Positions 1 through 64,000 of a stretch of DNA of 64,000 nucleotides are shown one piece after another; position 1 is the stretch's first letter, and every line of letters begins with the position of its first letter. A model generated the notes under the pieces. The model saw only the letters and a program-made list of their open reading frames with translations. It was not told the DNA's origin and did not search any database. Position numbers and translations under genes: made by a program. The stretch covers positions 144,949 to 208,948 of the forward strand of contig RSEH01000034.1 in the NCBI GenBank assembly GCA_006503475.1, given 5' to 3'. This DNA comes from Stentor roeselii (lineage: Eukaryota; Ciliophora; Heterotrichea; Heterotrichida; Stentoridae).

Positions 1-2432
1 GAATTGTGAGCTCGAAGGCTCAATTCGCCTTCTTGTCAAGTGGCAGGCCTAGTCTGGTGCGTTTGAATCTTTACACGTTTAAATACTACGACTATGATAT
101 CAACTCAGCTGCTGTTTCGATGAGGTTCAGCAGCGATGAAAACTTGTTGGCAATTGGAGACGAGCTGTTTCGAATCATTATTTTTGACTCGGTGATCATG
201 GAGAGAAAGTACATCATTAAAGGACACACGGGAAGGGTCACTGAGATTTACTTTCTCGACGCTGATAACTTTGTCATTACTTCAAGTCTAGACACTAAGA
301 TAATGAAGTGGGAAAATTCGACTTCTAATAAAATTTTCACGTTAGATGCACATAAAGCTCCTATCAACTGCATGGTTGTCACGAAAGATGAAACTCTTGC
401 TGTTACCGGCTCGGCTGACAGTGAGATCATTGTTTGGAGCTTGACAAGACAAATAATGATAAGTAAAATAGCATTGCAAAGGTCACTTTCAGGAACTCGC
501 TCACTTTTCCTATCGAATGACAAAAGTTACTTAATTGCTCTTCAAGATAAGATGCTGAATTACTGGGAATTAAGAAATGTTCAAATGATTTTTCAACAAG
601 AGACTCTTTTTTCAGCTCAAACTTTAGGTTTGAGTTTAAATGAAAAAATCATGGCAGTGGGTGAAGAAAACACGATTTTCATAGAAGAAAATCCGTTAAT
701 TTGCAAGCACTTGAAAGTTGTCGGGAAAAAATACGGCTCCATGCACAAGTTTATGAACTACATCGACGAAGTCACCTCGAAAAAGGTCTACCGCATCAGA
801 CACCTCGATATTTATAACGGGTGGATGTTTACTCCTTTTCGCATCGGCATTGCACATATCCTGGCTTATATCAACAAGAACACTCAGCTTAATTCAGCCT
901 TACTTGACTTGGAAAACAAGGCGTCTTTTTGCACAACGATAGAAGAAGACAACCCTTTGTCTATTTCTGTAAATCAAGACCACAAGTCCTGTATTGAAGT
1001 TTGTTTAAAGTACCTGAAGTTCGAGTTCAGTAAAGGAAATACTTTAGCTTATACATCACTTGCGAACTGTTTGACGAAAATCACAGAACTTGACATTCCG
1101 TCGATACCTCGACTGTACGATACTTTATTCCAACAGTCGAAAAGTCTCCATCTTCCAGCTTTTTGCGTGATGGAAAAAACTCAGCTTCCGTCTTTATGTC
1201 ATTCAGACGAGTTTTTAGTTTCAGTTGAAAAACTTTTGACTCGGGACTCGATGTCTTCTCATGGCGGGTCTATCATTTTTTATCATTCTTTATGTCCTCT
1301 GCACTTAGACCTGGGGACTGAAGGAAGCATCAGTTTTCTCCAAAGTCTTTTAAATTCCTCTTATCGAGAAATTTTCAGGTCTAAGTTGCTAAACGTCTTG
1401 CTGAGAGACAAGTGGGAAAGAATCAACTGGGCCATATACGCTCAGGGTCTTTTGTATATTTTGTATTTGATACAACTCTCGATTTTTTGTGTATTTTTCA
1501 GTGAAGGTGGAAATTTCTTGATTAGTTTGTTTGTCGTGCATGTTTTGCTGATGTTGTATGAAATTGTTCAGATTGTAACTGATTTTTATGATTATTGGAG
1601 GGATATGTGGAATATCCTTGACCAGTTAAGAGGGATTTCATTTACTATTTTTTGTTATATGATTTGGCAGGGAGATAATGACAAAAACGTGTTGTTAACT
1701 GTTATTATTTTTTCTTGGACGAGAGGAATCTCGTATTTTCGCATGTTTGAAGGGACCAGGTATATGGTTCGGCTGCTTTCAGAGGTAATCACTGACATGC
1801 AGGTGTTTTTTGTCATTCTTTCTTATTCTACTCTTGCTTTCACATTTGTTCTGTTTTTAAACAATGACTCGAATAGTTTTTACTTTTATCTCACCCGCGC
1901 TTATCGCATTAACTTGAGTGACTTCGAAGAAGACTATAAAGACTTTTTTGACTGGATCATCTTTTTCTTCGTCACGATGATCAACCCACTCATCATGCTC
2001 AACTTACTAGTCTCAATCATGGCGAACACTTATAAAAGAGTCAAAGATGGAAACGACATCGCGAACTACCAAGAACTCACTGAAATGGTCTTAGAAATCG
2101 AAAAGCTGATGTTTTGGAAAAGAAACTGCAATCAACAAAAGTACCTCCAACAATGTGTCTGTCTAACATCAGTTGATTCTAATGAAGGCATCAAAGCTCT
2201 AGAGAGATTGAAAGTTATGCGAAAACATGTGTTAAAAATCGAAAAAACTTTACATGTTGTCAGTTCTGAAATCAACCAAGACCAGTTCCTAAACCTAAAG
2301 TGCCACGTTGACTACATCAGGACCCAGGAAGAATCAGTTTCCGATCTTTTAAAACAAAATCAAGAAACATTAAACAATACTAATGAGCTGTTAATAAAAC
2401 TATCAAAAGAGTTGAATATAAATATTCCCTAA
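1..2432 (+). CDS. WD40-repeat / TRP-like ion channel fusion, 5' partial
   Basis: The frame is already open at the window edge, so the true start lies upstream; at least 808 residues are visible. The N-terminal part (to about residue 230) carries WD40-type repeats, for example GHTGRVTEIYF and VTGSADSEIIVW. After a middle region without clear domains come six hydrophobic segments between about residues 470 and 675. The S5-S6 loop has a short pore-like stretch (YRINLSDFEED), and the last helix runs INPLIMLNLLVSIMANTYKR, as in TRP/polycystin ion-transport domains. The tail is a predicted coiled coil. Inferred role: membrane cation channel with a propeller for protein contacts. Seen: repeats and six segments. 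Not known: ion selectivity and upstream extent. No intron is needed to read it. The next gene starts 91 bp downstream on the same strand. Confidence 0.8.
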   Translation, partial: IVSSKAQFAFLSSGRPSLVRLNLYTFKYYDYDINSAAVSMRFSSDENLLAIGDELFRIIIFDSVIMERKYIIKGHTGRVTEIYFLDADNFVITSSLDTKIMKWENSTSNKIFTLDAHKAPINCMVVTKDETLAVTGSADSEIIVWSLTRQIMISKIALQRSLSGTRSLFLSNDKSYLIALQDKMLNYWELRNVQMIFQQETLFSAQTLGLSLNEKIMAVGEENTIFIEENPLICKHLKVVGKKYGSMHKFMNYIDEVTSKKVYRIRHLDIYNGWMFTPFRIGIAHILAYINKNTQLNSALLDLENKASFCTTIEEDNPLSISVNQDHKSCIEVCLKYLKFEFSKGNTLAYTSLANCLTKITELDIPSIPRLYDTLFQQSKSLHLPAFCVMEKTQLPSLCHSDEFLVSVEKLLTRDSMSSHGGSIIFYHSLCPLHLDLGTEGSISFLQSLLNSSYREIFRSKLLNVLLRDKWERINWAIYAQGLLYILYLIQLSIFCVFFSEGGNFLISLFVVHVLLMLYEIVQIVTDFYDYWRDMWNILDQLRGISFTIFCYMIWQGDNDKNVLLTVIIFSWTRGISYFRMFEGTRYMVRLLSEVITDMQVFFVILSYSTLAFTFVLFLNNDSNSFYFYLTRAYRINLSDFEEDYKDFFDWIIFFFVTMINPLIMLNLLVSIMANTYKRVKDGNDIANYQELTEMVLEIEKLMFWKRNCNQQKYLQQCVCLTSVDSNEGIKALERLKVMRKHVLKIEKTLHVVSSEINQDQFLNLKCHVDYIRTQEESVSDLLKQNQETLNNTNELLIKLSKELNINIP

Positions 2433-2523
2433 CAATAATCTCAATTCACCTCTTAAAAGTCTTTCAATCTTTTTTCCCTTCAGGACTCTTGAAAGCTTCT
2501 TTCATATCGACAGTTATATAAAA

Positions 2524-5500
2524 ATGGAATCTGGTTCAAGAAAACCTGAAATAAAGCCACCGAGCAGCACAAACAAGCCATCTTTCCAGAGATTTTCACG
2601 TCACAAGTCAGCCGGCAAGTCTAAAATGGACGAAGCCGTAGTCCTCGAATCCCAGCACTCCAAACGTGAAGGAGTGGCTGACATAGAGCCGAAAGTCTTC
2701 GAACCCTTCATCGCTATCCCGGGAAGGACCCCGCGTAAAGTCGCTGTTGAAAGAAAAAGAAAACTATTTACCTCGGTCAGTGTTGAAAAGCTACTGAGGG
2801 ATGAAGGAGTCGATTACAATAAACCTATCGCCGCTTGGCTGCCTATTGAGCCTTTCGATAACGATGACTTTGATATTAGAAACCCTGAAGAATGGATTTC
2901 TCTGGGAAAAGGAGACTTGTTGCCTGCTTTGGCCTTGCATCGAAGTCAGGTGGAGACTGGAGTGTTTGACTGGAAACCTGTACTGATATCGACTTTTGAT
3001 ACTTCGAAAAGAATCTTTGTTGGAATTTGGGATGATGAGATGCAGAATACTGTGGAAATTTCGAAGATTAATTTGGTATTCGCTGCTGAGGATCCTTATG
3101 TTTTCTGTAAACGTGTTGGATCGGCCCATCAGAGGCGGAAATATGCTGAGAGTCTTATTCGGTATTATTTTTATATTGATAATATGCCTACTGAAGAAAT
3201 ACCCACACTCAATTCAGAACAGAAGGAAAAAATTGTGAAGAAATCTACGAATGTCAGGTATATGAATAAAAATATTAACCCTGAAAACTCACCTATTATT
3301 TATGAAATATGTCTGGAATTCGCGAAAACTATGAATAGAATCGTTTTTGATAAACATTTAAGTAGTGCTGGAAAGGAGTTGATATTGAATAAGTTGACCC
3401 TCCCACCAGCCCCAGCAAAAAAGCAAGCACCTCGATTCGGAATGAATCAAATCCCAGATCACGATTTCACGAACCAGTTCTCAAACTTCTGCTTTAAAAG
3501 TTTAAACCTAAAAGACGAAATCGTGATATCCCTAGATAAAATAAGAGACCACTGTCTAATAACATCAGAAAAAGAGATCTTCAACGTGAACTTCACCAAA
3601 ACAATGAGACTCGAAGAGTTCCGACAAATCGAAATGGGGTCAATCAGCCAGATCGCTCTTTACCTAAACGCATGGAAGGACAACGTGAGTTCAATAATCT
3701 CCTCCTCCTTCCAAGACATGGGAAAAGGCTGGTTCAACCTTCTGGAGACCTCTCGAGAAGCCTACGAATTGAGCAAGTTCAAAAAGTACCTGACAATGGT
3801 AAAGCTAATGATGCAAGACGCTTTATTCACAATGACTCACAAGTCTTTATACAAATTCGTAAATTCTTTAATCGCTTTCATCCCCGAAGAAGTCGACGTG
3901 GCTTCGCCGAAAGAAGTGACCAACGCTTTTCCTGAACTAGACGAAGACACTCCACAACTTCCAATTCCTCTGATCGCTTTAGACATAATAAGAGGAGAAA
4001 AAAGTTTCATTTATTCAACAGACCCAGAACTCGCAGTAGACAAGATTCGGATGGTCTTTGAAGATGGAATTAACAGAATTCGCGAGATTCCTGTGATAGA
4101 AGAAGTGGTCATGGAGCATCTTTTCAAGAAAAACCCGGTAAAACATTACCTGCTCACTCCAGTCATCCCCCGGGAACAACCTGTGCACCCTTCTGATGAA
4201 GAGCGCAAAGCAGGAAGACTTTTGGACGACAACTGGTGGGTATGGGACCTGAAGGAAAAACTTCTGACATCTGTCAGATACGCCATTGAACCTTTAGCCC
4301 TTTATCTCCAAGTCTATGAAAAATACGAAGAAGTCTTCCAGTTAGACCCTGAAAAGTACATTCATAACATCAGCGAAAAAAATGGAGAAGTCTCAGTCGA
4401 AGAACTAAGAGACGAGATCTACAAACACCAAGAACTCGAAAAGAAAATTTTAAATGAAATCCCTGAAACCATTCGCGTCAGCTGCTTCGAAATCAACTGT
4501 CGCGAGGTCAGAAACTCTTTATCTGGAAAACATGCAACTTTTGTAAAACTCATCACTGACCAAATCGGCCTCATCGCAAAGGAAACAACTAACACTTTAC
4601 TTGAAAACTTTAAAAAAATGCAAAGAGATATCTCGAAAGCTCCTAAAGATGTGGAAGAACTCACTGAAATCAAACAAATGATTGAAAGAATCCCGATGGA
4701 CATTGAAAAAATGAGAAGTGAAATTGAAAATAACATGAACACCTTCAGCATCTTAGACAAGTTTCAGTTTAAGTTCACTACAGACGACCTTAACCGCAAA
4801 TGGGAACTTTTCGGTTTTCCTAAGCGGACGTATGAGTTGATTGCAGTGAAAAATGAAGAACTTGAGAAGCAGCGAATAGTTTTTCAAGAGCAAACAGTCG
4901 CTGAGCAGGAAGACTTCCGTGAAAAAATCGAAGAACTAGAAAATGACGTGAAAAGTTTTGTTCAGTATTCAGATATCGGTCAATATTCACATACTGCTGA
5001 GATGGTCCAAAGAGTGCAAAGCAAAGTTGAATACTGCATTCAAAACGCGAAGATGTACAACAACAGAGAGTTTTTATATGGCGTCGAAGCCACGGACTAC
5101 TCACAGGTCCACAACTGTGCAAAAGAATTCAAACCTTTCGCTGATCTCTGGAACACTATCAACAACTGGTTCCAGAAACACGCTCATTGGATGCATGGCG
5201 AATGGGAAACAGTCAACGGGCGAGAAATCGAAGATACTGTCGACATAGCAGTCAAAACTATCTCTCAGGTTTATCGACACTTTAAAAATAAAGACATGCA
5301 GACTATCATACCTGTTGTTGAGAAAATCAAGTCAGAAGTTGATGGATTTAAACAGTTCGTAAAAATGGCCGTCGCTCTCAGAAAGCCTGGAATGAAAGAC
5401 CGTCATTGGGACCAGATCTCAGAAAAAGTTGGATTCGAGGTTAGACCTTCTGAAGGGTTCACTTTAACCACGGTCATCGAAATGGGACTGAAAAAATTTG

Positions 5501-8500
5501 ATGACTTTTTAGATGAAGTAGGAGAAAAGGCTTATAAAGAGCATCAGATTGAATCGAAACTTAATGAAATGGAAGCTGCTTGGGAAAAAGTTGACTTTGA
5601 GATCTTTCCTTCGAAAACTGGAGAGACTTATATTATGGGAGGAATTGATAAGATTCAAAACTTACTTGATGAACATATCGTCGTGTCGCAAGCAATGCAG
5701 TTCTCAGCTTTCAAGAAGCCTTTTGAAGAAAGAATAGAAGAGTGGGTCTCTACCTTGATGCGGGTGCAAGATGTCATTGAACAATGGGGAAAGTGCCAGG
5801 TCAATTGGATGTACCTTCAACCTATTTTCGACTCTAAAGATATCATGAAGCAGTTGCCAAATGAAACAAAAAAGTTCAGAAGTGTTGATCAAATGTGGAG
5901 ACACTCCATGAACCAAGTCAAGCAGAATCCAAATGTTATAAAAATCTGCAAACATGAAAATCGACTTGAAAATTTAATTGAAGCGAATAGAATTTTAGAA
6001 ATTGTGCAAAAAGAACTGAATAATTATCTGGAAACGAAAAGATCGGCTTTTGCAAGGTTTTACTTCTTGTCGAATGATGACTTGTTGTCGATTCTTTCTG
6101 AGACTAAAGATCCGACTAGGGTGCAGCCTCATCTGAGAAAGGTTTTTGAAAATATGGAAAGACTTGAGTTTAGGGAAAATTCGCAGATTTATTCGATGTT
6201 TTCATCTGAAGGGGAGCAGGTCGCTTTTGTTACGCCTGTGAACCCGAAGGATAAGGGAGTTGAGTTTTGGATGTGTGATTTGGAGGAAATGATGAAAAAA
6301 AGTGTCAGGAATGTCCTGTTGGTGTCAATTGAAGACTATAAAAAACGACCTAGGAATGATTGGGTGCTAATCCACCCAGGCCAATGTGTATTAAACGGTT
6401 CACAAGTTCACTGGACAGCAGAAGTAGAATCCGCAATCCTAGAAGGTCCAGAAGGTGTAAAAACTTACTACAAGTTCCTCGAGACTCAGTTATTCGACAC
6501 AGTAAAGTTAGTCCGAGGTAACTTAACCGACATGCAAAGTATCGCCTTAGGAGCCTTAATCGTGATAGACGTTCACGCAAAAGACGTGATATGGCGCTTA
6601 GTAGAAAACAAAGTAGAAAGTATCGACGATTTCGACTGGATCGCTCAACTTCGTTACTACTGGACGAAAGACGACTGCTACGTTCGTTGCATTCAAACAA
6701 ACTTCCCCTACGGCTACGAGTATCTCGGAAACTCTCCCCGTCTGGTGATCACTCCATTGACCGACAAGTGCTACATGACGCTCATGGGCGCCCTGAACCT
6801 AAACCTGGGAGGCGCCCCGGCAGGCCCTGCCGGGACAGGCAAGACCGAGTCAGTCAAAGATCTTTCCAAAGCCCTGGCAAAGCAAGTAGTGGTCTTCAAC
6901 TGCAGTGAAGGAATGGACCACCTCATGGTCGGCAAGTTCTTCAAAGGTCTTTCAAGTTCTGGAGCTTGGGCATGTTTCGACGAGTTTAACCGAATTTACA
7001 TCGAGGTCTTGTCAGTCATTGCCCAGCAGCTTCAGACTTTACTTGAAAAAAAAAGGACTGGGGTGACTGAATTTGCCTTTGAAGGGTCAATAATCAGAAT
7101 GCAACCAACTTTTTCAGTTTTTATTACTATGAACCCTGGCTATGCCGGAAGAACTGAACTGCCGGATAACTTGAAGGCGTTGTTTAGACCTGTTGCTATG
7201 ATGGTTCCTGACTATGCTATGATTGGAGAAATCATGCTTTACTCTTTCGGGTTCACTAAGGCAAGAGACTTGGCAAAGAAAATGGTTGATACTTTTAAAC
7301 TTTGCTCTGAACAACTCAGTTCACAGGATCACTATGATTATGGAATGAGAGCTGTCAGGTCAGTCATCAACGCTGCTGGACTCATCAAACGAGCTGAACC
7401 AGACATGGACGAAGAGCAACTTTTATTAAGAGCTTTAAGAGATGTGAACGTTCCGAAGTTTTTAAAAGACGATCTGCCATTATTTGAAAATATCATCAAT
7501 GACTTGTTTCCACATGTGGAAAAACCAAATATTAATAGAAAACCTCTTGACCAGGCCTTGATCGACACTTGCGCAAAACTTAACCTGCAGCCTGAGACTT
7601 CTTTTATTGAAAAGATTTACCAGTTGTACGACACTACTAAAGTCAGGCATGGACTTATGATAGTTGGCCTGACAGGTGGTGCCAAGACTTCGAATTACCT
7701 TGCACTGTCTCGTGCGATGTCGTCGATAAAGCACGTTCCTGGCTTTTTTGATGTTTTTGTGCATATTTTAAACCCCAAGTCAATCACCATGGGACAGCTC
7801 TACGGGAAGTTCGATGAACTGACGCATGAATGGACTGACGGGGTCTTAGCGGACATTATCAGAAAATGTGTGAGGGACCAGTACAACCCTCCTTATAACA
7901 ACAAGCATTGGGTCATGTTTGACGGTCCTGTTGATGCCATTTGGATTGAAAACATGAACACTGTCCTTGATGATAACAAAAAACTTTGCCTTAATTCAGG
8001 AGAAATTATTATGTTGTCTCAACATATGACTATGATGTTTGAAGTTGAGGACTTGGCTGTCGCATCTCCTGCAACTGTCAGTCGATGTGGAATGGTTTAT
8101 ATGGAACCTATCAGTCTTGGCTTGCCTCCGCTTGTTCGCTCTTGGTTCAACACTTTACCTGTGAAAGTCAAGGATTTTGAAGGGATTGTAACGAAACTGA
8201 CTAGTTTTTTCGATGTTTATGTTTATCCTATGATCAAATTTGTTAGAAAAAACTTGAGTGAACCTGTTTCTTCAATGGATAATAACTTGGTTCAAAGTAT
8301 CTTCAGGATCATGAACTGTTATTTGGTAAAGTATAATGATACTGAAGTTAAAAATGTATCAGTTGAAGAAATTCAGGACTTGGATGGAATGATTGAAAAT
8401 TTGTTTGTTTATGCTGTCACTTGGACTCTTGGAGTCACTACCAACTCAGAAGGAAGGAAAAGATTTGATAAGCATTTCAGGGAAATCTTAGGAACCCGTA

Positions 8501-11500
8501 CTTTACCTGTCGCTTTCCCAGAGACTGAAACGGTTTATGATTGGTTTTTCGATGAAAACTCGAAGGTTTACAAGAGCTGGACTGATACGATTCCTGCTTA
8601 TGAGGTAGACCCGAATGGGTTTTTTAATGAAATTGTTGTACCGACGATGGATAGCATCAGGACTAAGTATCTTTATAAATTGTTACTGGTCAATAGATAC
8701 CATGTCCTCAGTCCTGGACCTACGGGAACTGGCAAATCAGTCAACTCGAACAGTCTTCTTAGCTTTTCAATGCCTGATACTTTTCAGTATATTACTCTCA
8801 CTTTTTCAGCACAGACTTCGGCTAATCAAACTCAAGATCTTATTGATGGAAAAGTGGTTAAAAGAAGAAATAGAGTTTATGGACCTCCTACTGGGAAGTA
8901 TTATGTGATTTTTGTTGATGATTTAAATATGCCGAAAAAGGAAAAATATGGGGCTCAGCCTCCTTTAGAGCTTTTGAGACAGTGGATGGATCATAAGGGC
9001 TGGTACGACCGTAAAGAAAAGACAAAAAGAGAAATCGTAGACATAATGTTCCTCTCAGCAATGGGTCCTCCAGGTGGAGGTCGAAGCGTGATAACAAATC
9101 GTCTCGTGCGTCACTTCAACCTAGTAACCTACACCTTACTAGAAGAATCCGACATCACAATGATCTACAGTAAAATCCTTTCAGCCTACCTGCGAACATA
9201 TGTAGAGCCAATCCGTCAATCCGTGTCCAACTTCGTGAAGGCTTCTCTTTCCCTTTACAGTTTCGTGGAAAAGACCCTTCTTCCAACTCCAGACCGGTCT
9301 CACTACACCTTCAACCTTCGAGACCTGGCTCACGTCTTCGAAGGAGTCTGTTCCTCGACGCCAAAGTCAATTTCTGAGTTCATCACAATGGTGCGGCTTT
9401 GGTGCCACGAAAACCTGCGAGTCTTCGGCGACCGTCTGATAAACCAAGACGACTTAAACATCTTAACCGACGCCTTGAGAGAAAGGGTCAAAGAAGACTT
9501 CGGACTGGACCCGAATGAGGTCTTTGCTCGAGAAAGAATCATTTTTGGACACTTTTTAAACTCGAATCTTCCAGAAGACCAAAGAATTTATGAAGAAGTT
9601 AAAAATACTGCAGATATCATGAAAGTCGTCAATGAGTACCTCGAGGGTTATAATGACAGGTACCCGAAGAAACAAATGAAACTTGTCATGTTTCTTGATG
9701 CTTGTTGTCACGTTGCGAAAATCTGCAGAATTTTAAAAGCCCCGAATGGAAACGCGTTGTTGTTAGGAGTAGGAGGCAGTGGAAGGCAAAGTATGAGTAA
9801 ATTATCAGCTTTTATCATGGAAACTGAACTTCGACAAATCGAAATCACGAAAAGTTACAACATGAACCAATGGCGAGATGACCTTAAAAGTGCATTGAAA
9901 TATGCAGGTGTTAGAAATGAAAGAATCATCTTTTTACTAGTCGACACTCAGATCATAGACGAGCAGATGTTAGAAGACACGAACAATGTTTTAAATTCAG
10001 GAGACGTGCCGAATCTTTACAAAACTGACGATTTAGAAGACATCACAAACGTCGGCCGCCCTGAGTGCCAGAAAAAAGGACTTCAACCGACAGACATGAA
10101 CATCATGACCCAGTTCATTGCAAGGGTCAAGAAAAACATTCACGTCATCCTCGCGATGAGTCCCATCGGCGAAGCTTTCAGGTCACGGCTTCGAATGTTT
10201 CCTTCTCTCATCAACTGCTGCACCATCGACTGGTTCACCGACTGGCCTGAAGAAGCCTTGATTTCAGTCGCAAAGGGACAGTTAACTGAAGAAGACCTTT
10301 CAATTGAAAACAGTCTCGATTCACTTGTTCAGTTCTTTAAAACTGTTCACAAGTCAGTTGAACAGACTTCTCATAAATTCCTGAATGAACTAAGAAGACA
10401 TGTTTATATCACTCCCACTTCTTACCTTGAACTGCTCAGGTGCTTTAAAACACTTCTTGTTGATAAAAGAAACCAACTTCAAACTGCAAGGTCTAGATTC
10501 AGTGGAGGTGTTGAAAGACTTATTAAAGCTGGAAAAGACGTCGAAATCATGAAAGGCGAACTCACTGAAATGAAACCGCAACTCGCCGTAGCACAGGTCG
10601 AAGGAGAAAAAATGATGGAAAAAATCGTCAGGGATAAAGCAGAAGCTGAAGAAACTCAAAAAGTCGTCGCGAAAGATGAAGCTGAAGCCCAGGCTAAAGC
10701 TGATGTCGTTGAAAAACTCACAGCGCAGGCCCAGGGGGAACTAGACGAGGCTTTACCTTTGCTTGAAAAGGCTTTAGAGTCAGTAAAGCTTCTAAAGCGA
10801 GACCACATCGTTGAAGTCAAGTCATTTTTAAGTCCTTCAGAAGGAGTTGTCATGACCATGGAAGCCGTTTGTGTGTTGATGGGCATCAAGCCGATTAAAA
10901 AGAACGACCCTAACAAGCTAGGTGCCAAAATCGACGACTTCTGGGAACCTGCTAAAAACGAGCTGATGAAAAACCCGAAGCAACTACTGGAGGACTTAGT
11001 CGGTTATGACCGAGAAGGGATCACTCAAGAGTTAATTGATAAAATCACTCCAAGAGTCAACAACGAGAAGTTCAGACCAGAAATCATTCGATCTTCATCT
11101 GTGGCTTGTGAGGCAATGTGCAAGTGGGTCCATGCAATGCACAAGTTTTATCATGTCAATAAACAAGTAGAACCTCTACGTAAACAAGTCGCTCAACTTA
11201 ACGCTGAACTTGACATGAGTAGAAGTCTTTTAAAAGAAGCTAAAGCGAAACTAAAAGCTGTCACTGATCAAATCGAAGCACTTGAAGCTGATTATGATGC
11301 AAGTGTCAAGAAACAAGAGTATCTTAAATTTAAAATCAATGATTGCGAAGTCAAGTTAGAAAGAGCTGAAAAACTCATTGGAGGACTTGGAGGTGAACAG
11401 GTCAGGTGGACTAAAGAAAGTGAAAATTTAACTGAAAGGATTGAAAAACTTCCAGGAGATTGCGCTCTTAGTGCTGGAACTGTCAGTTATACTGGAGCTT

Positions 11501-14500
11501 TCACTGGTGTTTATAGACAACAACTGGAAATGTCTTGGAGAAAAACTTTAGTCACTCTTGGAATTGACCATACAAATTCAGTTACAATGAGAGCTACTCT
11601 TGGAGAACCTGTAAAGATTCAACAGTGGAAAGTCGCTGGTCTTCCGAGTGATTCAGTGTCGATTGAAAATGGAATTATTATTGAAAAAGCTCGTCGATGG
11701 AGTCTCATGATCGATCCTCAAGGCCAGGCGAATTCATTTATAAAGAAACTGGGAAAAGAACATGAAGAAGGAATAGAGTCTTGCAAAGCATCTGATGGAA
11801 ACATTATCAGAAATTTGGGGACCGCGATTATGAATGGAAAGTGGTTTCTTATTGAAAATGTCGGTGAAGAACTCGACCCGGCATTGGAACCGATCCTTCT
11901 TCAGCAGGTGGTTCGAGAAGGAGCAGGTTATTCCATTAGAATCGGTGATAAGTCCGTCGAATACAACCGCAACTTCCGCTTTTTCATGACGACTACTCTG
12001 CCAAATCCCCATTATTCCCCTGAAACCTGTGTAAAAGTCACTCTTCTCAACTTCGCCATCACTCCTGAAGGCCTCGAGGAACAAATGTTAGGAACTGTTG
12101 TAGCAAAGGAAAATCCAAAGTTGGAAGAAACAAAAAGTGTCTTAATCGCTCAAAATGCGAAAGCTCAAAAAGAACTAAAACAAATAGAAGACACGATTTT
12201 AGAGCAAATTTCAAGTTCTGAAGGAAATATTCTAGATAATCAGGAACTTATCAATATTTTAGCAGCAAGTAAAATCACTTCGACGAATATCATGGCGCAG
12301 GTCGAAGAGGCGAAGAAGACTGAGAAGGAAATAGACGAGGCAAGAGAGAGTTACAGGCCAGTTGCCTTCAGGGCATCTCTGCTGTTCTTTTGTATAGTGA
12401 ACTTGTCGAATATCGACCCGATGTACCAGTACTCCTTGCAATGGTTCACCAGGTTGTTTGAACTTGGGATCGACAACGCTCCGAACCCAGGAGGCCATGA
12501 AGAGCGTCTTGTATCTTTAAATGAGTACTTCACTTATTCGCTATATCAAAACGTATGCAGAAGTCTTTTCGAAAAACATAAACTTTTGTTCAGTTTTATC
12601 TTGACTCAGAAGATTTTAGACGGATATAAAGAAATCGACTTGAATGAATGGAGATATATGCTCACAGGACCTCAAGGAACCATTGAAATTCCACCAAATC
12701 CAACCACTTGGTTAAATGATAACACCTGGAAATCAATTTATGAAGAAATTTTTGGACTTGAACAACTTGACAGGTTCAAAGGAATTGAAACTTACTTCAT
12801 GAATAATACTGACCTGTTCAAACCTATGTTCGACGCGACTAATGCCCATGAAGAACCAATGCCAGGTATCTGGGAAAACAAACTAAACGAATTTGAAAAA
12901 ATGCTTATTTTAAAAGCAGTTCGCCCAGACAAGGTCATTCCCGGTATTTTAAACTGGGTGATTGTAAAACTAGGGAAAAAATTCGTGATTCCACCAACGT
13001 TCGACCTTGCAACGATTTACCAGGACTCAGGTGTGACGACTCCTTTGATTTGTGTGCTTAGTCCTGGGTCTGACCCCATCTCCGCCATTTTAAGATTCGC
13101 TGAAGAGAAAGGAATGGGCCACAAACTTAATTCCTGCTCTTTAGGACAAGGACAGGGCGACCGTGCGAAGAAGTTTATTGACGACTCGAAAAATCGAGGT
13201 GAGTGGGTGTTACTTCAAAATTGCCATTTAGCAGCTTCTTGGATGCCGGCATTGGAAAAGATTGTCGAAGAGTTCGATGACCAGCTTCATAGAGACTTTC
13301 GACTTTGGCTTACATCGATGCCTGCGAAGGAGTTTCCAGTTTCTATCTTGCAAAATGGCATCAAAATGACCATCGAGCCACCCCAAGGCCTTCGTTCGAA
13401 CTTGCTACAAACGTACTCGACTATTGATGATAAAGCTTTGGAAGACTGTAGTAAACCTGAAGCTTATAAAACTCTTTTCTTTGGGTTTTGCTTCTTTCAT
13501 GCTATTGTACAAGATCGTCGAAAGTTTGGACCTATTGGATGGAATATTCAGTATGAGTTCACTTTTGAAGATTTGGATGTCACGTTGAAGCAGCTGAAAA
13601 TGTTTTTGAATCAAGAGACTAGCGTTATTCCTTATAAGGTTTTGAATATTCTTGGAGCAGAGGTTAATTATGGAGGAAGAGTGACGGATGATAAGGATTC
13701 TAGATTGATTAAGACTATTCTGTGCAACTACATCGACCCAGAGATCTTCCAAGCAGACTACAAGTTTTCCACATCAGGTAAGTACTACGCTCCACCACCT
13801 GGTAACAAAGACGTTTACGTGAGATACATCGAAGGTCTCGACTTAAACCCAGAGCCTGAGGCTTTCGGCCTTCACGAAAACGCTGAAATAACCACAGCTC
13901 AAGGAGAGACTCGCAAAGTTCTTGAAACCATTCTTCTCATGCAGCCCCGAACTGGTTCAGGTTCAGGTAAAAGTCGAGAAGAGATAATCCGAGACATTGC
14001 GAAGGGCATCGAATCGAACCTTCCCTCGAAGTTCAACATAGAAGACGTCGCCACTCAATACCCGACCCAATACAACGAGTCGATGAACACTGTTCTTTTC
14101 CAGGAAGTCATCAAATATCAGCGACTGCTCAGTCGAATGGAGTCATCTCTGGCAAACATCCAAAAAGCTCTCGTAGGAAGAATTGTCATGAGTGAAGAAC
14201 TTGAACTAGTGTCTAAAGCCATGTACGACAACCAAGTCCCTGACATGTGGGGAGACGTCGGGTTCTTATCACTGAAGCCGTTGTCCTCTTGGTTTGTTGA
14301 GTTGAAGGAGCGAATCAAGTTCTTGAATGACTGGATTTTAAACGGCACTCCAAACATTTTCTGGATTTCTGGGTTTTTCTTCCCTCAAGCTTTTGTGACG
14401 GGGACTTTGCAGAACTTTGCAAGAAAACATGTGATTCCTATTGACCACTTGAGTTTTGATTTCATTGTAAAGGATGATCTTGCTGTTGAAGATGTGAAAG

Positions 14501-14826
14501 AAAGGCCTGCTGACGGGTGTTATATTTATGGACTTTGGCTCGAAGGCGCCAGGTGGGATAAAATTCAACATTGTCTTGCGTGGAGCTTCCCGAAAGACTT
14601 GTACACTGCCATGCCCGTCATGCACCTGCTGCCTATTGAGGATAGGGTGGCACCGACTACTGGAATTTACCATTGCCCGGTTTATAAAGTCCTTTCAAGG
14701 CGAGGCACACTTTCAACTACAGGGCACAGCACGAATTTCGTTCTTTTCATTGAACTGGTCTCCAAGGTCTCTAAAGATATCTGGATTCGAGCTGGAGTCG
14801 CTATTTTCTTAAGTCTTAGAAGCTAA
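2524..14826 (+). CDS. Axonemal dynein heavy chain, single-headed inner-arm type
   Basis: A 4100-residue motor protein of the ciliary axoneme that hydrolyses ATP to slide doublet microtubules. Four P-loops are visible: AAA1 GPAGTGKT at residue 1434, AAA2 GLTGGAKT at 1715 (Ala where Gly usually precedes the Lys), AAA3 GPTGTGKS at 2065 and AAA4 GVGGSGRQS at 2415. AAA1 is followed by the family signature ITMNPGYAGRTELPDNLK. The coiled-coil stalk spans about residues 2650-3000, with the microtubule-binding tip near 2760-2900. The C-terminus carries CPVYKVLSRRGTLSTTGHST, typical of axonemal dyneins. Length and the N-terminal segment WLPIEPFDNDDFDIRNPEEW point to the DNAH3/7/12 inner-arm group; the exact orthologue is not resolved. 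It is uninterrupted by introns. Synonymous codon choice changes abruptly at several internal points (see findings). Confidence 0.96.
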   Translation: MESGSRKPEIKPPSSTNKPSFQRFSRHKSAGKSKMDEAVVLESQHSKREGVADIEPKVFEPFIAIPGRTPRKVAVERKRKLFTSVSVEKLLRDEGVDYNKPIAAWLPIEPFDNDDFDIRNPEEWISLGKGDLLPALALHRSQVETGVFDWKPVLISTFDTSKRIFVGIWDDEMQNTVEISKINLVFAAEDPYVFCKRVGSAHQRRKYAESLIRYYFYIDNMPTEEIPTLNSEQKEKIVKKSTNVRYMNKNINPENSPIIYEICLEFAKTMNRIVFDKHLSSAGKELILNKLTLPPAPAKKQAPRFGMNQIPDHDFTNQFSNFCFKSLNLKDEIVISLDKIRDHCLITSEKEIFNVNFTKTMRLEEFRQIEMGSISQIALYLNAWKDNVSSIISSSFQDMGKGWFNLLETSREAYELSKFKKYLTMVKLMMQDALFTMTHKSLYKFVNSLIAFIPEEVDVASPKEVTNAFPELDEDTPQLPIPLIALDIIRGEKSFIYSTDPELAVDKIRMVFEDGINRIREIPVIEEVVMEHLFKKNPVKHYLLTPVIPREQPVHPSDEERKAGRLLDDNWWVWDLKEKLLTSVRYAIEPLALYLQVYEKYEEVFQLDPEKYIHNISEKNGEVSVEELRDEIYKHQELEKKILNEIPETIRVSCFEINCREVRNSLSGKHATFVKLITDQIGLIAKETTNTLLENFKKMQRDISKAPKDVEELTEIKQMIERIPMDIEKMRSEIENNMNTFSILDKFQFKFTTDDLNRKWELFGFPKRTYELIAVKNEELEKQRIVFQEQTVAEQEDFREKIEELENDVKSFVQYSDIGQYSHTAEMVQRVQSKVEYCIQNAKMYNNREFLYGVEATDYSQVHNCAKEFKPFADLWNTINNWFQKHAHWMHGEWETVNGREIEDTVDIAVKTISQVYRHFKNKDMQTIIPVVEKIKSEVDGFKQFVKMAVALRKPGMKDRHWDQISEKVGFEVRPSEGFTLTTVIEMGLKKFDDFLDEVGEKAYKEHQIESKLNEMEAAWEKVDFEIFPSKTGETYIMGGIDKIQNLLDEHIVVSQAMQFSAFKKPFEERIEEWVSTLMRVQDVIEQWGKCQVNWMYLQPIFDSKDIMKQLPNETKKFRSVDQMWRHSMNQVKQNPNVIKICKHENRLENLIEANRILEIVQKELNNYLETKRSAFARFYFLSNDDLLSILSETKDPTRVQPHLRKVFENMERLEFRENSQIYSMFSSEGEQVAFVTPVNPKDKGVEFWMCDLEEMMKKSVRNVLLVSIEDYKKRPRNDWVLIHPGQCVLNGSQVHWTAEVESAILEGPEGVKTYYKFLETQLFDTVKLVRGNLTDMQSIALGALIVIDVHAKDVIWRLVENKVESIDDFDWIAQLRYYWTKDDCYVRCIQTNFPYGYEYLGNSPRLVITPLTDKCYMTLMGALNLNLGGAPAGPAGTGKTESVKDLSKALAKQVVVFNCSEGMDHLMVGKFFKGLSSSGAWACFDEFNRIYIEVLSVIAQQLQTLLEKKRTGVTEFAFEGSIIRMQPTFSVFITMNPGYAGRTELPDNLKALFRPVAMMVPDYAMIGEIMLYSFGFTKARDLAKKMVDTFKLCSEQLSSQDHYDYGMRAVRSVINAAGLIKRAEPDMDEEQLLLRALRDVNVPKFLKDDLPLFENIINDLFPHVEKPNINRKPLDQALIDTCAKLNLQPETSFIEKIYQLYDTTKVRHGLMIVGLTGGAKTSNYLALSRAMSSIKHVPGFFDVFVHILNPKSITMGQLYGKFDELTHEWTDGVLADIIRKCVRDQYNPPYNNKHWVMFDGPVDAIWIENMNTVLDDNKKLCLNSGEIIMLSQHMTMMFEVEDLAVASPATVSRCGMVYMEPISLGLPPLVRSWFNTLPVKVKDFEGIVTKLTSFFDVYVYPMIKFVRKNLSEPVSSMDNNLVQSIFRIMNCYLVKYNDTEVKNVSVEEIQDLDGMIENLFVYAVTWTLGVTTNSEGRKRFDKHFREILGTRTLPVAFPETETVYDWFFDENSKVYKSWTDTIPAYEVDPNGFFNEIVVPTMDSIRTKYLYKLLLVNRYHVLSPGPTGTGKSVNSNSLLSFSMPDTFQYITLTFSAQTSANQTQDLIDGKVVKRRNRVYGPPTGKYYVIFVDDLNMPKKEKYGAQPPLELLRQWMDHKGWYDRKEKTKREIVDIMFLSAMGPPGGGRSVITNRLVRHFNLVTYTLLEESDITMIYSKILSAYLRTYVEPIRQSVSNFVKASLSLYSFVEKTLLPTPDRSHYTFNLRDLAHVFEGVCSSTPKSISEFITMVRLWCHENLRVFGDRLINQDDLNILTDALRERVKEDFGLDPNEVFARERIIFGHFLNSNLPEDQRIYEEVKNTADIMKVVNEYLEGYNDRYPKKQMKLVMFLDACCHVAKICRILKAPNGNALLLGVGGSGRQSMSKLSAFIMETELRQIEITKSYNMNQWRDDLKSALKYAGVRNERIIFLLVDTQIIDEQMLEDTNNVLNSGDVPNLYKTDDLEDITNVGRPECQKKGLQPTDMNIMTQFIARVKKNIHVILAMSPIGEAFRSRLRMFPSLINCCTIDWFTDWPEEALISVAKGQLTEEDLSIENSLDSLVQFFKTVHKSVEQTSHKFLNELRRHVYITPTSYLELLRCFKTLLVDKRNQLQTARSRFSGGVERLIKAGKDVEIMKGELTEMKPQLAVAQVEGEKMMEKIVRDKAEAEETQKVVAKDEAEAQAKADVVEKLTAQAQGELDEALPLLEKALESVKLLKRDHIVEVKSFLSPSEGVVMTMEAVCVLMGIKPIKKNDPNKLGAKIDDFWEPAKNELMKNPKQLLEDLVGYDREGITQELIDKITPRVNNEKFRPEIIRSSSVACEAMCKWVHAMHKFYHVNKQVEPLRKQVAQLNAELDMSRSLLKEAKAKLKAVTDQIEALEADYDASVKKQEYLKFKINDCEVKLERAEKLIGGLGGEQVRWTKESENLTERIEKLPGDCALSAGTVSYTGAFTGVYRQQLEMSWRKTLVTLGIDHTNSVTMRATLGEPVKIQQWKVAGLPSDSVSIENGIIIEKARRWSLMIDPQGQANSFIKKLGKEHEEGIESCKASDGNIIRNLGTAIMNGKWFLIENVGEELDPALEPILLQQVVREGAGYSIRIGDKSVEYNRNFRFFMTTTLPNPHYSPETCVKVTLLNFAITPEGLEEQMLGTVVAKENPKLEETKSVLIAQNAKAQKELKQIEDTILEQISSSEGNILDNQELINILAASKITSTNIMAQVEEAKKTEKEIDEARESYRPVAFRASLLFFCIVNLSNIDPMYQYSLQWFTRLFELGIDNAPNPGGHEERLVSLNEYFTYSLYQNVCRSLFEKHKLLFSFILTQKILDGYKEIDLNEWRYMLTGPQGTIEIPPNPTTWLNDNTWKSIYEEIFGLEQLDRFKGIETYFMNNTDLFKPMFDATNAHEEPMPGIWENKLNEFEKMLILKAVRPDKVIPGILNWVIVKLGKKFVIPPTFDLATIYQDSGVTTPLICVLSPGSDPISAILRFAEEKGMGHKLNSCSLGQGQGDRAKKFIDDSKNRGEWVLLQNCHLAASWMPALEKIVEEFDDQLHRDFRLWLTSMPAKEFPVSILQNGIKMTIEPPQGLRSNLLQTYSTIDDKALEDCSKPEAYKTLFFGFCFFHAIVQDRRKFGPIGWNIQYEFTFEDLDVTLKQLKMFLNQETSVIPYKVLNILGAEVNYGGRVTDDKDSRLIKTILCNYIDPEIFQADYKFSTSGKYYAPPPGNKDVYVRYIEGLDLNPEPEAFGLHENAEITTAQGETRKVLETILLMQPRTGSGSGKSREEIIRDIAKGIESNLPSKFNIEDVATQYPTQYNESMNTVLFQEVIKYQRLLSRMESSLANIQKALVGRIVMSEELELVSKAMYDNQVPDMWGDVGFLSLKPLSSWFVELKERIKFLNDWILNGTPNIFWISGFFFPQAFVTGTLQNFARKHVIPIDHLSFDFIVKDDLAVEDVKERPADGCYIYGLWLEGARWDKIQHCLAWSFPKDLYTAMPVMHLLPIEDRVAPTTGIYHCPVYKVLSRRGTLSTTGHSTNFVLFIELVSKVSKDIWIRAGVAIFLSLRS

Positions 14827-14838
14827 ATTTTATAATTT

Positions 14839-15906
14839 ATGGACTTTGTCAGTGATTTAAACAGCATTGAAGAAACCTTGGCTAGGGGAAAAAGTATTGT
14901 TAAAGAAAGCATTGACTTAACCAGGAAAAATGCTGAAAGGAAAAAAGAAATTGAGAGAAAACTGCAGAATTGCTTCTCGATTAGTGCGCAGAAAGCTCAG
15001 GAGAATTCTTTTACGCTGGACTTGGAAAATAATCAGATTTCTATCATTTCGAAGGAGAAGAATCAGGAAAGCTATATGTATAATGAAGATGCGATTAAAC
15101 TGTTAAACATTAAGATCGAGGATCTGGAAAAAGAAAAAAATTACAGTCAGAGGAAACTTGGCGAACTTCAAGATATTGCGAAAGACTTGGAAACTGAAAA
15201 TTTTTCTTTGAAATCGAAAATTAGAGGACTTGTCACACAGTTGAAAAATAGTGATGAGGAACTTAACAGGTTTAGTGAAGAGTTTTTAAAGATAAAGGAT
15301 GAAAATGAAAGGATTTTAAAAGAAAATCAAGAAATGACTGAAAGGTATGAGAAAGTTTTAAAAGAAAATCTTGTTTTTAAAAGTGGGTTGCATAGGAATA
15401 GTATTGAAATCGAAAAAAATCTTGATCAACCCGGCCACGAAAAAAGGGTCAGTTCATTATCAAAAAAGAATATTTCACTGGATGAGAAGAACCAAGACAT
15501 TCCATTTGAAACTGAGTCATCTACTGAAACTTATTATCAGTTTTTCAAGAACCTAAAAAAGAATGTCATTGATTCCGGAAAATCTTATGAAAAACCTGGA
15601 CTAACACCTTTACTAGACACAAAAGAAGATCGACCATTGTCAAAAGTGCAGAAAAGTGACTACCTGATCAGGAAAAAAACGAAAAATGAGGACATTCTTG
15701 AGAAATTAGAAGAAAAGTACAAAAAAACTGATGAGAAATTAAAAAAAATTTCAAGTAGTCTTGCTGCGAATCCGAATTCTACAAGTAAAAAAAAATTGTC
15801 GATTTCATTTGATAATGCGAAGAACACAGAAACAACCAAACCGAAGATAACTGTGAAAATAAAGCATAAGCGTGCCTTACCCAAAACCAAACGTGTCAAG
15901 AAATAG
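14839..15906 (+). CDS. Coiled-coil protein, unknown function
   Basis: 355 residues. Residues about 20-185 are heptad-rich coiled coil (many Lys, Glu, Leu, Asn). The C-terminal third is Lys/Ser-rich and very basic, ending KRALPKTKRVKK. No catalytic domain is recognised. The start codon lies only 12 bp after the dynein stop codon on the same strand, too little for a separate 3' UTR, promoter and 5' UTR. Co-transcription with, or transcription initiation inside, the dynein gene should be considered. An axonemal or cytoskeletal role is suggested only by the neighbour and the coiled coil. Confidence 0.8.
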   Translation: MDFVSDLNSIEETLARGKSIVKESIDLTRKNAERKKEIERKLQNCFSISAQKAQENSFTLDLENNQISIISKEKNQESYMYNEDAIKLLNIKIEDLEKEKNYSQRKLGELQDIAKDLETENFSLKSKIRGLVTQLKNSDEELNRFSEEFLKIKDENERILKENQEMTERYEKVLKENLVFKSGLHRNSIEIEKNLDQPGHEKRVSSLSKKNISLDEKNQDIPFETESSTETYYQFFKNLKKNVIDSGKSYEKPGLTPLLDTKEDRPLSKVQKSDYLIRKKTKNEDILEKLEEKYKKTDEKLKKISSSLAANPNSTSKKKLSISFDNAKNTETTKPKITVKIKHKRALPKTKRVKK

Positions 15907-16308
15907 TTAAATAATCCGGTCATTATTTATTTAAAATTATACATGATGGAGATAGTCTTTCTACACCTATATAGAGATGAGAGAAAAATGTAAAATTTAA
16001 GAAATAATTTCTCTATATAATTTGTATATAGAAACATACAAATCTTATGACTTCAATTATTCTTTAATTTTTATTTCTTTATAAATTTTAAACTTTTAGA
16101 AATCAATCGATCTGAAACTTTCATAAAAGTAATTAAATAAATCGTCTTTTACTTAAAATTTTCATATTCTATAACTTGTTGCGGTTTAATAATTTGCCAT
16201 TAATTTATTAAAGATTGTTTTTTTATACTTTTGATTATTGAAACAATCTGGACTGTATTACTTTCAGGTTTATTTCTTCAATCTAAACTTTTTAGTTCTG
16301 TTTTGTTT
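15907..16308. other. AT-rich intergenic stretch
   Basis: Between the coiled-coil gene and a possible decayed ORF. Strongly AT-rich with stop codons in all frames. No RNA gene or repeat is recognised. Confidence 0.6.
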
Positions 16309-16624
16309 ATGAGTCTTGCATGTATCTCTATTCTTGTGTGGATCAGCATTGTTAAACCAAAATTTTAAGTATATTGTGACGGTCTTAATAACGGAAGTGG
16401 AACTCAGACTTTTTGTTCTTTGGATGGAACTAAACTTGGAGGTTTTATTTTGATCTATGTGAGAGTTATGATGATTTTTATTTAGTGCGATTAATGTTTA
16501 GTGCATAATTTTGATAAAGGCTTCAAATCTATTTATACTTGTGGAACTGCTTCCAAGAGTGAGAACTACACTGAAGGGCTTAAGTATAAATATTTAGAGT
16601 AGGTTTTTGGAGTTTATTTAGAAT
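16309..16624 (+). pseudogene. Possible decayed small secreted-protein ORF
   Basis: From an ATG the frame reads MSLACISILVWISIVKPKF, which resembles a signal peptide, then hits TAA (16366-16368). The same frame continues with protein-like, Cys- and Gly-containing sequence (VYCDGLNNGSGTQTFCSLDG, and later YTCGTASKSENYTEGLKYKY) interrupted by further TAG/TAA codons before a final TGA. No 15-16 nt GT...AG segment removes the first stop. It may be a gene remnant whose frame survived base substitutions, or chance in AT-rich DNA. Low confidence. Confidence 0.25.
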
Positions 16625-16980
16625 GATAGGATTTATTAGGCTTTGGTTAGAATTTTAGATTATGTTAGGATCTCAAGAGAATTGACTGGGCTCGTGAAGG
16701 GAATTTGATTTAGGGTTATTTATGTTTTTTAAGAAAGTATTTTCATGTCTTTCTTTTCGTTTGAATTTTAGTCAAAATTTTTTATGTTTTTCTTTGAGAG
16801 GGACCTTGAATTATCTACTAATTCTTGAATTTAATATATTATTTAGGAATATTATATTACTATCTTGTTACCTCTGCAACCTTCCAAATAAATATTAGAC
16901 TATAGGTTATCCAGAATAGAGAAAATCTCTAAACTTTCCATAATGAAATTAAAAGGAAAAACCTAAAACTACCTTAATAT

Positions 16981-18183
16981 CTAATATCCCCATTCAAGAT
17001 AAATGCACTCTGGGTATTTATCCTTCCATTCTCTTGCTTGAGGTGAGCGATGAATATCAGCATACTCACAACTTAAATTTTCAAGGTTTAAAACTTGAAC
17101 TAAATAAATAATACGATCTTAATATAAATGACCTATTTTTCTTTTACAGTCTTAAATATCTTCTACTATCTTTTTGGTAAGATACAAGCTTATTCAAAGT
17201 TTACATCCTTCTAAATGTATATCACCCCCTGATTATAATTTGCAATCTTATTAGAAGTAACCTGAATATTCCTTACAATAAAAAGTATATTTTCCATCAT
17301 TTGAAAATAGTAATTCCTTGAACCATTTACATGTCGTTTCAGCATTTCGTGCGAAATTAGTTATAATAAACCCTATTTTTTCGTGCTTGGTCTTTGGCTT
17401 AATTCCTAAATATCAAAAACTATTGATAATAAGCTGTGATGCACTAGGAATCAAAGAATTCCTGTTAACTATGACCTGAAGTTCTTCAATCTTTTTTTCA
17501 CTTTGTAATTGTTGATTTTTTAAAGATTTTATTTCTCCTTTCAGAGCTTTCGGATTTTTTCTGAATTAATTACCTTTATTATTAAATTTTCCTTTTAATT
17601 CTTTTAATTTACTCTCAAGTTCATTAGCTCTATCAGTCTCTTGCTTCATTTCTAATTGATGTTGCTGGGTTATTATTTTTTTCTCATCTTCAAGTTTTAT
17701 AATCTTTGCCTGAAGTTCATCGATAGACTTTCTCAATTCTTCAATCAGAATTAAGTTGGGATGAACAGAAGTTTTGACTTTAGGTCTTTGAAAATCTTTG
17801 TTTATCTTATAAACTTCACCAATCATTTTCACTTGGTCTATGATAAAAGAAATCCTTTTTTTATCGAACTGAAAAGGTTTGACTTGGTCAACATTTTTAT
17901 TATTCTTTTTGAAATCTGATACAGCTTTACTTGAAGCTTCTTTAAGTGCTATAATTATTTTTTGGGTTTCATTTACCATCTCACTTATTAAGTTTTTCTT
18001 AAATTGCTTTACTTGTAAACGAGATTCTTCAATTGTTGTCTGTAATTCAAGTTTTACTACATTGTGATTTTTTAGGTCCTTGGCATGTAAAATGGCATGA
18101 TCTCCACACATAAATAGTTGTGGACGGCATGTTGGACATTTAAAACTTGCCTTATCATCGCATCGATCTCTATAGCAAAGCAT
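16981..18183 (-). CDS. B-box zinc finger / coiled-coil protein with a tiny-intron array
   Basis: The first 205 codons encode a Cys/His cluster (LCYRDRC...CPTC...MCGDHAILH, B-box-like) and a long coiled coil. The frame then meets a TAA at 17566-17568 but continues as coiled coil in the same phase (GEIKSLKNQQLQSEKKIEEL). A TGA at 17413-17415 sits inside a perfect 15-nt GT...AG intron (17406-17420). Later stops fall in nine consecutive 15-16 nt units (17100-17261). With these removed the protein runs through SNDGKYTFYCKEYS, DWEGSYNYLQVLNLENL and ends AREWKDKYPECIYLEWGY, TAG at 16981-16983. The C-terminus matches the gene at 62125-64000. The TAA at 17566 is unresolved: a 27-nt GT...AG segment (17547-17573) would remove it in frame; otherwise it is a nonsense mutation or sequence error. 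Function unknown. Confidence 0.65.
17100..17261 (-). other. Array of nine consecutive 15-16 nt introns with single-codon exons
   Basis: Reading the minus strand from 17261, nine units follow each other: 17247-17261, 17229-17243, 17211-17225, 17189-17204, 17170-17185, 17151-17166, 17133-17147, 17118-17132 and 17100-17114. Lengths are 15,15,15,16,16,16,15,15,15. All end in AG. All begin GT except the second, which begins GC (GC-AG). The sequences between them are 3,3,6,3,3,3,0 and 3 nt. Joined, these spacers continue the open frame (S-D-W-E-G-S-Y-N-Y-L-Q-V) and remove every in-frame stop. The intron lengths match those known for heterotrichs. Splicing is inferred from frame and homology, not observed. 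Confidence 0.75.
17406..17420 (-). other. 15-nt intron
   Basis: GTTTTTGATATTTAG on the minus strand. It contains an in-frame TGA. Removing it keeps the frame and joins the coiled-coil exon (QLIIN) to IKPKTKHEKIGFIITNF. Confidence 0.8.
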
Positions 18184-18890
18184 TAATTATAGTTTAATTT
18201 TGAATAAATAGATAGATGAATTTTAGATGTAATAGTTAGAAATTATTATAAAATTATAGACATATTTTTAAAATAATAGCCTGTTCCTGAAAAAGTATTC
18301 TTTCTAGTTCATATCAGTATTAGATTAACTTAGAATCAGTTGATTGGGCTATGAAGTTTTGAATCTCTAATATAAATTTTAAGTAAAGTAGATTATTTTT
18401 GAAAATATTAAATATTCTAATTAATAAATAATTTTAAAGGGTTAATTTCCAACAGGAAATTTTTTATACGTAAAACAGTTAGGACAATAATAAACTGTCT
18501 TAAGGTAAGTTTTGAAATATATATATATAATGTAATTTATCAAATAAATGTATTAAAATCATATATCAAGCCAACAAACTCTGTTTAATTAACCTCAAAA
18601 ATGCACTCATCTAACCTTTCAATAAAATTACACATTATAATTCTAATTACTTAAACTTAATCATTTCTAAAATACCATAAACCTTATATAAACCGAAAAT
18701 CCATAGCTATTTCAATTGTTCGAACTAATGAAGGTCTTAATTATGGGAATATCTATTCACTATAATTAAATCTTATTTCTATATTCTCAAAGTGTAAATA
18801 CCTTAAACCCAATTAGCTGGTTTCATTTGAATGATGACTTATTAATATCATCCAAATTTTATTCTCTAAGCAACTTAAACTAAATAATTC
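18184..18890. other. AT-rich intergenic region
   Basis: Between a minus-strand gene start and the end of the next minus-strand gene. Short AT repeats (e.g. an ATATATATAT run near 18518) and no ORF of note. It should contain the promoter of the B-box gene and the 3' end of the arrestin-like gene; no defined element is recognised. Confidence 0.6.
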
Positions 18891-19994
18891 CTAACTAAAC
18901 TTCGTCTGATCCAAATTAGTACCCTCATATTTTCCTTCCAGTCCAAGATGAGTCCCTACAGCTTCTAATTTCCGATCATAAGCCACCTCAACATGTCTAA
19001 AAACCTGAGGCCTCCAATTCTCAGGAGCAACAAAATTCGGCAATTCAAATCTTCCTTCACTCTCCAAAATAAAAGAAGTAACAGCCACATGTCGATCTCC
19101 ACAACAAACACAAGAATTATCAAGAACAAGTTCAAACTCAATAAAAAATTTCAAATTAAAAAGTTTCCCTTCAAAATTGCACATTTTCGGAAGAAACTGA
19201 GGAAGTCGAGGAAAGCTATTAAAACTGATAATAAATCGTTTTCCTTGATCACCTTCGAACTTTTCCCCAGGTTTAATATCAACTTTTAAGGTAGACTGAC
19301 ACAAAGGCATTCTAATAGTGTATCGACGAGGTTGGAAACGGTTAAAAGCTGCTTGGGTAACACACAAAGCATCCATTTTAATAGCGTTGATTGTTACCTT
19401 GCTTTTTGAATTATCGATATCGATAATACAGTCCAAAGGTGTTGTGGGGGAGTATTTATCATTAATCCATCGAATATTCACGTCAATTGTTCCTTTCTTT
19501 TTAAAACACCAGGCAATTACCTTGGCAGTTAAATGATCTTCATGAGGACTTTGCATGGAAAGAATATTTTTTATCCAAAGTTGCTGGCTGGTCTTGATGT
19601 AGACATTGGGACCTTTTAAAAATGCTTTTAGTTTGTAATGCATTCTTAGTAATATTCCAGGTACCAAGTAACTGAAGCTTCCTGGTAAGGATGGAGGCAG
19701 GAGTAAGGAGAAGGGGACTGAGAAGTGACTTGCTTCTATTGGGGATTCCCAGGATATTAATAAGTAATCGGTTTTTGATACTTGGGCTTTTAGCATCCTT
19801 TGGTCTTTTAAGTCATCTAATCTTGGGCCTAGTAATGAATTTTCTACTCCTTTGAAGCGTAAGTAAAGGGTACTTGGAGAAATGGTTTGCTTTAGGATTA
19901 TGTTTATTGAACCACGAACTTGCTCTCCTGGATAGAAGATGTATTTTTCTAAGATGATATTCAAGTTTCCATGAGTCGAAATTCCTATTTCCAT
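18891..19994 (-). CDS. Arrestin-like (alpha-arrestin fold) protein
   Basis: 367 residues. The N-terminal lobe shows the arrestin pattern: YFYPGEQVRGSINI-like strands (as KYIFYPGEQVRGSINIIL), LYLRFKGVENS, then FSVPFSLLLPPSLPGSFSYL and a strand resembling Y-K-L-K-A-F-L-K-G. The C-terminal lobe (about residues 155-320) has further strands and ends SEGRFELPNFVAPENW. Such proteins act as adaptors that link membrane cargo to ubiquitin ligases or trafficking machinery. No PPxY motif is obvious, so ligase recruitment is uncertain. The start ATG is preceded by the AT-only context common to genes here (AATAATAAAAATG). Family call is by strand pattern; specific role unknown. Confidence 0.75.
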   Translation of the reverse strand: MEIGISTHGNLNIILEKYIFYPGEQVRGSINIILKQTISPSTLYLRFKGVENSLLGPRLDDLKDQRMLKAQVSKTDYLLISWESPIEASHFSVPFSLLLPPSLPGSFSYLVPGILLRMHYKLKAFLKGPNVYIKTSQQLWIKNILSMQSPHEDHLTAKVIAWCFKKKGTIDVNIRWINDKYSPTTPLDCIIDIDNSKSKVTINAIKMDALCVTQAAFNRFQPRRYTIRMPLCQSTLKVDIKPGEKFEGDQGKRFIISFNSFPRLPQFLPKMCNFEGKLFNLKFFIEFELVLDNSCVCCGDRHVAVTSFILESEGRFELPNFVAPENWRPQVFRHVEVAYDRKLEAVGTHLGLEGKYEGTNLDQTKFS

Positions 19995-20626
19995 TTTTAT
20001 TATTTTGAAAGAAGTAATTATTTATGGTATTGAGGATTATATAATTTATATACAGTAAAAATAAAAGAAATTTTTAAAAAACGAAAAAAAATCGAATGTT
20101 TTTGTATGTTGAAGAGTAAAACTTTATATAAATTTAGAGTGATTCTATGTGGAAACTAGTTAAATTATTTTACTCAGTGATTTTTACTTTTGAAATATTT
20201 TTAACTAAATTAGATCTTTTTTATTTGAGGATGGCATTTTATCAAAAAAACTCAAAAAGGCACTTTATTAAAAAAAATAGTTTAATCCTCATTATTTGAC
20301 TTAAATTACAAGAATAAACAGAGCTAGAAAAACAATCTTAAATAGAAGAATTTCTTGTCATTCTGAATTACTAATAATATGATAATGTTTAAGTGTAAAG
20401 ACATGGTTCTTCTAATGTAAAATTATGGGATTACTAACTATCGATTTAATTGACTTATTTTTTGAACATAAAATTTAAATGGTCACCTTGATTAAAAGGA
20501 AATAAAATTTTTCTCAGCAAGTTCAACTGGGATGTTTTGGAATATCAATAATTACAAGTAGATCAATAAATTTAAATATTCTTCAGAATTTTATAATTAA
20601 TATGATAAAAATTAAAACTCTCTTAT
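19995..20626. other. AT-rich intergenic region
   Basis: Lies between two minus-strand genes. Poly-A/T runs, stop codons in every frame, no RNA gene or repeat recognised. Presumed promoter of the arrestin-like gene and terminator region of the WD40 gene. Confidence 0.6.
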
Positions 20627-23089
20627 TTAATTCACTATTACTTTCATTATATATCCATCGTTAAGGATTGATTGAACCACGCAAAACCTTCCAGTTGAAA
20701 CAAAAGCAAGAGACCTTGCAGATAAATAATAAGTTTGGATAAGATTTCGATTTCTAGTATTACTCCATATTCGAACTGTTTGATCTAATGATCCAGTTGC
20801 TATTATTGAATCATTATGACTAAAAAGAACAATATTAACCCAATATTCGTGTCCTATAAATGAATAAATTTGCTGTCTTTTTATAACATCCCAAATCTTA
20901 ATTTCTTTATCTGATGAACCAGACGCAAGTAATTTCCCATCAGAATTGAAATTCAAGCATAGTACACTACTAAGATGGCCTTGAAGAAAGAATTCTTTAC
21001 TCTTAGAATTTAAGTTCCAAATTATAATTTTTGAATCATCTGATCCGGATGCTAAAAAATTACAGTTCGGAGAAAAACATAAAGCATTTATTGATTGTAC
21101 TTCTTCATTTAAGTAAAAAAATTGATTAGTTTCCATAATATAAACCTTGATAGTATCTTTAAAAACAATTGCAAAATACTCTTTATTTCTTGAAAAGCAG
21201 GAAATCTTAATAAAATTATTCATTTTATTGAATTGATATCGGATTTTTTCAAAGTTCCAAATAATAATATCTTGATCTCTCGTGCTAGCAGCTAGTAAAT
21301 ATCCACATGGACTAAAACAAGTATTATTTTTATAAATTTCTATTCTTGGCAATTCAAACTCAATCCTTTTTGATTGGCAATTGATTATCGTAGATGTTGA
21401 CCCTAAAGCTAAAAATTTTCCATCCTTTGTAAAACTTAAGGTTTCATAATAGCAAAAATTAAGATGATTAATCTCAAATTCTTTGATTCTAGTCCTAAAG
21501 TTCCAAAAAATAAGGGAAATATCAGAAGCAGAAACCAAGAATTTCCCACAAGGTGTGAAGCAAATACAGAAATTTCTTGATAAGACTGCATCATTGATAT
21601 TGGAATGAAGTCTTTTTTCATTATATTTCCAAATTTCAATAGGATGATAATCTGATGATAAAGCCAACAAATCCTCTTCTGGATGAAAGCAAAGACTTCT
21701 GACCCTTTGTGATTGTTCCAGGTTAAAAGTAAACTCTTCATGATTCTCAGATAGATTCCATACAATGAATTTACCGACTGCCCCTATTCCTAAGTGGACA
21801 TTATTCGGAGAAATGCTCAAAGAATTGCATAAATTTTGACCTATATTAATTGAACATTTCACGATTCTTTCAGCCATGGTAATTACATTTATGATCCCGC
21901 TGATTTCTGATCCAACAAGGAGACACTTATTATCATTAGTAAAAACAATAAACATGATAGGATAATTAAAACAAATCTCAAAAATTTTTGAATTTTTTTT
22001 CAGATTCCAAATTGTTAATTCTCCTTCACGATTTCCTTTAGCAAATTTGATCCCATCATTAGAAAAAGTAAGGCAAGTTATAACCTTAGCTGATCCCTTA
22101 AGTAAAATTCCTTTTTTCTCTGTTATTTTAATAACTTGTACATTTCTACTTCTTGAAGAGATTGCAATATATTGCCCATCAGGAGAAAGGCAAGACGAAC
22201 TAATTAAATTATAAAAGCAAATAAAAACTTCTTTTCTTAACAAGAGATCCCAAAAAGTGACACAATAATCAGATCCTGACATTAGAAATTTTCCATCAGT
22301 TGTAAACTGAAGACAATAAATATTCATTTCTGTATGTCCAACTCGAAACTTCTCTTTTTCTATGTTCAAGTTCCATAAGACTATAATCTTAAAACTTCCA
22401 GTAGCAGCAATATCTGGATCAGGGCTAAAACAAAAAGAATATGTCCCTGATGATAATTTTAGAGATTTTTCAGGGATTTTTAATTCTAAGTTCCAGATGA
22501 TGATTGATTCATAAGTGTTGCATGCAAGTTGGTTGTTATCAAATGAAAAAGAAACATGACAGACACTTTCTGAGTTGATAAATGTGAAATCTTCAGTTTG
22601 TTTTATGTTGTTCCATATTTTTATTTGTCTTGTTCCACATGATCTTGCGAGATATTTGGAGTTTGGGGAGTAGGATATACTGATAACTGAACTTTCATGG
22701 TTAAGGCAAGCATATTCTTGTCTCAAGCAAAAGTTCCATAGTCTCATTGTCCTATCTCGAGAACCTGAAGCGAGAAAGGTGCCTTCTGGGGAAAATTGAA
22801 GAGTCTCTATCGATAGATGATGACCTGATAGGGTGCATTCTTCTTGTTTTTTTTGGAAATTCCAAAGTTTTATTTCACCGTTCTTTGATCCTGAAGCAAG
22901 ATACTCACCGCAAGGAGAATAGGCTATTGATAAAACAGAGTCTTGGTGTTTACCTAATTTTTCCCATGAATTCAATCTTGTATCTGAACTTCTTTCTTTA
23001 TCGGAATAATGAGAAAACTGATGCGTCCTGATTTTTTGAAAGGTTTTGGAAGATTCTTGATTTGAACATAGCTCTTGAAAAGAATTCAT
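20627..23089 (-). CDS. WD40-repeat protein (probably two beta-propellers)
   Basis: 820 residues made almost entirely of WD40 repeats of about 40-42 residues, enough for two seven-bladed propellers. Well-conserved blades are at both ends: GKHQDSVLSIAYSPCGEYLA, ASGSKNGEIKLWNF and ASGSRDRTMRLWNF near the N-terminus, and ASGSDDSKIIIWNL, ASGSSDKEIKIWDV and ATGSLDQTVRIWSN near the C-terminus. Middle blades are degenerate but keep F-S-P/N-D-x-x-L and I-x-W-N-x. No enzymatic domain is attached. Probable scaffold; partners unknown. Ciliate genomes hold many such proteins, so no orthologue is assigned. Intron-free as read. Confidence 0.88.
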   Translation of the reverse strand: MNSFQELCSNQESSKTFQKIRTHQFSHYSDKERSSDTRLNSWEKLGKHQDSVLSIAYSPCGEYLASGSKNGEIKLWNFQKKQEECTLSGHHLSIETLQFSPEGTFLASGSRDRTMRLWNFCLRQEYACLNHESSVISISYSPNSKYLARSCGTRQIKIWNNIKQTEDFTFINSESVCHVSFSFDNNQLACNTYESIIIWNLELKIPEKSLKLSSGTYSFCFSPDPDIAATGSFKIIVLWNLNIEKEKFRVGHTEMNIYCLQFTTDGKFLMSGSDYCVTFWDLLLRKEVFICFYNLISSSCLSPDGQYIAISSRSRNVQVIKITEKKGILLKGSAKVITCLTFSNDGIKFAKGNREGELTIWNLKKNSKIFEICFNYPIMFIVFTNDNKCLLVGSEISGIINVITMAERIVKCSINIGQNLCNSLSISPNNVHLGIGAVGKFIVWNLSENHEEFTFNLEQSQRVRSLCFHPEEDLLALSSDYHPIEIWKYNEKRLHSNINDAVLSRNFCICFTPCGKFLVSASDISLIFWNFRTRIKEFEINHLNFCYYETLSFTKDGKFLALGSTSTIINCQSKRIEFELPRIEIYKNNTCFSPCGYLLAASTRDQDIIIWNFEKIRYQFNKMNNFIKISCFSRNKEYFAIVFKDTIKVYIMETNQFFYLNEEVQSINALCFSPNCNFLASGSDDSKIIIWNLNSKSKEFFLQGHLSSVLCLNFNSDGKLLASGSSDKEIKIWDVIKRQQIYSFIGHEYWVNIVLFSHNDSIIATGSLDQTVRIWSNTRNRNLIQTYYLSARSLAFVSTGRFCVVQSILNDGYIMKVIVN

Positions 23090-23687
23090 TTTTAAATTAT
23101 TAGTAAATATTTTGAGAGTTTGAGAGTTTTATTTTATTTCTAGTCTTTAATTTCACTCATTTAATTTAGACTATATCATAATTGTATTTGATGTGATTAA
23201 TCAATTCGAGCATGATCGTATTTAAATCAAGGTTTTTATTTCTTTAAGGATTATTCTGATATTTCAATGTATTTAACTATTTTACTTTGAAAATTAAATT
23301 ACAAAAGTCAAGCTCATTTTCGCTATTTTGGTCAAAGATTGTTATAATTATATTTATTAGAATAGTATTTCTACAAAGCGAGTAATCTATTACAAAAGAC
23401 AACTAAAAAAGGGATATCAAAGTGATTCATAGACATTTATAGATGTAAATATATGTAAATGCATTTCTCAAACTTTAGGCGAATTGAAATATTATCTAGT
23501 TATTGAGGAAATTCTAATAAAACCATGAATAGATTTAATTTCTAAATATTATATCTTACAATAAAGTATCTTAAAATAAATCAAAATTCAATTTCAATAA
23601 CTTGCCTTCTCATCTCAAAAACCATATATTCAATCATATAAACCATATTCAAATAATCTAAAATTCAATAATGATCTAACTTATATC
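23090..23687. other. AT-rich intergenic region
   Basis: Between two minus-strand genes. No ORF, RNA gene or repeat was recognised. It presumably holds the promoter of the WD40 gene and the 3' end of the next gene. Confidence 0.6.
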
Positions 23688-24665
23688 CTAATCATCATTA
23701 GCCTCTCTCATCAAATACTTGAAGTACTCCGGAATCGAAACTCTCACAAAAACAGCAGCATGTGGAGCGACCACAAAAGCTCTAAATTGATGAGAAGCGT
23801 GTTCATCAATGACTCTCAAAAACCTGCTTCTTCTTGAATTGTAAAGTCTGCGAGTTGGAACATTTTTCAAAGCCATCTCTTCAATTTCTTTAAACAATCT
23901 GCATAGTTGTGAAAAAGCTTCAGGGTCTGACTCAGGATTTATATGATCCTTAAGGTCACTTAAATTTAGTTCTAAGTTGAAATGATTCATTAGTTCAGCA
24001 AAAGAAAGTAAAGCACCTAATTTTCTATTTCTTTTCCTAAGAATAGGGAGTATTTGACTTCTAAGATTTTTCGAGATCTTCATTGTAAGTTTCAGCAAAA
24101 AGGACTCAGAGATTTCAGAAGTGAACTTTTCTGGCTTTAACAATTCAGCGCATTGTTTATCAGTCTGGAACTCAAGTTTTATTTCTTGAGGTTTATTGAC
24201 TTCCTCAGAAAGATCTTCACTGTAAATCTCAAATTTAGTTTGCACTAACTCTTTCAAAGAATTAACAGGAACTAATCGAATTATAACACTTTTTTCATTC
24301 TTGAAAACCTTCGGAACAAATTTCGGGCTTCTCTGATATTCTTCATCTTCAGACTTCGCAAAGATTCTCAAGAATTTATCAAATAGGAAGAATTCAGGCT
24401 CTTGTTCATTTTCGTTTGGGAAAAATCCATCAATAAGACCTTGAAAAAGTTCTGCAACCTTTTGACTTGACTCTGGAGACTTGCAGTCAAAGACCAAGGT
24501 TGGTACGAAATCTTGAATTTCTTCATGAGTGAGTCCTTGATATAAACTTTTCACGTGATTCACATGTTCTTGGCTGATACCCAGAAAGGCTTCGAATTCG
24601 AGTCCGGGATTGCTTGGGACTTGGCCGGATTTGATTTGGATGTTCAAGTTCTTTAGTGATTCCAT
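23688..24665 (-). CDS. Unknown-family protein, paralogue A of a divergent pair
   Basis: 325 residues. Clearly paralogous to the gene at 25024-25968 over the whole length. Shared blocks are M-E-S-(L/F), I-x-Q-E-H-V-x-H-V-(K/R)-S-L-Y, H-E-(E/D)-I-Q-D-F, (A/R)-(K/R)-S-E-(D/N)-(E/Q)-E-Y-(Q/R)-(R/K)-(S/D)-P-K and, at the end, H-Q-F-R-A-F-V-V-A-P-H. Mixed helix and strand with an acidic tail (EANDD). No known domain, signal peptide or membrane segment is visible. The two genes are head to head, so they may share a promoter. Function not recognised. Confidence 0.85.
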   Translation of the reverse strand: MESLKNLNIQIKSGQVPSNPGLEFEAFLGISQEHVNHVKSLYQGLTHEEIQDFVPTLVFDCKSPESSQKVAELFQGLIDGFFPNENEQEPEFFLFDKFLRIFAKSEDEEYQRSPKFVPKVFKNEKSVIIRLVPVNSLKELVQTKFEIYSEDLSEEVNKPQEIKLEFQTDKQCAELLKPEKFTSEISESFLLKLTMKISKNLRSQILPILRKRNRKLGALLSFAELMNHFNLELNLSDLKDHINPESDPEAFSQLCRLFKEIEEMALKNVPTRRLYNSRRSRFLRVIDEHASHQFRAFVVAPHAAVFVRVSIPEYFKYLMREANDD

Positions 24666-25023
24666 TTATATGGAGGAGATTTAATGCAAAATAGGTCTTA
24701 ATTAGTCTTTTAATAGCCGAATGATCAGTAAGTTTATAAAGGGTGTCAGGGGAAATTGATTTTTGGAGTGATTAGTAACGTGAGTTTAGCTTGTTTTATA
24801 GAATGTTTGTAAATTTAAGTGTTAGAATAGTGAAAAGTTGAGAAAATTACAGATTTATTTAGTTAGATGATATAAATAATCAACTAAAAGGCAGATATGA
24901 TGATTTTCATCAAAGAATAATCATCATCATGCCTATAAATATCCTTACCCTTAAAATATCATCATACGACCCCAATAAAATACCATCATCATCACCATTA
25001 TCCAAAAAAGCTCATCCATATAA
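24666..25023. promoter_or_regulatory. Bidirectional promoter region between divergent paralogues
   Basis: 358 bp between two divergent start codons. Both starts sit in the same context: CCATATAAATGGAATC on each strand, so the 8-9 bp before each ATG are conserved with the coding start. The + side carries repeated ATCATCATC stretches (about 24921-24998). Which bases drive transcription is not known. Confidence 0.5.
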
Positions 25024-25968
25024 ATGGAATCATTCATTAACTCGAATGTCAGAGTCAAAGGCGGCGAAATTGAAGGCTCTTCAGGAGTTGAATTGACCGC
25101 TCTGGTCGGAATCGGACAAGAGCACGTCCAACACGTAAGAAGTCTTTATCACGATCTTCTTCATGAAGACATTCAAGATTTCGACATATGCTTAGTTTTT
25201 GAAGCATTCTCAGAAGATCATGCTGAGCACCTCTTAGAGATCCTGCAGCGAGCCATTGCTGAGCTTACAGAAGAAGATCCTGGCACCATGATAAGAAAAC
25301 TTCAGAAAATCATCGCCAGGTCAGAAAATCAAGAATATCGAAAGGATCCGAAATACTTTCCTAAAGTATCAAAAAGTGGCAAATATTTGATTTGTAAGTT
25401 TTTACCAATTTCTGAATTTAGACAATGCCTGCATTCAGCATCTGATAGATACAATGAAGAACTTGGTGCGGAATTGAACAAAAAACAAGAAATTAATATC
25501 GAGTTGAAATTAGGGAAAAATTATTCAGAACTTGGAAATTCTGAAAATTTATTGTTTGAGATTATGAACGCTGTCTTCTTCAAGATGAATATTCACCTTT
25601 CAAAGGTGGTCAGTAAGAAAATTCAAGGGATGGCTACTAAACGTGATGCAGAGCAGAGAATGGTTACTGGTTTACATTCTCTAATTAATAATTTGAACAT
25701 TGATATTGACTTTTCTCAAACTAGTACCTTGTCTGAGGATGTTTTGGAGAAACTCACTGATGAAATATCAAGATATAGTAGAAGTCTCAAGAGAATGTTT
25801 TTTGAACTATATGCCTATTCAGATCTTAAGAAATACTTGAATGACTTTCGTCAACAGGCCATTCAAAATTTCAGATTATTCATGACTTCACCTCACTTAG
25901 CTTTTAAAGGAAATTTTGTACTGCCGGGGTTCATTGAATGCGTTTTGAAAGATGAAGATGATTATTAG
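25024..25968 (+). CDS. Unknown-family protein, paralogue B of a divergent pair
   Basis: 314 residues, paralogous to the gene at 23688-24665 (see that entry for shared blocks). It keeps the same start (MESF), GIGQEHVQHVRSLYHDLLHE, the central EYRKDPKYFPKV segment and the end pattern QNFRLFMTSPHLAF followed by an acidic tail (KDEDDY). The two proteins are well diverged (roughly a third identical by eye), so the duplication is old or fast-evolving. No domain recognised and no membrane or signal segment. Likely cytosolic; role unknown. Confidence 0.85.
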   Translation: MESFINSNVRVKGGEIEGSSGVELTALVGIGQEHVQHVRSLYHDLLHEDIQDFDICLVFEAFSEDHAEHLLEILQRAIAELTEEDPGTMIRKLQKIIARSENQEYRKDPKYFPKVSKSGKYLICKFLPISEFRQCLHSASDRYNEELGAELNKKQEINIELKLGKNYSELGNSENLLFEIMNAVFFKMNIHLSKVVSKKIQGMATKRDAEQRMVTGLHSLINNLNIDIDFSQTSTLSEDVLEKLTDEISRYSRSLKRMFFELYAYSDLKKYLNDFRQQAIQNFRLFMTSPHLAFKGNFVLPGFIECVLKDEDDY

Positions 25969-26634
25969 GGCTAAGTAATTAGAGAAGAATAATTGATAGC
26001 TTTTCACTTTATTTAGTAGTATAATGAGGTATCAAATTATTCACATGTTGAAGTTCAAAACTTATTCTATATATTTTATTGTCGAAATTCTTATTAAAAT
26101 TTGTAATTGAGTTATATATTATTTTCACCTTTTGATAGATTATTTAAGCAGCCTATTATTCCTGGATTCTCTTCAATAAATTTCATCATCGAATTGATCA
26201 TCTTTTAGTATATTTAGTTCATTTAAGGTGATCTTAGAAAATGATTAATTAATTTTTCCCATTCGCCAGCTATGGCTGGTGTTAAAACAAATCATGAAGT
26301 CTTTATAATACAAATGCCTTCATTAAAAAATTTAAGGATATTTACTTATGATAGTACTATTAATTATCAATTAAACCCAGTGATTCTTTTCATTATATGT
26401 TTCAAATCTTCATAGAGTTTCATAATATTTTCCAATACTAAAAATTATTATCAGCTCAATGTTTTAAGCTAATTTAAAGTGAAATCATTAGATTGATATT
26501 AGAGATTGTTATAATTTGGCATTATAGCCAGATTATAAAAAAGTACATGATTTCGAATTCCCATATTGAATCTGGAAAATGATTTGAAATAATCTTAAAT
26601 AATTAGTTTTCCCTACTTATAAGCTATCCGATAA
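25969..26634. other. AT-rich intergenic region
   Basis: Separates two plus-strand genes. No ORF or RNA gene. One small inverted repeat (CCAGC-TATG-GCTGG near 26267) is the only structure noticed. Presumed promoter of the mucolipin gene at its right end. Confidence 0.6.
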
Positions 26635-28323
26635 ATGAGTAACTTAAGAGATATGTTCTATCTTTCTCCTATAAAAAGATACGAAAAGTACGGAAAGTTC
26701 CCATGGAAGATGATAATAACTCTACTTCTAACAATTTTCACAACATGCCAAGTCCTTCTAATAGTAAACAAAAGCACAATCTATGCCTATTCCCAATACG
26801 CTCTATGGAATGCATTATTTCTAAACCACAACATCCAAGGCAGCACCTTTCCAATAGTAAACACTTACAACCTATTCAGTTCCCCTGAAGCGACATCATT
26901 CGTAAAGTCCTCAGTATCTCGTTACTACAAAATAAACAATCACACAATCGACACATATGACTATTTCTACACCCAAGACGGGGAAAAAATAAAACCATCA
27001 CTTTTAGTAAACTACATGAATATCCCGACTTCTCTCAATCGCGGGTACCTGCTCAAATATAAACTAACTGAGGACTACTTAGGCCCTCTTTCAGATGACG
27101 CTGATAGTTTTTTGGCCCAAGCAAAAGAATTCCGAATAGAATATTCTTTTAAACACGACATGAACCCACATGTCGAAATATCTAACACCTGCTTTATCTG
27201 GGAAATTGCTCAAGTATTTGACTATAAATCTCATGGAGTCATCACTGTTTCTCTTGAAGTCCATCGAAGGACCTGCCATTCCAATAATAGTATCAGGTAT
27301 TTAGATAGCTTCTTTGAAAAGTATAATTGGATTGGGTTTTTAGTTGTTATTCTTGCAGTTTGCTCACTTGTTTCTATCTGTAGATATTTTATTAAAAGAA
27401 TTTACTTTATTGCTCATCTTGGGAATAGAAATTTTGTTAGTACCTGGGTAGATATGGGAATTATTCAGAAAATACAATTTTTTGATCTTTGGAGTGTCTT
27501 TGGTGTTATTGGAAATCTTTGTCAACTTTTTGGAGGATTTCTTAGCATTTTTGATGGGGATGTCGTTCAGAGCACTCATGAAGCTTTGATTGGACTTGGG
27601 TGTTTTTGGTCATGGATTGTGATTTTAAAGTATCAAAATCATAAATCACAAAGTTATACTATTATCAATACCCTGAGTCGATCTTTTAGTATTATTGGAC
27701 CTTATTTAATTGGAGTCCTTCCGATTTTTATGGCCTACGTATTTTTTGCAGTTTGCTCTTTTTGGGAAACAGGAGTTTACCCAAACATAACAATGGGTAT
27801 GATCGCATCATATGCAGTGGTGAATGGCGATTCAGTGTATTCTTTCGGATTAGCTCAATACACCCAAAACTCATTTTTCGGTCAAATTTATTATTTCACA
27901 TTTGTTGTTTTTTTCATCTGGTAGTCGACATTCAGCTTCGTTCAAAATCTTTTCATTGCAATTATTCAACTCGGGTACGGAACCCTCAAGACTCAGCCTC
28001 CTAAGGACTGGGACGACTCTTCAGATGAAGAACTTAAAAGACAAGAGATAGAAAAAGCGAAAGATATAAGCAGTATTGCATAAATAGAAAAGATTTCAGT
28101 GAAAAATTATAGAATGCTCATCAATCTTGATAAGGACTCTGTCGTTGCTAGTGATCAAGTTGAAGAAAAGCTTAAGGCTAAGATGGAAAATTTATGTGAA
28201 GAAATTTGTTTACTTTTGAATGGGTTGTATAATATTTCTAGTACTGCTGATGATCCTTGTGTTTTGAAACATTTCAAGAAGATAGTTGAGGATGTAGAGG
28301 TAATTCTTCCGCATTTCTATTAA
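26635..28323 (+). CDS. Mucolipin (TRPML)-family cation channel, three exons
   Basis: Exons 26635-27920, 27936-28072 and 28088-28323 give 552 residues. The N-terminus (LRDMFYLSPIKRYEKYGKFPW then MIITLLLTIFTTCQVLLIV) matches the mucolipin cytosolic segment and first membrane helix. A luminal domain of about 190 residues follows, then five more hydrophobic segments. The pore carries NGDSVY at residues 397-402, where mucolipins usually have NGDDMF. The last helix (FFICFVQNLFIAIIQLGYG) is formed only after the first intron is removed. The C-terminus is acidic then helical. Expected role: Ca2+/cation release from acidic organelles or related membranes. Both introns are 15 nt and each contains an in-frame stop, which is why a plain ORF looks truncated. 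Confidence 0.9.
27921..27935 (+). other. 15-nt intron
   Basis: GTAGTCGACATTCAG. It contains an in-frame TAG. Removing it joins FVVFFI to CFVQNLFIAIIQLGYG, restoring the last pore-domain helix of the mucolipin channel. Confidence 0.92.
28073..28087 (+). other. 15-nt intron
   Basis: GTATTGCATAAATAG. It contains an in-frame TAA. Removing it joins the acidic cytosolic tail (EKAKDIS) in frame to KKISVKNYRMLINLDKDS and the C-terminal helical region ending at 28323. Confidence 0.85.
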
Positions 28324-28643
28324 GTTAAAACTATATAATTATAGTGTTAAAATATCTTTAAATGAACCTGATTCTTTTAAAAGTTTATAAATCAAGCTAT
28401 TAGTAATAATCATAAAAAAATACCACCTTTATAATAAAGTAAAACATCAGCCAATCTTCTTCAAATAAAACAAAATAAAACCAACTTCAACAATCAAAAA
28501 TTAAATTCTATTCAGAAGTCCATCTTCATTTTCCTCAAACATAATTCACTTCATATCCAAATCTGATCATCCAATCCCTCAACCCTTAAACCTATCCATT
28601 CTTAAACATCTCCATAAAGCAAAAGTTGAAAATAGACCTTATA
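28324..28643. other. Intergenic region
   Basis: About 320 bp between two plus-strand genes. No gene or repeat seen. The right end (CCTTATAATGG) gives the AT-rich start context of the GTPase gene. Confidence 0.6.
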
Positions 28644-29465
28644 ATGGATAAAATTAGGATAGTTGTATACAAAAACATCCACAACCCAACAGACGGTAAA
28701 CCTTTACTGATCGACCCAAAGTGGAACAAAGAGCAGCTGTTGACGAACTGCTCCGAAGCTTTAGGTATCAAAGCGAAGAAGATGTTCAATGAAAAAGGGA
28801 ACCAACTAAGCTCTGTAGACAAACTCACAGATGGAACAGTTCTTTATATATCTCAGGGCGAAAGCTTCCAGGTGAAGACCACCAGTCAGACCAGGATTAA
28901 TAAAAACTTGATGATTTGCATGCTGGGCACTGCAGCTGTCGGGAAATCTGCTGTCACTCAAAGGTTCGTTACGAATAAGTTCTTGAAAGATTATGACCCG
29001 ACTATTGAGGACTGCTATAAGAAAACTATCACTGTTGATGGAGAATGTGTTCCTCTTAGCATCATGGATACTGCTGGCATGGAAGATTATTATCCTCTTA
29101 TTGATGATTGGATTGATAAAAAAGATGGGTTCTTGCTGTTGTATAATGTTGAGTGGAGGGATTCAATGTATAAATTGACTACTTTTATTGAAAAAATATT
29201 GCATAGGTATCCTTCTAGTGGGTCTAGCAGGCCTGTTATTATTATTGCGGGGAATAAAATTGATTGTCCGACTAGAATGGTTACTCTTGAAGAGGGTCGA
29301 GAATTCGCTAAAAAATGGGATCTAAAACATTTCGAAATTTCAGCAGCAACCGGGACAGGAGTAGAAGAAGCCTACTTATCAATAATAAGAGAACTTCTCT
29401 CAAGAAGAGTAACAAAAGTGGCACCACCTCCAAGTCCCTGGTACCTTAAGTGTGATTTACTTTAA
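28644..29465 (+). CDS. Ras-like small GTPase with an N-terminal ubiquitin-like-fold region
   Basis: 273 residues from the ATG at 28644; an in-frame TTG six codons upstream is not used here. Residues 1-80 (IRIVVYKNIHN..., LGIKAKKMFNEKGNQLSSVD, TVLYISQGE) resemble a ubiquitin-like or doublecortin-like module. The GTPase follows: G1 GTAAVGKS from residue 95, switch I region DYDPTIEDCY, G3 DTAGMEDY from residue 142, G4 NKID at 204-207 and G5 SAATG. The Gln that normally follows DTAG (Ras Gln61) is Met146, suggesting low intrinsic GTP hydrolysis. The protein ends CDLL, a possible though atypical prenylation box. Role: probable membrane-linked signalling switch; effector unknown. It converges on the kinase gene, 24 bp away. 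Confidence 0.9.
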   Translation: MDKIRIVVYKNIHNPTDGKPLLIDPKWNKEQLLTNCSEALGIKAKKMFNEKGNQLSSVDKLTDGTVLYISQGESFQVKTTSQTRINKNLMICMLGTAAVGKSAVTQRFVTNKFLKDYDPTIEDCYKKTITVDGECVPLSIMDTAGMEDYYPLIDDWIDKKDGFLLLYNVEWRDSMYKLTTFIEKILHRYPSSGSSRPVIIIAGNKIDCPTRMVTLEEGREFAKKWDLKHFEISAATGTGVEEAYLSIIRELLSRRVTKVAPPPSPWYLKCDLL

Positions 29466-29489
29466 TTAGTTAGCTGAAAACCATCTTAT

Positions 29490-30605
29490 TTACACCATTC
29501 TAAAATTTTCCTTTTCCTCACAATTAAAAGCATTTCCTTTGACAGCAGTACTCTCAAAGCTAACATCTCCAAAATTACATTCTCTTGCCTTAAGTTCCCC
29601 AAACCAAGGATCCTTTAAAATCTGTGCACAAGTCGGTCTCTTCCTCGACTCAACCTGCAAAATTTTCCTCAAAAGAGCCTTCGCAGTTTGTGAGAGTCCA
29701 ATAGGAATTTCGACCTTTCCTTTAAGAATAACTTTGTAAAGTTCTCTATCCGAATTACTTTTAAACGGGTAGCTTCCAGTGAGCATTACAAATAAAAGAA
29801 CACCCAAAGCCCAGACATCTGCCGGCGCGCCTGGATTTTCTCTTTTTCCGACGATTTCAGGCGCCATGTAACTGGGAGTTCCGCAGAAGAGCTTTGAGTA
29901 CTCTGGGGATCTGACGAATGTCGCGAAGCCGAAGTCGATGATTTTGACTGAGTTGCTTGAGTCTAGAAGAATGTTTTCTAGTTTTAGGTCACGGTGAAGG
30001 ACTCCTTGACTGTGACAGTAACTCATTCCTGAGACTAGCTGGGAAAAGTACTTCTTTGCTAAAGACTCTGGAAGTGCTCGGTTTGAACGTTTTTTGAGGA
30101 ATGACCAGAGACTGCAACCTCCTGCGTATTCCATCACTAGGTGGATTTGCTTTGGACTGTCGATTGCTTCTTTTAGTTTTATCACGTGAGGGTGGCTTAG
30201 CGATTTTAATACTTTTATCTCTGAGATTAGGTTTTTCTTGCGTTGAGGATCGAGAAGTTTTACTTTTTCGTAGGTTTTTATTGCGAATTTTTCCTGAGTT
30301 TTTAAGTGACTTGCTAGTTTTACCACAGCATATGCTCCAAATCCTAAAGTCTGTCCCAAAGCATACTCTTCAATATTCCCTGAATACATCTGATTCACCT
30401 TCAAATCATTAGACTTACTTCTTGGTTTTTGAATGGAAACAGTAGAAGGTCGTGATAAATTTTGTTTATGTATTCCAGTATTCCTCGAGAAGTTAGACAA
30501 GACTCTTCCCTTCTGAGTAAGTCCAGTGACAGTGGCAGCGAAGTCAGGCTTGGTCGAGAGAGGACTATCGAAGTCAGAAGACTTCTTTAACTGACTTTTT
30601 TTCAT
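29490..30605 (-). CDS. Serine/threonine protein kinase (CAMK/SNF1-like)
   Basis: 371 residues. A basic Ser/Thr-rich leader (1-80) is followed by a complete kinase domain (81-335): glycine loop LGFGAYAVVK, catalytic Lys110 in FAIK, HRDLKLENILL with Asp206, DFG at 224-226 and MAPEIVG. The motifs GTPSYMAPE and ADVWALGVLLFVMLTGSYPF are typical of the CAMK-like/SNF1-related group. The short C-terminal tail has no known domain. All catalytic residues are present, so activity is expected. Substrates unknown. It is divergent with the BRAP-like gene: the start codons are 37 bp apart, implying a shared short promoter region. Confidence 0.93.
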   Translation of the reverse strand: MKKSQLKKSSDFDSPLSTKPDFAATVTGLTQKGRVLSNFSRNTGIHKQNLSRPSTVSIQKPRSKSNDLKVNQMYSGNIEEYALGQTLGFGAYAVVKLASHLKTQEKFAIKTYEKVKLLDPQRKKNLISEIKVLKSLSHPHVIKLKEAIDSPKQIHLVMEYAGGCSLWSFLKKRSNRALPESLAKKYFSQLVSGMSYCHSQGVLHRDLKLENILLDSSNSVKIIDFGFATFVRSPEYSKLFCGTPSYMAPEIVGKRENPGAPADVWALGVLLFVMLTGSYPFKSNSDRELYKVILKGKVEIPIGLSQTAKALLRKILQVESRKRPTCAQILKDPWFGELKARECNFGDVSFESTAVKGNAFNCEEKENFRMV

Positions 30606-30642
30606 TTTTATTTGAACTTTGAATGTTCAATATCGATAAATT

Positions 30643-31956
30643 ATGTACTTTATTATCATCGAGCTGCCAGAAGACACCGACGATGAATACATGACCGAGC
30701 TGAACAACACCCAATCAACTCTCTTCTTTTTCCCCTCATCAGAAAAGCCAAACATGCAAATCGACATAGTCAAAGGAAAGCCTCACCTAGTCCGGTTTTC
30801 CAATTCCGACTCAGAACAAAACCTCAGAGACCTTCCTTCAAATCGCTCTCAGACCCTCTGTGTCTTGGCCGTTCCTCACTGGATAAGCGACTTTTACTCA
30901 TACCTTCTTTCCTACTCCTCCGACCTGGTGTCTGAATGTTTGGAATCACTTCAGCAGGTCAGGACTTTTCTTTCAAGTAACTATTTTTCAACAGTTCTTC
31001 TTCACTTTTCAAACCAGTCAGCAGCTGATAACTTTTACACCCTGTTCAGTGGAAGAGACTTTTCAGAGCCGAGTAATGAGTACTGCTACATTGGCTTCAT
31101 TGCAGAGACTAGCTATGTCAAGCACCTTGCTTTGAAAAGAGACTGGAAAGAACTCCCTTTATGTCCTATTTGTCTTGAAAGACTTGATGTGAATATTTCT
31201 GGAGTTGCTGGAGTTTTACGCACGGAGTCGAATAGTCTTGTTGAAAAAAGATGGGTTGAGGCAATTGAACTTTGCAAAGTCTGTAAAAGTCTTAAACTCG
31301 ATGAAAAAGACCTGCCGTGTGAAGGGTGCCAGGAAGCGAGTGACTTGTGGATTTGTCTTATTTGTGGGCATAAAGGATGTGGAAGGTATCAAGCTGCTCA
31401 TGGAAAGAAGCACTTCGATGAAACTGGGCATGGGTTCGCTATTGGCCTCGGCTCTCAAAGGATTTGGGACTATTTGAATGATAATTATGTTCATCGACTT
31501 CTTCATAGTGCCAGAGGAACAATGGTACTCGACTCGCAGTTCAGTCAAGCTGCTAAGGAAAATGTTGAAAGGATGATCAATGAATATAATCATCTCATCG
31601 GCTTGCAACTTGACCAGCAACGAGTTTTTTATGAACAGAAAATTTCTACGATTTTAACTAATAAAAGTGAAACTTTACATCAAGAGTTTAAATTGGCGAA
31701 GTCGGAAAATGATTATCTTAAAAGACAGATATCTAAAATCAAGGCTTGTAAAAGGAAAAAAATTATCAGGGAATCGCAGCTTTTTGATTTGTTGAATGAA
31801 AATCTGGAACTTGAGGCACTTAATAAAAATTTGCTGGAGTATGTTGAAAGGCCAAAGGAACTTTGGACTTTTGAGGATAAGAAAAGTCAGACTACTTATC
31901 TTAAATTAGAGAGATTGAAAAATGAGCTTCAAAGTATTATGAGTACTTTTACTTAA
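30643..31956 (+). CDS. BRAP-like protein with UBP zinc finger and degenerate RING
   Basis: 437 residues with the BRAP (BRCA1-associated protein/IMP) layout: an N-terminal BRAP2 fold (about 70-160, TLCVLAVPHWISDF), a RING position, a UBP-type zinc finger and a C-terminal coiled coil (about 305-435). The UBP finger is well kept (CEGCQEASDLWICLICGHKG, then YQAAHGKKHFDETGHGFAI). The RING is not: CPIC at 174-177 and CKVC at 211-214 remain, but the middle ligands (C-x-H-x2-H-x2-C in the family) are replaced by VLRTESNSLVEKRW. Expected binding to ubiquitin or its free C-terminus; E3 ligase activity is doubtful. Family members regulate Ras/MAPK signalling, and a Ras-like GTPase lies 1.2 kb away, but a link is only suggestive. 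Confidence 0.88.
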   Translation: MYFIIIELPEDTDDEYMTELNNTQSTLFFFPSSEKPNMQIDIVKGKPHLVRFSNSDSEQNLRDLPSNRSQTLCVLAVPHWISDFYSYLLSYSSDLVSECLESLQQVRTFLSSNYFSTVLLHFSNQSAADNFYTLFSGRDFSEPSNEYCYIGFIAETSYVKHLALKRDWKELPLCPICLERLDVNISGVAGVLRTESNSLVEKRWVEAIELCKVCKSLKLDEKDLPCEGCQEASDLWICLICGHKGCGRYQAAHGKKHFDETGHGFAIGLGSQRIWDYLNDNYVHRLLHSARGTMVLDSQFSQAAKENVERMINEYNHLIGLQLDQQRVFYEQKISTILTNKSETLHQEFKLAKSENDYLKRQISKIKACKRKKIIRESQLFDLLNENLELEALNKNLLEYVERPKELWTFEDKKSQTTYLKLERLKNELQSIMSTFT

Positions 31957-31972
31957 GTAGAAGAAATTCTAA

Positions 31973-32776
31973 TTAATTATTGTCTTGAAGTGGAGTGCAT
32001 GGTTGGGATGTTGAGTATTTATGAGTTATGTGTGTTTTACCAATCATAAATTCATCTGAATATTTCCTTGAATATTGAATCATGCTGGTATTTATGACCA
32101 ACCGAATAGGATCCTTAATTTTTCCAGATGCATCTAATTTTTCATCACTAAAGACTTTTCCAATTTTACCTTCTCTAATACAAGTCTCATCAAAATTTTC
32201 TTTACTATTAAGTTCTTCTTTATCATAAAGTCCAGATTTAATAGTCCACTGATCCAATTTGATCACCACACAAGTATCTTTTATTAGACTGATAGTAAGA
32301 AATAAAAAGATAATGCTGAAAAATGAACAAAGAATGAGAATCACGATTTTATATTCGAGTTTATTCTTTCCTTTCAATGCAATTGAGTTTGAAGCGATCA
32401 AGTAAATGATTAACAATAAACTGATCATGACGGTTACGATCAAAGGTAAGTAGAAGAAATGAGATTTTGCTTTATTTCTGTTCCAAAAGATACACTTTTT
32501 GGAGAATTTTAAATCTATTTGGAACTGGGTTTTACAGATTTCGCAGTGGATTCGCTTCGATGTCTTCTTATGGGTTAAGAGCCAGGATTTTAAACAACTT
32601 TCATGAACATATTTCACTGACCCTATACATTTGCAAGGATTTATCATGGGGCTAGAGTCTTCTTTTTCCATACAAATTCTGCAAATTTTATCAGTACTTT
32701 CAGGAATTTGAGGAATTCTAGGAATTATTTTAGATTTACTCTCTGTGTTGAATCTTAGCACATTTGTTCTAGACAT
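31973..32776 (-). CDS. RING-CH (MARCH-type) membrane E3 ubiquitin ligase
   Basis: 267 residues. A RING-CH (RINGv) domain spans residues 31-83 with ligands C32, C35, C48, C50, H58, C61, C78 and C81 (ICRICMEKEDSSPMINPCKC, VHESCLKSW, CEICKTQF). Two hydrophobic helices follow (about 108-128 and 143-165), as in MARCH proteins that ubiquitinate membrane targets. The cytosolic tail is unremarkable. Predicted to act at endosomal or other internal membranes. The start follows AATAAATATG on the minus strand. It converges on the BRAP-like gene with 16 bp between stop codons. Confidence 0.9.
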   Translation of the reverse strand: MSRTNVLRFNTESKSKIIPRIPQIPESTDKICRICMEKEDSSPMINPCKCIGSVKYVHESCLKSWLLTHKKTSKRIHCEICKTQFQIDLKFSKKCIFWNRNKAKSHFFYLPLIVTVMISLLLIIYLIASNSIALKGKNKLEYKIVILILCSFFSIIFLFLTISLIKDTCVVIKLDQWTIKSGLYDKEELNSKENFDETCIREGKIGKVFSDEKLDASGKIKDPIRLVINTSMIQYSRKYSDEFMIGKTHITHKYSTSQPCTPLQDNN

Positions 32777-33115
32777 ATTTATTACTTACAAGTCATTTGT
32801 TGTGATTTAATAAGGAAGATTCTATTTAAAACCTTGGATTTTGAAACCATCCCAAGGCTGAAACTAGAGACGTACGGAAAATAAAAGGAAGAAGTTAATC
32901 TTAATAAAATAATTTAGGAAAAACATTTTGTAAATAGTTATAATATAAGTTTTCATAATCTAAATCACCATATAAAGTTATTTTATTCAAACGTGATTTA
33001 CTTTAAGAAAACCAGAAAAATAATAAGCTAAAGAATAAACTTCTAAAACAATTCATCTAAATTTTCCCAAAACTGTTAATCCATCATTCTTCACCTATAA
33101 AAAACTCAAAATTAT
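32777..33115. other. Intergenic region
   Basis: 339 bp between two minus-strand genes, AT-rich, no feature recognised. Confidence 0.6.
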
Positions 33116-33607
33116 CTAATTTTCATTCTCATCAGGCATAGTTAATTTCTTCATCGCTTCTCTTTTCCTTTCATCTTCAGAGTCTTCTGACGATGAAGAG
33201 TCTTCCTGAAGACTATCATTAGGATTTTCAGGGTTCTCAGAGTCATTTTCAGCAGACTCCTTAGGCATGGTATAAACAGAAGCATCTTTATAAAGCGCTT
33301 CAGTCAAGGCTCTTTTCCAATCCTCAACAATTTTAGCGATTTTTCCAATAGCTTCCGTGAATTCGAAATCCGCATAAAAAGCGCTAGACCATTGTTTAAT
33401 ACAAGTCTCCAAACTGACTTCTTCCTGCAGCCACCTCATTGACAAGTCAGCAGTCGATTCATCGACTCTTGACTTCCACTCCAGAATCAAATTTCTTTTA
33501 ATAGTCTTTGTGGAATCATCAAAAAGTTCATTCGGAATTTTGAACTTCTCAGTTTCAAGCATTTCATTGAGCTCGACCAAAAAGCCGATAATATTATCTT
33601 TGTTCAT
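33116..33607 (-). CDS. Small helical protein with acidic Ser-rich tail, unknown
   Basis: 163 residues. The first about 110 are helical with several Trp (MRWLQEEVSLET, IVEDWKRALTEAL). The last 50 are Asp/Glu/Ser-rich (SLQEDSSSSEDSEDERKREA), a pattern typical of casein-kinase-2 target tails in nuclear or chaperone-type proteins. No domain recognised. The start ATG is the first in a well-bounded ORF. Same strand as, and 103 bp downstream of, the NPF-repeat gene. Function unknown. Confidence 0.75.
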   Translation of the reverse strand: MNKDNIIGFLVELNEMLETEKFKIPNELFDDSTKTIKRNLILEWKSRVDESTADLSMRWLQEEVSLETCIKQWSSAFYADFEFTEAIGKIAKIVEDWKRALTEALYKDASVYTMPKESAENDSENPENPNDSLQEDSSSSEDSEDERKREAMKKLTMPDENEN

Positions 33608-33710
33608 TGTCTAAATTTTAATGTTTTTGTAAATTCTTTAAAAGTTTAAGATACTTAAAAGTTGGATTATGTGAAAAAGACTGAAAAAATAAGATTGACA
33701 GAAAATTTAA

Positions 33711-36152
33711 TTATCGATTTCTTGAAAATCTCGAAGTGTTTCTACCTGAAAGCATTCCCAGAGTGAACGCGCCACCTGCTGCACTGTTGCCTGTGTTTCC
33801 GTAAGAGCTTTGGTGGACCTGAGGTCTTGGGTTGATCGTCGTTTGTCCCCCGCTGTTAAAATTACTTGCTGAGAACCGATTAACATCAGAAGTCCTCTGG
33901 TTTCCTCCAAAATCATTCGAGTATCCAGAATTAAATGAAGGCTGGTCTATCGTCATTTGAATATCTTTGTTAAAAGGGTTTGCCCCCGGGGTGTATCCTG
34001 CTGAGTACCCCAAGTCACTTGAATTTAAATGGTTTGAAGTACCTCGAGAGGAAAAACCTAAGTTTTGGCCTGCTGAGGAAAAAGGATTCGACTGTGTTGA
34101 GAAGGGGTTGGAACCTGATGGAAAAGGATTTGATGTCTCGCCACCCATTGGCCTCCCTTGAATGCCTTGCATGCCTTGAATGCCTTGAATACCTTGAATA
34201 CCTTGAATGCCTTGAATACTTTGAATACCTTGCCCGAAACTCGGCCCCGACCCAGGCAAAGGTCCTGCTGCTTGACTCACGAAAGGATTACCTGCTGAAG
34301 GATTCGAAAAATTGCTGAAAGGACCTACGTGGGCTGAAGTTTCTTTGCTTTGAGCTGAAAACGAAGGCTGTACAAATGGATTTGAACCTATTGTTAGTTG
34401 TGGAGATTGGATGAATGGACTTGGCTGAGTCGATGAGTTCAAAAAAGGATTCGGCTTTGAAGTCTCTGTTTGGGTAAAAGGATTCGTGCCTGGAGAGGAT
34501 TGTGGAGGTTTCATGATGTTTCCTCCTCCGAATATGTAAAGTGGCTTTTGGATCTCTTGGTTTGAAGTGACTAGAAATGGATTCAGGGTGTTAATTGATG
34601 TTGAAGGAATTGGGTGGACTACTGGCAAGTTGGTTTCAATTGGATTGATGAAGTCTTTTGGTTCTGGAATAGTTTTTTTTTCTGTTTCAAATGTGATCGG
34701 ATTGTCCTGGGTTTTAATTGGAGATGCAAGATTGACTGGATTTTTATTTTCGATGATGGTTGATGTTGTTGAGATTGTCACTGGGGGCTCTTCGATGATT
34801 TTTTGCAGTGATTGAGAATTTTTATCGGAATTTAAGTCTTTTGGTTGAAAGGTATTTGGACTTTCAATGGTTGGGTCTTTGGAAATTTGTTTCACTTCTG
34901 ATTTTGTATTCGGTGAAGGGTTTGATTTTGGGTTGTCACCTGAAAATCCTTCGGAAACTGAAGAATCTTCTGATAATGGCTTTGAAGTCTTCAAAGATTC
35001 CAAGTTTTTTTCAGCAGGTTCTTTTGAAGGGTCAGAAGAAATTAGCTTGAAAGGGTTTGATGAGGCTTCTGATGAAGACTTTTCTAGATTTGGTTTTAAA
35101 GGATTTGATGAAGATTCTTTTATAGGATTTTCAAGAGGTTCTTTGAAAGGATTTACTGGAAGGTCTTTAAAAGGATTTCCAGGAGATTCTTTTAGTGGAT
35201 TTGTGGAGAGTTTAAAAGGATTCGCAACTGATTCTTTAAAGTTTTTTTCATGAGGGTTAATATTTGTCTCTGGGCTGGTTTGATCTTTGGTCAAATGATT
35301 TCCTTCTTTATTCTCTTTACCAAGTTCTTGTTTATCCAAACCCTCACTTTTCTTTAAACTTCGATCATGAGTACTTCCTAAGTAATTTCCAGAATTTTTT
35401 TTTACACTCTGAACTTCTTCCTTAAGACCTTGATTCCCTTCATCACTATTCTTTCCTTTCACCAGATCCCGACCCTCATCCAAGTTTCCTTCACTTCTTT
35501 CAATTTTTTTCCAGATCTTTTTCTCATCCAAAGACTGATTCGAAATCATAATCGGTAATTTTTTGCTATAATCCTTGTAATACTCTTCAAAAAACTCTTT
35601 CCCTTCAACAAACTTCTTCCCACTAGAGTCATTCTCATTTTTTTTCAATTTCACAGAACCACTTTCATTTTTCAAATCTTTACCCAAGCGAATAGCAACA
35701 ACTTCATTTTTTTTTCCTCTATCCTCAAAAGTACCCTTCACCTCAACAGGGACTTTTTTATTACCCAATGGTCGACTAGGTACAAAAGAAACTTCTTTCT
35801 TCATCACAGGGGCCTGAGAAAAGTCTTCAAACCGATCAGGGGTGGGTACGCATGTTCCTTGGTCCATCAAAAAAGGCTTGACAGTCTTGCCCTTAAGAAT
35901 GGCTGAAATAGACTCAAGTCGAGTGGACTGTTCAGGGAACTCTCGCGCAACGACACTGATTTCAGCAGGCGGGAAAAGAGACTTAAGTGCAGAAGAGCAG
36001 ACTCCTGAGATACCATCAACAACGTGCTTTAGTTTTGATTTCGCTGAAGAAAATAAAGAGTTGAATCCTGAAGCAGCGTAAGCTGCTGAGTTCGCTTCAA
36101 GTATTCTTAGTTGTGAGTCCCGGGGTGATAGGATTTTTGAACGATTTTTCAT
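33711..36152 (-). CDS. NPF-repeat, low-complexity protein; candidate FG/Nup1-POM121-type nucleoporin
   Basis: 813 residues, largely disordered. An N-terminal amphipathic-looking region (AASGFNSLFSSAKSKLKHVV) precedes a long charged linker. Dozens of NPF/NPL motifs follow in loose 9-12 residue repeats (NPFKDLPVNPFKEPLENPI), then Gly/Ser/Asn/Gln-rich sequence with NPF and occasional GF. The end, GGAFTLGMLSGRNTSRFSRNR, resembles the C-termini of POM121/Nup153/Nup1-type nucleoporins (a hydrophobic-G patch plus Arg cluster). NPF is also the EH-domain ligand, so an endocytic adaptor is the main alternative. It starts 10 bp after the stop of the gene at 36163-37467 on the same strand. Confidence 0.7.
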   Translation of the reverse strand: MKNRSKILSPRDSQLRILEANSAAYAASGFNSLFSSAKSKLKHVVDGISGVCSSALKSLFPPAEISVVAREFPEQSTRLESISAILKGKTVKPFLMDQGTCVPTPDRFEDFSQAPVMKKEVSFVPSRPLGNKKVPVEVKGTFEDRGKKNEVVAIRLGKDLKNESGSVKLKKNENDSSGKKFVEGKEFFEEYYKDYSKKLPIMISNQSLDEKKIWKKIERSEGNLDEGRDLVKGKNSDEGNQGLKEEVQSVKKNSGNYLGSTHDRSLKKSEGLDKQELGKENKEGNHLTKDQTSPETNINPHEKNFKESVANPFKLSTNPLKESPGNPFKDLPVNPFKEPLENPIKESSSNPLKPNLEKSSSEASSNPFKLISSDPSKEPAEKNLESLKTSKPLSEDSSVSEGFSGDNPKSNPSPNTKSEVKQISKDPTIESPNTFQPKDLNSDKNSQSLQKIIEEPPVTISTTSTIIENKNPVNLASPIKTQDNPITFETEKKTIPEPKDFINPIETNLPVVHPIPSTSINTLNPFLVTSNQEIQKPLYIFGGGNIMKPPQSSPGTNPFTQTETSKPNPFLNSSTQPSPFIQSPQLTIGSNPFVQPSFSAQSKETSAHVGPFSNFSNPSAGNPFVSQAAGPLPGSGPSFGQGIQSIQGIQGIQGIQGIQGMQGIQGRPMGGETSNPFPSGSNPFSTQSNPFSSAGQNLGFSSRGTSNHLNSSDLGYSAGYTPGANPFNKDIQMTIDQPSFNSGYSNDFGGNQRTSDVNRFSASNFNSGGQTTINPRPQVHQSSYGNTGNSAAGGAFTLGMLSGRNTSRFSRNR
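34156..34231 (-). repeat. 9-bp coding minisatellite (I-Q-G repeats)
   Basis: About eight to nine tandem copies of a 9-bp unit (CCTTGAATA/G on the + strand) encoding repeated I-Q-G in the NPF-repeat protein. In frame, so copy number can vary without breaking the gene. Confidence 0.9.
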
Positions 36153-36162
36153 TATTTAATGA

Positions 36163-37467
36163 CTAGCTATTGTAGATTAGTGTCAAGTGGCGCTTTTTTA
36201 ACATTCGCACGTGTTTGTACCCGCAAATCATCAGGGTTATCAGGATGAGACTCATGATTGAAATCAAAGAATAGATCCAGGTCGGGATGTCGATTTCGCT
36301 GTGGACTGATACAACGTCTTGACATCGGTAAAGATAGCTTCGGTCATTTACATAAGTTTCGAAAATCCAGAAATTATAATCACCGTACTCTGGACGGTCA
36401 AAATCGATGCTGTTGTTGAGGTAGTTGTAGTACTGGTTCGCTAATACTATTAAACTTCGCTTTTTGTTGTTGAATGTCAGGTGGTAAGGCCAGAGTACGT
36501 GCTCGTCGTCTATCACATGTTTCAAAAAATAAACTAAAAAGTATTCAGGATAAGGCATCATCTGCTCGTAGAAATAAACGTTGCTTTTTTGAAGATCACT
36601 CAAGTACATGTTGCCTTTTTCTGATATAATTATTCCCTTACTTGCTGTATTCTTGTAACCTAAGTTCATGACTTTCGACTCTAGTTCATTCCCAGGGTTC
36701 CTCAGAAACTGAGTAGAAATAGTGAACAGGTCACGACTTGTGATAGGAGAATAATAAAGGTCTCTTTTATCACAACTCAAAGCGATTCCTCCTAATCCCT
36801 GACTCAACTGTTTCGATTTAAATATTCTTGAACCATTCACAGTGATCCAAAACGACGGGTCAGGAACAGCTGAATGATGATTAATCAAAAAAACTGAAGA
36901 AAGCTTTTCTCTTAAATTAATCACAATCAAAGCCTCCTGCCCCATGTCACTTAAATAAGCGAATTTCCTGTCAAGGTCAAGGGCCATGTCAACTATTTGA
37001 CTTCTGTCAATCGTCACATTTGAAAAATCGAATCTTTCAAGAATCAAGCCGGATTCTGCCATTTTGATTAAAAGTTTCGCTTGTTCATCGACTAGCCAGA
37101 AATATCCTTCAAGGTCGATTTCGAAGGCTGAGATTGACTTGAAACCTGAAGGGTTTGACAAATTGTTCATCCACCAGTCAGGAAAAGGTCTTAAAAGGAC
37201 TTTTGAGTCGTCTTTTGTTATTTCTGAAAGAGTTGCTGGGATTCCTGGGGAAGCTCGAGGAACTGCTATGAAATATCGGTCGTCTGAAGTGACTTGGAAA
37301 CTTGTGGGAATCGCTTTTGTGTAGGACAAGGAAACCATGTAAGCTGTTAGGTCAGATGAGGAATTGAAGGTAAAGTTTAGCCAGTTGAAGCCGAATAGCA
37401 GTTCTGCTGATACTTTGAAGAGGATTTGGATGAGGACTAAGGTTTTAATGAGTGAGAACTGTGCCAT
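36163..37467 (-). CDS. Yellow / major-royal-jelly-like propeller, membrane-anchored
   Basis: 434 residues. A signal peptide (about 1-21, IKTLVLIQILFKVSAE) is followed by a six-bladed-propeller-like lumenal domain with family marks: YFIAVPRASPGIPATLSEI, LLRPFPDWWMNNLS, SAFEIDLEGYFWLVDEQAKL, FAYLSDMGQEALIVINL and GGIALSCDKRDLYYSPITSR. These fit the MRJP/Yellow family, best known from insects and some bacteria, fungi and protists. One membrane helix near the C-terminus (about 403-424, IYSLISIMSLILITLMICGY) leaves a short basic tail. Predicted to sit in the secretory pathway or at the surface. Ligand or activity unknown. Confidence 0.72.
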   Translation of the reverse strand: MAQFSLIKTLVLIQILFKVSAELLFGFNWLNFTFNSSSDLTAYMVSLSYTKAIPTSFQVTSDDRYFIAVPRASPGIPATLSEITKDDSKVLLRPFPDWWMNNLSNPSGFKSISAFEIDLEGYFWLVDEQAKLLIKMAESGLILERFDFSNVTIDRSQIVDMALDLDRKFAYLSDMGQEALIVINLREKLSSVFLINHHSAVPDPSFWITVNGSRIFKSKQLSQGLGGIALSCDKRDLYYSPITSRDLFTISTQFLRNPGNELESKVMNLGYKNTASKGIIISEKGNMYLSDLQKSNVYFYEQMMPYPEYFLVYFLKHVIDDEHVLWPYHLTFNNKKRSLIVLANQYYNYLNNSIDFDRPEYGDYNFWIFETYVNDRSYLYRCQDVVSVHSEIDIPTWIYSLISIMSLILITLMICGYKHVRMLKKRHLTLIYNS

Positions 37468-37652
37468 GAATAATACATTTTGGAGCTTAATGGGTAGCGA
37501 GAAGAATATTAGAAGGTTTTAATAGAATATTACTGGATCTTCATTATTTAAGTACTTTAAACATTCCCAAATACTTTATTTCAATGAAGACCTTTCATGT
37601 TTAATCACTCCAAGCAAGTCTCTTTACTTATCAACACCTTATAAACTATATA

Positions 37653-38141
37653 CTAATAATCTTCTTCATAGTCCTCTTCACTTTGAATAATCGCTTCTTT
37701 AAACTGTTCCAAGGCATAAGTCGCGTCTTGATTGAGTTTCCTCAAAACTCGATACATGACTTCTTGTTGTTCAGTCTCCACAGCTTCATTCGGGTTGTCC
37801 TTGGTCTTCACATTACTTCCAATGTTGATAAGAGTCCGATAACGATTTTTCAAAGCCTAACTAGTCCTCACTTTATTTTCATATTCTTGCTGTTGGATCT
37901 TTCCCTTCAACTTCTGAATCGTTTCATGAAGTCCTTTCAACTCACTTGAAGCTGAAGAAGAGTCAAGAGAGTAAATTGAGTAAACCTGCTCTTTGTTCTT
38001 CTCGCATTCAGCCATCAAGTCAATCAACTCGGATACGTCTTTTTGGAGGTCGTATTTCGCTGGGTTGTTTAGAGTTGAGTTCAGTTTTGAGTTGCGTGAA
38101 CAGCTGTTAGCCCTGTTTCTGATTTTAAAGTTCTTACTCAT
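37653..38141 (-). CDS. Small coiled-coil protein, two exons
   Basis: 157 residues after removal of one 15-nt intron (37857-37871) that hides an in-frame TAG. Exon 1 (37872-38141) is basic then helical (ELKGLHETIQKLKGKIQQQE). Exon 2 (37653-37856) continues as helix and ends very acidic (SEEDYEEDY). No domain recognised. The start lies 16 bp after the stop codon of the CS-domain gene on the same strand. Without the intron the gene would look like two small ORFs. Confidence 0.8.
37857..37871 (-). other. 15-nt intron
   Basis: GTGAGGACTAGTTAG on the minus strand. It contains an in-frame TAG. Removing it joins QQEYENK to ALKNRYRTLINIG in the same phase. Confidence 0.85.
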
Positions 38142-38157
38142 GGTAATAATTATCTAA

Positions 38158-38958
38158 TTAACTTGCATATCCGCGCTCTTTACGGTTATCGACATACTTG
38201 CCATTGACATAGGAATTTTCAATCACCACATTAGGATTATTTAATAACGAGTCAAACTGATCATCCTTCTTTTTTTCATCTTCATCAACTTCCCCAGTAA
38301 GTTTATTCATCTCCTTTTTAAACTTATCTTTCATTTCCCACCAAATATGTAAATTTCCAGGTTTTTTCCCTTTTAAAGGCAGTTCCCAGACAGTATCATT
38401 TTTCGCTTTTTTTAAACTAACAGTCAATTTCCCGTTTTTTCCTTCTTGATAACTGCTAAGTTCAGGACTAACTTCATCCCAGGTGTCAAAATCAAGCATA
38501 AACCTGACTTTTTGATTAGATTTCAAGCAATTTCCTGAAAAGTAAAAATGATTAGAAGAGATCTCTACTTTCAAGTCATTCAAAACTGAACACCCAGGCG
38601 AATCAAGTCGATGAGAAAATTTTATTTCAAGGAAAGTCGAATTCGGTGACTGTGCCCATTGAAAAGCAGGGGCCAAGGTACTCATTTTTCCCCAGGAAGA
38701 GGCTTGTGTGATAAGATTTTCTATCATTTTTCGCTTGTTCTTCACCTCAGCTTTCAAAGTATCTGAAAAAATCACATCTGAAAAAATCGAAGACTGAACC
38801 AACTTAAACAAAGTCTCAAACCAATTTTTATCCAATGCTTGAAGTGCACAAGAGTCAGAAGATGCAGGATTTTGAACGACATGCTCGAGAAGTAAAGTCT
38901 CTGAAGAGAAGTCAGGACATGATAAAGTTCTGGAAATCAAGAAGAAAGCGATAATCAT
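38158..38958 (-). CDS. CS-domain (p23/alpha-crystallin-like) protein with signal peptide
   Basis: 266 residues. The N-terminus (MIIAFFLISRTLSC) is a short hydrophobic leader that looks like a signal peptide. A helical region follows, then a CS domain (about 100-200: FLEIKFSHRLDSPGCSVLND, SSNHFYFSGNCLKSN, KNGKLTVSLKKAKNDTVWEL), as in p23/Sgt1-type co-chaperones. The rest is charged (EVDEDEKKKDD). Most CS proteins are cytosolic, so an ER-lumenal CS protein is unusual, and Cys pairs inside the domain would suit an oxidising compartment. Inferred role: chaperone or cofactor in the secretory pathway. Confidence 0.75.
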   Translation of the reverse strand: MIIAFFLISRTLSCPDFSSETLLLEHVVQNPASSDSCALQALDKNWFETLFKLVQSSIFSDVIFSDTLKAEVKNKRKMIENLITQASSWGKMSTLAPAFQWAQSPNSTFLEIKFSHRLDSPGCSVLNDLKVEISSNHFYFSGNCLKSNQKVRFMLDFDTWDEVSPELSSYQEGKNGKLTVSLKKAKNDTVWELPLKGKKPGNLHIWWEMKDKFKKEMNKLTGEVDEDEKKKDDQFDSLLNNPNVVIENSYVNGKYVDNRKERGYAS

Positions 38959-39087
38959 TTATATTCTAGTGAAGATGAAGAACTTTGAAGTATTGAAGTA
39001 GGTGACTTGAATACTGAAGTTTTTCTCAAATATGAAAAAATCTTGAAAAATTCTGAGAAATTAGAAGGTCACTTTTAGGTTTTAGAT

Positions 39088-39092
39088 AAAAA
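39088..39092 (-). terminator. RNA polymerase III T-run
   Basis: Five consecutive T on the minus strand immediately after the tRNA-Ser 3' end, the usual Pol III stop signal. Confidence 0.8.
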
Positions 39093-39173
39093 CGACACCT
39101 GTGAGATTTGAACTCACGCGGGAAATCCCAATAGCTTAGCAGGCTATCGCCTTAACCGCTCGGCCAAAGTGTC
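39093..39173 (-). tRNA. tRNA-Ser (anticodon GCT)
   Basis: 81 nt. The acceptor stem pairs GACACTT with AGGTGTC, with a G discriminator. The D arm contains GGCCGAGCGGTTAAGGC (A box). Anticodon stem ATAGC/GCTAT holds loop CTGCTAA, anticodon GCT. A long variable arm (class II, as in Ser) precedes the T arm GTGAG-TTCAAAT-CTCAC (B box). No encoded CCA. It reads AGC/AGU codons. No intron. Confidence 0.96.
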
Positions 39174-39270
39174 ATCTGGACTTTCCCCTGACAATGAGAA
39201 TAAATACCAAGAATGTCGAATAAAGACTATTCAAAAGTAAAGGTTCAGGAAATAAGTCTAAAATTTTACT

Positions 39271-39801
39271 TTAACTATATCGTGTTTTGTAAAAACCAAT
39301 TGAATCTTCTGATGAACTCGACTTGGAACTTCGACTTGAATCTTGGTTTAGAGCAAGGCTGAAGACTTGGTTAAACCTGTAAGATACTTCTAATGGAGAT
39401 TCAGTTTTTCTTGCATCGATGCTGTTTGAAGATTTTTTATTTTTTCTTCTGAACTTCTTTGAATGGATTCGTAATAGAGGACTTAGGTTATGTGACTTAA
39501 GCCCTTTGTAAATAAATGGAACGTTTGTTGATGTTTTCATAAAACTCGGGTATAAATGATTGTGTTTCGTGGAAATTGTTTTAGTTTCGCATGGTTTAAA
39601 TTGAGTTAAAGCTGGTTTTGTTGAGTTTGGAGAGTTTTTGAAAGTTTGGATTTTTAGGTATTTTTTTGTTATACTATCTTCAAGAATTGACTTAATTTCT
39701 TCGATTTTGACTGGTTTTTGTAATGAAGTGCCTTTTAAACGTTTCAAGTCTGTTGATCTGTTGAAGTGAGGTGAAAATATTTTGCTATAAGAGCAGTCCA
39801 T
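39271..39801 (-). CDS. Small basic Ser-rich protein, unknown
   Basis: 176 residues, basic and Ser/Lys/Asn-rich, with a C-terminal Ser cluster (SSRSSKSSSSEDSIGFYKTR). No domain, signal or membrane segment. A start ATG in AT-only context (AATAATATTATG) supports a real gene, but coding evidence is otherwise only ORF length and codon composition. Lies just beyond the tRNA gene on the same strand. Confidence 0.65.
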   Translation of the reverse strand: MDCSYSKIFSPHFNRSTDLKRLKGTSLQKPVKIEEIKSILEDSITKKYLKIQTFKNSPNSTKPALTQFKPCETKTISTKHNHLYPSFMKTSTNVPFIYKGLKSHNLSPLLRIHSKKFRRKNKKSSNSIDARKTESPLEVSYRFNQVFSLALNQDSSRSSKSSSSEDSIGFYKTRYS

Positions 39802-40154
39802 AATATTATTATTGAGAAGATATTTCAGAGTTTTTTCAAGAATTAGTTTTTATTTTCTCAAGGTATTAATTTTGAAAGTATGCAAACTAATGATCTTTTC
39901 ATAATATTTTTATAGAAAACAGATATTAATTAGATTATTTAATTCAAGTTTTTCAATATTATCTTCGTCAAATTAAGGTTAAACATTAGATCCTTTAAAT
40001 AAAAGATTGATTTTGTGATTATAATTCTGAATATATCTTAAAATAAATAATCCATCAAGTTATCGTAGAAATTCTTGAACTTTACATAATTTAATGTCAA
40101 AAGGTCCTGGAAAGCCATTTTCTATTACCATATCAAATCATCTATAATTACTAG
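39802..40154. other. Intergenic region between divergent genes
   Basis: 353 bp, very AT-rich, no gene or repeat seen. It must hold the promoters of both flanking genes. Confidence 0.6.
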
Positions 40155-40952
40155 ATGCAAGGCCCTGTTGAAAAGCTAGAAAAACATCTAACATATAATC
40201 AAAAACTCACAGTATTCAACCCAAAACTTGAAGGAGTCAACTTTTTACCAGGAGGTCTAGGCTGTAAAGCAAATCTTTCAACAATCACATTTAAAAAAAA
40301 AAATTCAAAAATTAACCAATCCCCAGAAAAATTCTGCGACCGAAGATTAAAAAAGCCTTTAGAATTCGTTTCAGCTCCTATAATGAATTACAAGTTCGAT
40401 TATGTGAGAAATAAAAGTTTAAATTTAGATCCAATTCCAAACATAGAGAAATCTTCCTGGTTTTATCTAAACCATAAGGGATCTTTTGTGAAATTTTCTC
40501 CAGTGATCAACGATTACCTTGAAAACCACTTTTTCGAGTTCAACAAATTAAAAAAATACAAAAAAACTCTGAACTTCAACATGAACGGCGATAGATACAG
40601 GTTAAAATTCAACAAAACTGGTAAAAAACTAAGACTTTTGTTATTGTGCTGGATTCAAATCGAGGTTCCGATATACAGAATTTTTGATAATAAGTCTGAA
40701 TTCGAGCAAGTTAAAAAGAATGAAATTTGGTTCTGGAATAACGATGATAATGTTTATGTGAATTTTAAGTGGTTTGAAAATGATTTGCTTTCTTTTTATT
40801 TCCAGGCATATGAAAAAGACCCTGACAACAACAACACTTTTCACATAAGACTATCATCTGGAAAATCCTACGAAATCAACTTTCCCGAGATGTCCCAAAA
40901 AAACCTGGAAACAAAATACCACCGAGGTATAACAAGAATCGTTCGAGGTTAA
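40155..40952 (+). CDS. Protein with two WWE-like domains
   Basis: 265 residues, basic N-terminus (1-90) without a known domain. Two WWE-like modules follow. The first (about 98-155) has SSWFYLNHKGSFVKFSPVI and NMNGDRYRLKFNK. The second (about 190-262) has EIWFWNNDDNVYVNFKW, SSGKSYEINFPEMSQKN and TKYHRGITRIVRG, close to the W-W-E pattern with the Y-x-I-x-F / M-x-Q-x-N / R-x-I-x-R end. WWE domains bind ADP-ribose units in poly-ADP-ribose and occur in PARPs and E3 ligases. Here no catalytic domain is attached, so a reader or adaptor is likely. The domain call is by pattern only. Confidence 0.65.
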   Translation: MQGPVEKLEKHLTYNQKLTVFNPKLEGVNFLPGGLGCKANLSTITFKKKNSKINQSPEKFCDRRLKKPLEFVSAPIMNYKFDYVRNKSLNLDPIPNIEKSSWFYLNHKGSFVKFSPVINDYLENHFFEFNKLKKYKKTLNFNMNGDRYRLKFNKTGKKLRLLLLCWIQIEVPIYRIFDNKSEFEQVKKNEIWFWNNDDNVYVNFKWFENDLLSFYFQAYEKDPDNNNTFHIRLSSGKSYEINFPEMSQKNLETKYHRGITRIVRG

Positions 40953-40981
40953 TAAAAAATCATAAACAATCCTTAAATATT

Positions 40982-42934
40982 CTACATAGCTTTCTTCTTC
41001 TTCACTAAAACCTTATGAACAATGTCTACTTCACAAAGAGGATGCGGCAAAAAACAGACCACATCACTTCCAGTAGGAAAAAGCTTCGAGTCAGTAAAAG
41101 TCGAAACCGTTCCTTGCCCCCAGGCCCAGACCTTCCCATTCCTCGCAAGTGCTAAAACCGAGTTCTCCCCACAAACGACATCAACAATATCCCCAACTCC
41201 CACAACCTTACTCGGAGTTTTCGCCCAAGTAACTGAATTTCCAAGTCCCAACTGTCCCATTTCCCCTGATCCCCAAACAACAACATCTCCATTTTCAAGT
41301 AAAACAACAGAAAAAAGTGCACCAGCGGCAACTTTCACTGCTTTTTTTCCAAGTTTTACTTGTTTTTCCTCATTTTCAAGTCCAAGTTGCCCGTCCTCAT
41401 CCCATCCAAAAGCGAAAACTTTTCCATCGCGATCCAAGACTAAAGTATGAGCTTCTCCACATGCCGCAGCAACAGAATTTGACAGCCATTTAACGCGAGC
41501 AGGTCTCAAAGCGCAGAGTCCGACTTCGTCTTTAAACATTTTCGAGTTGGGCAGGCCGAGTTGCCCGACGTCGCCGCGTCCCCAGGTCCAGACCTGTCCA
41601 GAGAGCGAGACTGCGGCAGTGTGATAAGCGCCGCACTCGAGATGGACGATGTTCTGATTGAATATCGAGTTGATGGCAGTTGGGTGTGAGTAAGATTTCT
41701 TACTTTCGTGACCCAAGCAGCCTGAAGCCCCGTAGCCCCAGGTCAGGACTTTGCCGTCGACTGTCACGACTGCTGCGTGTTCGTAACCGCAGGAGACCAT
41801 TCGCACGTTTAGGTTTTTTAGTTGTTTTAGAACTTTTGGAGAGAATAAACTGATTATTGGACTGGAATCGTTTTTGTACGTGATTAGACCTTTGCTTTGA
41901 CCTGGAATGTTTGAAAACTCGAGGTGAGGTGCGGAGGAAAAACCCACTGATGCCATTGAGAAGATTAGTTGAAGGGCTTTTATTTCGTTTCGGGAGTCTC
42001 GGGTTTCGACTACTTGGAAATCTTCTGGGTCTTCGAAAACAGCTATTTTTCTTATCACTGGAGATGTCAGGTCAGGACTTAGCACCTGAAGTGTATTTTT
42101 CGGCAAATTGTCAATATCAGCGAGTTTATCCTTCGAAGCTGTCTGTCCCGGCAAGAACAATCGTGTAGCAGCACTAATTCTAATAGACCCTTCATCAATA
42201 ACACTATCAAACTCTTCATCATCCATAAGGTTAGCCTTTCGTAGCGCATCAATAGAATTATACAAGAACTGGCTTTCCTCAGCCTCTTCTTCGCCAAGGA
42301 GTTGAACAACAGCTTCTGAATTTCGATGATCAACCGACGTGATCAAAGCTTCATCACTGCTGAGTACTTCCCGTTCATCCCAGTCAATTTTGCTGATCTC
42401 CTCAAGGCCAGGGTTAAAAACGACTTCATCACTTCGAACAGTCGAAAAGCTAAGACCTGTGTCAAGGTTCAAATTAACCAAATACGTTTGAGCCAACGAT
42501 GATTCTGATGTCAAAACGCTTGGTCTTTTAAAACTGTCGCAGTGACGGTTCGACTTCAGGTAAGAGCTGCTCATTTCTAAGGTGTTCTTGTAACTCGAGA
42601 TGTAAGAAGATGCGTCTGACGGCAGGTTAGACCTGCCGGTTCGTTGGAATGGACTTCTTTGGTGGAAGACTGAAAAGGTTTGCTTCATGTCGATTGTGTC
42701 TGCTGATGTAAAACTTGAAAGATTCAGAAGAACTCTTGATGGCTTTTCTAGAGTCAGGATTGGAAACTTGTACAATGGGTCACTCAGTATTCCGTGGAAC
42801 GAGTTAGAGGCCTTTGAGAATAACACTGAGTAGTTTGATGAGGATTGGATCACTATTGAAGTGTTTCGGGAATGAAGGCCTGTTCCACTGTCCAGGAACT
42901 TTTCAGAGAAACTTGATCGAGGTTTTCTTTCCAT
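40982..42934 (-). CDS. RCC1-repeat (ATS1-type) protein
   Basis: 650 residues. The N-terminal half (to about 350) is disordered and Ser-rich. The C-terminal half holds at least five RCC1 repeats, e.g. VSCGYEHAAVVTVDGKVLTW, CGAYHTAAVSLSGQVWTWGR, CGEAHTLVLDRDGKVFAFGW and VVLLENGDVVVWGSGEMGQL, making a propeller or most of one. Family members act as Ran exchange factors or as scaffolds; the exchange-active residues of RCC1 cannot be judged by eye. A probable regulatory or scaffold protein. Starts 161 bp from the divergent DHHC gene. Confidence 0.85.
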   Translation of the reverse strand: MERKPRSSFSEKFLDSGTGLHSRNTSIVIQSSSNYSVLFSKASNSFHGILSDPLYKFPILTLEKPSRVLLNLSSFTSADTIDMKQTFSVFHQRSPFQRTGRSNLPSDASSYISSYKNTLEMSSSYLKSNRHCDSFKRPSVLTSESSLAQTYLVNLNLDTGLSFSTVRSDEVVFNPGLEEISKIDWDEREVLSSDEALITSVDHRNSEAVVQLLGEEEAEESQFLYNSIDALRKANLMDDEEFDSVIDEGSIRISAATRLFLPGQTASKDKLADIDNLPKNTLQVLSPDLTSPVIRKIAVFEDPEDFQVVETRDSRNEIKALQLIFSMASVGFSSAPHLEFSNIPGQSKGLITYKNDSSPIISLFSPKVLKQLKNLNVRMVSCGYEHAAVVTVDGKVLTWGYGASGCLGHESKKSYSHPTAINSIFNQNIVHLECGAYHTAAVSLSGQVWTWGRGDVGQLGLPNSKMFKDEVGLCALRPARVKWLSNSVAAACGEAHTLVLDRDGKVFAFGWDEDGQLGLENEEKQVKLGKKAVKVAAGALFSVVLLENGDVVVWGSGEMGQLGLGNSVTWAKTPSKVVGVGDIVDVVCGENSVLALARNGKVWAWGQGTVSTFTDSKLFPTGSDVVCFLPHPLCEVDIVHKVLVKKKKAM

Positions 42935-43095
42935 TTATTTCTTTTAAAAGTTGAACGATTACAAGTTGTTTTATTTTCGTGATTTAAGAATCAAGGGAAA
43001 ATTTTGCATTAATGAATGTTTTTACAGAGGATTTAATTTACCTGTTAAAAGTCTAAAGATATAGAAAAACAACTATAAATGGAAAGATATAAAAT

Positions 43096-43629
43096 ATGAA
43101 AGTTAAATCTCCAAATGGCTTTTTCCGACTGGGCAACACCTGCTGCATTGGATTAAAAGGAAAGATCTTCTTAACCATAGGTCCTGATTGGCCTTTGAAC
43201 CTTCTAATTATTCTACTTCTCACCAGTGCAAACGTTTTTTTCATAAAAATAATGGCTCCGAAGGTGGCTGTCACAATGCAATGTCTGGGTTTTTTTATTT
43301 ACTCCGGTTGTTTCTGTTGCTATATTCTAACCGCCTTTAAAAACCAAGGAATCCTTCTCACCACCTGGGAGCAAAAAATGGAAGAAGGGGAAAGTCATGA
43401 AAATATATGTCCTGACTGCGAAGTCATAACAGAAACTGGAAGCGAACACTGCTGTGAATGCGGAATTTGCATCAAAGGCTACGACCATCACTGCGCGTTG
43501 TCTGGAAAGTGCATCGGGTCAGGCAACATTGTTCCTTTCTATTTGTTCCTAGTCTTGATATTTTCTTCAATTGTTTATTTCTGCATTTGGTTCTTAATTG
43601 CAGTTTCCACTACTCTAAAGGAAAAGTAA
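43096..43629 (+). CDS. Short DHHC-type protein S-acyltransferase
   Basis: 177 residues. Two hydrophobic helices (about 33-53 and 58-82) precede a complete cysteine-rich domain: CPDCEVITETGSEHCCECG, then CIKGYDHHCALSGKCIGSGN with the DHHC tetrad and zinc ligands. Only one helix follows (VPFYLFLVLIFSSIVYFCIWF) before the stop. Canonical enzymes have four helices plus a TTxE motif and a longer tail, so this is a shortened family member. STTLKEK at the end loosely recalls TTxE. No 15-16 nt intron was found that extends it. Activity is plausible but topology is odd: three helices put the two ends on opposite sides. Confidence 0.85.
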   Translation: MKVKSPNGFFRLGNTCCIGLKGKIFLTIGPDWPLNLLIILLLTSANVFFIKIMAPKVAVTMQCLGFFIYSGCFCCYILTAFKNQGILLTTWEQKMEEGESHENICPDCEVITETGSEHCCECGICIKGYDHHCALSGKCIGSGNIVPFYLFLVLIFSSIVYFCIWFLIAVSTTLKEK

Positions 43630-43650
43630 TTAAATAATCAATGGATTGTG

Positions 43651-44787
43651 TTAGCTTTTTGGGAAAAGCTTTTTGCCTGTTGAAGGGTTTTTTGAAGTTA
43701 ATTTTGGATTTGGCTTTAGGAGTGAATTATCTCTTTGAAGAGATCTTGAAATTTTTCGTTGATCTCCATGTAGTGGAGGAAGGTGTGCGGGAGGTTTCAG
43801 GTTTTTTGAATATTTCAGGTTTTTCTTGACAGGTGCATGGCTTAAATTGTCTGAGGCTTTTTCAAAGTTGTTAAAACTTGAATGATCTTCAGCCTCCACT
43901 GAAGAATTTTTCATTAAACCCATCAACCACAAGTCCTGTGCAACAACTTTATCATCAAGTCTTAAAGACTCCTGAAACTGTTCATTTTCATCGATTTTCC
44001 AAAACTCTTTATCATCGACTTGTGAGTAAAACTTGTTCTTTTTCATCACTTTAGAAGAAACTGACAATTCCCTTCTTCTTAAAACATTTTCAGTGCTTTC
44101 TGGATTTTTTTCATTATTTTTGAAGACTGGTTTTCCTGAAAGTTGAGCTTTTAACATTTTAATCTCGACTTTGAAGTCCTCAATGGTTTGTTCTTGTTGA
44201 GTCATTTTCAGTCTAAGTTTTGAAATTTTTGCATGAGCTCTGTTTAACTCGAAGTCAATGTCTTTGCTGACTAGTTGAGAGAAGTTCGGAAGTTCGGGTG
44301 AAACTGAAGAAAGAATTACTTCAGATATTTTTTCAGGCAACTTTTCAGGAGACTTCAACTCGGGAAGGTCGTCATCGTTTTGCTTTAAAAACTCAAGATT
44401 TGATGGAAATTCTGATGAAGAGTAAAGAAATTCCAGGTTTTTCAGACATGTGAACCAGGGAACTGACTCGATTTTTAATTGAGTTTTAGATGAAGGGGTC
44501 AGAAGATAAGTGCTTTGATTTGAAGACTGAGCTTTTGACTTGATTTCTTCAGAGGATTCAAGAACGAAGAGGTAAAATTTTGACTGATAGGTTGAATCAT
44601 TTATAAAATTTTGAAGTTTTGAGAAATTGTCGAAGGTGTTGATATCTGATGTGACAATCCAGTAGATTCCTTGATCGATACTCAGGATTTCTTCTGTTTC
44701 CAGCAGCAAGTTGACAGTCTGAACTTCCATTCTCAGATTATTATTTAGCCTTACTAAGCCTTTTCTAACTATTACATGACCTGACAT
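43651..44787 (-). CDS. Coiled-coil protein, unknown; overlaps upstream gene
   Basis: 378 residues from the ATG at 44787 (MSGHVIVRKGLVRLNNN); an in-frame ATG at 44805 is also possible. The first about 120 residues look globular (strand/helix mix). The middle has a coiled coil (RAHAKISKLRLKMTQQEQ) and the tail is basic and Pro/Ser-rich (NLKPPAHLPPLHGDQRKI). The start overlaps the stop of the preceding same-strand gene by 16 nt in another phase. A 14-nt (GTACTGGATGTCAG) or a 17-nt GT...AG removal would instead fuse the two ORFs into one protein. It converges on the DHHC gene, 21 bp apart. Function unknown. Confidence 0.7.
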   Translation of the reverse strand: MSGHVIVRKGLVRLNNNLRMEVQTVNLLLETEEILSIDQGIYWIVTSDINTFDNFSKLQNFINDSTYQSKFYLFVLESSEEIKSKAQSSNQSTYLLTPSSKTQLKIESVPWFTCLKNLEFLYSSSEFPSNLEFLKQNDDDLPELKSPEKLPEKISEVILSSVSPELPNFSQLVSKDIDFELNRAHAKISKLRLKMTQQEQTIEDFKVEIKMLKAQLSGKPVFKNNEKNPESTENVLRRRELSVSSKVMKKNKFYSQVDDKEFWKIDENEQFQESLRLDDKVVAQDLWLMGLMKNSSVEAEDHSSFNNFEKASDNLSHAPVKKNLKYSKNLKPPAHLPPLHGDQRKISRSLQRDNSLLKPNPKLTSKNPSTGKKLFPKS

Positions 44788-45197
44788 CCAGTACTGCACG
44801 AACATGTTTTAGTAGCAGTTCCTTCAAAAGAACTCTCAGTATTCGCAATACTTTCAAGAGTTTCAATGATCCCTTTAATATCTTTATTCTGAGACTTCTT
44901 CGCTTTGAGGATTTCTTCAGTGGTTTCAAGTTCCAGACTCAATTTATCGATTCCTTGTTTCAAACTTTTCACTTTTTCAGTCAGTTTGCAGTGAAGACAG
45001 TCAGAAGGAGGAAAAATGTGAGGAGCTGATTTGATTTGAGCTATTTTTTCATAGTCAAGGCCGAGACTTTCAACGATTTCTTTGATTTGGTTGTCCTCGC
45101 AGCACTCTTCAACTTCAGGCTCTGGAGACTGTGGCTTGATTTCACTTGAAATTTTTATTTCATTCAAAGGAGGGTCGATTTCGGGAAGGCTGTCCAT
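44772..45197 (-). CDS. Small acidic coiled-coil protein
   Basis: 141 residues, acidic N-terminus (EIKPQSPEPEVEECCEDNQI), a CxxC pair (CLHC) and a coiled coil (EKVKSLKQGIDKLSLELETT), ending in a Cys-rich patch (KTCSCSTGCQVM). It sits 9 bp after the stop of the gene at 45207-45812 and overlaps the next gene by 16 nt, forming a three-gene same-strand cluster. It may be exon 1 of the downstream gene if an unusually short intron is used. Function unknown. Confidence 0.65.
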   Translation of the reverse strand: MDSLPEIDPPLNEIKISSEIKPQSPEPEVEECCEDNQIKEIVESLGLDYEKIAQIKSAPHIFPPSDCLHCKLTEKVKSLKQGIDKLSLELETTEEILKAKKSQNKDIKGIIETLESIANTESSFEGTATKTCSCSTGCQVM

Positions 45198-45206
45198 ATT
45201 TAAATA

Positions 45207-45812
45207 TTAAGACTTCGACCTATGTCTTGACCTGAACCTTTCTCGAGATCTTTTCCCTGGACGGTTTTTATTCTTCAGTCTTTCTGACTTTTCCCTTTGG
45301 TACTCGCTGAAAGTCTTTTTTCTTTCGTCTTTTTCTTCGAGTTCAGGAAAACTGAAGTCGAAGTTGTCTTCGAAACGAACTGGTTTTTGTTTTTCTTTCA
45401 TTTTCTTCGGTTTTTTCACTTTTTTTTCAGGGTTTTTCAGAAAAGTTCGTGGTTGTGGGTTGGGGTCTCCGATTTTGTAGTGGTTTTTTAGTAAAAAGTT
45501 TTTCATTTCTTGCATGTTTTTCAGGTGAAGTGATGTGAAACTGGATTCTCTTTTGAAGTCGTCTTCGATTTCAGCTATGGATAAATTTAATGAGTTTTCT
45601 GTGATTGATAAAAATTTGGATTGTTTTTGCTTTTTGGAGAAGGTGCTTGCGTTCAAGGTTTTCAGAATTTTTTGGAGTTCTTGGTCGAGACACAAGTCAG
45701 GACTGGTCCCACTTAAAACGTTGTACTCGTCGTCACTGATTTCATCTGCTTCTAGTGACTTAGGTTTGAACTGAAGAGGGACTCTTCCTTTCTTGGCTTG
45801 TAGTACCTCCAT
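45207..45812 (-). CDS. Basic protein with RS/KR-rich C-terminus
   Basis: 201 residues from the ATG at 45812. A longer ORF starting at 45914 would run into the divergent RPA1 gene and is rejected. Middle region helical and acidic. The C-terminal 60 residues are Lys/Arg-rich, ending RSRERFRSRHRSKS, as in RNA-processing or nucleolar proteins. No domain recognised. Its start is 21 bp from the RPA1 start on the other strand, and its stop is 9 bp from the next gene. A nuclear role is suggested only by composition. Confidence 0.75.
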   Translation of the reverse strand: MEVLQAKKGRVPLQFKPKSLEADEISDDEYNVLSGTSPDLCLDQELQKILKTLNASTFSKKQKQSKFLSITENSLNLSIAEIEDDFKRESSFTSLHLKNMQEMKNFLLKNHYKIGDPNPQPRTFLKNPEKKVKKPKKMKEKQKPVRFEDNFDFSFPELEEKDERKKTFSEYQREKSERLKNKNRPGKRSRERFRSRHRSKS

Positions 45813-45833
45813 ATTAATTTCCGATATATTAAT
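45813..45833. promoter_or_regulatory. 21-bp divergent intergenic spacer
   Basis: Only 21 bp separate the two divergent start codons. The spacer is almost all A/T and contains TTAATATATC/GATATATTAA, a near-palindrome. If both starts are right, the promoters must overlap each other or the coding regions. Confidence 0.55.
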
Positions 45834-47738
45834 ATGTTGACACCAGGATCCCTGCAAACTATTTACAATGGCGCCAAAAGTACATCTTTCCAACCGACAG
45901 TGCAACTCTTGCAAATAATAAAAAAAGATGCATTCTACACTGTTTTCATTTCAGACAGCGTGGATTATTCCCAATGTATATGCAGCATAAGTGCGCATAA
46001 CGAAATAGACAATCTTCAAGAATACTCAATAATCAAACTACTTGAGTACAACGTGACCGAAGTGAAGCACTTCAAATGCATCATAATCACGAAAATCGAT
46101 ATCAGAAGCTTCGACTGCAATAAAATCGGAGAACCTGAAAAGCTCGAAATCCAGGCGCCTTCCAAATCACTAAGAAACTCATCAGAAGGTGCAAAAGACC
46201 CGAACCCTCCAGCTTCCCCAATGATAAAACTGATAAAAAGCGAAAACGATTTAGAAAGTTCAAAAATTTCAGCATCAGAAGGAAGAAACCCTCAAAACTC
46301 TCAAAGCCGGATGTCATTCCCGATGACAGAAAACAACTTTATCCCCGGGGGACAGTCGAGCAACTTCAGCAATCTCATGGTCGCTCAACAAGCAGAAGAA
46401 AACAACTTTTACACCCCGATCTGTGTACTCAGCATGACTTGTTTTGACTGGACCATCAAGGCAAGAGTTCTGGAAAAGTCAGACGTTCGTTATTGGGACA
46501 AGCCTACAAGCAAAGGGAAGTTATTTAATGTTGTTTTAGTTGATGAGAGGGGGGACCAGATCAAAGGAACTTTTTTTAATAATGCAGTTGAGATGTTTTA
46601 TGACGTCATTGAAATTATGAAAGTTTATACTTTTTCTGGAGGAAATGTTAAGAATATGAACAGGGCGTATTCTTCGCTTGATGTTCAGTTTGAAATCTCT
46701 TTTGATAAGAACTCGGTTATTAAGCCTATGGAAGATGATGATAAGATCCCCAGCTTCAAGTTTAACTTTCAGAATATTGACTATTTGCCTAAACTCAATA
46801 TTAATTCTAGTGTTGATGTTTGTGCTATTTTAGAAGAAATAGGAAATATTGAAGAATTTACTTCGAAAAGAGGAGAATTGCTTGTTAAAAGAAATTTGAT
46901 GATTACTGATCATACTTGTCATTCCATTGAAGTCACTCTTTGGAATGATTTGGCAAAATTAACAGAATTTAATGGATTGGATGTCAAGGATTGTAACATC
47001 ATTGTCTTTAAAAGTATCAAAATTAAGGATTTCAATAAGATTAGTCTCTCTTCGGATAGGACATGCACCAAGGTCTTCATCAATCCTAAAGACAACAAAC
47101 AGGCTGATTTTTTGAGAAAATGGAAAGCTGAAAAAAAGTCGGCTCTTTTGGCAACACCTCTGACCGAACGAAGAGACAAGTCACGAGACGCAAAGTTAAA
47201 AACCATCTCAGAGATAAAAGAAGAATGGAACAACGTGCTAATCCACAGCAACAACAAGACCGACACGTTAAAAATAATCGGAATTCTCGGAAAGCTGATG
47301 CTAACCGATGAAAAACCTCTCTGGTACAAAAGCTGTCCAAACGAAAAATGCAAGAAAAAAGTGACTTTAGACCACCAAGGCTTCTACACCTGCGAAACCT
47401 GCAGACAAACATTCGAGATCTGCAAATATCGTTACCTCTGCAACTTGACAATAAGCGACTGCACAGGAATGTTATACGCGACAGCTTTTGACGAGTCAAT
47501 GAGTGCCTTACTTAAAATCAGTGCACATCAACTCTACGACGTTTTCATGCAAAGCCAAACCGATGCAGAAGACATTCTTGCAAAAATCGCTTCAATCCCA
47601 GTAGTAGCTGTGCTGAACGTGAAAGAAGCTGACACGAACACAGGTTACAAGTTTACAGTGAAACGATTTGACGACTACGACGCACAAAGCCTAAGCCAGC
47701 TGCTTTCGCAAGAAATAAAATCTTTCCTAGAATATTAA
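45834..47738 (+). CDS. RPA1: Replication protein A large subunit
   Basis: 634 residues. It binds single-stranded DNA in replication and repair as the large subunit of the RPA trimer. The N-terminal OB fold starts at once (LTPGSLQTIYNGA, PTVQLLQIIKK, ISDSVDYSQC), which fixes the start codon. DBD-A is about 195-300 (TPICVLSMTCFDWTIKARVL), DBD-B about 320-425 and DBD-C about 480-630. DBD-C has its zinc site: C501, C506, C520 and C523 (CPNEKCKKKV...FYTCETC). Length and order match the eukaryotic family. Codon usage switches abruptly near 47165. Its stop is 3 bp from that of the convergent CFAP69 gene. Confidence 0.95.
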   Translation: MLTPGSLQTIYNGAKSTSFQPTVQLLQIIKKDAFYTVFISDSVDYSQCICSISAHNEIDNLQEYSIIKLLEYNVTEVKHFKCIIITKIDIRSFDCNKIGEPEKLEIQAPSKSLRNSSEGAKDPNPPASPMIKLIKSENDLESSKISASEGRNPQNSQSRMSFPMTENNFIPGGQSSNFSNLMVAQQAEENNFYTPICVLSMTCFDWTIKARVLEKSDVRYWDKPTSKGKLFNVVLVDERGDQIKGTFFNNAVEMFYDVIEIMKVYTFSGGNVKNMNRAYSSLDVQFEISFDKNSVIKPMEDDDKIPSFKFNFQNIDYLPKLNINSSVDVCAILEEIGNIEEFTSKRGELLVKRNLMITDHTCHSIEVTLWNDLAKLTEFNGLDVKDCNIIVFKSIKIKDFNKISLSSDRTCTKVFINPKDNKQADFLRKWKAEKKSALLATPLTERRDKSRDAKLKTISEIKEEWNNVLIHSNNKTDTLKIIGILGKLMLTDEKPLWYKSCPNEKCKKKVTLDHQGFYTCETCRQTFEICKYRYLCNLTISDCTGMLYATAFDESMSALLKISAHQLYDVFMQSQTDAEDILAKIASIPVVAVLNVKEADTNTGYKFTVKRFDDYDAQSLSQLLSQEIKSFLEY

Positions 47739-47741
47739 TAA

Positions 47742-50219
47742 TCATCCTTTCGACTTCAAAATCGTTTTGTAAAACTCAGCAAGTGCAGTCTCTTCTTCTC
47801 TTTTATGCTCCCTGGCAATTAAACTCTGATTCTTTATCGTGTTGGAAGCCTGGTCAAGTGCTTCATTGAGACTCTGCTGTAGCCAGTTCCTATCATCAGA
47901 AGTTGGGCGAATTCCAAGAGACTCAAGTTCATTTTTGATATCTAAAAAAAGTTCTCCTTTCCTGAAGTCAGGGTACATGCGAATCACTTCCATTTTCTGA
48001 CGTTCTTGAGGAGTCAGTTCATTGCTGTCGAAGCCGACTTGTGACAAGCAACAGTAGATACTGGCCCTTAGGTCTCTTTTTCTAACAAAATCAAGTTGCT
48101 TTCTTCTTAACTGGCTCATTTCGCTTTGCTTTTCAGCTTCTTCGAGAGCTTCTCGCAACCTGTCGAAGCCCTTCGTGCTCTTCGGCTCGGTGTAGGCCAG
48201 AGGACGCTGAGGGTCTTTGAGGACTCGGTCTTCTGTGTAAGAAATGCCCAGTCGGTCTTCTTCTTGCTCGTAGACTCTTATTAGAAGTTGTGGCGCGTTG
48301 GCCATGTCTTTACGCGAGTTCCACTGGGTGAAGGAAAGTTTGCCTCGCTGTACTTTTAGCAATTTGCATAAACAACTGATGATCAGACGACGATGCACTT
48401 CGAGGCAGTCGTCTAAAAAGTCGAGAACTGAACTGATACCTTCGATGTCGATGAAGTGCAGAGTACTGCGCTTGTTTGATAAGACACTGTGCCATAAACA
48501 GTCGAGTAATGATAGCAAAAATTGGTCTGGCTCACCGTTTACTGTTGGGGGAAGAGGCTTTAGGTTTTGCTTTAGAACCTCGATCCAACCTTTTCTTCTT
48601 ATTTCTTTTTGGTTGTCTCTGCAGTCTTTGCAGGCGTTTGATACTATGCTTAGAGCGAGTTCTCTTGCATGTAGAGGGTAGTCTGCCTCACTCTGCACGA
48701 TATCAAGCAAAGTATCAAACAGTCCTTCTTCAGCAAGTTCCAACTTAAACTCCCCACATTGCGAAGCAATCTCCAAAGCTTTTAAAGTCACAAGTTTCCT
48801 TTCAATATCACTATAAGTCGACAAAAAATGCACCAAGCAATAATTCCCATTCTGCTGCTGAAAGTGTTCCTGAAACAACGGCAATATATGAAAAATATTA
48901 TGCAAAGTATGTACCTGCAGTTCTTTAACTTCTGGGTCCTGCCATCGAGAAATAGTTTGATTATTCTGACTAGGGTCCAAATAAAGTAAAAGTGCGGGTA
49001 AAAAGTCAGAGTTTTCCACAATACTAATCGCTTCAGGAATCCCACTTGACACTGACCTGCAAATAGCAGTCCAAACAAGTTTCTTAAACTCAAGGTCTTC
49101 AATTTCAGTTGTCCACATCGGTTTTCCCCCATTCCCTGAACTGGCCAAGTGTATCTCATCATACGAGCCATAACGAATCAGCTCTTCCAAGAAGCTCTCG
49201 CTGAAGTCATCTTTAGTCAAAAGAAATCCATGAGTTTCCGGTCGAGCCACAACAGAAGTGATGAGAATCATCAGCTCATTACGTAACTTCCGGTCAGTCA
49301 ACTTGTAACCGTCTTTTATCACCTTTTGAAGAGTCCAACGAAGAGACAGCAGAAGTTCTTCTCGGGCGAGACTTTTTATTGAGTCTTCTCCTGACTGTTC
49401 GAGAATGTTCCAGATGCACTCGATGCAGATGCTGACAAGCGGGTCTCGAAAGTTGGGAATATTGCAGACTACCACGATCAGGTCTTTCAAAGCACCCAGT
49501 TCGCCGATTTTCATGGCTAAAGGCTCGAAAACGGATAAGGCTGAAATCGTTTGGACTACCTGGGCGGCGATTTCGTATTGACTTACGTTATCTGCTAAGA
49601 CATGTACTAGTCCTTCGGGGATAGTCGTCGCTGAAATGGCTTGCAAGTACTTTGTGCCTTTTTTTTTCACTATATTCATGAAGTTTTCTTCAGAGGCGTC
49701 TGCTGAGGTCTTGGTCTTCGCAAGAGAGTCTCCCTTTATCAGGTCCAGATCTTTTTTCGCGAACTCGCTGACAAGGGCGCAGAGGTTGACGATCACTTCG
49801 GAGTTGCTGGGAAAGTCTTTTTGTAGAACAGGAGTGAGACTCTGCAGGAATTTCTTTAAAACAGGAGTGTAAATGAACTCGTCACTCATTTTTTCCTTTT
49901 GAAAGTCCTTTTTGCAGTGATTTATCAGTCTGCAAAGCGGGTCGATTAGTTCAGAAGATTTGAAAGACTCTTCACCATCTCCAGTTCGTTTCGTGGAAGA
50001 CTGGACATGGTCCAGGTCCTCACTGCCAGCTTTGATGCGATCGAGTAGCAACTGAATGATGTGTATCACTTTATCCAGTTCCTTATAAGGGAAACCGTCA
50101 GCATAAATTGACTTCTGACTGCAAACTCTTCGAATCATTGCAGCATGTCGATCTTTTATCTCTGAAGTGTGACGAGAAGTCATCAACTCGATGACTTTGT
50201 CCAGCGTGACTTGACTCAT
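47742..50219 (-). CDS. CFAP69: CFAP69-like cilia- and flagella-associated protein
   Basis: 825 residues, almost all helical with armadillo-like repeats. It resembles CFAP69, a central-pair (C1b-region) axoneme protein, in overall size (animal proteins are about 940 residues) and in segments such as SIVENSDFLPALLLYLDPSQ, KELQVHTLHNIFHILPLFQE, WNSRKDMANAPQLLIRVYEQ and FRKGELFLDIKNELESLGIR. A C-terminal coiled coil (AREHKREEETALAEFYKTIL) ends the protein. Fits an organism with motile cilia, as does the dynein gene upstream in the window. Start codon is 37 bp from that of the divergent mitochondrial-carrier gene. Confidence 0.8.
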   Translation of the reverse strand: MSQVTLDKVIELMTSRHTSEIKDRHAAMIRRVCSQKSIYADGFPYKELDKVIHIIQLLLDRIKAGSEDLDHVQSSTKRTGDGEESFKSSELIDPLCRLINHCKKDFQKEKMSDEFIYTPVLKKFLQSLTPVLQKDFPSNSEVIVNLCALVSEFAKKDLDLIKGDSLAKTKTSADASEENFMNIVKKKGTKYLQAISATTIPEGLVHVLADNVSQYEIAAQVVQTISALSVFEPLAMKIGELGALKDLIVVVCNIPNFRDPLVSICIECIWNILEQSGEDSIKSLAREELLLSLRWTLQKVIKDGYKLTDRKLRNELMILITSVVARPETHGFLLTKDDFSESFLEELIRYGSYDEIHLASSGNGGKPMWTTEIEDLEFKKLVWTAICRSVSSGIPEAISIVENSDFLPALLLYLDPSQNNQTISRWQDPEVKELQVHTLHNIFHILPLFQEHFQQQNGNYCLVHFLSTYSDIERKLVTLKALEIASQCGEFKLELAEEGLFDTLLDIVQSEADYPLHARELALSIVSNACKDCRDNQKEIRRKGWIEVLKQNLKPLPPTVNGEPDQFLLSLLDCLWHSVLSNKRSTLHFIDIEGISSVLDFLDDCLEVHRRLIISCLCKLLKVQRGKLSFTQWNSRKDMANAPQLLIRVYEQEEDRLGISYTEDRVLKDPQRPLAYTEPKSTKGFDRLREALEEAEKQSEMSQLRRKQLDFVRKRDLRASIYCCLSQVGFDSNELTPQERQKMEVIRMYPDFRKGELFLDIKNELESLGIRPTSDDRNWLQQSLNEALDQASNTIKNQSLIAREHKREEETALAEFYKTILKSKG

Positions 50220-50256
50220 ATTTATTACTAACGATTCTCTAAGTAAAACTGTAAAA

Positions 50257-51168
50257 ATGTCAGAAAAAAACCATCATCTTGACAGTCTTCTCAAGTTCTT
50301 CTCTGGAGGACTCGCAGGGATCATCGCTAAAACTGCCATCGCCCCAGTGGACAGAGTCAAATTTTTATTCATGGCAAGTGTCAGAGAGTTCTCAGTTAAT
50401 AGCATGTTAAATGAAATCAGAAGAATTCGAGTTGAAGAAGGCTTCAGGTCTTTATGGAAGGGAAACCTTGCCCAGCTTTTAAGGGTCTTTCCATATTCAG
50501 GGGTTGTAAGGTCTATTCAGCAATTTTCTGTGTATGGAAGAATGGAAAAGGTTTTTTCTAAACGCTTTGGAGATGATCAGTACTCAAGGGCATTTAGCAA
50601 ATTTTTAGCAGGATCTTTAGCTGGGTCTGCTGCAATGGTGATCAGTTATCCTTTTGACACGATGAGGACGAGACTAGCTTATCAGACCACAAAGAAACTT
50701 TACAATGGAATAATTCATGGATTTTTTCAAGTTGTGAAAAATGAAGGATTTTTTAGTCTTTTTAAAGGAATCTCGCCTGCCCTGATCGGGGTAACTATTT
50801 ACGGAGGGGCAACATTTAGCATTTTTTTTACTTTAAAAAATAACAACCCTGAAGCGAGTAAGACTCAGATTTTTTTGTATGGAGCTGGATCTGGACTTGT
50901 CGGGCAAATCCTTTCTTATCCTTTTGATGTTGTTCGCAAAAGAATGCTCGCTCATGGATTTATTGAAAAAGTTTCAAACTTCACAACAAGCACCAGCAAC
51001 ATTCAGGTAAACTCGATGAGCAGCTATTTCAAGGAAATCTGGAAAAATGAAGGATTTCGAGGTTTGATGAAAGGAATTTCTCTGAATTTCGTGAAAGCTC
51101 CTATTATGTTAGGAACAGTGCATTTGGCTAATCATCTGATACACAAGCACTTTAATGAAGATTACTAG
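50257..51168 (+). CDS. Mitochondrial carrier (SLC25), CoA-carrier-like
   Basis: 303 residues with the three-fold carrier repeat. Signature PxDxxK/R motifs: APVDRVKFLF in repeat 1, YPFDTMRTRL in repeat 2 and YPFDVVRKRM in repeat 3, each followed by (E)GF-x-S/G-L-x-K-G (EEGFRSLWKGN, NEGFFSLFKGI, NEGFRGLMKGI). Six membrane helices are expected in the inner mitochondrial membrane. The first repeat's DRVKFLF and the general pattern are closest to the SLC25A42/SLC25A16 group that carries coenzyme A or related nucleotides; substrate is an inference. Converges on the next gene, 15 bp away. Confidence 0.9.
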   Translation: MSEKNHHLDSLLKFFSGGLAGIIAKTAIAPVDRVKFLFMASVREFSVNSMLNEIRRIRVEEGFRSLWKGNLAQLLRVFPYSGVVRSIQQFSVYGRMEKVFSKRFGDDQYSRAFSKFLAGSLAGSAAMVISYPFDTMRTRLAYQTTKKLYNGIIHGFFQVVKNEGFFSLFKGISPALIGVTIYGGATFSIFFTLKNNNPEASKTQIFLYGAGSGLVGQILSYPFDVVRKRMLAHGFIEKVSNFTTSTSNIQVNSMSSYFKEIWKNEGFRGLMKGISLNFVKAPIMLGTVHLANHLIHKHFNEDY

Positions 51169-51183
51169 AATTTATATTAACTG

Positions 51184-51840
51184 TTAGGGGATAAAGTAAG
51201 TCTCGGTTGAAACAGCGACGCTCATGTGATGTCTCGTCACTTCTGCAAAGGTGGAATGATCGTAAGTCGCCATCTTCCAGGGGCCTGGCGTGTCTGTGTC
51301 TCGTTTGATTTCAAAGCTTTTAAACACAGAGACTTGCTTTTTTCCCTCAAGTTTCAGGTCCTGGGTTTTGTTGCTTTTTGTAATTTTTGGAAAGTTTTGA
51401 GGGTTTTTGGGTTTTTTATAGGTTTCGAATAGTTCTTCTTCTTTGAAAGTCTCTTCTGCTTTTGGGTTGTTTGATAGAGGTGGAGGATTTTTTAGTTTTT
51501 CGACTTTTTTGGCTACTTTTAACAGGTTTTTTCTTATAAGAGGAAAAGGGACTTCTTTTTTGCTGTTTTTTAGATCTAAGGTCTTATTTTTGGTTAAAAC
51601 TGGGGTTTCGTTTATGTTTGGCGAACAGGATTTCGATGTGCGCTTGACTATAAGGGTTGTACCATTTAAGGCAACACTTGGAGTCTTGCATTTTAGGGCT
51701 CTAGGTAAACCATATAGTTTTTCCGTTAGTTTTTTCATTCGTTTTTGATTTGTTATGTAGGAGTCGTGCTTGTTTAGGACTTTCTGCCATGTTTGCCACT
51801 CGAGTCTTAGATTAGGGTTTTTAGGAGCTGGGTAGTACAT
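51184..51840 (-). CDS. Small basic protein, unknown
   Basis: 218 residues, Lys/Pro/Thr-rich and mostly disordered, with one helical start (LRLEWQTWQKVLNKHDSYIT) and a more ordered end (GPWKMATYDHSTFAEVTRHH). No recognised domain. It is the last intact compact gene before the gene-poor tract. Start in AT-only context (AATAATATATG). Confidence 0.7.
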   Translation of the reverse strand: MYYPAPKNPNLRLEWQTWQKVLNKHDSYITNQKRMKKLTEKLYGLPRALKCKTPSVALNGTTLIVKRTSKSCSPNINETPVLTKNKTLDLKNSKKEVPFPLIRKNLLKVAKKVEKLKNPPPLSNNPKAEETFKEEELFETYKKPKNPQNFPKITKSNKTQDLKLEGKKQVSVFKSFEIKRDTDTPGPWKMATYDHSTFAEVTRHHMSVAVSTETYFIP

Positions 51841-52361
51841 ATATTATTGAAAGTAAAAATAATGATAATTTTAACTGTAATCAATGTCTTCAAATAGAAC
51901 TTTATCAAGACTAGTTTCGAAAAACTGCCCAAAAGGGTCGATCGGTTCAGTTTGATAAATTTACAATAGAAAAATTTATCTAATTAATCATATCATTTAG
52001 TAGTATAATATGTAAAGCTAATGTAAATATATTTAAATAAGCACTAAGGCAAGAGATATTCTCGGATTAGTATTAATGGACTTTGATAAATTAACTAATC
52101 CTTTCCTATTAATATAATAGAATCAACCTTAAATGTTTTCATCTTATAACATAAATTCGTTTTCATAAACCACTTTGAAATCCTATCAAAACCCATGAAA
52201 ACTCCGAATTCCTATTTTTTTTAGCCATTCACTTCTCAGAAACTATTCATATCATCTTGAAGTTCCTAGAACAGCTGTTTTCTCAGGTAAAAATACATAC
52301 GCATCAAAATGGGTTGAGTTTGTTTTCCAATAAAAATCAAAGCCATCTTTATTTTTAATAA
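51841..52361. other. AT-rich non-coding start of the gene-poor tract
   Basis: Contains the left part of the diverged repeat described at 52100-54300. No gene seen. Confidence 0.6.
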
Positions 52362-54300
52362 TTAGTTATTTGTACTTGAAAACACTCGAATCTTTGAGTG
52401 CAAATATAAAGAACAACTTCTTTTAACATAAGGAACATTATAAACTTTAAAAAATCGAAATCGCCCGGCTGGGTGGCCTTCAAAAATTTCCATTTCGATT
52501 TGAATTTTATCGTCTCGCTGGTCAGAATCATCAGCGAGAGTCCATCGAACTTTCACTAACGTGCTATACAAAAATTTGAATCTAGTTAATTATAAATTAA
52601 CTTTAATATTATGAAATCTGATTGGAAAAGTACCTCAAAAGGGCCAAAAGCAAATATTATCTACAGGCAAACATCTAAGCTGCCTAAAATTTATATATTA
52701 ATCCTTCCAATTTCAATAAAATAAATAATTCTGGAATCACCTAAGATATTCATTGTTCTAAACCTAAATTTTTCCTAAAAATCATGTTTTTAACCAAACT
52801 TAGTAAATTTATATATGTTTTTCAACCATTTTTCCTTTTTAATGAACAATTGTTCTAAGTTCTACAAAGCTCAAGAAATTAGGAAAAAAATCAAGAATCT
52901 AATCTCAAGAAAGAAACTAATCATTCCATTTTGAATTTGAAGTAGAACGGTAAAGTTTTACTCCTTGAAAATAAGTCCAATACAAGAAAATCAGTTTTTT
53001 ATGCTAGATTGATGATCATATTTCTAGAATTTCTTCTTTACAAGATTGAATTAGAAGCACATGATTTAGATCTTTAAGTTTCTCAATCGATTTTATGATA
53101 AATTATTACCAAATTGTCCAAAGTCTTTTTTTCAGAGAAAATTCGAAGACAAAAATTTTTGGGTTAGCCTTTATCAAGACTGAGAATAAACTTAAGCTGG
53201 CACTTATTTTCAACTTAATCATAATGAGAAAAAACTCTTAAGCTGGATTCAATTCCTTTAAAATCCTATAAGAACCCATGAAAACTCCAAATCCCTATTT
53301 TTTCGGCCATTCACTTCTCAGGAACTATTCATATCTAACACCTGAAATCTAATCCAGTTTTCCTATCATCTTGAAATTCCTAGGATAGCTGTTTTCTCAG
53401 GCAAAAATACATACACATCAAAAAGTTCTAATTTTTTTTTTCAAAATGGGTTGAGTTTGTTTTCCAAGAAAATCAAAGCCATCTTGTTTTTAATAAATCA
53501 GTTATTTGTTCTTTAAAACACTCGAATCTTTGAGGGCCATTATAGAAAACAACTTCTTAAAACTTAAGGAACCATATAAACTTTAGAAAAGTGCCTAAAT
53601 AGCAACCATAATAAATTATACTCAGATTAATTTCAGATAAACTTTGAACACAAATTAATTCTTACTATTTCAATCAAATAAATCAAGTTAATTAATAGAA
53701 TCAATCTTAGAATGTTTTTTCTCTTCTAAACTTGATTCTTTTCCTAAAAATCATGTTTTTAGCCAAACTTACTAAAGTTTATATATGTTTTCAACCATTT
53801 TTCTTTTATAATAACCCATTTTCCAAGTACAAAAAATTTCAAAAACTCAGAAAACAATTTTTAGAAACTCATCTTAATGAAAAAGTGATTGATTGCCCTT
53901 CATATTTGAATAAATGTAAAAGTTTTTCTTCATGATTGTGAATGAAATAGAAGAAAATCAATTTTTATACGATAGATTGATGCTCATCTTTCGAGAATTC
54001 CGCATCATCTAGATTGAATCAGTTGCATATGAGTTTGAATTTTAACTTTATCAAGCAATCTTATTAGAAATCGTTATCAAGTTATCCTAAGTCTCTTTTC
54101 CAGAGAAAATCTAAAGTCGTCCTCTTACATCAAAACTGGTAACAAATTTAAGCGAGGGCTTAAATTCAACTAAATCGTTATGATTAAAAACTCTTAAATC
54201 TAATCCTATTCCTTTCCAATCCTACCAGAATCCATTAAGAATCCGAATCACTATTTTTTCGGTCATGTACTTCTCAGAAGCTATTTATATCTAAGACTTA
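52100..54300. repeat. Diverged tandem repeat, about 1-kb unit, 2-3 copies
   Basis: A block starting near 52184 (CATGAAAACTCCGAATTCC...CATTCACTTCTCAG) recurs near 53276 and, weaker, near 54232. A second block near 52780 (TTTTCCTAAAAATCATGTTTTT, TTATATATGTTTTTCAACCA) recurs near 53742, and a third near 53000 (GATTGATGATCAT) recurs near 53978. The order is kept, so this is an old tandem duplication of roughly 1-1.1 kb units with indels. No intact ORF spans a unit. Confidence 0.75.
52362..52571 (-). pseudogene. Orphan protein-like segment
   Basis: A 69-codon open stretch without an ATG start. Its first two thirds look like real protein (VKVRWTLADDSDQRDDKIQI, then EIFEGHPAGRFRFFKVYNVP) with GC content above its surroundings. 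The protein-like part is missing from the paralogous repeat copy at 53500-53600, where only the 3' side aligns. Probably a gene fragment. Family not recognised. Confidence 0.4.
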
Positions 54301-54495
54301 AAATCTAATCCAGCTTACTATCAAACAAAAACTTAACCAATTAAAAATTAATTGATTAAAAGTTCCCAAATTAAGTAAATCACTGATTGAGTGTTAAAAA
54401 AGGAATAAATTTAAATGACTCAATTTTAATTACCTGATATAAAAAAGGAAATTCAAACAATATAATCCTAAAAAAATTCCTTATCTTCAAACATA

Positions 54496-54728
54496 AAATT
54501 CCTTCAACCAGTACTGAAGTCTCAGTGGAAGGTCTTTTACTCAATGCTGCCAATTTCAAAGCAAGTGAAGATTTTCACTCCATTTAAAGACAAGCGATTA
54601 ATAGTAATCTCAACAAATGTGGCAGAAACCTCAGTGACAATTCCCGAAATCGTCTAATTAGTCAACTCAGGCCTAGAAAGCGGAAAATATTTCCATCCCT
54701 GCTTCAAATTAGCAAGTTCATCATAACT
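54496..54728 (+). pseudogene. DEAH-box RNA helicase fragment
   Basis: The + frame reads YSMLPISKQVKIFTPFKDKR, then STNVAETSVTIPEIV, then a TAA, then LVNSGLESGKYF. This matches helicase motifs IV-V of DEAH-box RNA helicases (ATNVAETS-L-TIP-x-I-x-Y-V-V-D-x-G), closest in feel to the DHX37/Dhr1 group. Only about 75 codons remain and the flanks do not continue, so it is a decayed fragment. Confidence 0.65.
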
Positions 54729-54731
54729 TTC

Positions 54732-54932
54732 ACCAGTATCAAGTTTTTCTTAGAACTTTTTCTCTCCCTTTCCTTCCTCATGGCCATGACAGCGTCTTTT
54801 TGAGCGGGGTAGTCCATGATGTGCTTTTCCTCTTCCGCCTGCGAATCATTTCCTATCTTTAGCTTCTGGAGGTGATTTTTATCCTCGAGTTCATCCTCAA
54901 GGTTGAATCTAGATTCTTAATTGAAGACTTTT
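54732..54932 (-). pseudogene. Fragment of a charged helical protein
   Basis: Minus-strand reading gives ESRFNLEDELEDKNHLQKLK, IGNDSQAEEEKHIMDYPAQK and DAVMAMRKERERKSSKK, clearly protein-like and GC-richer than its surroundings. It has no start and is preceded by TAA. Opposite in orientation to the helicase fragment next to it. Parent gene not recognised. Confidence 0.4.
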
Positions 54933-55244
54933 TATACTTGAGCATTTCCAGGAGTAACGATTCTTGGGCTCATAATTATCCTTCTGATAGGCTGACTTTA
55001 CAAGCATCAGGAGGGTGGACTATACCTATACTTCTGCTACAGCATATTACTTGATCTCAGAATTGAGGGGACGTATGGCACCCGCCTTAGTCTACCCGTC
55101 AGGAGAAGCCTGAAAGCCAATAAGAAGCCTTGAAGAACTTAAATCTTATTCTTTTTGAAATTTAGGGAAGGATTAACTAAATTAAATGGGTTGTCTTTCT
55201 CGGCATATTCTTATCTTAATCTTTTATGGAACAATATAATAAAT
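54933..55244. other. Non-coding or decayed sequence
   Basis: GC content is higher than in true intergenic DNA here (around 55000-55110), suggesting decayed coding sequence, but no frame is convincing. It precedes the repetitive coiled-coil gene. Confidence 0.4.
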
Positions 55245-56251
55245 ATGGAATCATCCGAATCTAGGGGTCAGATACGTGAAGAAAACAAAGATACCGAGGA
55301 AGTCGAGAAAGGCAAGGAGCAGACTGTGAAAGAAGTTAAAGAAGAACTAATTGAGCTAATGTCAGCTCTGAGGTGCATTGTGAAAGCAAGAGAAATCAAG
55401 GTTTCTGGGTTTGTATCTTCATGTGAGCATAATTCAAAGATGTGTATGTCTAAGATTACTGAGGTTCAAGCTTCGTGTGAGGTAAATGTGAAAAAAATTC
55501 TATCAATGGGTGATGATATTAAAAGATTGAAGCAGAACTTTGGTAATTTGAATAAAAGTTTCAGACACTTTCAGAAAAAGGTTGAAATTCAACTAAAAAA
55601 TCAAACAAAGCATCTAGATAAGCGACTTGGTGACTTTCAGTGTAAAATTGAAGATCAAATAAAAGCCCAAACCAAAGAGCTGAACAAACGAATTAGTGCC
55701 TTTCAAATCTCAGTCGATGATCAAACCAAAAACCAAGCAAGCAAATGGATGACTTTAAGAGCACAGTTGAAGACAAAATCAAAGTTTTAATGAAAACCCT
55801 AGACAAAAAATTTAGTGATTTTGAAAGTAAAGTTGAAGACAAAATCAAAGTTTCAATGAAAACCCTAGACAAAAAATCAAGTGATTTTGAAAGTAAAGTT
55901 GAAGACAAAATCAAAGTTTTAATGAAAACCCTAGACAAAAAATTTAGTGATTTTGAAAGTAAAGTTGAAGATCAAATCAAAGTTTCAATGAAAACCCTAA
56001 ACAATAAATCAAGTGATTTTGAAAGTAAATTTGAAGACCGATTTAAAGATTTTAAAAGTACTGTTGACGAACGATTCAAAAAATTTCAAAGCACAATTGA
56101 CAAGCTCAGAGATTTTCATATCAGTTTTGCAGAATATATAGAAGAAAAAGTATCTCAACAAGATAGGAGAATTGAAAGAATCGAAGAAAAAGTTTACTCC
56201 CTTGATAGAAGGCTGGAAGAAGTGCTTAATATCTTTTTAGGTAAAAAATAA
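55245..56251 (+). CDS. Repetitive coiled-coil protein, interrupted by a -1 frameshift
   Basis: From ATG 55245 (MESSESRGQIREENKD) the frame encodes a coiled coil with a 22-residue period (KRLGDFQCKIEDQIKAQTKE). It ends prematurely at 55790. The same repeat pattern resumes in the -1 phase at 55745 (MDDFKSTVEDKIKV) and runs to 56251, ending LDRRLEEVLNIFLGKK. Adding one base in the AAA at 55743-55745 would join them into about 335 residues. No GT...AG segment does so. Either a 1-bp deletion (pseudogene or sequence error) or programmed frameshifting. Four nearly perfect 66-bp units show recent repeat homogenisation. Function unknown; structural role likely. Confidence 0.55.
55772..56035 (+). repeat. 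Four tandem 66-bp (22-codon) units
   Basis: Exact 66-bp period, 4 copies (264 bp). Copies 1 and 3 are nearly identical, as are copies 2 and 4, so the array grew by duplication of a 132-bp pair. Each unit encodes a coiled-coil segment of the form DKIKVxMKTLDKKxSDFESK. Confidence 0.92.
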
Positions 56252-56610
56252 ATTAGATAAATTGGTTTGAATATTAATAGTTTTTCTTTATGATAAAAGT
56301 TAGATAAATTGGTTTTATCTAGAATATATCTATGTCTGCAGATTTAAATCAAATTCGTTCCAGGCATTTTTTCATATCACCCATATAAACTATATTTAAA
56401 TTTTGTTCTAAGTCACTATTTACAAAAAAAAAATCATGATCCAAAACCTTAAAATGAAATCTTAAATTGAAACTAAATAATCTTAAATTCCAAAACCATC
56501 ATAAACAATCCAAACATCTGAATAAAAACTCTTTTCCTGAATTATATCAAAACTCTTTAAACCCACCCTTGCAACTCATTCATTCAAGTTAAAATTCAAA
56601 CCCAGAATAA
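56252..56610. other. AT-rich non-coding stretch
   Basis: Nothing recognised apart from A/T runs. Confidence 0.55.
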
Positions 56611-57540
56611 ATGAAAGATGTTGCAGATAAACTAGCCCGTTCAACAGATAGAGCAAAAGGAAGAGAACTTGCCGAAAATATTAAAAATTAACCCTCACCT
56701 AGAAAAACGAAGAACAAAAGAAAAAAGCACGCGAAAAAAAATCGAAAGAAAAAAGAAGTAAAAAAAATCAAGCAGGAAAAAGGTATCCAGCCAAACCAAA
56801 CCGACGGAGCCTCCGAAGCAAGAGCCGAAGTCAAGCTCCGAGTACATTAGCGACTTTGAATCGAGTCAGGTTACGAGTTGGTCGAGAGACGACTAGGCGA
56901 CCACTTTGAAAGGCAAGCCAAGAGCAAAAGAAGCCTACATTCCAATCACAGAGGTGTAAGAAGAGGTAGAAACGTCCTACAAGCACCCCCGCAAACAGAA
57001 AAACATTGAGAGTCTCGAAAGAGACCTGCAAGAAAAGGTCCTGGAGTACCTCTGCACTTCAAAACCGCTCTTTTCAAGCACACGTTCAAACCACAGCCAG
57101 TCCGAGTCAGAAACCCGCTGCTGGACCTTCTGAGCTCGTCAATTCAAAAGCTGAAGACAACCAACTAGCTTCTTTCCACTCCTCAGGTCCTCGAAAAGCA
57201 GGCTTTTGGCATCAGTCTCAGAAAACTCGAAGAAGAAGGCGAATGTCAAACTGAAAAAAAAAACACGAAAAAGAAGCTGTAACTTTTCCGACTGTGACTT
57301 TTAATGCTCCTGACAATACCCAGCCTAAAGAAATCTTTATAGACCAGTTCTTAACGCCCAGCTTCTCTGGAAAAGACATATATGAAGCCATAGATGTGTA
57401 CAACAAGTTCGAGACTTTAAACAATCTGCTGAGGGGAAATGTTTTAAAGAAAAGAAGACGAGGTGCTTGAAATTATTGTTGTTCAAAATAATGATGAAGT
57501 GGTCAGGGAGGAAAAAATGAAGAGACTTGAAGCCAGAAAC
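56611..57540 (+). pseudogene. Decayed gene remnant with several frameshifts
   Basis: Protein-like pieces appear in changing frames: MKDVADKLARSTDRAKGREL from 56611, IESLERDLQEKVLEYLCTSK near 57010, TFPTVTFNAPDNTQPKEIFI and FSGKDIYEAIDVYNKFETLN near 57290-57430, and EDEVLEIIVVQNNDEVVREE near 57460. Between them lie stops and frame changes. GC content is coding-like. No domain recognised. Confidence 0.45.
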
Positions 57541-58199
57541 TACTAGATTCGAGGCACCTTCATGCTCTTTTATTGTGGGTGGAGTGTTGCCTACGACTAA
57601 TCTTTACAGGAGGAAATTCATAGTGAATAAGAAACCTTGGAAACGTAAATCAAACGCTTGTAAGAGGGTTAAGTTAATTACTGGCTTTGTCTTTTGGCTC
57701 TCTTATGCTTTGGAAATTCGCTTATGTCTATGAGGTAAAGGGTGATCTCGAGGTTATAGAAAGTCAGCATAATCGGATTACTATTACAGTAACTATAGAA
57801 TCTATAGTAGCAATAGGATCTAAAGAGCATGGAAATTAAACCAGTTACAGTTTCTAAATTATTCAAGTTGTTAAACTGTCGGAAAGCATAATCAAGGAGG
57901 TTCGATAATGGTTTTAAAATTATGGTCAATAAGTCTGGCTTCTTCTGTCCCATCATCACCAAAGGGCTATTCACATGAATTTCATGATTGGAAAGGACCC
58001 GATTTTTCGAAGTACTCAAAAATTCATTAGTTTTTTTTAAGTTTTTCTCCCTTGTTTTTAATGAATTAAAAATATTTCGCTTTTGGAGACTTCTTCTTTT
58101 TTCTTGCTATCTTTCAGACTGGAAAATATTGAAATAGCTCTTAACATTCAACTTTGGCATTCAACACAACTATCTCACATTCACTTAATATTAAGAGAA
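57541..58199. other. Possible continuation of decayed sequence, then AT-rich DNA
   Basis: The first 100 bp may continue the remnant upstream (RGTFMLFYCGWSVAYD in one frame, with TAG/TAA where Gln codons would fit). The rest shows no gene. Confidence 0.35.
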
Positions 58200-58810
58200 C
58201 GACCATGGATTAATTATCTAAAATGTATTAAAACTAATCATCAACATATGCTTTCTTAATTGCATTTAAGAATGCTTGCCAAAGGTTTCCTTCATTTTGT
58301 CTAAACCACAATAAAATTGTCAAGTGTATGACGATAACGAATTAATTATTTAAAAGCGGACTAAACACCTTCATATAATTTGTGTGGGCTCCTGATTCTT
58401 CATCAACAAAGGATTTGGAATGACTTACATTCAAATGATATATTTTTAATCTTAAAGTTGTAATATCCTCGCCACCCATCAGTTATAATGGTTGAATCTG
58501 GATGGACATAATCATTAATAATCTGTTGTAGTTTATAAGCTTTATTATTTTCAACTATTTGCCTCCAAAGTTGCATAATGCATCAACTTTATGACCTTAG
58601 TGATACTTGAGTTTACCAAACTTAGATTTATCTAGTTGAATTTCAATTTCAGGTACACCAATATATTCAAATCTTCATCCATATCAGAAATTATTATTTC
58701 TTCAAATTTACTTATGCATTTAATTTATTCAGACCAGCTATTAAAATACTTGTGTATTAATTTTAAAGATTTCATGTAAGAGATAATAATTTTAATGAAA
58801 TTCAACTTAT
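58200..58810 (-). mobile_element. Broken Merlin/IS1595-type DDE transposase
   Basis: Minus-strand pieces match the Merlin/IS1595 (ISXO2-like) transposase order. Piece 1: EIEIQLDKSKFGKLKYH then GHKVDALCNFGG, first catalytic Asp at about 58630-58632. Piece 2: STIITDGWRGYYNFK, second Asp at 58478-58480. Piece 3: VSHSKSFVDEESGAHTN followed by Y-E-G-V, Glu at 58370-58372. Spacings of about 50 and 36 residues fit the family. The pieces lie in different frames with internal stops (TAA after KYH, TAG where Trp is expected after EGV), so the gene is dead. No terminal inverted repeats or target duplication were identified, so the element's ends are unknown. Confidence 0.75.
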
Positions 58811-59510
58811 TGAATGCTAAAGAAATTAATTATTCCACGTAAAAATGGAAAGTATTCATCTAATTATAATGGAGTGGATTTATCATTCTAATATAGTTGA
58901 AATTCAAATTCTCATTAAAAAAGGAAAAATAAAATATCTACTAATGAAATCAATCAACTAAAAATAACTATTTATTCATTTTCTATACTCAAACTGAAAC
59001 CGGTATATCTATATTTCTGTAAATCAGCCAACTGAAAACCTTTGTCCACCATTTTTCCATAATTCCAAACTTCTAATCTCATAAGATTTCCTCAAAAAAA
59101 GCATAAATTTTCTCAATTTACTTAAATAAGAAATAAAAAAATCGATGAAAAACTTACTCGGGTAAGAATATCTACTTTAAATAATCCAAGAAGCATCCAT
59201 CCTCAAATAATATTAAATTCAATCATATCCCTTCACAATTTCAAATATCTATGCAAACCATTATATCCTCCTCGAAAATCCTAAACTTTTTCACAGAATA
59301 AATGAAAAACTATTTCATACACTCAGCCAAATTCATGAAAATATTCGAAAAGCCAAGCCTTAGTCCTTTTCATGTTAAAATCGCTATACTCCCGTGAATA
59401 CTACCCATCCACTTCAGCCAAATCTGGTATCTGGGAGCAAATCGTCCATCAGATGTAAACTAAAACTTACCTTATTCTTCTACTCTGAAATTTTCAATTA
59501 CTTTTACAAT
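58811..59510. other. AT-rich non-coding stretch
   Basis: No gene seen. The left part may be the 5' side of the transposase element. Confidence 0.5.
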
Positions 59511-60125
59511 ATGAGCAATGACTACTGCGACTACGAAAACCTCGAAAGTCTGCTGACTTCAAGTCCAGAAAGTCTTTCAAAAGTGATTCAGCTTTACATA
59601 AACTTGCATCAAGTCTTTTTAACCTAAGTGCCTTGAAAATCTCTCATTTTAAACTAATACTTTCAAATATTCTCTTCTTCCGAACTGGCAGCGCTGTAAG
59701 ATCATCGGCTTGACCTATTCTTGCAAGAGGAAAATCTACCAGATGACTTCGTCATCGGTGAGTCCCTATCAAAAAGACGTTAAAGACATGGAAAGGATTT
59801 CCTTGAAATCTCCTTATCAAGGCTGTGCCTAGAAGTGAGATGAATGAACTTGAACAGTATTTTTTATCATTGATGATCAGTTCATCAGACTTTACCACGT
59901 GAGGACTTTGCAGAGCTGATCAAGAAGATGATTGCTTCGATTGATATTGATCTTTCAATCGAAGAAATTAAGAGTAACTTACAGGTTATCTTTAAGCATT
60001 TCACCCTGATGGTCTTATGCAAATCCAGCGTATTTCACTTAGAACTTCATATCAGAAGAGAATTAAATAAAATCACAGCTCCTTGGGCTTCTGCACGCGA
60101 GAAATAGTCAGAGGAAGACATGCCT
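59511..60125 (+). pseudogene. Decayed gene remnant
   Basis: A start-like ORF (MSNDYCDYENLESLLTSSPE) ends at a stop. Further protein-like pieces follow in other frames: DHRLDLFLQEENLPDDFVIG, HGKDFLEISLSRLCLEVR, EDFAELIKKMIASIDIDLSI and EEIKSNLQVIFKHFTLM. Internal stops are often TAA/TAG in place of expected Gln codons. Family not recognised. Confidence 0.5.
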
Positions 60126-61600
60126 TAGACCCTGTTGAGTAAATTGCGGTTTCGCGCATTTACCTTCAAAAGCATTCCTCTGTGAACCCTGGAGACTCTC
60201 CTCTTATGTCAGCTTCCAAAAAAACCCACTGGAAACTACTGGGAATGTTGGAAGCCACTTTTAAAACTACAAACAATTCTCTTTTGAGTCTTCCATGAAT
60301 GTCACATGCATTAAGAAGAACTATGAGAATAGAGAACTGCAAAAAGTTATTAATTTTATTTTTTCGCAGAAATGATGGAATTTTCTAATAGAACGACGGA
60401 AAAGTGAGGATTTCAGGATGCGCGTTCGAAAATTCGCTTCTTCTAGGATACAGACGAAGATGAAAGCTTTAAATTGGATGAAAAGATGAAAGCTCGGAAT
60501 ATCAATTATTCAGTTTTGTGCAAGTAGATTCTAGTCTTATTGTCTTCATATCGGCGGGCATCTTTCTTTCTCCAAAATAGAGGATATGAAGAAGGAACTC
60601 AAAATAGGTAGATAAGAGGATGAGCTGTAGATTAATAAATAATTTAATTCAAGTTAAATCAACAGATTCAACTGTCTTCAACTCAGTGTTGATGCTAAAG
60701 AGTTTCGCTGAACCAATCAATAAAAAAAAATCTTCCCCTTTTGAAGCAAGTCGAAGAGTTCAGAGGCCCTCATCCAGAGCAAATAAAAGTCAGTCGATCA
60801 CAAAGTAATCATTTTCATCAATTTCATATTAAAACTTCCAAAACAAACCACCTACTATTCACAAATAAACTTCCAGATGTTTGCTATCAGATTCATATTG
60901 ATGGCGTTGAAAGCGTTTTGATGGGGTAAAACCCAAAAACTCTGCTGATTTAAAACCCGACCAAAAGAATTCGATTGTTTAAAAAACTTGTAGTTGTTGC
61001 GAAATTCGCCTCTGGGAGAGATTGGATTGAATCGCAGGTCTCTGTCTGAAAAATGAATCTTTTACATGTGATATGAGCTAGTTTTCTGCAGACCCTTCAA
61101 AGACAAGAACTTGACTCTTGAATAAGCAGGCCCATGTATTAAGGTTTCTAATTGGAGGCAACGTTTCTGAGGTTCAGTTTTCAGGTCGATTATTCTGCAT
61201 GAGTTCAAAGATGGCAAATATCCTCCGTATAAAAGTACCTTTAATTCTCTAACTTTGCAGCAGATGAAGTTTGAGAAAGTCATTCATTTGAAGTTTAATT
61301 ATCTGCTTTTAAGGATTTTAAGTCGATCAGATCGATGTTTCGCCCAAGGTTGAAAGAAAAATTAGTGCAAAGTTGTTGTTTCTTAAGAGAGAGGACAAGG
61401 AGTTATATCGAAGAAGGATTTTAGAGTTTTTTCAACTTTCAATAGTTCTAGGTTGTAAAGGAATTCATTTTTCTTATTTAAAGACATTCACGAGGTCTGT
61501 CTGTATAATAGAGTCGTTTAGTAAGAATTTAGCTGTTTTTCAACTTTTCTTGAGCTTTCATCAACTTTTTCAAGACTTTTTAGGACTCTGAGTTGATTAG
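60126..61600 (+). pseudogene. Further decayed coding remnants
   Basis: Isolated protein-like stretches in changing frames: QVEEFRGPHPEQIKVSRSQS and LLFTNKLPDVCYQIHIDGVE (about 60740-60930), FKDGKYPPYKSTFNSLTLQQ (about 61205) and KISAKLLFLKREDKELYRRR (about 61350). No continuous frame and no recognised domain. May belong to the remnant at 59511 or to other genes. Confidence 0.4.
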
Positions 61601-62124
61601 CCTTATTAAATAGCTTGTGAAGATTTTTAGATTTCTATTCTTTGGAGCATGTGGTTTTGGCAGGATAATAGGTAGTTGATTATTTAGTATTTTTGATGGT
61701 TGTGTAGCTTTCTGGGAATGTGCTATCCGACTGATAGCATGTGAGATCTTATGTCCGATTGACAGACGTATTTTGAATTTGAACAGGAACAGATAAAGAA
61801 TGGTTTTTCTTTGTAGCCGAATATGCAACATGAGCGAGACATTTTTATCAATGGGTTTAAATTTTAAATCAATAGAAAATTAGGGATATTTAAAAGGAGT
61901 TTAATGAGTAGGTTTTTTCGAGAGGAATTATTTCAATTAATATATTAAAGTAGTAATGCAATAATAATTATAAAACAAAATTTTTTACTGTTAGTATGGC
62001 TTTTCAATCATAAGTTGTTAACCTTTAGAATCATAATTTATATCTGGAATAGGTATTAGTAATTATATAAAAATATAAAGCAAAGCAGAGTCTTTAAGTA
62101 ACTAATCTAATTAACTAGTAATCT
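61601..62124. other. Mostly non-coding
   Basis: A short hydrophobic reading (IFRFLFFGACGFGRIIGS) occurs near 61625 but is not supported as a gene. The rest is AT-rich and precedes the stop of the minus-strand gene. Confidence 0.45.
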
Positions 62125-64000
62125 TTAGTAGCCCCATTCTTGGTACACGCAATCAGGATAGCGATCTTTCCATTGTCTTGATTTTATACTTGTATTTAAG
62201 GCACCATTTAACTCGTTTTTCTTATCCGTCAAGTTGTAAACGAACACTAAATATCTTTTACCTTCTAATCGAATCTACGCCCTTTGTTACCCGTACCATC
62301 TGTTAACCTCTACAATCTTGATTACTGTTACCTTCGTAGATATCACAAGCTGCTGATTAAATCTACGATCTTCATTACTTGTACCTACATATATCGTACC
62401 TTCTGTTTAGAGCTACAGTCTTTTTTACTCATACCTTGCTAGTTAGTACTGCCTAGGTTTTAAACGTACTCCCTACTGCTTATTTCTACAATCTTGGTTA
62501 CTCATACCTTCGGTAGTTAGTACCACCTGCTTCTTAAATTTACCATCTGCTTTAGTTCTACAGCCTTATAGTTTAATACCTGCACACATATCACCTGCTA
62601 TTTTGTTCTACGGTCTTTTTTACCCATACCTTTCGTAGTCAGTACTGCCTGCTTTTTAACCCTACCAACTGATTAATTCTACTGTCTTTGTTACCAATAC
62701 CTTCCATAGTTAGTACTCCCTTCTGTTAAGGTCTACAATCTTCGTTACTTTTACCTCAGTAGGTATTACCTGAATCAGAAATACAATCTTTTCTCTAGAA
62801 TACCTTTGTAATCAATACAAACAAATAAATATAGTCCATCATTTGTCATTTTTATCTCTTTAATACTTCCTTGAAAATTATGTGGGCTATCTTTTCCTGT
62901 GGTCATATTTATTGATAAAAAGTATTGTTTTCTTTCATCTAAACTCTTTGAGTTGAATGCTTTTTAATAATACCTCTCGGGTCTTGTCCAGCATTAGCAT
63001 TTTTTTCTTTTTCAGCTTTTTCTTTTTCTTCTTGTTCTTTTCTTAGCCTTTCCTCTTCTAACTTCCTGAGTCTTTCTTGTTCTTCTCGTTCTTTTCTTTG
63101 CCTTTCTTCTTCTTCTTTCCTTAACCTTTCCTGCTCTATCCTCTGTCTTTCTTGCTCTTCTCTGATTAATCTTTCCTGTTCAATTCTCTGTCTTTCTTCT
63201 TCTTCCTTTCTTAATCTTTCCTGCTCAATTCTGATCCTTTCATTCTCAACTCTGATTCTTTCCTGCTCAATCTTGAACACTTTATAGCCATCAATTTCAT
63301 TTCTGACCTTCTGAGTGAAGTCAATCGCAAACTGGTCAATCATTCCAACATATTGATTTTCGAGTCCAGTGACCTGAGCAGTGATCCTGTCACAGAATTC
63401 AGTGAAACTCACCGTAATTTCATCTGAGCGTTTGGTATACCTTTGCTCAATTTCTTCATTTCTTTTTTCTGTCTGTTCAGACATCGTTTTTCTAAAAGCT
63501 TCCATGACAGTATTCATTTCATTCACCTGCCTGTCAACAGCCTGATTAAGTTGAACAAACCTCAAATTGAGCTGATGTTCCGCATTCCTCTGGAACTCTC
63601 TCACGTTCTGATTGTTCTGCTCGATTCCATAAGCGATGTTAACGAACTTCTGATTGACTTCTTCCAGCACTTGTCCCTGATTTTCAAGTTTATATTCAAG
63701 ATCTCTGACACGAGTCCTGACCTTTTTCGTCTTAGTCCTACTCGTGAGAAGTTCTTCTCTTCTCCTAAAATTATCCTCAATCGCTTTGACTCGACTATCA
63801 AATTCAGCCGAAGTCTGTTGCGCAGAGTCTTCAATCCTCTGAATCCTATTCAAGACCTCTTCTCTATTCGCCTTGTCCATATCAGTTTGACTTCTGACAT
63901 TATTCAAAACTTCATTGCTCTGCTGAAGATGACTCATGATATTCTGAAACTCTGCATTGAAAAGTGCGAAGTCAACAGTGGCGTCTTCCTGGGAGAAGTG
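62125..64000 (-). CDS. Coiled-coil protein with a tiny-intron array, 5' partial
   Basis: The frame is open to the right window edge, so the start lies outside. The first visible about 350 residues are coiled coil, with a Glu/Arg/Gln-rich repeat (RIEQERLRKEEEERQR). The plain ORF stops at 62939, but a 14-nt GT...AG removal (62960-62973) leads into SKSLDERKQYFLSINMTTGK and IKMTNDGLYLFVCIDYK, which parallels SNDGKYTFYCKEYS in the gene at 16981-18183. Then comes an array of about 32 GT...AG units (62247-62803). A long last exon follows (VFVYNLTDKKNELNGALN) and ends SRQWKDRYPDCVYQEWGY, TAA at 62125-62127, matching the other gene's C-terminus. Function unknown; probably a scaffold with a small C-terminal domain. 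Confidence 0.65.
62247..62803 (-). other. Array of about 32 consecutive 14-17 nt GT...AG units
   Basis: The 557 bp can be tiled completely, on the minus strand, into 32 GT...AG units (lengths 14-17, mostly 14 or 15; 30 begin GTA) separated by 22 spacers of 3 or 6 nt and 9 junctions of 0 nt. Every spacer is a multiple of three. Units fall into three classes that recur in order, e.g. GTATGAGTAACCAAG, GTAGAGGTTAACAG and GTACTAACTACCGAAG, most with a TAA(C) like a branch point. Joined, the spacers keep phase with both flanking exons. Taking a second AG 3 nt downstream in some 14-nt units removes the last two stops and gives D-Y-W-N-I-G-N and G-D-W-S-N-Y-P-Y-Y-G. Exact splice sites cannot be fixed from DNA. 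Confidence 0.6.
62960..62973 (-). other. Probable 14-nt intron
   Basis: GTATTATTAAAAAG on the minus strand. Its removal shifts the frame from the terminating ORF into the segment homologous to the sister gene. One nt shorter than the 15-16 nt norm; an assembly deletion in the A run is the alternative. Confidence 0.5.
63005..63275 (-). repeat. Glu/Arg/Gln-rich coding repeat
   Basis: Imperfect repeats of about 42 bp (14 codons) encoding E-E-R-Q-R-I-E-Q-E-R-L-R/I-K/R-E variants, a long single alpha-helix or coiled coil. Confidence 0.85.

What the first reader, a model, noticed from the sequence alone, without database searches (positions are those of the whole stretch)
62247..62803. Tandem array of about 32 tiny introns separated by 0/3/6-nt exons
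What looks like a degenerate 54-60 bp tandem repeat tiles perfectly on the minus strand into GT...AG units of 14-17 nt. All 22 non-empty spacers are 3 or 6 nt, while unit lengths vary. That asymmetry is what selection on a spliced reading frame would leave: the excised parts drift in length, the retained parts keep phase. The flanking exons are in phase with the sum, and the last exon ends in a motif shared with a second gene in this window. Single-codon exons in such number are, to my knowledge, not described. Three unit classes recur in order, so the array seems to have grown by duplication of an intron-exon-intron block. Zero-length junctions (AG directly followed by GT) suggest stepwise or recursive splicing.
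Basis: partly seen in the sequence, partly recalled or inferred. Interest (0 to 1): 0.95.

Follow-up and report, generated by a model that had tools for sequence, protein, structure and literature searches.

The report
Tiny-intron array with three-base exons
Near the end of a gene in a ciliate-like genome, about 33 introns of 14 to 17 bases appear to be packed head to tail with only 0 or 3 coding bases between them, and a related gene nearby has its own smaller array at the same place; RNA evidence is still needed to prove that the pieces are cut out.

Summary
On the minus strand 62818-62247, 572 bases tile without remainder into 33 GT...AG units of 14-17 nt separated only by 0 or 3 nt. Shuffles of the window or region give at most 6 in a row. 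The decisive new evidence is a second gene in the window (minus, about 18183-16981) with homologous flanking exons. Between those exons it has its own array (17276-17100): ten units of 15-16 nt with exactly one tiling, all spacers 0, 3 or 6 nt although 0-6 was allowed, and no detectable sequence repeat. In both genes splicing joins the same two exons in phase 1 without a stop. The branchpoint position published for Stentor introns (A at position 10) is met in 31 of 33 units, and in 7 of 7 15-mers of the second array. Neighbouring bases have diverged heavily while GT, A10 and AG hardly have, so the sites look selected. I read this as real spliceosomal tiny introns with codon-sized exons; array 1 grew by duplication of intron-plus-codon blocks. 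No RNA was available, so splicing is inferred. Array 1 cannot be tiled with the canonical 15/16-nt lengths alone; it needs 14- and 17-nt units.

The parts
62247..62818 (-). Array 1: 33 GT...AG units of 14-17 nt (18 of 15, 9 of 17, 4 of 16, 2 of 14 in the preferred parse) with 19 spacers of 3 nt and 13 of 0 nt
62804..62818 (-).
62819..62959 (-). Exon upstream of array 1 (AFNSKSLDERKQYFLSINMTTGKDSPHNFQGSIKEIKMTNDGLYLFV), ends in phase 1
62960..62973 (-). Inferred 14-nt intron GTATTATTAAAAAG (A10); the only GT...AG of 11-30 nt, among those tried around it, that joins the coiled-coil-like ORF to the upstream exon without a stop
62974..64000 (-). Coiled-coil-like exon (by eye; no Pfam family) of gene 1, runs off the window end
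62125..62246 (-). Last exon of gene 1 (FVYNLTDKK...QWKDRYPDCVYQEWGY, stop TAA)
17100..17276 (-). Array 2 in the paralogue: ten units (7 of 15 nt, 3 of 16 nt; nine GT and one GC donor), spacers 0,3,3,6,3,3,3,0,3; unique tiling; no direct repeats
16981..17099 (-). Last exon of gene 2 (QVLNLENLS...EWKDKYPECIYLEWGY, stop TAG)
17277..17405 (-). Exon upstream of array 2 (...KELLFSNDGKYTFY), ends in phase 1
17406..17420 (-). 15-nt single intron GTTTTTGATATTTAG (A10) of gene 2
17421..18183 (-). 5' part of gene 2: cysteine/histidine-rich start and coiled-coil-like stretch (by eye); holds one odd 27-nt interruption at 17573-17547

Best explanation
A ciliate with a heterotrich (Stentor-like) type of tiny spliceosomal intron carries two related genes whose last two long exons are separated by an array of back-to-back tiny introns: ten in one gene, 33 in the other. 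Each unit has its own donor, acceptor and (nearly always) a branchpoint A at position 10 or 11, and is cut out of the pre-mRNA by the ordinary spliceosome. The 0-, 3- or 6-nt pieces left between them are joined in phase 1 and add 9 residues (YWEGSYNYL) or 20 residues (YYWNIGNRYGDWSNYPYYGL) between the two conserved exons. Shown from sequence: the tiling, the phase, the absence of stops, the branchpoint position, the conservation of splice signals, the homologous position in the two genes and the higher-order repeats in array 1. Inferred: that the units are removed at RNA level; that removal is stepwise, since a 3- or 0-nt exon can hardly be recognised on its own; and that array 1 grew by tandem duplication of blocks made of whole introns plus whole 3-nt exons, a kind of duplication that lengthens the gene without disturbing the protein frame.
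For: Array 2 has exactly one tiling with 15/16-nt introns when any spacer of 0-6 nt is allowed, and all nine spacers are 0, 3 or 6; it holds no direct repeat, so its units are not copies of one founding repeat that could be detected. Shuffles reach chains of 6 at most. Both arrays start after the homologous codon and end before the homologous exon, both phase 1, both joining to ...EWGY-stop. The ends of the last exons (16 codons including the stop) differ at codon positions 1/2/3 by 2/2/11, as expected of protein under selection. Published S. coeruleus introns are 15 nt (92.8%) or 16 nt, with A at position 10 or 11 and 75.6% A+U (PMC9505925, section 2.1 read). Here array 2 has A10 in 7 of 7 15-mers, A11 in 2 of 3 16-mers and 75.2% A+T; array 1 has A10 in 31 of 33 (0 of 20000 within-unit shuffles reach that). 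In unit classes B (9 copies) and C (8 of 9 copies, one 15-mer left out) of array 1, non-signal columns differ by 0.43 on average while GT and AG never change and A10 changes in one copy. At that divergence simulated neutral decay leaves a longest chain of median 3, maximum 11 in 1000 runs. Standard stops are used (12 reference ORFs end in TAA 7, TAG 4, TGA 1). Single introns elsewhere in the window at 28073 and 37871 are 15 nt with A10.
Against: No RNA. Array 1 needs 14- and 17-nt units, lengths not among the 8806 annotated S. coeruleus introns, and is less AT-rich (64.3%). The 14-nt length is backed by one other inferred intron in the same gene. In array 1 only 20 of 33 units have A at -6, the position that keeps the usual 5-nt tail. 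The A10 signal in array 2 alone is modest (8 of 10, P 0.03). GT and AG are demanded by the tiling, so their constancy counts only through the unbroken chain. The decay simulation is a star-tree approximation: with half the divergence chains reach 19, with 10% changed 23, and with 5% changed an unbroken 33 is seen. The 13 aligned codons upstream of the arrays show no third-position bias (6/3/4) and the 4 codons downstream are too few to tell (1/1/2). DNA similarity between the two arrays is not above a shuffled control (192 of 500 at least as high). 15 of 33 units in array 1, and 4 of 10 in array 2, would add residues without a stop if retained, so there is no strong sign of selection for retention stops. 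A scan for single introns by coding potential showed no excess at 15/16 nt, and the crude gene finder also proposed lengths of 12, 13, 17 and 19. Gene 2 has an unexplained 27-nt interruption. No domain or outside relative was found.
Confidence: 0.82

Rival explanations
1. Array 1 is an ordinary decaying minisatellite, and GT...AG units are just a property of its founding repeat; nothing is spliced.
For: It is a degenerate tandem repeat: four families of direct repeats at 60-80% identity, although Tandem Repeats Finder reports neither array. Repeat units are not independent, which inflates naive statistics. Lengths 14 and 17 are not canonical. With only 5% of bases changed, simulated decay can keep the full chain.
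Against: Non-signal columns of classes B and C differ by 0.43 between copies; at the matching 26% change per copy simulated chains reach 11 at most. A10, which the tiling does not ask for, is kept in 31 of 33. The array in the paralogue has no direct repeats and tiles uniquely between the same exons.
Confidence: 0.08
2. The whole array is removed as one intron (572 nt and 177 nt); internal sites are relics.
For: Joining the first donor to the last acceptor keeps the frame in both genes (included in the joins).
Against: Internal GT, A10 and AG are conserved against a diverged background, which needs a use for them. Introns of this size are outside the published heterotrich range of 15-16 nt (passage).
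Confidence: 0.06
3. The region is a translated protein repeat, unspliced, perhaps with reassigned stops.
For: Gene 2's array is 177 nt (a multiple of 3), and short stretches of unspliced array 1 read alike in some copies.
Against: Unspliced, there are 20 in-frame stops in array 1 and 6 in array 2 in a genome that uses standard stops. Spacings between class A units are 71, 122 and 74 nt, none a multiple of 3. The variable columns show no third-position pattern in the unspliced frame (my reading of the columns).
Confidence: 0.02
4. The units are removed from DNA during macronuclear development rather than from RNA.
For: Ciliates remove DNA; 31 of 33 units of array 1 begin GTA and so share a TA.
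Against: Units are bounded GT...AG, not TA...TA; array 2 also has donors GTT, GTG, GTC. 15 nt is shorter than the 26-28 bp class of eliminated sequences mentioned in a passage of PMC9942806. A branchpoint position has no evident meaning for DNA excision (inference).
Confidence: 0.02

Closest known systems
Tiny spliceosomal introns of heterotrich ciliates (Stentor coeruleus, Blepharisma)
   Same: GT...AG, 15-16 nt, A at position 10/11, AT-rich, standard code as in Stentor (PMC9505925: section 2.1 and passages read; PMC9942806 and PMC11441545: passages read)
   Different: There introns are sparse: 18% of S. coeruleus genes have any and most of those have one. Here 33 and 10 are contiguous, exons are 0-6 nt, and array 1 includes 14- and 17-nt units.
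Schistosoma micro-exon genes (MEG)
   Same: Many very short exons, mostly multiples of three (PMC10526429, passages read)
   Different: MEG introns are 0.1-5 kb, exons up to 81 bp with 15 bp commonest, 10-20 per gene, secreted proteins. Here introns are about 15 nt and exons 3 nt split between two codons.
Recursive and dual-specific AG|GT splice sites (Drosophila ratchet points; human polyubiquitin UBC)
   Same: Acceptor directly followed by donor; in UBC a tandem array of AGGT sites lets a variable number of monomers be spliced in (PMC10809524, abstract read; PMC8605326, listing and start of abstract only)
   Different: UBC sites delimit coding monomers; here they delimit introns of about 15 nt and nothing coding lies between them.
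Intron gain by tandem genomic duplication
   Same: A tandem duplication gives new introns (PMC4974935, listing and start of abstract only; the AGGT mechanism is recalled)
   Different: Those are single events; here whole intron-plus-codon blocks seem to have been duplicated repeatedly at one site.
Single-nucleotide and 3-bp micro-exons (Arabidopsis, Fusarium, Drosophila hth)
   Same: Exons as small as 1-3 nt exist (PMC4674806, PMC12940212, PMC7392893; listings and starts of abstracts only)
   Different: As listed they are single cases (my understanding, not read further), not nineteen in a row.

Membership tests
Heterotrich tiny spliceosomal introns | Length 15 or 16 nt | tested here: inconclusive
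   Array 2: 10 of 10. Array 1: 22 of 33 in the preferred parse; no tiling with 15/16 only
Heterotrich tiny spliceosomal introns | GT...AG ends | tested here: met
   33 of 33 in array 1; 9 of 10 in array 2, the tenth GC...AG; partly by construction, since the tiling asks for them
Heterotrich tiny spliceosomal introns | Branchpoint A at position 10 of 15-mers, 11 of 16-mers | tested here: met
   Array 2: 7 of 7 and 2 of 3; array 1: A10 in 31 of 33 units of all lengths. Not used to find the units. Against: in array 1 only 20 of 33 have A at -6
Heterotrich tiny spliceosomal introns | High A+U (75.6%) | tested here: inconclusive
   Array 2 75.2%; array 1 64.3%
Heterotrich tiny spliceosomal introns | Removal from RNA by the spliceosome | not testable with these tools
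   No RNA, and no genome held for this window
Schistosoma-type micro-exon gene | Series of short exons with lengths divisible by three | tested here: met
   19 exons of 3 nt (array 1), six of 3 and one of 6 nt (array 2); in array 1 this depends on the chosen acceptors only as between 0, 3 and 6
Schistosoma-type micro-exon gene | Long introns between the micro-exons | tested here: not met
   14-17 nt
Recursive / dual-specific splice sites | AG directly followed by GT | tested here: met
   13 junctions in array 1 (preferred parse), 2 in array 2
Recursive / dual-specific splice sites | One site used both as acceptor and as donor | not testable with these tools
   Needs RNA

The most novel reading that the evidence does not exclude
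The array is a frame-safe splicing lattice: because every exon is a multiple of three and every site is in phase 1, joining any donor to any later acceptor keeps the reading frame. All 561 such joins in array 1 and 52 of 55 in array 2 are in frame and stop-free in the preferred parse, which was itself chosen to be stop-free. The spliceosome would then produce a family of proteins that differ only in the length and sequence of one tyrosine-, tryptophan- and glycine-rich segment, and the array evolves by adding or losing intron-plus-codon blocks: a minisatellite that is invisible to the reading frame.
Probability: 0.3. Interest if true: 0.93.

Novelty: new variant of a known kind. Interest (0 to 1): 0.86.

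Why it matters
Models of exon and intron recognition assume that an exon must be long enough to be seen and that a spliceosome needs room. Thirty-odd introns of about 15 nt with 0-3 nt between them would mean that each is recognised from within about 15 nt, and that dozens of splicing cycles act on one 572-nt stretch, probably in order. It also offers a concrete route for intron multiplication (duplicate an intron with a codon attached), and two paralogues with ten and 33 units make that testable, the more so if the organism is Stentor, where RNAi and a genome exist (abstracts). I saw no description of such an array in the listings of ten full-text searches of the held library. Not all of these were aimed at arrays, the listings show at most 20 papers each, and most subscription papers are not held; the 2017 Stentor genome paper was not available.

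Tried and rejected
Looking for more copies: no genome is held for the window. One scan of viral contigs (of 8 allowed) matched 6 stretches, none a relative. The one scan of bacterial and archaeal genomes matched 56 stretches and returned one locus, L001, which is a long bacterial ORF sharing LDERKQYF, judged a chance match (32 bits); dropped. Pfam found nothing above cut-off for the spliced C-terminal regions or the gene 2 start (3 proteins); the PDB sequence search with the gene 2 region gave only E above 1. My first impression of a WD40-like blade is therefore not supported.

A coding-potential scan for single introns gave no excess at 15/16 nt over other lengths (13-21 nt, 11-30 nt); introns are rare here and only the strongest candidates are informative. 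A crude gene finder gave 29 gene models scoring 12 or more on the two strands together, 4 of which carry introns (6 in all): the two 15-mers at 28073 and 37871 are credible, the others (12, 13, 17, 19 nt) are not established. Its models of the two array genes stop short of the arrays, presumably because its intron cost forbids such chains.

The claim that the two arrays are homologous unit by unit was tested and not supported. The unspliced coding-repeat, single-large-intron and DNA-excision readings were considered and rejected as listed among the rivals.

Full report
What is there. The window is eukaryotic and gene-dense: among 20 ORFs scanned with Pfam there are WD40, kinase, RCC1, RPA1-like, CFAP69 and mitochondrial-carrier proteins. 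Twelve reference ORFs end in TAA (7), TAG (4) and TGA (1), as in the standard code. A standard code together with 15-nt introns points to a Stentor-like heterotrich; that is an inference from PMC9505925 and from recall.

Array 1. On the minus strand, 62818-62247 (572 nt) splits without remainder into 33 units GT...AG of 14-17 nt with spacers of 0 or 3 nt. Allowing any spacer from 0 to 8 still gives only multiples of three. Eight units have two acceptors three bases apart, giving 256 tilings, 64 of them free of stops in the phase set by the upstream exon. With 15/16-nt units alone there is no tiling. In the preferred parse the lengths are 18 x 15, 9 x 17, 4 x 16, 2 x 14, and the joined message reads ...MTNDGLYLFV-YYWNIGNRYGDWSNYPYYGL-FVYNLTDKK...QWKDRYPDCVYQEWGY-stop. 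Each 3-nt exon supplies the last two bases of one codon and the first of the next.

The paralogue. The shared C-terminal motif led to a second gene on the minus strand, from an ATG at 18183 to a stop ending at 16981. Its upstream exon (KELLFSNDGKYTFY) and last exon (...EWKDKYPECIYLEWGY-stop) match those of gene 1; the last exons are 45% identical over 39 columns. In the 16 codons at the end, counting the stop, differences by codon position are 2, 2 and 11; in 13 codons upstream of the arrays they are 6, 3 and 4, and in 4 codons just downstream 1, 1 and 2, which show no clear bias. Between these exons lie 177 nt with six in-frame stops. They have exactly one tiling with 15/16-nt introns when spacers of 0-6 nt are allowed: ten units (nine GT, one GC donor) with spacers 0, 3, 3, 6, 3, 3, 3, 0, 3. 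The splice joins in phase 1 and reads ...NDGKYTFY-YWEGSYNYL-QVLNLENLS.... Array 2 has no direct repeats (0 families), whereas array 1 has four families with spacings such as 71, 122 and 74 nt. Tandem Repeats Finder reports neither array. The finding as given does not mention this second array.

Chance. Whole-window dinucleotide shuffles reach chains of 4 at most in 60 tries and 6 at most in 100 tries for each of three looser settings. Shuffles of each array alone reach 6 (array 1) and 3 (array 2) at most in 2000 tries, against 33 and 10. Under the strict setting no other chain of four or more exists; under the looser ones three chains of four appear elsewhere, each with at least one spacer that is not a multiple of three.

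Splice signals. In S. coeruleus 8173 of 8806 annotated introns are 15 nt and the rest 16; the branchpoint A is at position 10 (8005 introns) or 11 (442 introns) (PMC9505925, section 2.1 read in full). A10 was not used to find the units here, yet it is present in 31 of 33 units of array 1 (0 of 20000 within-unit shuffles reach that) and in 8 of 10 of array 2 (P 0.03); by length, array 2 has A10 in 7 of 7 15-mers and A11 in 2 of 3 16-mers. Single 15-nt introns elsewhere in the window (28073, 37871, 17420) also carry A10. A 14-nt intron with A10 (62973-62960) is the only interruption of 11-30 nt, among those tried around it, that joins the coiled-coil-like ORF to gene 1's upstream exon without a stop. 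This makes the 14-nt units of array 1 less odd.

Selection on the sites. Array 1 has recurring unit classes in order A-B-C-D with variants (parse, classes, repeat families), which indicates block duplication. Between copies of classes B (9) and C (8 of 9; the one 15-mer was left out), columns outside the signals differ by 0.43 on average while GT and AG never differ. The tiling itself demands GT and AG, so the point is that no copy has lost them. A10, which it does not demand, never differs in class C and differs in one of nine copies of class B. If such divergence were neutral, simulated arrays would keep chains of median 3 and at most 11 in 1000 runs; at half that change the maximum is 19, at 10% change 23, and at 5% change 33. 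This is a star-tree approximation that starts from the observed array. The same result argues against removal of the whole region as one intron, since internal sites would then be free to decay.

Readings excluded or weakened. An unspliced coding repeat is contradicted by 20 and 6 in-frame stops, by spacings of 71, 122 and 74 nt between class A units, and by the lack of a third-position pattern in the variable columns (my reading). DNA excision does not explain GT...AG ends, A10, or array 2's non-TA donors. What stays open: no RNA; array 1 is less AT-rich (64.3% against 75.2% in array 2) and only 20 of its 33 units keep A at -6; the two arrays show no significant DNA similarity to each other (192 of 500 shuffles at least as similar); retention of 15 of 33 units in array 1 and 4 of 10 in array 2 would add residues without a stop; a general scan for 15/16-nt introns in the window found no excess.

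How it probably works. Each unit carries all signals inside about 15 nt, so the spliceosome can define it without exon help. A 0- or 3-nt exon only becomes part of a usable exon after a neighbouring intron has gone, so removal is probably stepwise along the transcript. At AG|GT junctions the removal of one intron places the next donor directly at the exon end, as in recursive splicing. Because all spacers are multiples of three and all sites share phase 1, skipping is harmless to the frame: all 561 donor-to-later-acceptor joins in array 1 and 52 of 55 in array 2 are stop-free (preferred parse, itself chosen to be stop-free). This lets the array grow and shrink by whole blocks and could produce protein variants; whether it does is unknown. 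All of this paragraph except the counts is inference.

Place among known things. The units fit published heterotrich introns in ends and branchpoint position; length and A+T fit fully in array 2 and only partly in array 1. The gene layout resembles Schistosoma micro-exon genes in exon lengths divisible by three but has none of their long introns (PMC10526429 passages). The AG|GT junctions resemble dual-specific sites such as the array in human UBC (PMC10809524 abstract). I saw no array of introns with single-codon exons in the listings of ten literature searches, which are partial. Nuadthaisong et al. note that some S. coeruleus genes are annotated with more than eight introns and are uncertain whether all are functional; such genes are where I would look first.

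Noticed in passing
17573-17547 (minus): Gene 2's coiled-coil-like stretch is interrupted by a TAA; among the GT/GC...AG units of 12-30 nt tried there, only a 27-nt one removes it in frame. Either an unusually long intron, an assembly error in an A-run, or a damaged gene.
   Followed up: partly
55143-56251 (plus): A 66-bp tandem repeat (4.2 copies, 92% matches) lies where two ORFs in different frames overlap; the gene finder needed two non-canonical gaps to join them.
   Followed up: no
49025-49123 (minus): ARAGORN calls a tRNA-Leu inside the long CFAP69-like ORF; Rfam at gathering threshold does not report it, so it is probably false, unlike the tRNA-Ser at 39092-39174.
   Followed up: no
36166-37518 (minus): A protein with a Major royal jelly protein domain (Pfam MRJP, E 1e-23) in a ciliate-like genome.
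   Followed up: no
51850-62100: Ten kilobases with few ORFs in a window otherwise packed with genes, some only tens of bases apart.
   Followed up: no
18183-17580 (minus): Gene 2 starts with a cysteine/histidine-rich stretch that looks like a B-box before the coiled-coil-like part, but Pfam gives only E 0.59 for a B-box model.
   Followed up: partly
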